A stretch of 32,892 nucleotides of DNA from an uncultured Eubacteriaceae bacterium. Lineage in GTDB: Bacteria; Bacillota; Clostridia; Eubacteriales; Eubacteriaceae. Where the stretch lies: NCBI GenBank assembly GCA_937872065.1, contig CALMRA010000223.1, forward strand, positions 1-32,892, in the 5' to 3' direction. Shown piece by piece: positions 1-32,892 of the stretch. Below the pieces are notes generated by a model. It made no database searches, had not been told where the DNA came from, and worked only from the letters and a program-made list of their open reading frames with translations. Within the stretch, counting starts at the first letter, position 1, and each line of letters starts with the position of its first letter. A program made the position numbers and the translations under genes.

Positions 1-2438
<2,438 letters not shown>

Positions 2439-2460
2439 TTATCTGCTAAGTTAGTTTGAA

Positions 2461-3450
2461 TCAGTCCGCATATCCGTCCGGATGACTCTGATGCCAGTTC
2501 CATGCGGAGCCGATAATCGTATCAAGATCCGCTTTTTCAGGCTTCCATCCGAGTACGGAGCGCGCCTTGTCGCTGGATGCGACGAGAACCGCGGGATCTC
2601 CCGCACGGCGTCCCTGGACCTCTGCCGGAATCGGATGGCCTGTTACGTCCCTGGCGGTTTCGATGACTTCCTTTACTGTGAAGCCAACGCCGTTGCCGAG
2701 ATTGAAGATATCGGACCTGCCGCCGTCTCTGAGATAGTCCAGCGCTTTCGCATGGGCCTGAGCCAGGTCGTCGACGTGAACGTAGTCGCGCACGCAGGTT
2801 CCGTCCTTCGTCAGATAGTCGTCACCGAAGATCATAATCTTTTCGCGCTTTCCGAGAGGAACCTGAAGGATAAGCGGGATCAGATGCGTTTCAGGCGAAT
2901 GATCTTCCCCGATTTCTCCTGAAGCGTCCGCGCCGCAGGCGTTGAAATAGCGAAGCGATACGAAGCGCGGTCCGCCTGCATTATTCGTCCATTTGAACAT
3001 CTTTTCCATCGCGAGCTTCGTTTCACCATAGGTATTCGTCGGAGATGTCTTGTCTTCTTCTTTGATCGGAATGGATTCCGGTTCTCCGTAGGTCGCCGCG
3101 GTGGAGCTGAACACGATCTTGTCGATCTTATGGTCGACCATCGCTTCGAGCAGAACCATCGTTCCATACAGGTTGTTGTCGTAATACTTCAGCGGTTTTT
3201 CCATGCTTTCGCCGACGAGAGAATTCGCCGCGAAATGAATGACCGCTTCGATATCTTCCGCGTTCATCAGCGTATCGAGAAATGCCCGGTCGCGGATATC
3301 GCCCTTATAGAATTTGGCTTTCGGATTGACCGCATCCATATGGCCGGTCTGCAGGTTATCTGCAATTACGACATTTTCACCCTGTTCGATAAGCTTTTTA
3401 ACCGTGTGTGAGCCGATATAGCCGGCTCCTCCCAGTACGAGTATTGACAT
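2461..3450 (-). CDS. galE: UDP-glucose 4-epimerase
   Basis: Interconverts UDP-galactose and UDP-glucose in the Leloir pathway, cytoplasmic, NAD-dependent. The 329-residue protein is full length for the family. The N-terminal Rossmann motif GGAGYIGS is at residues 7-14, the SST triad segment is near residue 116, and the catalytic Tyr-x3-Lys is Y141/K145 (TYGETK). The C-terminal RRAGDPAVLVASSDKA segment is typical of GalE substrate binding. A GAAAGG ribosome binding site lies a few bases before the ATG. It lies upstream of the beta-galactosidase in the same direction with 166 bp between them, so the pair forms a lactose/galactose unit; galK and galT are not in the window. Confidence 0.96.
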   Translation of the reverse strand: MSILVLGGAGYIGSHTVKKLIEQGENVVIADNLQTGHMDAVNPKAKFYKGDIRDRAFLDTLMNAEDIEAVIHFAANSLVGESMEKPLKYYDNNLYGTMVLLEAMVDHKIDKIVFSSTAATYGEPESIPIKEEDKTSPTNTYGETKLAMEKMFKWTNNAGGPRFVSLRYFNACGADASGEIGEDHSPETHLIPLILQVPLGKREKIMIFGDDYLTKDGTCVRDYVHVDDLAQAHAKALDYLRDGGRSDIFNLGNGVGFTVKEVIETARDVTGHPIPAEVQGRRAGDPAVLVASSDKARSVLGWKPEKADLDTIIGSAWNWHQSHPDGYAD

Positions 3451-3590
3451 GATCTGTCGCCTTTCTTGCTCTCATTGTTCCCGCTCATGATCGTCCTGTT
3501 TCATGAACGTCACATTCATTTTCTCAGTCCGGCCGGGTTTATTCAACCGCGCCGCATCTGCGGAGCATTCATATTCGTTTCGATACGTTT

Positions 3591-3596
3591 ATTATA
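3591..3596 (-). promoter_or_regulatory. galE: possible -10 element for galE
   Basis: A perfect TATAAT on the minus strand about 140 bases before the galE start. No good -35 hexamer is at the right distance, so this may need an activator, or may be chance. Confidence 0.3.
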
Positions 3597-3739
3597 GGAC
3601 GCGAAAACCTGTGCAGCCATGATAGAATGTTTGAAAGTTATGGAATAATGTTCGGATCATATCTAACATTTTTCCATACATAAGTAAGTATAATCGGATC
3701 GACGGAAGATATCAGAGAAAATCGGAAAAGGAGCCTGAA

Positions 3740-3796
3740 ATGGCGATGTGGAATCCCTGGCACGGATGCCGGCGGGTCAGCGAAGGCTTCCGGTAA
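3740..3796 (+). pseudogene. N-terminal remnant of a DUF5131 (phage Gp37/Gp68-type) gene
   Basis: An 18-codon frame, ATG to TAA, encodes MAMWNPWHGCRRVSEGFR. The MxxWNPWHGCxxxSxG stretch matches, from memory, the start of DUF5131 proteins, where it is normally followed by a Cys-rich segment (GC-x-x-CY). Here the codon expected to be Cys is TTC (Phe) and a stop follows two codons later. An AAGGAG ribosome binding site (3728-3733) sits correctly before the ATG and TATAAT occurs at 3689-3694, so the start region looks intact while the body is gone. The remnant runs straight into the terminator of the neighbouring ATPase gene. DUF5131 proteins are about 250 residues. The family assignment rests on a short motif. 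Confidence 0.55.
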
Positions 3797-3818
3797 AGCT
3801 CCTCGGGAACCAGGCGCG

Positions 3819-3846
3819 AAAAGCCGGGATCGATTACGATCCCGGC
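3819..3846 (-). terminator. intrinsic terminator of the metal ATPase gene
   Basis: Perfect 10-bp stem GCCGGGATCG / CGATCCCGGC with a 4-base loop, followed on the minus strand by TTTT. It starts 14 bases after the ATPase stop codon at 3860. Confidence 0.85.
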
Positions 3847-3859
3847 CGTTATAATCTTC

Positions 3860-4075
3860 TCAGAGTACCTGCTCAGCTGCAGCCTGTGTTGCCGCTGATC
3901 CTCTCTCTTTACGCTTCTGTTCTCCTCCATCATTTTCTGCCAGCAGCATCGCGGCGTTGACCACAACGAACACCGATCCGAAGTTGTGGACGAGGGCCGC
4001 GGTGACCGGCGTCAGAATTCCGAAGCCCGACAGGATAATCGCCGCGAAGTTGAAGATCATTGAAAACGTGATGTT
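3860..4075 (-). pseudogene. C-terminal piece of the P-type ATPase, out of frame with the body
   Basis: Encodes the last membrane segments expected of a P1B ATPase: NITFSMIFNFAAIILSGFG, then ALVHNFGSVFVVVNAAMLL and a charged tail ending EQVL. It continues the ATPase at 4057-5784 exactly where that protein should go on after KVRQ, but is shifted by one base. An extra A in the CCAAAC stretch around 4075 would restore a single protein of about 641 residues. Its first ATG (4060) overlaps the upstream TGA (4057-4059), so reinitiation could make a separate 66-residue peptide, but no ribosome binding site supports that. It is either a real inactivating frameshift or a sequence error in an A-run. Confidence 0.85.
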
Positions 4076-5784
4076 TGGCGGACCTTGCTCATCGCTTTTT
4101 TCGTCAGACGAAACAGATACGGCAGCCGGCTGATTTCGTCTCCGACGAGAACCGCGTCCGCGGATTCCACCGCGATATCGCTGCCGATTCCCCCCATCGC
4201 GATCCCCGCATAGGCTGCGCTGATGGCCGGCGCATCGTTGACGCCGTCTCCGATCATGCAGACTTTCCGGCCGCCTTCTCTTCTGACAATATTCAGCTTG
4301 TCCTCCGGCAGCAGTCCCGACCTGACCTCGCCGATTCCGACCGCATCACAGACAGTACCGGCCGCGGCAGCGTTGTCGCCGGTGAGCAGCATCGGCGTGA
4401 TACCGACGGACTTAATTCCCGCCACCGTCTGAACCGCATCGGGCCTTAACGTATCTGACAAAGCGACCATCCCGACAGGCGAACCGTTCACCGCGGTACA
4501 GATCACCGTCGATCCGTCGGCCTGATACCGGTCGAGCAGAGCCTGATGATCTGCCAGACTGATGCCTGTCTCATCAAACAGAGCAGGCTTTCCCGCTAAA
4601 ATCTCATGGTCGTCTACCTTCGCTCTGACGCCTTTTCCGGCCAGCGTTTGAAAATCCCCGGCTTCTGTCACGTATTTCGATTCGATGCCTGAGGCTTTAT
4701 AATATGAGACTACCGCCTTTCCCAGGGGATGCTCCGATCTCTGTTCAGCCGCGGCGGTCAGGCTCAGCACTTCGTCTCTCGACATTCCGCCGAAGCTTTC
4801 GACGGCGGTCACCTCAGGCTTTCCGCAGGTAAGAGTCCCCGTCTTGTCGAAGGCGGCGCAGTCTACCTGGGAGAGACGTTCCAGAGCGTCCCCCGTCCGG
4901 ATCAGGATCCCGTATTTCGTCAGATTGCCGATGGCAGCGGCGACAGCCGTAGGCGTCGCGAGTACGAAGGCGCAGGGGCAGAATACGACCAGCACCGTGA
5001 CGGCGCGCATAAATTCGCCGGTAATGAGCCAGACGATCAGCGCACATCCCAGCGCGACCGCGACCATCCATGAGGCCCAGCGGTCCGCTAGCCCGACGAT
5101 GGGCGCCTTGTTCGCATCGGCTTCCTCCGCAAGAGCGATCATCCGCTGCAGGGAGCTGTCCGCGCAGGCTTTATCCGCCTGCATCTCGAAGACGCCGTAC
5201 AAGTTGACAGTACCGCTCATCAGCTCGTCCCCGGCACTCTTGTCCACCGGCATCGATTCGCCGGTCATGACCGACTGGTCCACAGACGTTTCACCCGAAA
5301 CGAGAATTCCGTCCGCCGGAATCATTTCACCGGCCAGAACGACGAGGCGGTCGCCGGCCCTGACCTCCTCGGCAGCGACGATCGTCTCAATGCCGCTGCG
5401 AACGACACGGGCGGTTTTCGGTGTCAGTCTGATCAGCCCCTCGATTCCCTTTCGGGCACGGTCCGCCGTGAAATCCTCCAGCAGCGAGCCGATCTGCATA
5501 ATCAGCGCAACCTCTCCTGCAGCGAAATACTCTCTGGTCGCGACCGACGCGATCAGCGCGATCGATACGAGGAGATCCGCCTTGATATCGTGCTCTCTGA
5601 TCAGAGCGACAGCCGCCCCGGTGACAATCGGAATCCCGCACAGTACGATCGCGATCCAGGCCGTGTCTACGGGGATAAGCTCTCTGCCCCAGCCGCCCAG
5701 ACTCAGGATCAGCGCGATGAGCGAGACAACCGCGCAGAACATCGTCTCCTTCGGTTCGTTGTCAAACCAGTTTCTGAATATCAT
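4057..5784 (-). CDS. heavy-metal-translocating P1B-type ATPase, C-terminally frameshifted
   Basis: Membrane pump expected to export a transition metal using ATP. From the ATG at 5784 (GGAGG 6 bases upstream; an earlier in-frame ATG at 5820 has no such site) it shows the TGES actuator loop at about 174-177, the intramembrane CPC metal site at about 269-271 (FCPCAFVLATPTA), the phosphorylation motif DKTGTLT with the Asp at about 313, the P1B-specific SEHPLG at about 350-355 and GDGVNDAPA near the C-terminus. No N-terminal CxxC metal-binding domain is present. The frame ends prematurely at TGA 4057 after KVRQTSRFQ; the missing final membrane segments lie in another frame at 3860-4075. CPC fits Zn/Cd/Pb/Cu classes, and the HNFGS in the last segment recalls CtpC-like pumps, so the metal is not assigned. 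A TetR regulator is divergent from it. Confidence 0.9.
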   Translation of the reverse strand: MIFRNWFDNEPKETMFCAVVSLIALILSLGGWGRELIPVDTAWIAIVLCGIPIVTGAAVALIREHDIKADLLVSIALIASVATREYFAAGEVALIMQIGSLLEDFTADRARKGIEGLIRLTPKTARVVRSGIETIVAAEEVRAGDRLVVLAGEMIPADGILVSGETSVDQSVMTGESMPVDKSAGDELMSGTVNLYGVFEMQADKACADSSLQRMIALAEEADANKAPIVGLADRWASWMVAVALGCALIVWLITGEFMRAVTVLVVFCPCAFVLATPTAVAAAIGNLTKYGILIRTGDALERLSQVDCAAFDKTGTLTCGKPEVTAVESFGGMSRDEVLSLTAAAEQRSEHPLGKAVVSYYKASGIESKYVTEAGDFQTLAGKGVRAKVDDHEILAGKPALFDETGISLADHQALLDRYQADGSTVICTAVNGSPVGMVALSDTLRPDAVQTVAGIKSVGITPMLLTGDNAAAAGTVCDAVGIGEVRSGLLPEDKLNIVRREGGRKVCMIGDGVNDAPAISAAYAGIAMGGIGSDIAVESADAVLVGDEISRLPYLFRLTKKAMSKVRQTSRFQ

Positions 5785-5874
5785 CGTAAGCCTCCGTAAT
5801 TTTAATGTCTCTATTCTCATCCGTAACTCAGTTTAAATGTCTGCTTTATCGTATCTTTATTCACTACTGAACAT

Positions 5875-5942
5875 CTTGTTCGATTATATTGTAAAATGAT
5901 AAGACAGACCGAACAAGAATCAACATTTTCGGAACGTACGTT
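5875..5942. promoter_or_regulatory. candidate operators between the ATPase and tetR genes
   Basis: The divergent intergenic region holds an inverted repeat, CTTGTTCG (5875-5882) and CGAACAAG (5910-5917), and a perfect 10-base palindrome, AACGTACGTT (5933-5942). TetR proteins bind palindromes in such positions, often in their own promoter. Which element is used cannot be told from sequence alone. Confidence 0.4.
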
Positions 5943-5997
5943 ACGGAACAAAACAGATAATTTGTCCGGGTCAACCGGGATAACAGACGAGGTGTAT

Positions 5998-6588
5998 ATG
6001 GACAGACGACAGCAGAAAACACGGGACGCGATCTTCGCGGCCTTTAACGGACTCTTATCGGAGAAACGCTATTCTCAGATCACGGTGCAGGAGATTATCG
6101 ACCGGGCGAACGTCGGCCGCAGCACATTCTACGCCCATTTTGAGACGAAGGACGAGCTTCTCCGGGCGACCTGCGTCGACCTGTTCGATCACGTCGTATC
6201 GGATCATCTGTCGAAGGAACTGACCCACGACTTCTCGAAATCGGGCGGCGGAGCGGACTCGACCATCACCCATATCCTGTATCATCTGCGGGATAACAGG
6301 AAGAATATCGCGTGCCTGTTCACCTCCGACAGCGGCGAGCTGTTCATGCGCTATTTCAAGGAATACCTGACCGACGTGTTCAGGGATAAGCTCGGAAGCG
6401 AGATCTTCGCAAACCGGGAGGTCCCGGCGGATTTCCTGCTTAACCATATCTCCTGCACCTTCGTCGAAACGGTGAACTGGTGGATCCGGCACGACATGAC
6501 CGAAACGCCCGAAGAGATCGAACGCTGCTTTCTCGCGGTGATCCGTCCGGTGCTGGAATCAGACAGAACGCAGGAGGTAATGCAATGA
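5998..6588 (+). CDS. TetR/AcrR-family transcriptional regulator
   Basis: DNA-binding regulator of 196 residues. The N-terminal helix-turn-helix is clear: ITVQEIIDRANVGRSTFYAHF at about residues 28-48 with the usual KDELL after it. The C-terminal region (about 70-190) is the variable ligand-binding part; no ligand can be read from it. I chose the ATG at 5998 because GAGGTG precedes it and MDRRQQKTRDAI is a typical TetR start; the frame stays open upstream to 5896 but that extension is not TetR-like. Its TGA overlaps the start of the DUF554 gene (ATGA at 6585-6588), so the two are co-translated, and it is divergent from the metal ATPase. It could control either or both. Confidence 0.9.
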   Translation: MDRRQQKTRDAIFAAFNGLLSEKRYSQITVQEIIDRANVGRSTFYAHFETKDELLRATCVDLFDHVVSDHLSKELTHDFSKSGGGADSTITHILYHLRDNRKNIACLFTSDSGELFMRYFKEYLTDVFRDKLGSEIFANREVPADFLLNHISCTFVETVNWWIRHDMTETPEEIERCFLAVIRPVLESDRTQEVMQ

Positions 6589-7301
6589 CAGGAACCATTA
6601 TCAATGTCGCGGCGATCGTCGCCGGAGGCTTCGGCGGACTCGCCTTCGGCAAGGTGCTGACAAAGAACAGACAGGATATGCTCATGCAGGTGCTCGGACT
6701 GTGTACGATGTTTCTCGGAATCGGCGGGGCGATGCAGGAAATGCTCGTCATCAATTCTGACGGACTCGCGACCCAGGGCACGATGATGATCATCGGCTGT
6801 CTCGTCGCCGGCGCGCTTATCGGAGACGTCCTCGACATCGAAGGCGGTCTCGAGCATTTCGGCGACTGGCTGAGGGAGAAAACACATAGCGGAGGAGACG
6901 GCACATTCACCGAGGGCTTTGTCAGCACCTCTCTCATTGTCTGCGTCGGCGCGATGGCTATCGTCGGCGCCATCAAAGACGGGCTGTCCGGCGATATGAG
7001 CGTCCTGCTGGCAAAGGCCGTGCTCGACTGCGTCCTCGTCATGATCATGACCTCCGCGTACGGGATCGGCTGTATCTTCTCCGCGATTCCGGTCTTTATC
7101 CTGCAGGGCGGCGTATCGCTTCTCGCCCGCGTTGTCCGTCCGTTCATGACGGAGGCCGCGCTGTCGAACATTTCGCTGATCGGCTCGATGATGATTTTCT
7201 GCGTCGGCGTCAACATCATCAGACACCGTCAGTTCAAGGTCGCGAACATGCTTCCGGCGCTGATACTGGCCGTGATCTGGGCGTTCATGCCCTGGGCATG
7301 A
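6585..7301 (+). CDS. DUF554 family integral membrane protein
   Basis: A 238-residue hydrophobic protein with about six membrane spans. The start MTGTIINVAAIVAGGFGG and the following GKVLTKNRQDML stretch are typical of DUF554 (YdfK-like) proteins, possible transporters with no firmly established substrate. The ATG overlaps the stop codon of the TetR gene, with AGGAGG just upstream inside that gene, so expression is coupled to the regulator. The coupling suggests that regulator and membrane protein respond to the same compound. Function remains unknown. Confidence 0.88.
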   Translation: MTGTIINVAAIVAGGFGGLAFGKVLTKNRQDMLMQVLGLCTMFLGIGGAMQEMLVINSDGLATQGTMMIIGCLVAGALIGDVLDIEGGLEHFGDWLREKTHSGGDGTFTEGFVSTSLIVCVGAMAIVGAIKDGLSGDMSVLLAKAVLDCVLVMIMTSAYGIGCIFSAIPVFILQGGVSLLARVVRPFMTEAALSNISLIGSMMIFCVGVNIIRHRQFKVANMLPALILAVIWAFMPWA

Positions 7302-7411
7302 AGAGCTTCGAACAATCCAGACGATAGTCTGAAGAATATCAGGCGATCGTTAGACGACAAAATTACAGCATCTGTAAAGCCTGACCGCTATGCGAATGTT
7401 TTCATATGCCC

Positions 7412-7440
7412 TTGACATGTTTTTTTTACTGCGCTATACT
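7412..7440 (+). promoter_or_regulatory. strong sigma-A promoter of the riboflavin operon
   Basis: TTGACA (7412-7417) and TATACT (7435-7440) are separated by exactly 17 bases, an almost consensus housekeeping promoter. Transcription should begin near 7447, ten bases before the FMN riboswitch. Confidence 0.9.
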
Positions 7441-7456
7441 CACCGTAGTTGAACAA

Positions 7457-7563
7457 GTCTTCAGGGCAGGGTGAAATTCCCTACCGGTGGTAAAGCCCAC
7501 GAGCCGCAAGGCATGATTCGGTGTGATTCCGAAGCCGACAGTACAGTCTGGATGAAAGAAGAT
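7457..7563 (+). promoter_or_regulatory. FMN riboswitch (RFN element)
   Basis: Contains the conserved RFN blocks GGGCAGGGTGAAATTCCC, the GGTGGTAAAGCCC hairpin, GATTCCGAAGCCGACAGT and TCTGGATGAAAGAAGA. Helix P1 can be drawn from 7457-7462 (GTCTTC) with 7558-7563 (GAAGAT). The 5' strand around P1 (7460-7470) can instead pair for 11 consecutive bases, including two G-U pairs, with 7616-7626, the 5' arm of the first downstream terminator. Those pairings exclude each other, which explains control by premature termination: FMN stabilises P1, the terminator forms and ribD transcription stops. A further 8-bp hairpin (TATCCGCG 7571-7578 with CGCGGATA 7597-7604) lies between aptamer and terminator. Confidence 0.96.
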
Positions 7564-7618
7564 GACGCTATATCCGCGCGGCTTACGAATATATTACGCG
7601 GATAAAATCGCCGATCCT

Positions 7619-7658
7619 GCTCTGGAATGCATTGCATTTCAGAGCATTTTTCTTTTTT
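7619..7658 (+). terminator. riboswitch-controlled terminator 1
   Basis: Inverted repeat GCTCTGGAAT / ATTTCAGAGC (10 bp with one G-U, 7619-7645) followed by ATTTTTCTTTTTT. Its 5' arm overlaps the antiterminator partner of the RFN element, so this is the regulated terminator. Confidence 0.85.
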
Positions 7659-7685
7659 GCCCCGCTTGCCAGCGGGGCTTTTTTG
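7659..7685 (+). terminator. riboswitch terminator 2 (tandem)
   Basis: Perfect 8-bp stem GCCCCGCT / AGCGGGGC with loop TGCC, followed by TTTTTTG. It begins directly after the T-run of terminator 1, giving two intrinsic terminators in a row 42 bases before the ribD start. Confidence 0.88.
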
Positions 7686-7727
7686 TTCCCATACGGAAAA
7701 AGGACGGTTCGACTGGAAAGGCAGACA

Positions 7728-8840
7728 ATGAGAAACGAACAGACTACAGATGAACGGGCAATGCGGTTTGCGCTGGGTCTTGCAGAAAACGGACGCTTCA
7801 CAACTGCGCCCAATCCGATGGTCGGAGCCATCGTCGTAAACGACGGCCGCATCGTCGGTCAGGGCTGGCATAAACAGGCCGGCGGTCCCCATGCGGAGCG
7901 GGTAGCTCTCGCTGACGCCGGCATCGAAGCACACGGCGCGACAATTTACGTGACGCTGGAACCCTGCTCTCACACCGGGCGGACCGGTCCGTGCACCGAA
8001 GCGATACTGGAAGCCGGCATCAGCCGCGTCGTTATCGGCGCGTCCGATCCGAACCCGAAGGCGGCGGGCGGCGCCGAGGTCCTCAGAAACGCGGGACTCG
8101 ATGTCGTAACCGGCGTCCTGAAAGAGGAATGCGAAGCGCTCAACAGAGATTTCCTTGACCGAATCAGAAACAGACGACCGTTCGTCACCATGAAAATAGC
8201 GATGACAGCCGACGGTCATACCTCGACGGCCAGCGGCGCATCCAAATGGATCACCGGCGAGGAATCCCGGAAGCATGTCCATGAAGACCGCGGCCGCAGC
8301 GCCGTGATCCTGACGGGAGTCGGAACGGTATTCGCGGACAATCCCGCGCTTACCTGCAGAGTCGGAGGCGGAAAAGATCCGATCCGGGTGGTTCTCGACA
8401 CCCATCTGCGCATCCCTGCGGACGCGACACTGGCGATGACTGCGGCTGAAACCCCGACGATCCTCGCCTGCTGTGATTTTGATCCGGACAAGGCGAAGGC
8501 GCTCGAAGACAGCGGCTGTGAAATCTGGATGATGAACGAAAAGGACGGCAGAGTCGATCTGAGCGAGCTGATCGCCCGTATCGGCGCCGAGGGCTACGAT
8601 TCGGTCTTTATCGAAGCCGGTCCCACCGTCGCATGGTCCGCGCTCTCCGCAGGCGTCGTCGACAAGCTGCAGATCTACGTCGCGCCGAAGATCTTCGGCG
8701 GAACCGGCAGGACCGCTGTCGGCGGTCCCGGCGTTCCGCTCCCGAAGGATGCGTTCCAGCTGTGTGATCCCCGGATCACGCCCATCGGCGACGATATTCT
8801 GGTGGAATACGATATTAAGCATCCTGAAAGGACCAGCTGA
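7728..8840 (+). CDS. ribD: bifunctional diaminohydroxyphosphoribosylaminopyrimidine deaminase / 5-amino-6-(5-phosphoribosylamino)uracil reductase
   Basis: Catalyses the second and third steps from GTP to riboflavin. The 370-residue protein has an N-terminal zinc deaminase domain (HAE at 55-57 and PCSHTGRTGPC supplying C80 and C89) and a C-terminal NADPH reductase domain (KIAMTADGHTSTASGASKWI onward). The ATG at 7728 is chosen because GAAAGG lies six bases upstream and MRNEQTTDERAMRFAL is a normal RibD start; the same frame is open back to 7632, but that part is the terminator sequence. First gene of the riboflavin operon, controlled by the FMN riboswitch. Its TGA overlaps the ATG of ribE. Confidence 0.96.
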   Translation: MRNEQTTDERAMRFALGLAENGRFTTAPNPMVGAIVVNDGRIVGQGWHKQAGGPHAERVALADAGIEAHGATIYVTLEPCSHTGRTGPCTEAILEAGISRVVIGASDPNPKAAGGAEVLRNAGLDVVTGVLKEECEALNRDFLDRIRNRRPFVTMKIAMTADGHTSTASGASKWITGEESRKHVHEDRGRSAVILTGVGTVFADNPALTCRVGGGKDPIRVVLDTHLRIPADATLAMTAAETPTILACCDFDPDKAKALEDSGCEIWMMNEKDGRVDLSELIARIGAEGYDSVFIEAGPTVAWSALSAGVVDKLQIYVAPKIFGGTGRTAVGGPGVPLPKDAFQLCDPRITPIGDDILVEYDIKHPERTS

Positions 8841-9472
8841 TGTTCACGGGAATCGTCGAGGAGATCGGAAAAATCAAAAATATCAGGAGAGGCTCCGCTT
8901 CGTGCAGACTCACCGTATCTGCCGACAAGGTCCTTGAAGACGTCAAGATCGGTGACAGCATCGCCACCAGCGGCGTATGCCTGACGGTGACGGATTTCGA
9001 TAAGAACAGCTTCACAGCCGACGTCATGCACGAATCCCTCGACCGTTCGGCACTCAGCTCCCTGAAAAACGGAGATCCGGTGAATCTCGAACGCGCGATG
9101 CCGGCGGACGGACGCTTCGGCGGCCATATCGTAACCGGCCACATCGACGGAACGGGACGGATTATCAAAACGCGCAGAGACGACAACGCGATCTGGTATA
9201 CCGTCGGCGCGGACAGACCGCTGCTGGCGCAGATCGTCGAGAAGGGCTCGATCACGATTGACGGAATAAGTCTGACAGTCGCGGGCTGCGGCTCCGATTC
9301 CTTCGAGGTCTCCGTCATTCCCCACACCGCCGCGCAGACGACACTTGGCGGAAAGCGCGCGGGAGCGATCGTCAATCTCGAAACCGACATCCTGTGCAAG
9401 TACGTGCAGAAGCTGATGAAGACGGAATCAGGCGGAGTTACGAAGGATCTGCTGAAACGGTACGACTTCTGA
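8840..9472 (+). CDS. ribE: riboflavin synthase, alpha subunit
   Basis: Dismutates two molecules of 6,7-dimethyl-8-ribityllumazine into riboflavin, the last step of the pathway. The 210-residue protein begins MFTGIVEEIG, the diagnostic family start, and has two lumazine-binding repeats, the second beginning GGHIVTGHIDGTGRI. The start overlaps the ribD stop as TGATG, so translation is coupled, with GAAAGGA inside ribD as ribosome binding site. Called ribE in B. subtilis nomenclature and ribC in E. coli. Confidence 0.96.
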   Translation: MFTGIVEEIGKIKNIRRGSASCRLTVSADKVLEDVKIGDSIATSGVCLTVTDFDKNSFTADVMHESLDRSALSSLKNGDPVNLERAMPADGRFGGHIVTGHIDGTGRIIKTRRDDNAIWYTVGADRPLLAQIVEKGSITIDGISLTVAGCGSDSFEVSVIPHTAAQTTLGGKRAGAIVNLETDILCKYVQKLMKTESGGVTKDLLKRYDF

Positions 9473-9559
9473 TCAGCCGGATAGAGATTCAGACTGTGAC
9501 ACCTGAAGACTCAGCGTTCTTCATTTTAAATAATCAAAATTTAAATAATTAAAAATTAT

Positions 9560-9574
9560 GCCGGCACGGCCGGC
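9560..9574 (+). repeat. small GC hairpin before ribBA
   Basis: GCCGGC repeated around a 3-base centre forms a short hairpin just upstream of the ribBA ribosome binding site (ACGGAGG). An AT-rich dyad (ATAATT / AATTAT, 9546-9559) adjoins it. It may be an RNA processing or stability element; there is no T-run. Confidence 0.3.
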
Positions 9575-9595
9575 TTATCCATTACGGAGGACATC

Positions 9596-10798
9596 ATGGC
9601 ATATCCATTCTCAACAATCGAAGAAGCGCTTGACGATCTGCGCGCGGGAAAGATCATCCTCGTCACCGACGACGAAGACAGGGAAAACGAAGGCGATATG
9701 ATCTGCGCAGCTGAGTTTGCGACGACAGAAAATGTTAACCTGATGGCGTCCCGGGCGAAGGGGCTGATCTGCATGCCCATGAGCGGCGAGCTGTGCGACG
9801 CGCTGCTGCTTCCCCAGATGGTCACGAACAATACCGACAATCACGAAACGGCCTTCACGGATTCCATCGACTTTGTCGAAACGACCACCGGCATCTCCGC
9901 AGTGGAACGCGGGATCACCGCGCGGGCCTGCGTGTCCGACAACGTGAAGCCTGCGGATTTCCGCCGGCCGGGCCATATGTTCCCGCTGCGCGCGAAGAAA
10001 AACGGCGTGCTGGAACGGGACGGCCATACCGAAGCGACTGTGGATCTGATGAGACTCGCGGGTCTCAAGGAATGCGGCCTGTGCTGCGAGATCATGCGCG
10101 ACGACGGAACGATGATGCGCACGAAGGAGCTGCTGGGGCTGGCCGAGGAGCTGGGACTTAAGATCATCACGATTCACGCGCTCCAGGAACACAGGAAGCG
10201 TCATGAAAAGCTCGTGGACCAGATCGCCTGTGCGAAGATGCCGACGAAATACGGCGATTTCCGTGCCTGCGGCTACGTGAACCGGCTCAACGGCGAACAT
10301 CATGTGGCCCTGGTCAAGGGCGATATCGGCGACGGGAAAGACCTGCTGGTCCGCGTCCACTCCGAATGTCTGACGGGCGACGCCTTCGGCAGCATCCGCT
10401 GCGACTGCGGCGACCAGTTTGCGGCCGCGATGCGCATGATCGAAGCGGAAGGCCGGGGTGTCCTGCTGTATATGCGCCAGGAAGGACGGGGCATCGGGCT
10501 CATCAACAAGATCCGCGCCTACGAGCTTCAGGATGCCGGCATGGATACCCTCGAAGCCAATCTCGCCCTCGGATTTGACGGCGATCTCCGCGAATACTAC
10601 ATCGGCGCGCAGATTCTCCACGATCTCGGTGTCAGGACGATGCGTCTTCTGACGAACAATCCGGATAAGGTCTATCAGCTGTCCGATTTCGGCATCGAGA
10701 TCACACAGCGCGTCCCGATTATCATCAAGGACAATCCTCACGACCGTTTTTACCTGCAGACGAAGCAGGAAAAGATGGGTCATATCCTGGGTTATTAA
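9596..10798 (+). CDS. ribBA: bifunctional 3,4-dihydroxy-2-butanone 4-phosphate synthase / GTP cyclohydrolase II
   Basis: Supplies both precursors of riboflavin: the four-carbon unit from ribulose 5-phosphate and the pyrimidine from GTP. In the 400-residue fusion the N-terminal half (1-200) carries [22 protein letters not shown] and [13 protein letters not shown] of the DHBP synthase, and the C-terminal half carries [21 protein letters not shown] (zinc cysteines), [19 protein letters not shown] and LTNNPDKV of GTP cyclohydrolase II. Preceded by GGAGG. A 123-bp gap separates it from ribE with no clear promoter, so it is probably in the same transcript. Confidence 0.96.
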
Positions 10799-10870
10799 TC
10801 CGCAGGACCTGTTATTAACTTCCCGATTTAATTACCGGCACAGTTTAGAAACTGACTGAATAAAAATACA

Positions 10871-10888
10871 CAGAACGAGTGCGTTCTG
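10871..10888 (+). repeat. 7-bp hairpin between ribBA and ribH
   Basis: CAGAACG / CGTTCTG with a 4-base loop, 24 bases before the ribH start. Without a T-run it is unlikely to terminate; it may affect message stability. Confidence 0.35.
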
Positions 10889-10912
10889 TCATAAAATAAA
10901 GGAAAAACAAAC

Positions 10913-11404
10913 ATGAAAACATTCGAAGGCAGCCTTATCCCCTCACAGAGCACCGTATCCGACCAGCCCGCGATCCGGGTCGGCATTGTCGCAGCCCGTT
11001 TCAACGAATTCATCACGTCAAAGCTCGTCGGCGGCGCACTGGACGGACTTCGCCGTCACGACGTTCCCGAAGAAGACGTCGATATCGCATGGGTTCCGGG
11101 TGCGTTCGAAATTCCGCTTATCGCCCAGAAAATGGCTCAGAGCGGCAGATACGACGCGGTGATCTGCCTCGGCGCCGTCATCCGGGGTGCGACGACGCAT
11201 TACGACTACGTCTGCAGCGAAGCAGCGAAGGGCATCGCTCAGAGCTCGCTGTCAACAGGCGTGCCGATTATGTTCGGGGTCCTGACGACGGAAAACATCG
11301 AACAGGCCATCGAACGCGCAGGCAGCAAGGCCGGAAACAAGGGCTACGACTGCGCGCTGGGCGCGATCGAAATGGTCAATCTAATCCGCGGACTGGAAGC
11401 CTGA
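10913..11404 (+). CDS. ribH: 6,7-dimethyl-8-ribityllumazine synthase
   Basis: Condenses 5-amino-6-ribitylaminouracil with dihydroxybutanone phosphate to give lumazine, forming an icosahedral or pentameric shell in the cytoplasm. The 163-residue protein is full length, with [20 protein letters not shown] near the N-terminus, [10 protein letters not shown], and the catalytic-histidine segment [20 protein letters not shown] precedes the ATG. It completes a full GTP-plus-ribulose-5-phosphate to riboflavin pathway in one operon, apart from the dephosphorylation step. Confidence 0.96.
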
Positions 11405-11440
11405 GGATCGATCCGTTAAAGCGAAGACTGCGGCGGGCTG

Positions 11441-11474
11441 CTGTAAAACCGGATGTTTTCTTAAAACTTTACAG
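11441..11474 (+). repeat. nested dyad after ribH
   Basis: CTGTAAA (11441-11447) and TTTACAG (11468-11474) flank an inner GTTTT / AAAAC pair. This can fold but lacks a T-run, so read-through from ribH into the next gene is plausible. Confidence 0.3.
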
Positions 11475-11509
11475 ATTCGGCGGATGAACCGAACCAGATC
11501 CGGAGACAG

Positions 11510-12352
11510 ATGAGTATGAAGGAATGTCTGCGCAGCGCGCTGCCGTCATCAAAACTGAATAAGGACCGGCTTGAGACCGGGAGGACAGCTTCCGAAACGC
11601 AGCTTGTCCGAAGAAAACGAATCAGCTGGATCGACACGCTGCGGGGGATCACAGTGGTCAGCATGTTTCTGTATCACGGGATGTGGGATCTCGTCAATCT
11701 GTACGGAATCAACGCGCCGTGGTACAGGAGCACCCCCGGTTACATCTGGGAGCAGAGTATCTGCTGGACCTTTATCCTGATCGCCGGATTCTGCTGGAGC
11801 CTGGACAGGCATCCGCTCAGGCGAGGGCTGATCGTCTTCGGATGCGGAGCCCTCGTCTCCATCGCGACGCTGCTGTACTCGCCGGATTCCCCGATCCTCT
11901 TCGGGATCCTGACGTTTATCGGGACCGCCTCGCTTCTGATGATTCCGTTTAAAAAGCTGCTGAACCGGATACCGGCTTCCGCCGGTCTCGCACTGAGCTT
12001 TACAGCTTTCGTACTGCTCAGGAATGTCAATAATCACTGGTTCGGTTTCGAGAGCTGGCGTCCGCTCCCCGTTCCTTCCGTTCTGTATCAGAATCTCGCC
12101 ACGACGCTGATCGGGTTTCCGGGAGCGGGCTTCTATTCGTCGGACTATTTCGCGCTCATCCCGTGGATCTTTTTGTATCTATGCGGTTTCTTTCTATATA
12201 GAATCTGGAAGCAGAACAGAGACCGGATACCGTTTCTGCAGAGAGACCTCCCTGCCGGACCCTTCGCCGAGATCGGTCGCCACGCGCTGATCATCTACTT
12301 GCTGCATCAGCCGGTGCTTGTGCTGCTGCTGATGCTGATTATGGGGCGATAG
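11510..12352 (+). CDS. DUF1624 / heparan-alpha-glucosaminide N-acetyltransferase-like membrane protein
   Basis: A 280-residue integral membrane protein. The segment RISWIDTLRGITVVSMFLYH at about residues 36-55 is the hallmark of the DUF1624 (HGSNAT catalytic-like) family of predicted acyltransferases, and several hydrophobic spans follow, ending LLMLIMGR. Its substrate is unknown. The ATG at 11510 has GGAGA close by; an ATG at 11516 is an alternative. It lies 105 bp after ribH in the same direction with no obvious promoter or terminator between, so it may be the distal gene of the riboflavin operon. A strong terminator follows at 12430. Confidence 0.82.
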   Translation: MSMKECLRSALPSSKLNKDRLETGRTASETQLVRRKRISWIDTLRGITVVSMFLYHGMWDLVNLYGINAPWYRSTPGYIWEQSICWTFILIAGFCWSLDRHPLRRGLIVFGCGALVSIATLLYSPDSPILFGILTFIGTASLLMIPFKKLLNRIPASAGLALSFTAFVLLRNVNNHWFGFESWRPLPVPSVLYQNLATTLIGFPGAGFYSSDYFALIPWIFLYLCGFFLYRIWKQNRDRIPFLQRDLPAGPFAEIGRHALIIYLLHQPVLVLLLMLIMGR

Positions 12353-12429
12353 GACAGAACCGGTTGACCGGCATAGTCTCTTAATCATCTTCTTTAGAAA
12401 AAAACGAAAAAAACACGGCATCTCCGTCC

Positions 12430-12473
12430 AAACAAAAAGATCTTTTCCGGAATCGGAAGAGATCTTTTTGTTT
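12430..12473. terminator. strong bidirectional terminator
   Basis: A 20-bp inverted repeat (one G-U pair) with loop GAAT, rich in A at one end and T at the other, so it works in both directions. It separates the rightward riboflavin operon from the leftward reductase gene. Confidence 0.92.
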
Positions 12474-12492
12474 ATCAGCCATTACAATCAAA

Positions 12493-13227
12493 TTACTCAC
12501 CTTTTTCAGCATTATCAATCAGATATCTGAGCCATACACTGCCGCCGTCTTTGATCTGTGCGTCACGCAGTCTGAAGCTGACTGCCTTGTCTTGTGTAAA
12601 TCCGCCTCTGGTTGAGAACAGCGCCGGTGTTTCATCCGAACCGTCGGCCGCTGCCGCAATCACGAGACTCAGCTCGTCGCACAGTCCCGCCTGAATAAAC
12701 GACCAGTTCAGGACACCGCCTCCGCCCAGCATCAGAGTTTCGATACCGAACAGCTCCTTCAGCTTTTCGACTGCCCGCTCATAATCCAGCTGTTCTTCAC
12801 CCGCGATGATATACGAGATTCCGAGATTTCTTAAAAAGGCTTTGTACGCATTGCCCGCCTTCCCCGTCAGAACTTCTATGACGTGAGCTGTCGTATCGAC
12901 GTAAGTGAGCTTATTGTTTGTCCAGCCCAGCTTTCCTGAAGGATCGACCGACACATAATACATCCCGGTCTTCTCAGCGGCGTAATCTCCGTCCGGAACA
13001 GCCGGCGCGTTTTCATCCAGCTTCGGCTTTTTATAAAACGTGAAATTGTCGTCGGTCGTCACACGACCAGACAGCCATCCCTGATGCCTGTAGTACGGCT
13101 TCTTTCCGAAGGCGATGTCGTAAAAGACGCTGCCCGCAGCGTTTCCTTCCGGTGTTCTCATATAATTTCCCATGATTTTCCCGTCTATCGAGGTCATCAT
13201 GTGGCAGAAAATGTAAGGTCTGTTCAT
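12493..13227 (-). CDS. RibD C-terminal-domain / dihydrofolate-reductase-like protein
   Basis: A 244-residue NAD(P)H-dependent reductase of the RibD_C/DHFR fold. The start MNRPYIFCHMMTSIDGKIMG matches the KIAMTADG segment of the RibD reductase domain, and the later LMLGGGGVLNWSFIQAGLCDEL is the nucleotide-binding part shared with RibD_C. No deaminase domain is present. The ATG at 13227 is preferred because GGAG lies six bases upstream; an in-frame ATG four codons earlier overlaps that site. It faces the riboflavin operon across a shared terminator but has its own promoter and no FMN riboswitch, so it is probably not a pathway enzyme in the strict sense. Its substrate is unknown. Confidence 0.85.
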   Translation of the reverse strand: MNRPYIFCHMMTSIDGKIMGNYMRTPEGNAAGSVFYDIAFGKKPYYRHQGWLSGRVTTDDNFTFYKKPKLDENAPAVPDGDYAAEKTGMYYVSVDPSGKLGWTNNKLTYVDTTAHVIEVLTGKAGNAYKAFLRNLGISYIIAGEEQLDYERAVEKLKELFGIETLMLGGGGVLNWSFIQAGLCDELSLVIAAAADGSDETPALFSTRGGFTQDKAVSFRLRDAQIKDGGSVWLRYLIDNAEKGE

Positions 13228-13250
13228 TAATATCTCCATTAACCTGAAGT

Positions 13251-13280
13251 CGGACCGCCGTAAAGGGGTACGGCAGTCCG
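13251..13280 (-). repeat. 5' leader hairpin of the RibD_C-like gene
   Basis: CGGACCGCCGTA pairs with TACGGCAGTCCG (one mismatch) around AAGGGG, 24 bases before the start codon and downstream of the probable promoter. It lies in the transcribed leader; role unknown. Confidence 0.4.
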
Positions 13281-13287
13281 CACCTCT

Positions 13288-13316
13288 ATTGTAGCGATGC
13301 GGCTGTTTGTTTGCTA
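13288..13316 (-). promoter_or_regulatory. probable promoter of the RibD_C-like gene
   Basis: On the minus strand TTAGCA (13311-13316) and TACAAT (13288-13293) are 17 bases apart. Confidence 0.5.
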
Positions 13317-13418
13317 ATGCTTATCTGATATCTGAATGTATGCCTTGAGGTAATTAGTTAAACTCAATAATTCAAACTGCCCTGACATAAAATTTGCCCG
13401 AGAGTCATTCACTCCAAG

Positions 13419-13471
13419 AAAAACAAAAAGAGCCGTTGACTATGCAGATAAATCTGTCTAGTCAACGGCTC
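13419..13471 (-). terminator. terminator of the molbindin gene
   Basis: Perfect 13-bp stem GAGCCGTTGACTA / TAGTCAACGGCTC with an internal CAGAT/ATCTG extension, followed on the minus strand by TTTTTGTTTTT. Confidence 0.92.
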
Positions 13472-13507
13472 AGTATGTGATCCGGCCGTCAGACCGGAAA
13501 TGGAGTC

Positions 13508-13720
13508 TTAGTCGTCTACGCCGACCATGACGTTGGAAGCCTTGATTACTGCGTAGCATTCCGAACCGACTTCGAGGCCGAGTTCCTTGACTGCCGCAAT
13601 TGTAATAACCGATGTGATAACCGGGCCTGCATCCAGTTCGATTGTTACGATCGAATTGACCGCACCTTCATTGATTTTCAGTACCTTACCCTTGAGCTGA
13701 TTTCTTGCGCTGAGTTTCAT
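13508..13720 (-). CDS. molbindin / TOBE-domain protein (Mop family)
   Basis: A 70-residue single-domain protein. MKLSARNQLKGKVLKINEGA is the standard start of a Mop/TOBE domain, followed by VNSIVTIELDAG and ending SNVMVGVD, all matching molybdate- or tungstate-binding molbindins, which store or buffer oxyanion as oligomers. GGAG precedes the ATG. It is monocistronic, with its own promoter and terminator; no mod transporter or molybdopterin gene is nearby. Confidence 0.9.
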   Translation of the reverse strand: MKLSARNQLKGKVLKINEGAVNSIVTIELDAGPVITSVITIAAVKELGLEVGSECYAVIKASNVMVGVDD

Positions 13721-13764
13721 GATGTCTCCTTTAAATTGTAGTCTACGAAATGTAGGCTTGTATG

Positions 13765-13792
13765 ATTATATCCGAAACATCCATAATGTCTA
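13765..13792 (-). promoter_or_regulatory. promoter of the molbindin gene
   Basis: TAGACA (13787-13792) and a perfect TATAAT (13765-13770) are 16 bases apart on the minus strand. The leader after it contains the small dyads CTAC-ATTTC-GTAG and GTAGTCTAC, possible regulator contacts. Confidence 0.7.
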
Positions 13793-13860
13793 CAAATTAA
13801 TACATTAAATCGAATTTATCTGTAAATCTATCCTTTTAAAGGAGTTTTCATTCAATATTT

Positions 13861-15294
13861 TTACTCCTTCGCAGTCAGGATTTCAACAGCTTCTCTCAGG
13901 GTATTTTCATTGCCCGTATTTCCGGGGAAGATGACGTACGGTGTTTTCGGGAATCGGCTTTCTTCGCCGGTCTGCCAGACGGGAATCCCCGGACAAATCT
14001 GACCGAGAACGTCGGCCCGTTTGACTGAGAGGGCTTTGGTCCCGACATCGCTGGAGGTGATTCCGCCCTTGGCGATAACGAACGCCGGGGTTTTCTTCAG
14101 TCTTCCTACGAGACTCTGGACGCCGTCGCTGATCTTGACGCTTCTCAACAAAGCGCTTTCCTTCGTATCGTCATCAAGACTCAGAAGCTTCCTGTCCGTG
14201 TAACAGACAGCCGTCTTTCCGTCGTCCATCGCAGCCTCTTCCAGCGCGACACAGCGGTCCACTTCATTATAGAAAGCTTCGTCTCCGTCGAGCACCTTAT
14301 TCGAATCAAAGGCGACCGGTACGACATTGTCGAGTTTTAACAGCTCTTCGAGCTGAGCCGTCGTTTTCTGCGTATGACTTCCGACGACGACAATACCGCC
14401 GCGTCCCGTCTGTTCCGTAACCATATCTTCCCGCGTCAGGAGCGGAATATCTGAAATTCCTCCGAGAACCTTCACGAGTCCTGCGGCAGTGCGGAACATA
14501 AACGTTTTCCCTTTTGCCATCGCCCTGTACAGCGCCACCGCGAATACCTTGATATCACAGTAGTCGATCGCATTGACGACGACCTTGCCGAAATCGTGAA
14601 CGGATTCGAGCTGCTTTTCGATTCCGTCATAGTCGCAGGCACGAAGCGAATCCAGACTGATGCATACGACATCTTCCGCCTTGTATTCACCCTTCGTCTT
14701 TTCTTCGATATATTCGGGAATATTCGAATGCTTGTAGCCGAAGGTCTTGTCCTGAGCGAATTCCGTCATTGCGGCGGGAACGAGCTCATCTCCCTGAAGA
14801 ACGTAATGGGTATTGCCGATTGTAAAGCGTCCGCCTTCCTTAAAAAACGGAGTCAGCACTTCGCCGTCTACATGGAATCCGTCCTTCTCCATTTCGTCGC
14901 GCAGCAGAGCGGGTTCGATGGGGTAATGACCCCGCAGTGTCGAGTCGCTCCTCGACATAATCAGATAAGGTCTGCCGGTTTCCTTCGCCGCCTGAGCTAC
15001 CCGTGCTCCGATCTCCTTATGTGCTTTCGTCGTTTCATCGACGGTCATTCCGCGTGAATTGGTCAGGACGTAAAAGACCTTGTTGTCTTCGTCAAATCCG
15101 GCCCGCAGACTTTCCGGTTCCCAGTCCGTGTAGACTGAAATATCATGAACCGTCTGAACGCCGGTCGGATCGTCATCCAGTACGACAATCTTCGTATTTT
15201 CGGCAGCAATTTCGTCAGCCAGCAGCGCATCGACAGCCTTTTCATCCACCGCGGGAAAGCTTTCCAGTACGGATTTCGGCAGTATCTTTTCCAT
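13861..15294 (-). CDS. four-carbon acid sugar kinase, DUF1537/OtnK family
   Basis: Expected to phosphorylate a four-carbon sugar acid (3-oxo-tetronate, threonate or erythronate type) using ATP. The 477-residue protein has the two-domain DUF1537 plan: the N-terminal IVVLDDDPTGVQTVHDISVY motif with SRSDSTLRGHYP, and the C-terminal nucleotide-binding part containing VVVGSHT, FVIAKGGITSSDVG and FPGNTG. The ATG at 15294 has AAAGGA upstream; an earlier in-frame GTG at 15321 would overlap the end of gntP. It is the third gene of an operon with a beta-hydroxyacid dehydrogenase and a GntP permease, the arrangement known for tetronate catabolism. Exact substrate not decidable from sequence. Confidence 0.9.
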   Translation of the reverse strand: MEKILPKSVLESFPAVDEKAVDALLADEIAAENTKIVVLDDDPTGVQTVHDISVYTDWEPESLRAGFDEDNKVFYVLTNSRGMTVDETTKAHKEIGARVAQAAKETGRPYLIMSRSDSTLRGHYPIEPALLRDEMEKDGFHVDGEVLTPFFKEGGRFTIGNTHYVLQGDELVPAAMTEFAQDKTFGYKHSNIPEYIEEKTKGEYKAEDVVCISLDSLRACDYDGIEKQLESVHDFGKVVVNAIDYCDIKVFAVALYRAMAKGKTFMFRTAAGLVKVLGGISDIPLLTREDMVTEQTGRGGIVVVGSHTQKTTAQLEELLKLDNVVPVAFDSNKVLDGDEAFYNEVDRCVALEEAAMDDGKTAVCYTDRKLLSLDDDTKESALLRSVKISDGVQSLVGRLKKTPAFVIAKGGITSSDVGTKALSVKRADVLGQICPGIPVWQTGEESRFPKTPYVIFPGNTGNENTLREAVEILTAKE

Positions 15295-15314
15295 GAGTAT
15301 TTTTCCTTTCAAAT

Positions 15315-16661
15315 TTAGCACAGAGGCAGTCCGACTGCCGAATTGATCAGATCGAGAATAAGTATGACGCCGAATGCGGCAAACGAGGCGATGGTTCCGC
15401 CGATGGTCCAGGATTTGAGCGTATCGGAAACGCTGAGTCCGCCGAATCGGGACAGAATCCAGAAGCCGGAGTCATTCGGCAGCGAGAAGCCGATACCGCC
15501 CGCACATATCGCAAGTCCGACAAGAACAGGCGACGCACCGGTTCCTGCTAGCGCAGGTCCGAGAATGCTTGCTGTAGTGACCAGAGCGACCGTCGTGGAG
15601 CCCTGAGAGACACGCAGCAGAGCGCTTAAAGCGAAGGCCAGAACGATGGGCGGAATATTCATCGCGGTCATCGTCTGGACAAGATAGTCGCCGATTCCGC
15701 TTTTGCTGATTACCGCGCCGAAAGCACCGCCTGCGCCTGTGATCAGAAGGATCAGCCCGGCTGATGAAGCGGCTTCCTGAACGAGATCGTCGAAGCTTCT
15801 GTGAATGTGTCTGCGGAGCATGACTACCGCAAAAATGCAGCCTGCGAGCAGGGCGATATTTTTATCTCCGAGAAATCCCATGATCATCGCGAACGTTGAA
15901 TCCGCCGGCATCAGAGCCGTGATCAGATTTCCGAGGAGAATCAGAACGATCGGAAACAGCAGCGTGAGCATTGAAAGGCCGAAGCTTGGAAGGTCGCTCC
16001 TGTCGGCAAGCTCCACTGCATCTTCGCCTTCAGGCACGTAGGGCGCGTCTTTATCGAAACGTTTGCCGTAAAGCCAGCCGCCCGCCATAATCGCGACGAA
16101 GCCTGCGATCAGAGAGTAGAGCAGGAAGCCGCCCATGTTCGCACCCATGCTGTCCGCGACGGCCAGAGGTCCCGGTGTCGGGATAACCATCGCATGACCG
16201 ACGATTGTGCCGACGCCCAGCGCGCAGATGAAGACCATCATGCTCTTCTTCGTTTCTTTTGCAACGTATTTCAGGATAGGCATCATGATGACGAATGCCG
16301 CGTCCATGAAGACGGGAATAGAGATCAGAAATCCTGCTGTCGTAATCGCGAGAGGCGCCCGTTTCGGGCCTGTGTATTTGACTAGATTTCGTGCGATAGA
16401 TTCGGTCGCGCCGGCTTCCGACAAAATATTGTCGGAAATGATGCCGAGACCGATTACAATACCGATACCTTTTAACGTACTTCCGAAGCCCGTGGCGATG
16501 GTATCTGAGATATCGCCGATAGGCATCTGTACGACGAAGCCGGTAACGATGGACGTTATCAGCATCGCGATAAACGGATTGATTTTAAACTTTATGATAA
16601 GCAGAAGCAGAAGGAGGATCGATGCCACAAAGGCGATCATCAACGGTGTTCCGGTTAGCAT
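15315..16661 (-). CDS. GntP-family gluconate/sugar-acid:proton symporter
   Basis: A 448-residue inner-membrane permease. LMIAFVASILLLLLLIIKFK and INPFIAMLITSIVTG at the N-terminus, AGATESIARNLVKYTGPKRA and the VSQGSTTVALVTTASI and SLPNDSGFW motifs toward the C-terminus are typical of GntP/Gnt-II transporters, with about a dozen spans. It lies between the dehydrogenase and the DUF1537 kinase, so the substrate is probably a short sugar acid such as threonate, erythronate or glycerate rather than gluconate. Spacing to the kinase start is about 20 bp. Confidence 0.93.
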   Translation of the reverse strand: MLTGTPLMIAFVASILLLLLLIIKFKINPFIAMLITSIVTGFVVQMPIGDISDTIATGFGSTLKGIGIVIGLGIISDNILSEAGATESIARNLVKYTGPKRAPLAITTAGFLISIPVFMDAAFVIMMPILKYVAKETKKSMMVFICALGVGTIVGHAMVIPTPGPLAVADSMGANMGGFLLYSLIAGFVAIMAGGWLYGKRFDKDAPYVPEGEDAVELADRSDLPSFGLSMLTLLFPIVLILLGNLITALMPADSTFAMIMGFLGDKNIALLAGCIFAVVMLRRHIHRSFDDLVQEAASSAGLILLITGAGGAFGAVISKSGIGDYLVQTMTAMNIPPIVLAFALSALLRVSQGSTTVALVTTASILGPALAGTGASPVLVGLAICAGGIGFSLPNDSGFWILSRFGGLSVSDTLKSWTIGGTIASFAAFGVILILDLINSAVGLPLC

Positions 16662-16714
16662 ATTTATCCCTTTCTCAACTGAGTTTTATTCGATTAAATC
16701 GAGGCCGCTCTTTG

Positions 16715-17614
16715 TTATTCTGCCGTTACGTCTGATTTTACGATCACATCTGCCAGCTGTTCGAAGAACTGAACGTATCCGCCGTGATCGTCGTCCATAT
16801 GTCCCCCTACCTTAAGCGCCTGCTGTACTTCGAACAGCTGTGCGGTAAAGGGCATCGGCACGTCGATGGTATGGGCCGTCGCCAGGACATTCTTGATATC
16901 TTTATGATTAATGCTGATCTTTCCGCCCGGCTTGAAGTTGCGCGCGCAGATCATCGGAGCTTTCGCATCGAGAACGGCGCTGCCTGCAAGGCCTCCGCGG
17001 ATCGCTTTATAAACCTTCATTGGATCCGCTCCGGCTTTTGTCGCAAGGACGAGCGCTTCGGAAACAGCCGCGATGTTCAGGTTGACGATGACCTGATTGG
17101 CAAGCTTCGTGACGCTGCCGCTTCCCGAGGGACCGATGAGCTGTGCGCTGGATCCGAGGATATCAAATACCGGCGCCATCCCGTCGAAGTCTTTTTCATC
17201 ACCGCCGCACATAATCGCAAGCGTTCCGGCTATCGCTCCGGGTTCTCCCCCCGATACAGGCGCATCGACAAATCCGACTCCGATTGCAGCGAGCTTATTA
17301 TAGCAGGTCTGACTTTCTGTCGGAGTGACACTGGACATATCGCAGACGATCTTGCCTTCCGTCAGGGTTTCTGCAAGGCCGTTTTTCCCGAACAGAACAT
17401 CCTGAACGATGGCTCCGTTCGGAAGAATCGTAACGATAATATCGCATTTTCTGCCGATTGTCTGATAATCGCCTGCTTCCGCGCCGAGCTCGACTGCTTT
17501 GGCGACCGCTTCTTTATTCAGATCGCTTACCATAAGCGGAACATCCGCCTGAAGGAGATTTTTAGCCATTGGGAGACCCATGATTCCGAGACCGATAAAT
17601 CCAACATTTTTCAT
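16715..17614 (-). CDS. beta-hydroxyacid dehydrogenase (LtnD / tartronate-semialdehyde reductase family)
   Basis: NAD(P)-dependent oxidation of a 2- or 3-hydroxy acid. The 299-residue protein starts MKNVGFIGLGIMGLPMAKNL (Rossmann GxGxxG), has the substrate motif DAPVSGGEPGA (about 117-127) and the catalytic lysine K170 in GSVTKLANQ. The ATG at 17614 has GAGGAAG upstream; the longer open frame to 17725 covers promoter sequence. First gene of the acid-sugar operon. The family includes L-threonate 2-dehydrogenase (LtnD) and tartronate-semialdehyde reductase (GarR/GlxR); pairing with a DUF1537 kinase favours an LtnD-like role. Confidence 0.9.
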   Translation of the reverse strand: MKNVGFIGLGIMGLPMAKNLLQADVPLMVSDLNKEAVAKAVELGAEAGDYQTIGRKCDIIVTILPNGAIVQDVLFGKNGLAETLTEGKIVCDMSSVTPTESQTCYNKLAAIGVGFVDAPVSGGEPGAIAGTLAIMCGGDEKDFDGMAPVFDILGSSAQLIGPSGSGSVTKLANQVIVNLNIAAVSEALVLATKAGADPMKVYKAIRGGLAGSAVLDAKAPMICARNFKPGGKISINHKDIKNVLATAHTIDVPMPFTAQLFEVQQALKVGGHMDDDHGGYVQFFEQLADVIVKSDVTAE

Positions 17615-17666
17615 TTTACTTCCTCTTTCCCCTGCTACGTTCAGCAAATAATTTATAATTCCGTAT

Positions 17667-17680
17667 ACCGGTATACCGGT
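17667..17680. promoter_or_regulatory. operator O2 of the acid-sugar operon
   Basis: Perfect 14-base palindrome ACCGGTATACCGGT, sharing the 12-base core CCGGTATACCGG with the large palindrome at 17787-17818. It lies about 10-23 bases downstream of the predicted transcription start of the dehydrogenase operon, where a bound repressor would block transcription. It overlaps a second palindrome, TATACCGGTATA (17664-17675). Confidence 0.75.
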
Positions 17681-17695
17681 GTTCCCTTGATTTGT

Positions 17696-17725
17696 ATCAT
17701 AAACCCTAACCGGGATCCCGGTCAA
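17696..17725 (-). promoter_or_regulatory. promoter of the acid-sugar operon
   Basis: TTGACC (17720-17725) and TATGAT (17696-17701) on the minus strand with an 18-base spacer. The spacer contains the palindrome CCGGGATCCCGG (17710-17721), a near copy of the operator core with GATC in place of TATA. Confidence 0.65.
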
Positions 17726-17786
17726 GCAAATTTTCTAATTTTCTTTATTTTTCGTTCAATGTTTCCTGAATCCATGGGAATTTAAA

Positions 17787-17818
17787 ATATTACATTCCGG
17801 TATACCGGAATGTAATAT
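17787..17818. promoter_or_regulatory. operator O1, perfect 32-bp palindrome overlapping the gntR-type promoter
   Basis: The half-site ATATTACATTCCGGTA is followed by its exact complement, a 32-base perfect palindrome. It contains the CCGGTATACCGG core also found at 17668-17679. A TTACAT (17790-17795) and TAATAT (17813-17818) pair with 17-base spacing lies wholly inside it, so the regulator would cover its own promoter. Confidence 0.85.
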
Positions 17819-17862
17819 GATAGAATTAAATAAAGACAGAGTATTCAGTAAAGGAGAAGGTT

Positions 17863-18525
17863 ATGGCGGACGCACGCCTGCTCCAGGACAAGGTTTACCG
17901 TCAGCTGAAGGATAAGATCAACGGCGGCGAGCTGTCTCACGGGCAGATCTATTCGGAAACAAAACTGGCTTCCGAGCTCGGAGTATCGAGAACTCCGATG
18001 AAGGATGCACTCAGACGCCTGAGCCAGGATCGTTTTATCGACATCATTCCGAGCAAGGGGTTCAAGCTGCATGAAATGACTGAGGACGATATCTGGAACA
18101 CCTATCAGACACGCATGGCAATCGAAGGCTTCTGCGCGCTGCATCTTGCTCAGAATAAAAATACGCTGGAAGGAAAAAAGGCGTTAAAAAATATGAAGCG
18201 CAGCATCCGTGATATGCAGGAATCGATTGAAAACGGAGAAACGCGTGAAAATGTCCTCGAGGACGATATGCGGTTTCATGAAATTCTCGTTCACTTTTCC
18301 CAGAACCGCGAGCTCATCGATCTGTACGAATCCTACAATCACCGCCTGAATGCAATCGCGATGGAAAGCTTCGAAAAAGAAAACCGGCAGAGCGACGCGC
18401 TCACCGAACACGAAGCGATTTACAACGCGATTGTCGACGCCTCGGAGGATCCGGATATGAACGCCTATCAGGCGGTGCGCAGCCATATGGAAGCGTCGCG
18501 GGATATCGCGCTGAATCTGCTGTGA
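17863..18525 (+). CDS. GntR-family regulator, FCD (FadR-like) subfamily
   Basis: A 220-residue repressor or activator. The N-terminal winged helix (about 1-75) contains SETKLASELGVSRTPMKDAL and PSKGFKLHEM; the C-terminal FCD domain (about 80-215) keeps likely metal-ligand residues in DDMRFHEILVHF, TEHEAIYNAI and RSHMEASRDI. AAGGAGAAGG precedes the ATG. It is divergent from the dehydrogenase-GntP-kinase operon, and the shared palindromic core occurs in front of both transcription units, so it very probably controls that operon and itself in response to a sugar acid. Confidence 0.92.
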   Translation: MADARLLQDKVYRQLKDKINGGELSHGQIYSETKLASELGVSRTPMKDALRRLSQDRFIDIIPSKGFKLHEMTEDDIWNTYQTRMAIEGFCALHLAQNKNTLEGKKALKNMKRSIRDMQESIENGETRENVLEDDMRFHEILVHFSQNRELIDLYESYNHRLNAIAMESFEKENRQSDALTEHEAIYNAIVDASEDPDMNAYQAVRSHMEASRDIALNLL

Positions 18526-18600
18526 CTCTGGTACGACCGGACCGCTTTTATGGAAACCGGACGGAAGTAAATACGATCAGCTGATTATAATTAAACATTC

Positions 18601-18629
18601 AAAAAGGGCCGGAACTCTCGTTCCGGCCC
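18601..18629 (-). terminator. terminator of the fructose-family PTS operon
   Basis: Perfect 10-bp stem GGGCCGGAAC / GTTCCGGCCC with a 4-base loop, followed on the minus strand by TTTTTG. On the plus strand the same hairpin may end the gntR-type gene, though its T-run there is weak. Confidence 0.9.
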
Positions 18630-18647
18630 TAATCATTTACGATGAGT

Positions 18648-18956
18648 TTATTCGAATGTCTTTTTGATTTTCTTGACCAGCGGCTTCGCCTTCTTGATCA
18701 GATCGGAGACGCCCATTCTGATAATCTTCTTGCCCTTAAAGCGTTCTTCTTCGCGGATTGCGACGTCGTTAGACAATACCACGCATACCGCATTGTCGAT
18801 ATCTGCTTTCGACAGCCTGTTTTCAATTCCCGCGCTGCCCTGAGTTTCAATCAGTACGTCTATGCCTTCATCTTTTCCCGCCATTGCCAGAGCTTCTGCC
18901 GCCATATATGTGTGTGCTACTCCTGAGGGACATGCTGTTACGCCTACGATTTTCAT
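18648..18956 (-). CDS. PTS fructose-family EIIB subunit
   Basis: Cytoplasmic phosphocarrier that passes phosphate from EIIA to the incoming sugar. The 102-residue single domain has the active-site cysteine C9 in TACPSGVAHTYMAA, which identifies the fructose family. Last gene of the operon, 86 bp after the EIIC gene and just before the terminator at 18601-18629. Confidence 0.95.
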   Translation of the reverse strand: MKIVGVTACPSGVAHTYMAAEALAMAGKDEGIDVLIETQGSAGIENRLSKADIDNAVCVVLSNDVAIREEERFKGKKIIRMGVSDLIKKAKPLVKKIKKTFE

Positions 18957-19042
18957 TTTATCTCCTTTACTTTTGTGTTTTGTGATCGAATTTGTTCGTA
19001 TTTCATTTATCTGCGTTCTGATTTCTAATCTGAACAGTCTGT

Positions 19043-20098
19043 TTAGAAGGTTTCGAAATTCAGTTCGATATCTTCGTCTTCTACCGCCCCGTGCGTTTCT
19101 TCATCGACCGGCGCCTTCTTGAATATTCCGACCAGTGCGACCACAACCGCCGCTCCCAGCATCACCGATAAGAAATAAGCCAGCCTGTGATCCACTACCG
19201 GGAGTACGATAAGCCCTCCCCAGGGTGCGTGATTGAGACATCCGCACATGAACGCCGTCGCGCAGGCTGTAGCGGAACCTGCCACATACATCGGGATAAT
19301 CTTCAGATCTGCCGTCGCATACGGGATCGCGCCTTCTGTGATCCCCATACAGCCCATCAGAATCGCTGCAAATCCCTGATCGCGTTCCGCCTGAGTGAAT
19401 CTCTTCTTGAAAATCAGCGTCGCTAAACCGATTCCGATCGGCGGGACCGCTCCTGCAGCTCCGACACCGCCCATCAGGTACGGAAGCGTATCGACCTGGG
19501 TCTGAGCAAATGTATAGGCAACCTTATTAATAGGCCCGCCCATGTCAACGCCGACCATTGCTCCGAGAATAACACCGAGGGGAACCTTCGCCATACCGGA
19601 CAGGCTGTTGAGCCAGTTAGTCAGCCAGGTCATAAACCATGCGATCGGTCCGCCGATGACAAATACGATAAGTCCGCCTGTAATGAGTGTGGCGCCGAGG
19701 GGATAGATGAAGATGGTTTTAAGGGTGCGGTACTGAGACGGAAGCTTGATCTTTTCAAGCAGCTTGATCGCATAGCCTGCGATAAAGCCGGCGACAATTC
19801 CGCCGATAAATCCTGCCCCGATTTCTCTGGCCAGATAGGCTCCGATAAAACCGGGAGCAAGACCCGGCTTATCCGCTATACTGAACGCGATGTAGCCGCC
19901 GAGAACCGGTATGAACAGCGCGAGTCCCGCGGAACCGATCTGATTGAGCTGGGCGAGCCAGCCGCTTGTCGGAACCGACGCTTCCCCGTTTAACATGATG
20001 GAGACTGCGAAAAGAATTCCGCCGGCTACGACGAAGGGGATCATGTATGAGGTAGCCGTCATCAGATGAGACTGAAGGGTTTTAGCAGCGTTTTTCAT
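19043..20098 (-). CDS. PTS fructose-family EIIC subunit
   Basis: Membrane channel of the PTS transporter, 351 residues with about nine or ten hydrophobic spans. MTATSYMIPFVVAGGILFA near the start, GFIGAYLAREIGAGFIGGI and GMGGPINKVAY-like and GITEGAIPYA segments are typical of fructose EIIC. Its ATG overlaps the stop of the EIIA gene by four bases (ATGA), coupling their translation. Family members carry fructose, mannitol-like or other ketose or 2-deoxy sugars, so the name does not fix the substrate. Confidence 0.94.
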   Translation of the reverse strand: MKNAAKTLQSHLMTATSYMIPFVVAGGILFAVSIMLNGEASVPTSGWLAQLNQIGSAGLALFIPVLGGYIAFSIADKPGLAPGFIGAYLAREIGAGFIGGIVAGFIAGYAIKLLEKIKLPSQYRTLKTIFIYPLGATLITGGLIVFVIGGPIAWFMTWLTNWLNSLSGMAKVPLGVILGAMVGVDMGGPINKVAYTFAQTQVDTLPYLMGGVGAAGAVPPIGIGLATLIFKKRFTQAERDQGFAAILMGCMGITEGAIPYATADLKIIPMYVAGSATACATAFMCGCLNHAPWGGLIVLPVVDHRLAYFLSVMLGAAVVVALVGIFKKAPVDEETHGAVEDEDIELNFETF

Positions 20099-20556
20099 TT
20101 GTCGAACTCCTTGAGATTAGTCTGTATTAATTCATAAATGCCGTTTTTATCACCGCTTCTCAGATCGTCGCGGAAATCGTCGTGGATGAGAAGACGCGAG
20201 AGCTTTGACAAGATCTGCAGATGGAGATTGTTGTCTGTTTCGGCCTGGACCGCGATCATGATAATCAGGCTCACCTTCTCACCCGATTCTTCATCCCATA
20301 GGATTTCTTCCGGGAGCTTTGCGATACACAGTCCCGCTTCGTTTACGCCGCCGCTCTTGCCGTGGGGAAGTCCGATCTGATAGCCGATGTATGTCGAGAA
20401 TACCTTTTCGCGTTCGAGAACGTCCTGATAGAACTGTTCGACGTCGCTCAGATAACCCGCCCGGTCAAGGCAGCCCGCCATTTCCCGGATAATATCGTTT
20501 TTTTCTGCAGCGCTGACATCCGTTACGATGCAGTCTTTATTCAAAATTGGGAGCAT
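20095..20556 (-). CDS. PTS fructose-family EIIA subunit
   Basis: Accepts phosphate from HPr. The 153-residue domain carries the phospho-histidine H65 in IGLPHGKSGGV. GAGG lies just before the ATG, inside the end of the regulator gene, which it overlaps by 20 bases. Together with the separate EIIC and EIIB it makes a complete three-part PTS. Confidence 0.95.
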   Translation of the reverse strand: MLPILNKDCIVTDVSAAEKNDIIREMAGCLDRAGYLSDVEQFYQDVLEREKVFSTYIGYQIGLPHGKSGGVNEAGLCIAKLPEEILWDEESGEKVSLIIMIAVQAETDNNLHLQILSKLSRLLIHDDFRDDLRSGDKNGIYELIQTNLKEFDK

Positions 20557-22570
20557 TTTCTACCTCTGATTCGTGTTTTTTAATCATATTCATTGCCGTC
20601 TGGGGGTCCCCGGCCGCCTTCAGATCCTCAAGCAGAGACGTTCTGCTCATCATCCGGATCAGGCTTATGACCGCGGGGATATGTTCCTTCTTGTCCCGGC
20701 TTGCCAGACAGAAAATCAGGTTTACCTGTTTATCGCCGAACTGAACCGGTTCTCGTGAGATGAGGAGACTCATGGCGCTTTCCGTGACGCCGGCCCGTTC
20801 GCTGCCATGAAGCAGCGCGAATTTCTCATCGGTTACCGCGTAAAAGCCCTGGGCCTGTATGCCGCGCATCACGCTTTCCCGATATTCCGGTGTGATTCCG
20901 CCCCGGCTGATCAGCGGCCCGGTACACAGATCGACCGCTTCTCTCCAGTCGGGAGCTCTTTCGATAATCCGGATATCTTCCTGTCTGAGCAGATCGGACA
21001 GTGAATAATATTTCTGGGGCATCCGGACTTCCTTATAGCCGAGCTCTTCCTTGATGACGTCCATCACCCTGTTTTTGTCCGCCGCGTTTAGAAAGCCGAG
21101 TCGCCGTTCGATGGCGAAATATTCAGTCAGTATCTTTTTCTTCGTCAGGCCCAGATTATCAAGCTTCTCATAATCCTTCCGGTCGAAAATAACGTTTACC
21201 TTCGCGAAGGGCTTGTCCACCGGAAGCTCGACTCCGACCGTCGAGACCACTGCGTCGACGGAATCCCACTCGTCAAAGTTTTCGACCCTGTATGCGGGGA
21301 TGCATTTGTAAACCTGTACCTGATATTCGTTGATCAGCGCGTCCTTGACGACGGCTGTCGTTCCGTAGCCGTAACCGCAGATCAGCAGCAGCGTCCGGTA
21401 TTCGTCGGACTTCATGCGTCTGAGACTTCCGATAAAGAAAATCGCCAGATAAACCGCTTCGTTTTCCGTAAGCTCGGACAGGCTTCTGTCTCTTTTCAGA
21501 ATTTTATCGAGATTCTGATAAACATAATCGTATGATTCCGGAATAAACGAGTCTGTCGAATTATCGAGCTGTTCGCCGCTTTCGAGACGCTGGAGCATCG
21601 GCCCGATGTGATTGAGCAGACCCTTCATCAGGATCCCGTCCTTTGAAAAGCTGACGCCCAGCGTCCTTTCCATTTCTCTGACGAGAAGGACGGCTGTGTC
21701 TTCCACCGAGATCAGGTTCTGTGTCAGATCCAGATTGACATATTTATTCGTATATTTTTCGTAGCCTGCCAGCACGCTTTTCTGTTCGTCCGTCAGAGTC
21801 AGGCCGGCAGCTTCTTCGTATCGGCTGATCAGTCCGCCGGAATTTTTCCTGAGATCGACCCCCTTCAGGGGGAGCGGTTTGTTCCTGACAACGTACCAGG
21901 TAAAGGTCAGAACGCTTGAGACGTACCACTGAAAGGTCTCGTCACTGAGAACCCACTGCATCTCATCCATCATGCCGCGTATCCATTCAAGGATCCGGCT
22001 CAGATCGGGGGGAGCGATCATGTCGCGGACGATCGGACAGACGGTTTTCTCGTAGACGTTCACAAAGTGTTTCTTGTAAAGCAGCGTTACGCTTTTCTGT
22101 ATCTCGGACTGCCTGAGTCCGTAGCTTGTAAGTGGATCCTCCGAAATTCTGAATTTTCGTTCATAGTGAAGCCGGATCCCGTATGGGGCGAACTCCTGTT
22201 CCACAGCTGCGATATCGTTCTGTATCGAGCGTCTGGAGACCTGGAGCTCCCGGCTCATGCTGCTGATGTTAAGCTTTTTCGTATCAAACAGGATCAGAAG
22301 CCGGATTATCGAAGCCCGTTCTTCATTCGTGAAGATATATGATTCCTCGTCGAAGAGCTCGGTGAGATCGAGATCGTCGGGGAGAAAAAGCATCCCCTTC
22401 GGATACCGTTCGATCTGTGCCAGACCTTTCAGATGCAGTTCGTCGTTGATGGCGTCCACATCGTATCTGACAGATCGTTCCGAAAGTCCGAGAGCTTCGG
22501 CAGTTTCTTTATAGCTTGCCATACGTTCCCGATTCAGAAATTTTGCGATATCCATCGTTCTCTTCTTCAT
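20537..22570 (-). CDS. PRD-containing transcriptional regulator with PTS EIIB- and EIIA-like domains
   Basis: A 677-residue regulator of the ManR/MtlR type, controlling transcription according to PTS phosphorylation. Domains in order: HTH (about 5-60), second HTH of the M-trans type (about 85-140), two PRDs (about 170-390), EIIB of the Gat type with C398 in LLICGYGYGTT, and a fructose/mannitol EIIA with H588 in FALLHGSERAG. In PRD2 the first histidine is present (H321 in LLNHIGPML) but the position usually His in the YLALHF motif is Phe (YLAIFF); PRD1 also lacks an obvious His. It is the second gene of the operon it probably regulates and overlaps the EIIA gene. Confidence 0.93.
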   Translation of the reverse strand: MKKRTMDIAKFLNRERMASYKETAEALGLSERSVRYDVDAINDELHLKGLAQIERYPKGMLFLPDDLDLTELFDEESYIFTNEERASIIRLLILFDTKKLNISSMSRELQVSRRSIQNDIAAVEQEFAPYGIRLHYERKFRISEDPLTSYGLRQSEIQKSVTLLYKKHFVNVYEKTVCPIVRDMIAPPDLSRILEWIRGMMDEMQWVLSDETFQWYVSSVLTFTWYVVRNKPLPLKGVDLRKNSGGLISRYEEAAGLTLTDEQKSVLAGYEKYTNKYVNLDLTQNLISVEDTAVLLVREMERTLGVSFSKDGILMKGLLNHIGPMLQRLESGEQLDNSTDSFIPESYDYVYQNLDKILKRDRSLSELTENEAVYLAIFFIGSLRRMKSDEYRTLLLICGYGYGTTAVVKDALINEYQVQVYKCIPAYRVENFDEWDSVDAVVSTVGVELPVDKPFAKVNVIFDRKDYEKLDNLGLTKKKILTEYFAIERRLGFLNAADKNRVMDVIKEELGYKEVRMPQKYYSLSDLLRQEDIRIIERAPDWREAVDLCTGPLISRGGITPEYRESVMRGIQAQGFYAVTDEKFALLHGSERAGVTESAMSLLISREPVQFGDKQVNLIFCLASRDKKEHIPAVISLIRMMSRTSLLEDLKAAGDPQTAMNMIKKHESEVENAPNFE

Positions 22571-22604
22571 CTTTTCCTGCTCCTGTCGTGAGCGCTGCTC
22601 CGTA

Positions 22605-23870
22605 TCAGGAGCAGGCTTTTTCGATTTTACTGGTCAGACCTTCCATATTGAAGCATCTGACGTGCTTTTCCATTTCTTCCTTAAGCTTGTCGATCACGTA
22701 GCGCTGTCCGTCGATATCCAGCTTGTCGAGGTTCGCATACAGCTTTTCGATTTCCGCAGCCACGTCTTCGTTGGAGAAGGTGTAGTGTCCGCACAGCTCT
22801 GTGATCTGTTCCTTCGTATCGTCGCTGAGACCTTCAAGGTTTGACATGTCGACTTCATCGGTGAGCCATTTCTTCCACTTCATCGAATAGATCGAATCGT
22901 GAGTCAGCACTTCTCTGAGATTTGACGGGTTTTCGATGATGCCCAGATCTGCAAATTTGTCTTCGACGTTGAGGAGTTCGAGCAGCGCGCGGGTTTCGAT
23001 GGTTCCGAAGGCCGGCGCAACGTTCATCGCGGTGATTCCGAGGGGCAGATGGGCCATCAGCTTGTCTTCGCTGAGGTAGTCGCCGTTGTGTTCCTTCAGG
23101 CCTACGCCGTATTTCTTCGCGATGGTGCTAAGCTTCTTCGAATTTTTATAGTCGAAGTGTCCGACATTCTTCGTCAGTCGCGTAAGCGTTCCTGTCTGAC
23201 CTACGATAAACAGCGGCATCGGAAGTCCGTGTTCTGTCGTGTATTCCTGGATCCGCTTGATGAAATCTTCGTAGCGGTCGAGAGATGTCAGGCCGCCGCT
23301 GGTTTCTTCCGTACCGACTTCATAGGCGATTTCCTTTTCGATCCCGTAGTCTTTTCTGACCTGTTCGCAGTATTCGATAAGTTCGACTGTCCGGTTAAAG
23401 ACGACGTCGATGTCGACTACCTTGCACATTTCGTCGGGATCCTTCGTCGGGTCGATATGGAGAAGATCGAAGCCGTTGAGAATATCTTCCTTATAGGATT
23501 CCTTCGCCAGTTCCATTGCCTGCGCTTCCGGCAGATGGTCGTTTCTTTCCTTGTCGCGCTGCCACGGTCCGCCGTGGTCGCGGCACAGGTAGTAGACATT
23601 ATCGTAGTCGATTTCGTCGCAGATCGCGTCGATCTTTTCTTTAAAACGCTTCTGGTCTGCTCCGAAAACGTAGCCTGCTCCGAATTTATCCGCATCGATC
23701 TGGTTGCGGCTCGCGATGTACATCAGAGGAAAATCCTGTTCCTTTGAGATTTCGAGAGATGCTCTCAGAAAATTTTCCGACATCGGACCGATGCCCAGCA
23801 TCGTAAATTTTTCATCTTCAGAATTAACAACAAATTTTACTGCGTCGGTAATGTTGACATGATTTTTCAT
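22605..23870 (-). CDS. GatZ/KbaZ-like protein (class II tagatose-bisphosphate aldolase non-catalytic subunit family)
   Basis: A 421-residue cytoplasmic protein of the Tagatose_6_P_K/GatZ-KbaZ family. VYYLCRDHGGPWQRD (metal-binding style CRDHGGPW), LLHIDPTKDP, AYEVGTEETSGGL and GLKEHNGDYL match the family. In E. coli these proteins support the catalytic aldolases GatY/KbaY; some relatives have been reported to act alone as ketohexose-6-phosphate 4-epimerases. The ATG at 23870 has GAGGAA upstream; the open frame to 23966 is leader. First gene of the PTS operon, 34 bp before the regulator. No GatY/KbaY partner lies in the window, which favours an independent enzyme acting on the imported sugar phosphate. 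Confidence 0.9.
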   Translation of the reverse strand: MKNHVNITDAVKFVVNSEDEKFTMLGIGPMSENFLRASLEISKEQDFPLMYIASRNQIDADKFGAGYVFGADQKRFKEKIDAICDEIDYDNVYYLCRDHGGPWQRDKERNDHLPEAQAMELAKESYKEDILNGFDLLHIDPTKDPDEMCKVVDIDVVFNRTVELIEYCEQVRKDYGIEKEIAYEVGTEETSGGLTSLDRYEDFIKRIQEYTTEHGLPMPLFIVGQTGTLTRLTKNVGHFDYKNSKKLSTIAKKYGVGLKEHNGDYLSEDKLMAHLPLGITAMNVAPAFGTIETRALLELLNVEDKFADLGIIENPSNLREVLTHDSIYSMKWKKWLTDEVDMSNLEGLSDDTKEQITELCGHYTFSNEDVAAEIEKLYANLDKLDIDGQRYVIDKLKEEMEKHVRCFNMEGLTSKIEKACS

Positions 23871-23946
23871 AATTATTCCTCTTTCTTGTCGACATATCAG
23901 ACGTTGACCGGTCGTGTCTTGAATCGTCGTTCCTTTTGATAAGTTA

Positions 23947-23975
23947 ATAATAAAGCCTGGCGACAATTCCGATAA
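23947..23975 (-). promoter_or_regulatory. probable promoter of the GatZ-PTS operon
   Basis: TTATCG (23970-23975) and TATTAT (23947-23952) on the minus strand, 17 bases apart. The weak -35 suits activation by the PRD regulator. Upstream, AGAAAACGTTTGAT (around 24014-24027) loosely resembles a catabolite-response element. Confidence 0.5.
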
Positions 23976-24041
23976 GATAAAAGAAATAGAAGTTAAAATT
24001 ACAAAAAGTTCACATCAAACGTTTTCTTAAAACGCGAACTA

Positions 24042-24069
24042 CCCCGACTCACAAGAAAGTGAGCCGGGG
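24042..24069 (-). terminator. possible terminator of the HAD gene
   Basis: CCCCG-A-CTCAC pairs with GTGAG-C-CGGGG around AAGAAA. The T-rich stretch on the minus strand comes only after about ten bases, so it is a weak candidate. Confidence 0.4.
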
Positions 24070-24083
24070 CATCCGTTAAACGA

Positions 24084-24125
24084 CTGACCGGCCGGCGATA
24101 TGAAATCGCCTGACAGACCGGTCAG
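24084..24125. repeat. two-step hairpin after the HAD gene
   Basis: Outer stem CTGACCGG / CCGGTCAG and inner stem GGCGAT / ATCGCC. Together with the hairpin at 24042-24069 it makes a structured 3' region without a good T-run. Confidence 0.4.
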
Positions 24126-24146
24126 CTGATACAATAATCTGGCAAT

Positions 24147-24848
24147 CTACCCGATGAGCTTTCTGACGAGCTTCGACAGCTCTTCGTCCGTCGTGACCAT
24201 ATAGTTCGGCCTCGGTCCGTCGGCCGGCTGCTCGTACTTTCTTCTGTTTATCCAGATCGAGTTCCACCCCGCTCCGGCTGCGCCCGTAATATCGTTGATG
24301 TACGCGTCTCCGACGTACCATGTGTTTTCAGGCGTCAGCTCCATGCCGTCCTCCGCGAGTCTGAAGATCCCGACGTCCGGCTTCGCGATGCCGACGGCTT
24401 CCGAGATAAACAGATCGCTGTCCGGAATCCAGCGTTCCATGCCGAGAGCGTTGAATTTATCCTGCTGATGATCCTCCGGTCCGTTGGTGATGATCCCGAG
24501 ACGGACCTTCCCGTCGCAGTAATCGAGAAGCTCCTTCATCGTCTCCGACATCTCGATATGATTCTGATAGCCCGAGTAGATTTTCTGAAACTCAAGCGCC
24601 TCGTCATCCGTGATGTCGATCCCGAAATCGCGGAACGCGTTTTTGATCCGGTAGATATACATTTCATCCATCGTGATCTCACCGCGCATCGACTGGTCGT
24701 AGACCTCGTCGCTGTACCTGCGGCTGCTGACGTACAGATCGTAAACCGGAATATCGTAACGGTCTTTATATAGATCTTCATAAGCTTTCACGAAAGGTGA
24801 AGTCTGATCATATAAAGTATCGTCAATATCAAATAATAATGCGTTCAT
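24147..24848 (-). CDS. HAD-superfamily hydrolase (YjjG-like phosphatase)
   Basis: A 233-residue cytoplasmic phosphatase of unknown substrate. Motif I is LLFDIDDTLYDQ (nucleophile D7, acid D9), motif II is GIITNGPEDHQ, the conserved lysine is in GIAKPDVGIF, and motif IV is WYVGDAYINDITGA. A helical cap separates motifs I and II, as in subfamily IA and YjjG nucleotidases. The ATG at 24848 has GAGG upstream; an ATG at 24881 has none. It is upstream of the GatZ-PTS operon but separated by 276 bp with hairpins and a promoter, so it is probably transcribed separately. Dephosphorylation of sugar phosphates or non-canonical nucleotides is plausible. Confidence 0.9.
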   Translation of the reverse strand: MNALLFDIDDTLYDQTSPFVKAYEDLYKDRYDIPVYDLYVSSRRYSDEVYDQSMRGEITMDEMYIYRIKNAFRDFGIDITDDEALEFQKIYSGYQNHIEMSETMKELLDYCDGKVRLGIITNGPEDHQQDKFNALGMERWIPDSDLFISEAVGIAKPDVGIFRLAEDGMELTPENTWYVGDAYINDITGAAGAGWNSIWINRRKYEQPADGPRPNYMVTTDEELSKLVRKLIG

Positions 24849-25068
24849 TTTATCCTCACTTTGTCGGTTTATATTGTTCATATCGCATGGTCTGTCTTAT
24901 ATTTAGTAAAATCGATTTAAAGATATAGTTTCAGTATACATAAAATAGACTGTCTTACATCAGCCGGCTGAATTAAAATAAAAACAGAAACCGTTCGACA
25001 GCCGCTTCTCGCACAGTATCCGGCTGACAAAACGGGACTCTCAGAAAATTTGCAAACATCGAAAGCAG

Positions 25069-25971
25069 GTGAATCTCTTGCTCCGTCAACTCAGATACTT
25101 TCAGGCTGTCGTACGATGCGGCAGCTTTACCGAAGCCGCGGAAGAATGCTTTATTTCCCAGTCCGCAATCTCCCAGCAGATCCAGGCGCTGGAGCGCGAG
25201 CTGGGCTTTCAGCTTCTTAAACGCGGAAACCGCAGCTTTACCCTGACTCCGGCCGGCGAGTACTTTTATCAGAAAAGCCTGATCCTGACCGCGGATTATG
25301 AAAAGATATGCCGGGAGGCTTCGAAGATCGCGTACGGCGATCTTCCCCGCCTTCGTCTCGGCTATCTTCGGGGCTACGCGGGTCCCGAGCTGCAGCTGGC
25401 CCTCGCGGAATTTACGGAAGAATTTCCCGAAGTCGAAACGAGCGTCGTCACCGGCAATCACGAAGAGCTGTATATGCTGCTGCTGAAAGGAGGCGTGGAT
25501 CTGATTCTCAGCGACCAGCGCAGAGTCTTCTCGGAAGACTACAACAACCTGATCCTGACAAGGAGCGAATGCTCCGTCGAAATATCGGCGAGAAATCCCA
25601 TCGCTCAGGCGGAAAGCGTCGAGATCGCGGATCTGAAAAATACGCCGTGTATCATCGTCTCTTCTGTCGAACAGCAGGAAAACGAACGCGAATTCTATCA
25701 TAATGTCGTCGGATTTAACGGTGATTTCATTTTTGCGGAAAATCTAGAAGAAGCCAGGATGATGGTCGCCGGCGGAAAGGGCGTCATGCCTGTGGAGGGC
25801 GGAGATTCGTTTCAGTTTACCGCGACCATCCGGCGTCTGCTTCTCCTCAGGAACGGAAAGCCGGTGATCCGCAACTACTGCGCCTTCTGGCCGCTGAATG
25901 ATGAAAACAAGTATAATGACGATTTCGCGGAAATACTGGAAGCGCAGTTTACCGGTAAAACTGAAGAATAG
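25069..25971 (+). CDS. LysR-family transcriptional regulator
   Basis: A 300-residue regulator. The N-terminal winged HTH contains LRQLRYFQAVVRCGSFTEAA and FISQSAISQQIQALERELG; the rest is a type 2 periplasmic-binding-like effector domain (RLRLGYLRGYAGPEL onward). No ATG is available at the expected place: GTG at 25069 or TTG at 25078 must be used. TTG has AGGTGA five bases upstream and gives the common MLRQLRYF start, so it is a serious alternative. First of three regulator genes in a row; divergent from the HAD phosphatase. Confidence 0.9.
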   Translation: MNLLLRQLRYFQAVVRCGSFTEAAEECFISQSAISQQIQALERELGFQLLKRGNRSFTLTPAGEYFYQKSLILTADYEKICREASKIAYGDLPRLRLGYLRGYAGPELQLALAEFTEEFPEVETSVVTGNHEELYMLLLKGGVDLILSDQRRVFSEDYNNLILTRSECSVEISARNPIAQAESVEIADLKNTPCIIVSSVEQQENEREFYHNVVGFNGDFIFAENLEEARMMVAGGKGVMPVEGGDSFQFTATIRRLLLLRNGKPVIRNYCAFWPLNDENKYNDDFAEILEAQFTGKTEE

Positions 25972-26017
25972 CCGCCGAAATACTAATGACCATGATCAAG
26001 AATGATACGGAATAACT

Positions 26018-26845
26018 ATGGAAAATTTCGACTTTTCAAACGAATATGAGCAGAGCCTCGACGCCTTCGTCTATACCTGCGGATATGAAAAATGCGAGCC
26101 GTCCCATTCCTACGGACCGGTCATCCGGAGCGGCTACATGATCCACTCGATCCTCGACGGAAAGGGAATCTATCTGGCCCGCGGCAGGAAACTCGAGCTG
26201 TCCGCCGGAGATGCGTTTCTGATCGTTCCCGGAGAGCCGGTCTATTACGAAGCGGATGAGACGGAGCCCTGGACCTACGCGTGGATGGGCTTTCACGGCG
26301 CTAAAATCGAGAATTATATCGAACGGACCAGTCTGCTGGACACCCTCGTCTGCAGCTACGGAGACGACGAACGCTTCTTTTACTGTCATGAGAAGATGTA
26401 CGGTGCCAACAGAGCCGGACGCAATAAGGATCTGCTTATGAACAGCGTGCTCCATGAATTTCTGTTTATGCTCGCGGAGAAATTTCCGAATCAGAACGTG
26501 ACGACCGAGAAGAAGACGCGCTCCTACGTCGAAGAAGCAGTCCGCTTCGTCGATTCGAATTATCAGAATCCGGTTAACATTGCGAAGATCGCTCAGGAGC
26601 TCAATGTGAACCGCTCCTATCTGTACCGCCTGTTCAAGGAACGGACCGGCATTTCCCTGCAGGAGTACCTGCTGAACGTCCGGATCAGCAGGGCCTGCCG
26701 GATGCTCGCAGATTCCGATTATCCTGTCGGAATGATCGCGCTGTCCGTGGGATACGAAGACGCGATGTACTTTTCGAGGCTCTTCAAGTCGAGAAAAGGC
26801 GTGTCGCCGTCGAGGTACAGGAAAATTCACTTAAAATCTGAATAG
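26018..26845 (+). CDS. AraC-family transcriptional regulator with cupin-like sensor domain
   Basis: A 275-residue regulator. The N-terminal arm/cupin (about 30-95: GKGIYLARGRKLELSAGDAF, then WTYAWMGFHG) resembles sugar-sensing AraC proteins of Bacillota such as MsmR types. The C-terminal double HTH (about 175-270) includes VNIAKIAQELNVNRSYLYRL and ALSVGYEDAMYFSRLFKSRKG. The start has only a weak GGA site. It lies 46 bp after the LysR gene and 27 bp before the MerR gene in the same direction. The downstream, convergent beta-glucoside operon is a natural candidate target. Confidence 0.92.
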   Translation: MENFDFSNEYEQSLDAFVYTCGYEKCEPSHSYGPVIRSGYMIHSILDGKGIYLARGRKLELSAGDAFLIVPGEPVYYEADETEPWTYAWMGFHGAKIENYIERTSLLDTLVCSYGDDERFFYCHEKMYGANRAGRNKDLLMNSVLHEFLFMLAEKFPNQNVTTEKKTRSYVEEAVRFVDSNYQNPVNIAKIAQELNVNRSYLYRLFKERTGISLQEYLLNVRISRACRMLADSDYPVGMIALSVGYEDAMYFSRLFKSRKGVSPSRYRKIHLKSE

Positions 26846-26872
26846 ATCTGCCGAAAGGAGGCCGGTACAATT

Positions 26873-27679
26873 ATGAAATATACGGCAAAGGATGTCTGCC
26901 GCATGCTTAACATCACGCGGGAGACCCTTCGTTACTACGAAAAGGTCGGCATTATACATCCGGAGATCGATCCTGTAAATAAATACCGTTATTATGACGA
27001 CTGGGACATCAACTATATCTATGAATGCAAGAAGTATCAGTCACTCGGCTTTTCGGTTAAAGAAGTCCTCGAAATTTTCAGCCGGGGGTCCTACACAAGC
27101 TTTAATGAAAAAATCGAAGAAAAGCAGAAAGAGTTTCTGGAAAAAGCCCGGTTTTATTCTAACCTTGCGATCAAAAACGAACATTATCTGAATACGATCA
27201 GAGATATTCCGGAAACTCTCGGAAGATGCCGGCTTATCGAAACTCGAGAAACGTATTTCATTCCCTACAGAGAAAATTTCGAATACACACTCGATCATGA
27301 AAAACTGAAGGTCGTACATCAGGCCCTCGATTATTATTCGTTTTTTGACAACACAGTCTACATCGATCTGAAGGATTATCTGGAGGATAACGATCGCTTT
27401 CACTGGGGACTCAGTATCGAAAAAAGATATGCGGAATTTGTGGAGATGTCTTTCGATCATATGACCTTTCTGCCGCGCAGAAAAGCCGTGTATTCGATCG
27501 TCGATGCCGGCGAACGCTGGAACTTCAGCAACAGTCTTTTTGACGGTATGAAAGCTTACGCAGAGGAGCGGGGATTGAAGCCTGACGGACCCGTCCACGC
27601 GAACCTTCTCACCCGGATCTTTCATCGAAACCGGTTCGCGAGGTATCTGGAAACCTATATGCCGGTATACGTAATATAA
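26873..27679 (+). CDS. MerR-family transcriptional regulator
   Basis: A 268-residue regulator. The N-terminal MerR HTH is clear (KYTAKDVCRMLNITRETLRY, then YEKVGIIHPEID), followed by a helical coiled coil (about 75-110, IEEKQKEFLEKARFYSN) and a C-terminal domain of about 150 residues that resembles GyrI/BmrR-type ligand-binding domains. AAAGGAGG precedes the ATG. It is the last of three same-strand regulators; the terminator after it points mainly the other way, serving the convergent glucosidase gene. Confidence 0.9.
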   Translation: MKYTAKDVCRMLNITRETLRYYEKVGIIHPEIDPVNKYRYYDDWDINYIYECKKYQSLGFSVKEVLEIFSRGSYTSFNEKIEEKQKEFLEKARFYSNLAIKNEHYLNTIRDIPETLGRCRLIETRETYFIPYRENFEYTLDHEKLKVVHQALDYYSFFDNTVYIDLKDYLEDNDRFHWGLSIEKRYAEFVEMSFDHMTFLPRRKAVYSIVDAGERWNFSNSLFDGMKAYAEERGLKPDGPVHANLLTRIFHRNRFARYLETYMPVYVI

Positions 27680-27692
27680 TCCGCCCTCTGAA

Positions 27693-27735
27693 ATAAAAAA
27701 TCCCCTGATGCCGATTCTGTTCGAAGCATCAGGGG
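27693..27735 (-). terminator. terminator of the beta-glucoside operon
   Basis: Perfect 10-bp stem CCCCTGATGC / GCATCAGGGG with a 14-base loop, followed on the minus strand by ATTTTTTATTT. It may also end the convergent MerR gene. Confidence 0.9.
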
Positions 27736-27775
27736 TTATGTCAGATAGGGGAATTAGAGTATGTCGTATTCATAA

Positions 27776-29239
<1,464 letters not shown>

Positions 29240-30745
29240 TTAAACTCCTGCGTTTTCTGTCTGAATCGTTTCGAGCGCTTTTTTAACTTGTTTCGAACCC
29301 TCCGGCTTATTATCGGTTTTTTCGACCGCTTCCGGCTTCCAGAAAAAGAAAGTGAGCAGAAAGCCCGCCGTCATCGCGATCGCGATGCCGATAAGCGCTG
29401 TGACGATTCCGCTGGAGTCACTCGTTGTCGTATTGATAAAGTTCGGAAGTCCGAAAATTCCCAGACCGCCGAAAATGTATTTTGCAAAATGCATCGCTCC
29501 GAAATATGCGCCTGAAATGCCGGCTGCAATGCAGCTGAAGTAAAACGGCTGTTTTCTCGGAAGCGTCACCCCGTAAATCGCAGGCTCCGTTACACCGAAG
29601 AATCCGGAGATCGCGGCAGGGATACAGAGATCTTTCAGTTTCTTATCTTTCGTTTTGCAGAAGATAGCCAGAACGACCGCGGTCTGAGCAAAAGACGCAC
29701 CATAAATCAGTGCCGTCAGAGAATCGCTGCCGGTCGTCGCGATATTGTTGATCGCCACAGGAATCAGACCCCAGTGCAGACCGAAGATAACCAGGACCTG
29801 CCAGAAGACACCGAGCAGCGCGCCTGCGACGATCGGCGAGTAATTCATGATAAACAGCATCGCGGCCGTAATCAGATTCGACAGGAAGGTCGCCACCGGA
29901 CCGATCACGATAAAGCCCAGAACCAGAGAGCAGAGCAGCGTGCACATCGGAACCAGGAAGTTTCCGACGATTTCCGGAATGATATTCGTGAACCATTTCT
30001 GGAAATATGAAGCAGCCCAGCATACCAGAATGACCGGAATGACTGTCGATGTGTAGTTCATCGCGATAACCGGAATTCCGAAAAATGTGAAATAAACCGG
30101 CGATGCGAAAAACGTTCCTGCAAACAGCGTGTAAAGCGGTTCAGCGCCGGACGATACCGTGCTGAGCTGAATGGTCGGGTAGCAGAGCGCGGCGCCGATA
30201 AGCATGCCGACAAAGGGCTTGACATTGAACTTCTTTGCGGAAGTGTAGCCCAGCAGAATCGGCAGGAATCTGAACAGGGCGTCGCCTACCGCGTTGAACA
30301 TCAGGTATTCCCCGCCTGTTCCCGAGTACAGACCCATCGCGACGAACAGTGCGTTGAAGCCTTTGATCATGCCTGCCGCACAAAGTACGCCAAGTATGGG
30401 CTGGAAGATCCCCGAGATCAGGTCGATAAGCGTATCAAGCGGACTCATATGCTCTTTTTCTTCCGCTGCTTCCGGCTGAGGCTGAGCATCGCTGCTGATA
30501 CCGGCCGCTTCACAGACATCCGCATAGACCTGCGGTACATGATTTCCGATGACAACCTGATACTGCCCGCCGGATTTCATGACGGTGACAACACCGGGAT
30601 TGTCGATGAGCGACTGATCGTTCGCTTTCGATTCGTCTTTTAATTTAAAGCGCAGCCGCGTGATGCAGTGCGCGAGTGAACGTATGTTTTCTTTTCCTCC
30701 GACATCTTCAATGATCTGGAGTGCTAAATCGTGATAATTTCCCAT
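29240..30745 (-). CDS. PTS beta-glucoside-type EIIBC transporter (no EIIA domain)
   Basis: Imports and phosphorylates beta-glucosides at the membrane. The N-terminal EIIB domain carries C27 in AHCITRLRFKLKD; a linker rich in Glu/Pro (about 90-105) leads to the EIIC domain with about ten spans (GIFQPILGVLCAAGMIKGFN, then HWGLIPVAINN and FFGVTEPAIYGVTLPRKQPF). At 501 residues it ends where full-length BglF-type proteins would continue into EIIA, so it must borrow a glucose-type EIIA encoded elsewhere. AGGGG precedes the ATG. Operon partner of the GH1 gene. Confidence 0.95.
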   Translation of the reverse strand: MGNYHDLALQIIEDVGGKENIRSLAHCITRLRFKLKDESKANDQSLIDNPGVVTVMKSGGQYQVVIGNHVPQVYADVCEAAGISSDAQPQPEAAEEKEHMSPLDTLIDLISGIFQPILGVLCAAGMIKGFNALFVAMGLYSGTGGEYLMFNAVGDALFRFLPILLGYTSAKKFNVKPFVGMLIGAALCYPTIQLSTVSSGAEPLYTLFAGTFFASPVYFTFFGIPVIAMNYTSTVIPVILVCWAASYFQKWFTNIIPEIVGNFLVPMCTLLCSLVLGFIVIGPVATFLSNLITAAMLFIMNYSPIVAGALLGVFWQVLVIFGLHWGLIPVAINNIATTGSDSLTALIYGASFAQTAVVLAIFCKTKDKKLKDLCIPAAISGFFGVTEPAIYGVTLPRKQPFYFSCIAAGISGAYFGAMHFAKYIFGGLGIFGLPNFINTTTSDSSGIVTALIGIAIAMTAGFLLTFFFWKPEAVEKTDNKPEGSKQVKKALETIQTENAGV

Positions 30746-30827
30746 TTTTATCCCCTGATGGCTAGTATTGAATTGGAATACTGTCCGTACTGACTGTTTA
30801 ACTGAGCGCTCGTATCTGATAATTAAA

Positions 30828-30857
30828 GAATAAGGGTGGTGCTAAGAACGAGGTCAA
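30828..30857 (-). promoter_or_regulatory. probable promoter of the beta-glucoside operon
   Basis: TTGACC (30852-30857) and TTATTC (30828-30833) on the minus strand with an 18-base spacer, about 85 bases before the EIIBC start. No RAT-type antiterminator hairpin with a T-run was found in the leader, so control is more likely at initiation. Confidence 0.5.
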
Positions 30858-30898
30858 CCCCCGAATCAGTATCTTTTTAATTTTTTCTGCATTTTTCA

Positions 30899-30915
30899 GA
30901 TAAGAAAACCTTATC
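30899..30915. repeat. small dyad upstream of the flavodoxin-like gene
   Basis: GATAAG-AAAAC-CTTATC lies in the divergent region between the beta-glucoside operon and the reductase gene. It could be a regulator site; nothing else supports this. Confidence 0.25.
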
Positions 30916-31016
30916 CTATATCCCCGAAACCGAAATTGTTCCGAACCGCATCTCCGAGTACCATTAAATCAGGAACTAAAATGACGGCGAACGCCATAAA
31001 ATATCAGGAGGAGTCA

Positions 31017-31547
31017 ATGAAAGTACTCGCAGTAAGCGGAAGTCCGAGAAAAGGCGGAAATTCGGACGTCCTGTGCGACCGGTTTCTTGAAGGAGCGAAG
31101 GAAGCGGGCCATAAGGTCGAAAAGATAAACCTTGCGGGAAAGAACATTTCGCCGTGTATCGCCTGCTATGCCTGCCGTGACGACGGCGCATGTGTGTTTA
31201 AGGACGACATGCCGGAAATCCTCGACAAGCTCATCGACGCGGACGTTATCGTCCTGGCGGCGCCCGTCTATTTCTATTCGATGAACGCGCAGATGAAGAT
31301 CATGATCGACCGATGTCTTCCCCGTTATACGGAAATTCGGGATAAGGATTTCTACTTTATCGTGACCGCGGCGGATCCCGAGCATTCGGCTGCTGACGGA
31401 ACGATCGAAGGGCTTCGCGGATATCTGCGCTGTCTTCCGGGAGCGGCAGAAAAAGGCATCATCTACGGAACCGGAACCTGGGACAAGGGAGATGTCTATA
31501 AGCATCCTTCCTTCGATCAGGCGTATCAGACCGGAAAAGAGGTTTAA
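31017..31547 (+). CDS. flavodoxin-family NAD(P)H-dependent oxidoreductase
   Basis: A 176-residue FMN-binding reductase. The phosphate-binding loop is SGSPRKGGNS at residues 7-16, followed by SPCIACYACRDDGACVF (C47, C50, C53, C59) and APVYFYSMNAQMK. This Cys-rich iron-sulfur-flavoprotein/NADPH-dependent FMN reductase subfamily is common in anaerobes; the substrate is unknown. The ATG at 31017 has AGGAGG upstream; the open frame back to 30936 lacks such a site. It is followed at once by an aldo/keto reductase remnant and then a carboxymuconolactone-decarboxylase-family gene, a redox cluster. Confidence 0.92.
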   Translation: MKVLAVSGSPRKGGNSDVLCDRFLEGAKEAGHKVEKINLAGKNISPCIACYACRDDGACVFKDDMPEILDKLIDADVIVLAAPVYFYSMNAQMKIMIDRCLPRYTEIRDKDFYFIVTAADPEHSAADGTIEGLRGYLRCLPGAAEKGIIYGTGTWDKGDVYKHPSFDQAYQTGKEV

Positions 31548-31548
31548 T

Positions 31549-31701
31549 GTGAAAAAGAGGAATCTCGGCGGACTTGAGGTTTCAGAAATCAGTCTGGGAT
31601 GCATGGGCATGACCCATGCCTACGGCTCGCCCGCAGATAAAAAGGAAATGACCGGTCTGATCCGGACGGCTTACGACGCCGGATATACAATACCGTCTTG
31701 A
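31549..31701 (+). pseudogene. truncated aldo/keto reductase (N-terminal remnant)
   Basis: A 50-codon frame starting GTG and ending TGA. KRNLGGLEVSEISLGCMGMT and the following AYGSPADKKEMTGLIRTAYD are a textbook aldo/keto reductase N-terminus (first strand and helix of the barrel). Where FDTAEVYG with the catalytic Asp should follow GYT, the sequence reads IPS and stops, so the catalytic Tyr, Lys and His and the remaining roughly 280 residues are missing. The next gene begins only 81 bases later, so the bulk has been deleted. GTG at 31549 overlaps the end of the flavodoxin-like gene, suggesting the intact ancestor was co-translated with it. Confidence 0.85.
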
Positions 31702-31782
31702 CCCGAAGACTCCGGCAGAACAGAAGTCACAGAAAATCATCTAAATCAATAAACAGAAAATATAGAAACGAGGAAAGCTAAA

Positions 31783-32553
31783 ATGGCTATCACAAAAGCA
31801 GCGAAAGAATATCATGAAAAAATGTTTCCGGAATACGTATCAGAAGTGGCGATGACAGATCCCGAATATATCGAACGTCTGGATAATTTCACCTTCGACG
31901 AGGTCGTCAATCAGGACGATCTGGATGACAGGACCCGCTTCATGGCGATTCTCGCGACGCTTATCGGATGTCAGGGCATCGACGAATTTCGCGCGATCGT
32001 TCCTGCATCGCTCAACTTCGGTCTGACTCCGGTCGAAATCAAGGAGATCGTCTATCAGGCCACAGACTACTGCGGTATCGGCCGGGTCCTCCCGTTCCTG
32101 ACTGCGACCAACGAAATCTTCAAGGATCTGAATATCGAGCTGCCGCTGCCTGGTCAGGCGACGACGACGATGGAAGACCGCCTGGAAAAGGGCGTTCAGA
32201 CTCAGGTGGATATCTTCGGTGACGGCATGAAGGAATTCTACAAATCCGGTCCGGAAGAAAGCCGCCACATCAACCGCTGGCTCGCAGGCAACTGCTTCGG
32301 CGATTACTATACGAGAAACGGTCTCGACTACAGACAGAGAGAAATGATCACGTTCTGCTTCCTGTCCGCTCAGGGCGGATGCGAACCGCAGCTCACGTCT
32401 CATGCGGTCGCGAACATGCGCATCGGAAACGACAAGGAATACCTGATCAAAATCATCTCACAGTGTCTGCCCTACATCGGCTATCCCCGCAGCCTGAACG
32501 CGCTGGGATGCGTCAACAAAGCAGCCGAACAGATCGCAGCACAGAATAAATAA
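31783..32553 (+). CDS. carboxymuconolactone decarboxylase (CMD) family protein, two CMD domains
   Basis: A 256-residue protein with two AhpD/CMD-like helical domains (about 45-125 and 155-250). The second contains FLSAQGGCEPQLTSHAVANM, then LPYIGYPRSLNAL, a conserved family pattern with a Cys and a His; the first has LIGCQGIDEFR but lacks the His normally found after it. Members act as peroxidase partners or decarboxylases; no specific reaction can be assigned. GAGGAAAG precedes the ATG. It sits with a flavodoxin-like reductase and a decayed aldo/keto reductase, a grouping consistent with redox or stress metabolism. A bidirectional terminator follows. Confidence 0.9.
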   Translation: MAITKAAKEYHEKMFPEYVSEVAMTDPEYIERLDNFTFDEVVNQDDLDDRTRFMAILATLIGCQGIDEFRAIVPASLNFGLTPVEIKEIVYQATDYCGIGRVLPFLTATNEIFKDLNIELPLPGQATTTMEDRLEKGVQTQVDIFGDGMKEFYKSGPEESRHINRWLAGNCFGDYYTRNGLDYRQREMITFCFLSAQGGCEPQLTSHAVANMRIGNDKEYLIKIISQCLPYIGYPRSLNALGCVNKAAEQIAAQNK

Positions 32554-32559
32554 GAAATA

Positions 32560-32594
32560 AAAAAACCTCTCCGATTAACTCAGAGAGGTTTTTT
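32560..32594. terminator. bidirectional terminator
   Basis: AAAAAACCTCTC and GAGAGGTTTTTT pair over 12 bases around an 11-base loop, giving a T-run in both directions between the convergent CMD and transaldolase genes. Confidence 0.92.
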
Positions 32595-32603
32595 TCGTCC
32601 GCT

Positions 32604-32892
32604 TCAGTCTGCCATCGTGACGCCTTGGCCGACCAGTCCGGCAAAGTCGCTGTTAAACACCTTGACCGCATCGGTCACGATCCGGTTCGTAAGCAGTCCG
32701 TTCAGAATATCCGGAGCCGCGGTCGCTCCGCCTACTCCGTATTCGCACAGTTCGAGAAGCTGCTGTGTGTTCTTGAAGCTTGCCGCGAGTACCTCGCAGG
32801 CATAGTTATTTTCAATGAAAATATCGTGGATGCGCTGAGCCGTTTCGACTCCGTCCGCTCCGAGATTGTCGATCCGGTTTACGTACGGAGCG
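32604..32892 (-). CDS. fructose-6-phosphate aldolase / transaldolase-like protein (partial, C-terminal 95 residues)
   Basis: The frame is open from the right edge to TGA at 32604. The visible part begins APYVNRIDNLGADGVETAQR and contains VLAASFKNTQQLLELCEYG, with the serine/phosphate-loop region of small transaldolases (FsaA/TalC type), and ends LVGQGVTMAD. E. coli FsaA has the same APYVNRID and KVLAASFK segments. Small transaldolases move three-carbon units between sugar phosphates or make fructose 6-phosphate from glyceraldehyde 3-phosphate and dihydroxyacetone. The Schiff-base lysine lies upstream, outside the window, so FSA and true transaldolase cannot be told apart. Confidence 0.88.
   Translation of the reverse strand, partial: APYVNRIDNLGADGVETAQRIHDIFIENNYACEVLAASFKNTQQLLELCEYGVGGATAAPDILNGLLTNRIVTDAVKVFNSDFAGLVGQGVTMAD

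Follow-up and report, generated by a model that had tools for sequence, protein, structure and literature searches.

A rare fructose-type PTS operon with a divergent GatZ/KbaZ-like protein, a probable ketose-phosphate epimerase, in an uncultured Eubacteriaceae bacterium

Gene content and layout of the operon

The window, by which we mean the whole 32,892-nucleotide stretch of DNA analysed here, carries on its minus strand a run of five genes encoding a GatZ-like protein, a PRD-type regulator, and the EIIA, EIIC, and EIIB components of a fructose-family PTS. A HAD phosphatase gene lies immediately upstream. From upstream to downstream, the features are as follows.

24147..24881, minus strand: HAD family IA phosphatase (PF00702/PF13419), whose position next to the GatZ-like gene is conserved in loci L004, L033, and L048
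24041..24070, minus strand: strong RNA hairpin between the HAD and GatZ-like genes, with a 12-pair stem and a weak T tract (z-score -5.6)
22605..23870, minus strand: 421-aa protein from a divergent GatZ_KbaZ-like subfamily, probably a ketose-phosphate epimerase (PF08013, 61.3 bits)
20537..22570, minus strand: PRD-type transcription regulator with an EIIA-2 domain at its C terminus (HTH_11, HTH_Mga, PRD, PTS_EIIA_2)
20095..20556, minus strand: fructose-family EIIA (TIGR00848, 116.7 bits against a cut-off of 103.5)
19043..20098, minus strand: fructose-family EIIC (NF007787, PRK10478; 436.9 bits against a cut-off of 426)
18648..18956, minus strand: fructose-family EIIB (NF007783, PRK10474; 145 bits against a cut-off of 135)
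18605..18630, minus strand: intrinsic terminator ending the operon, with an 11-pair stem and a T run

An earlier sequence-only reading of this DNA had listed the same five genes, assigned their PTS to the fructose family, placed a terminator at the end of the operon, and reported neither a GatY/KbaY aldolase nor a bisphosphate kinase, and each of these claims held. The PTS parts score above the NCBIfam cut-offs of TIGR00848, TIGR00829, TIGR01427, NF007783, and NF007787, which identifies a fructose-family system with separate EIIA, EIIB, and EIIC; the PRK10474 and PRK10478 models passed by EIIB and EIIC, respectively, are described as "fructose-like." The EIIA gene overlaps both of its neighbours, the regulator and EIIC genes. 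The genes examined from 13861 to 27679, around the operon, include neither GatY/KbaY nor a bisphosphate kinase, and our literature searches returned no account of this operon. Since the hairpin at 24041 to 24070 separates the HAD gene from the GatZ-like gene, the former may have its own transcript; the hairpin suggests either that this transcript ends there or that read-through into the operon is regulated.

Rfam searches detected no RNA elements within the operon. Elsewhere in the window, an FMN riboswitch (RF00050, 113 bits) lies at 7453 to 7567 on the plus strand. The neighbouring cluster at 13861 to 18525 combines a plus-strand GntR regulator gene with minus-strand genes for a tartronate-semialdehyde-reductase-like dehydrogenase, a GntP permease, and a four-carbon-acid-sugar kinase, and it probably serves a separate sugar-acid pathway.

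Family placement and active site of the GatZ-like protein

Assignment of the leading gene to the GatZ/KbaZ family, as first proposed, stands at the level of the superfamily and fails for ordinary GatZ. The protein scores 61.3 bits against PF08013 (gathering cut-off, 26.7), covering profile positions 12 to 375 of 420, but only 48.1 bits against the GatZ/KbaZ equivalog TIGR02810, whose curated cut-off is 568.8, and it is 21 to 25% identical to canonical GatZ proteins. By these scores, it falls inside the PF08013 superfamily and outside the equivalog. A PDB search with the single protein sequence returned no match, while a profile built from six subfamily members picked up 2fiq and 3txv, both structures of the GatZ type, with E values of about 1e-8. 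An AlphaFold model, built from only four close sequences and used for a fold check alone given its poor mean pLDDT of 53, had the same two structures as its top matches (2fiq, Z of 14.6; 3txv, Z of 13.6), followed by the tagatose 4-epimerases 9kcs (Z of 12.3) and 9lhw (Z of 11.0). The latter two, which are named for activity on nonphosphorylated tagatose/fructose, were not detected by sequence in the profile searches. Altogether, the protein is best read as a member of a separate subfamily within the GatZ/KbaZ superfamily, representing a kind of enzyme that is itself already known.

Relatives of this family had been said to act as epimerases, which is borne out by E. coli GatZ and KbaZ, both of which convert fructose 6-phosphate to tagatose 6-phosphate (PMC11907403). 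In GatZ, metal binding and catalysis have been assigned to D87, H88, E171, and H257, and Cys20, Glu44, and Lys279 are reported to be conserved marks of the GatZ/KbaZ family (PMC11907403). Our active-site alignment covered seven proteins of the subfamily and five canonical GatZ/KbaZ proteins. The catalytic Asp and the metal ligands correspond to D98, H99, E188, and H261 of the GatZ-like protein and are invariant in all seven subfamily members. The three family marks, present as C, E, and K in all five canonical proteins, are replaced by G28, I52, and N283 throughout the subfamily, and GatZ position 47, which is Ser or Ala in canonical proteins, is Arg (R55) in all seven. Subfamily members also carry an extra basic loop of about eight residues (WQRDKERND) behind the DHGGPW motif and lack the C-terminal GatZ segment (the SQYLP region). 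Because the catalytic residues are intact while the marks of GatZ are replaced, the chemistry has probably been kept and the pocket changed, and tagatose 6-phosphate and fructose 6-phosphate should not be assumed to be the substrates.

Comparison of the subfamily with class II aldolase profiles in hhalign gave a match of only 8% probability. In this weak alignment, D264, which is invariant in both GatZ and the subfamily, is matched with the HGAS-motif Ser of the aldolases and P286 with the Thr that follows it, residues that hold the C1 phosphate in class II aldolases; R55 falls inside the loop that holds the C6 phosphate in those enzymes. The placement of D264 and R55 hints at a substrate with C1 free and a phosphate at C6, an argument that is soft given the alignment probability and its dependence on residue roles carried over from class II aldolases. 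The same comparison bears on whether the protein could itself be an aldolase that cleaves a ketose phosphate into a triose and a triose phosphate. N283 matches an Asn that is invariant in class II aldolases and is Lys in canonical GatZ, a point in favour of an aldolase, but the metal ligands follow GatZ, with Glu188 in the place of GatZ Glu171 rather than the three-His pattern of aldolases, and the equivalents of aldolase Gln48 and Asn24 are missing. We therefore regard an aldolase as very improbable.

Recurrence of the module, its accessory enzymes, and sugar genes of the host

A search for the same gene block in other genomes, which the sequence-only reading had proposed, recovered it from five: three MAGs (L004, L005, and L006), the one-contig genome G354 (L033), and G1007 from the same phylum (L048). 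Since the same genes occur together in five further genomes, their grouping is not due to chance. In the three MAGs, the enzyme is 80 to 83% identical to that of the window and the regulator about 47 to 51%; the L004 contig ends within EIIC. Enzyme identity is 56% in G354 and 55% in G1007, and since the PTS of G1007 is only 35 to 44% identical, the enzyme is the conserved core of the module. GatY/KbaY was absent from the operon in the window and in all five related loci; in L005, a class II aldolase belongs to a different cluster some 4 kb upstream.

Despite this recurrence, the operon is a rare and scattered sugar-import module of gut-type Firmicutes. Among 101 relatives, a close subfamily member was found in the window's genome only; the second match of this search was a canonical GatZ. 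Clear members numbered 3 among 391 genomes of the class, 1 among 397 genomes of the family of G439, and 2 among 398 genomes of the phylum, too few to allow a large family alignment. Such scattered occurrence fits an accessory operon that moves horizontally. L034 (8826 to 10841) holds a more distant GatZ-like gene (40% identity), placed directly after a gene resembling ribulose-/allulose-phosphate 3-epimerases and in a cluster that also encodes an acyl carrier protein, an AMP-ligase-like protein, a glycosyltransferase-like protein, and transporters. This is possibly a rare-sugar biosynthesis cluster that employs both epimerases.

The HAD phosphatase gene, which the sequence-only reading had passed over, adjoins the GatZ-like gene in four of the six loci: it lies upstream of that gene in the window and in L004, and it closes the gene run in L033 and L048. 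The other two loci, L005 and L006, have a ribokinase-family kinase gene instead, and both kinase-carrying genomes still encode a HAD homologue, located in an unrelated neighbourhood. A paralogue of this kinase was also seen in L070 and L071, within another operon alongside a class II aldolase and a small P-loop kinase, joined in L070 by DeoC-like and Ula-like PTS genes. The possibility that module-associated HAD proteins form a clade of their own was rejected, as they are interleaved with others. Given this and the presence of HAD homologues, near aspS, in 7 of 100 relatives that lack the module, the enzyme may be a general phosphatase. Its link to the module is positional and, though suggestive of a shared pathway step, does not prove one.

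The first reading had also called for a search of the host genome for gatY/kbaY and kinase genes, and this uncovered both GatY and a 1-PFK-type kinase. The genome holds one PF08013 gene, five class II aldolase matches, and eight PfkB-type matches. On contig 199 (L026, G000; 3885 to 9002), a galactitol-type PTS operon without GatZ encodes EIIC-Gat, a galactitol-1-phosphate dehydrogenase-like protein (GatD), a 1-PFK-type kinase, and GatY; contig 182 encodes an AgaS/GlmD-like isomerase, a 1-PFK-type kinase, and a truncated aldolase. With these kinase and aldolase genes, the host already has an aldolase route for tagatose 6-phosphate.

The GatY of contig 199 raises the question of whether the GatZ-like protein could be a noncatalytic partner that stabilizes an aldolase encoded elsewhere, such as this one. 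We give the idea very little credence. The galactitol operon is complete on its own, the conserved catalytic residues of the GatZ-like protein are what would be expected of an enzyme, and GatY of another Firmicutes member, B. licheniformis, functions without GatZ (PMC10101011). Moreover, carrier genome G441 (completeness not stated) combines the module with just one class II aldolase match, which scores below the tagatose-aldolase cut-off. In L035, L036, and L049, canonical GatZ genes share their clusters with genes for a GatD-like dehydrogenase and an FGGY-type kinase; a class II aldolase-like gene lies near the last of these, and no GatY was seen in the clusters of L035 and L036, which come from the class, so a solitary gene of the GatZ type is not in itself odd.

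Candidate reactions and pathway

We favour, at slightly better than even confidence, an explanation in which the operon is a PTS-fed module for ketose catabolism built around an active C6-phosphate ketose epimerase of its own subfamily. The PTS operon would feed the breakdown of a ketose, and the GatZ-like protein would act as a metal-dependent epimerase that, by retro-aldol chemistry, breaks a ketose phosphate between C3 and C4 and joins it again. Its substrate would probably carry a phosphate on C6 and none on C1, and its product would probably enter glycolysis, with fructose 6-phosphate the likeliest. The HAD phosphatase, or the ribokinase-family kinase in other lineages, might adjust phosphorylation or clear a dead-end phosphate. 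We count in favour of this explanation the intact D98, H99, E188, and H261 together with the matches to 2fiq, 3txv, and 9kcs, the better conservation of the enzyme than of the regulator or PTS across loci, and the reported activity of GatZ and KbaZ (PMC11907403). We count against it the poor AlphaFold model and weak aldolase alignment, as well as the further step that would be needed ahead of a C6-phosphate epimerase if the PTS delivers tagatose 1-phosphate.

In a simpler scheme, D-tagatose would enter through the PTS as tagatose 6-phosphate, which the GatZ-like protein would convert to fructose 6-phosphate in one step. Canonical GatZ/KbaZ proteins perform this reaction (PMC11907403), the catalytic residues for it are intact, no kinase or aldolase would be needed in the operon, and GatZ occurs without GatY in L035 and L036. 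We nonetheless consider this unlikely, since all four GatZ pocket and signature residues examined are replaced in every subfamily member, identity to canonical GatZ is low, the accessory HAD or kinase would be left unexplained, and the characterized tagatose PTS of B. licheniformis, also of the fructose type, produces tagatose 1-phosphate, according to a title cited in PMC10101011. The broader single-enzyme ketose-phosphate reading put forward earlier thus survives in part: the intact catalytic residues make a helper role improbable, but the pocket is changed, and because a HAD or kinase gene accompanies the module, the route is not obviously one of a single enzyme.

Fructose-type PTSs usually phosphorylate at C1, and the GatZ-like protein might instead epimerize the resulting ketose 1-phosphate, for example tagatose 1-phosphate to fructose 1-phosphate, for use by a 1-phosphofructokinase encoded elsewhere. 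The 1-PFK-type kinases of the host and a pocket unlike that of the 6-phosphate enzyme GatZ would suit this scheme, which we hold to be doubtful because Asp 264, invariant in GatZ and the subfamily, occupies the place of the C1-phosphate-site Ser of class II aldolases and because the 40%-identical relative beside a 3-epimerase-like gene in L034 suggests substrates with a distal phosphate. Hypothetically, a C1-specific PTS could be paired with a C6-phosphate epimerase if the HAD or the kinase moved the phosphate. In the fullest form of this idea, the HAD frees the ketose from a PTS-made ketose 1-phosphate, a kinase rephosphorylates it at C6, and the GatZ-like protein, from a subfamily with a new substrate, epimerizes it into glycolysis, with the operon keeping the gene for one of these two accessory enzymes and the rest of the genome providing the other. 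We hold this complete sequence of steps to be at least as doubtful as epimerization at the 1-phosphate level.

Our favoured C6-phosphate epimerase has parallels in several known systems. E. coli GatZ/KbaZ (PF08013, TIGR02810; 2fiq) shares its fold, metal ligands, catalytic Asp, and setting in a PTS operon, yet is 21 to 22% identical, has C20, E44, S47, and K279 where the GatZ-like protein has G, I, R, and N, lacks the extra basic loop, retains the SQYLP region, and is found beside GatY and with a galactitol- or mannose-type rather than a fructose-type PTS. Rhizobial tagatose 6-phosphate epimerases (3txv), in the work of Wichelecki (2015) and Kohlmeier (2019) as cited in PMC11907403, likewise act without GatY; as described there, these are canonical GatZ proteins in pathways with ABC transporters and kinases, unlike the divergent, PTS-linked subfamily here. 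The tagatose pathway of B. licheniformis (fructose-type PTS, TagK, and GatY) also uses a fructose-type PTS to feed on a rare ketose, but it proceeds through tagatose 1-phosphate, a kinase, and an aldolase and needs no GatZ-type protein.

GatZ and KbaZ were long labelled noncatalytic helpers, and their role as epimerases has been recognized only recently. What is new here is a subfamily inside a known kind of enzyme, not a new kind of system. As a divergent branch whose pocket is altered yet conserved among its members, linked to a PTS and never accompanied by GatY in its operon, it offers a compact natural test of what GatZ-type proteins can do and is a candidate source of new rare-sugar epimerases. 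For the organisms that carry it, the operon would define a rare-ketose niche among gut bacteria.
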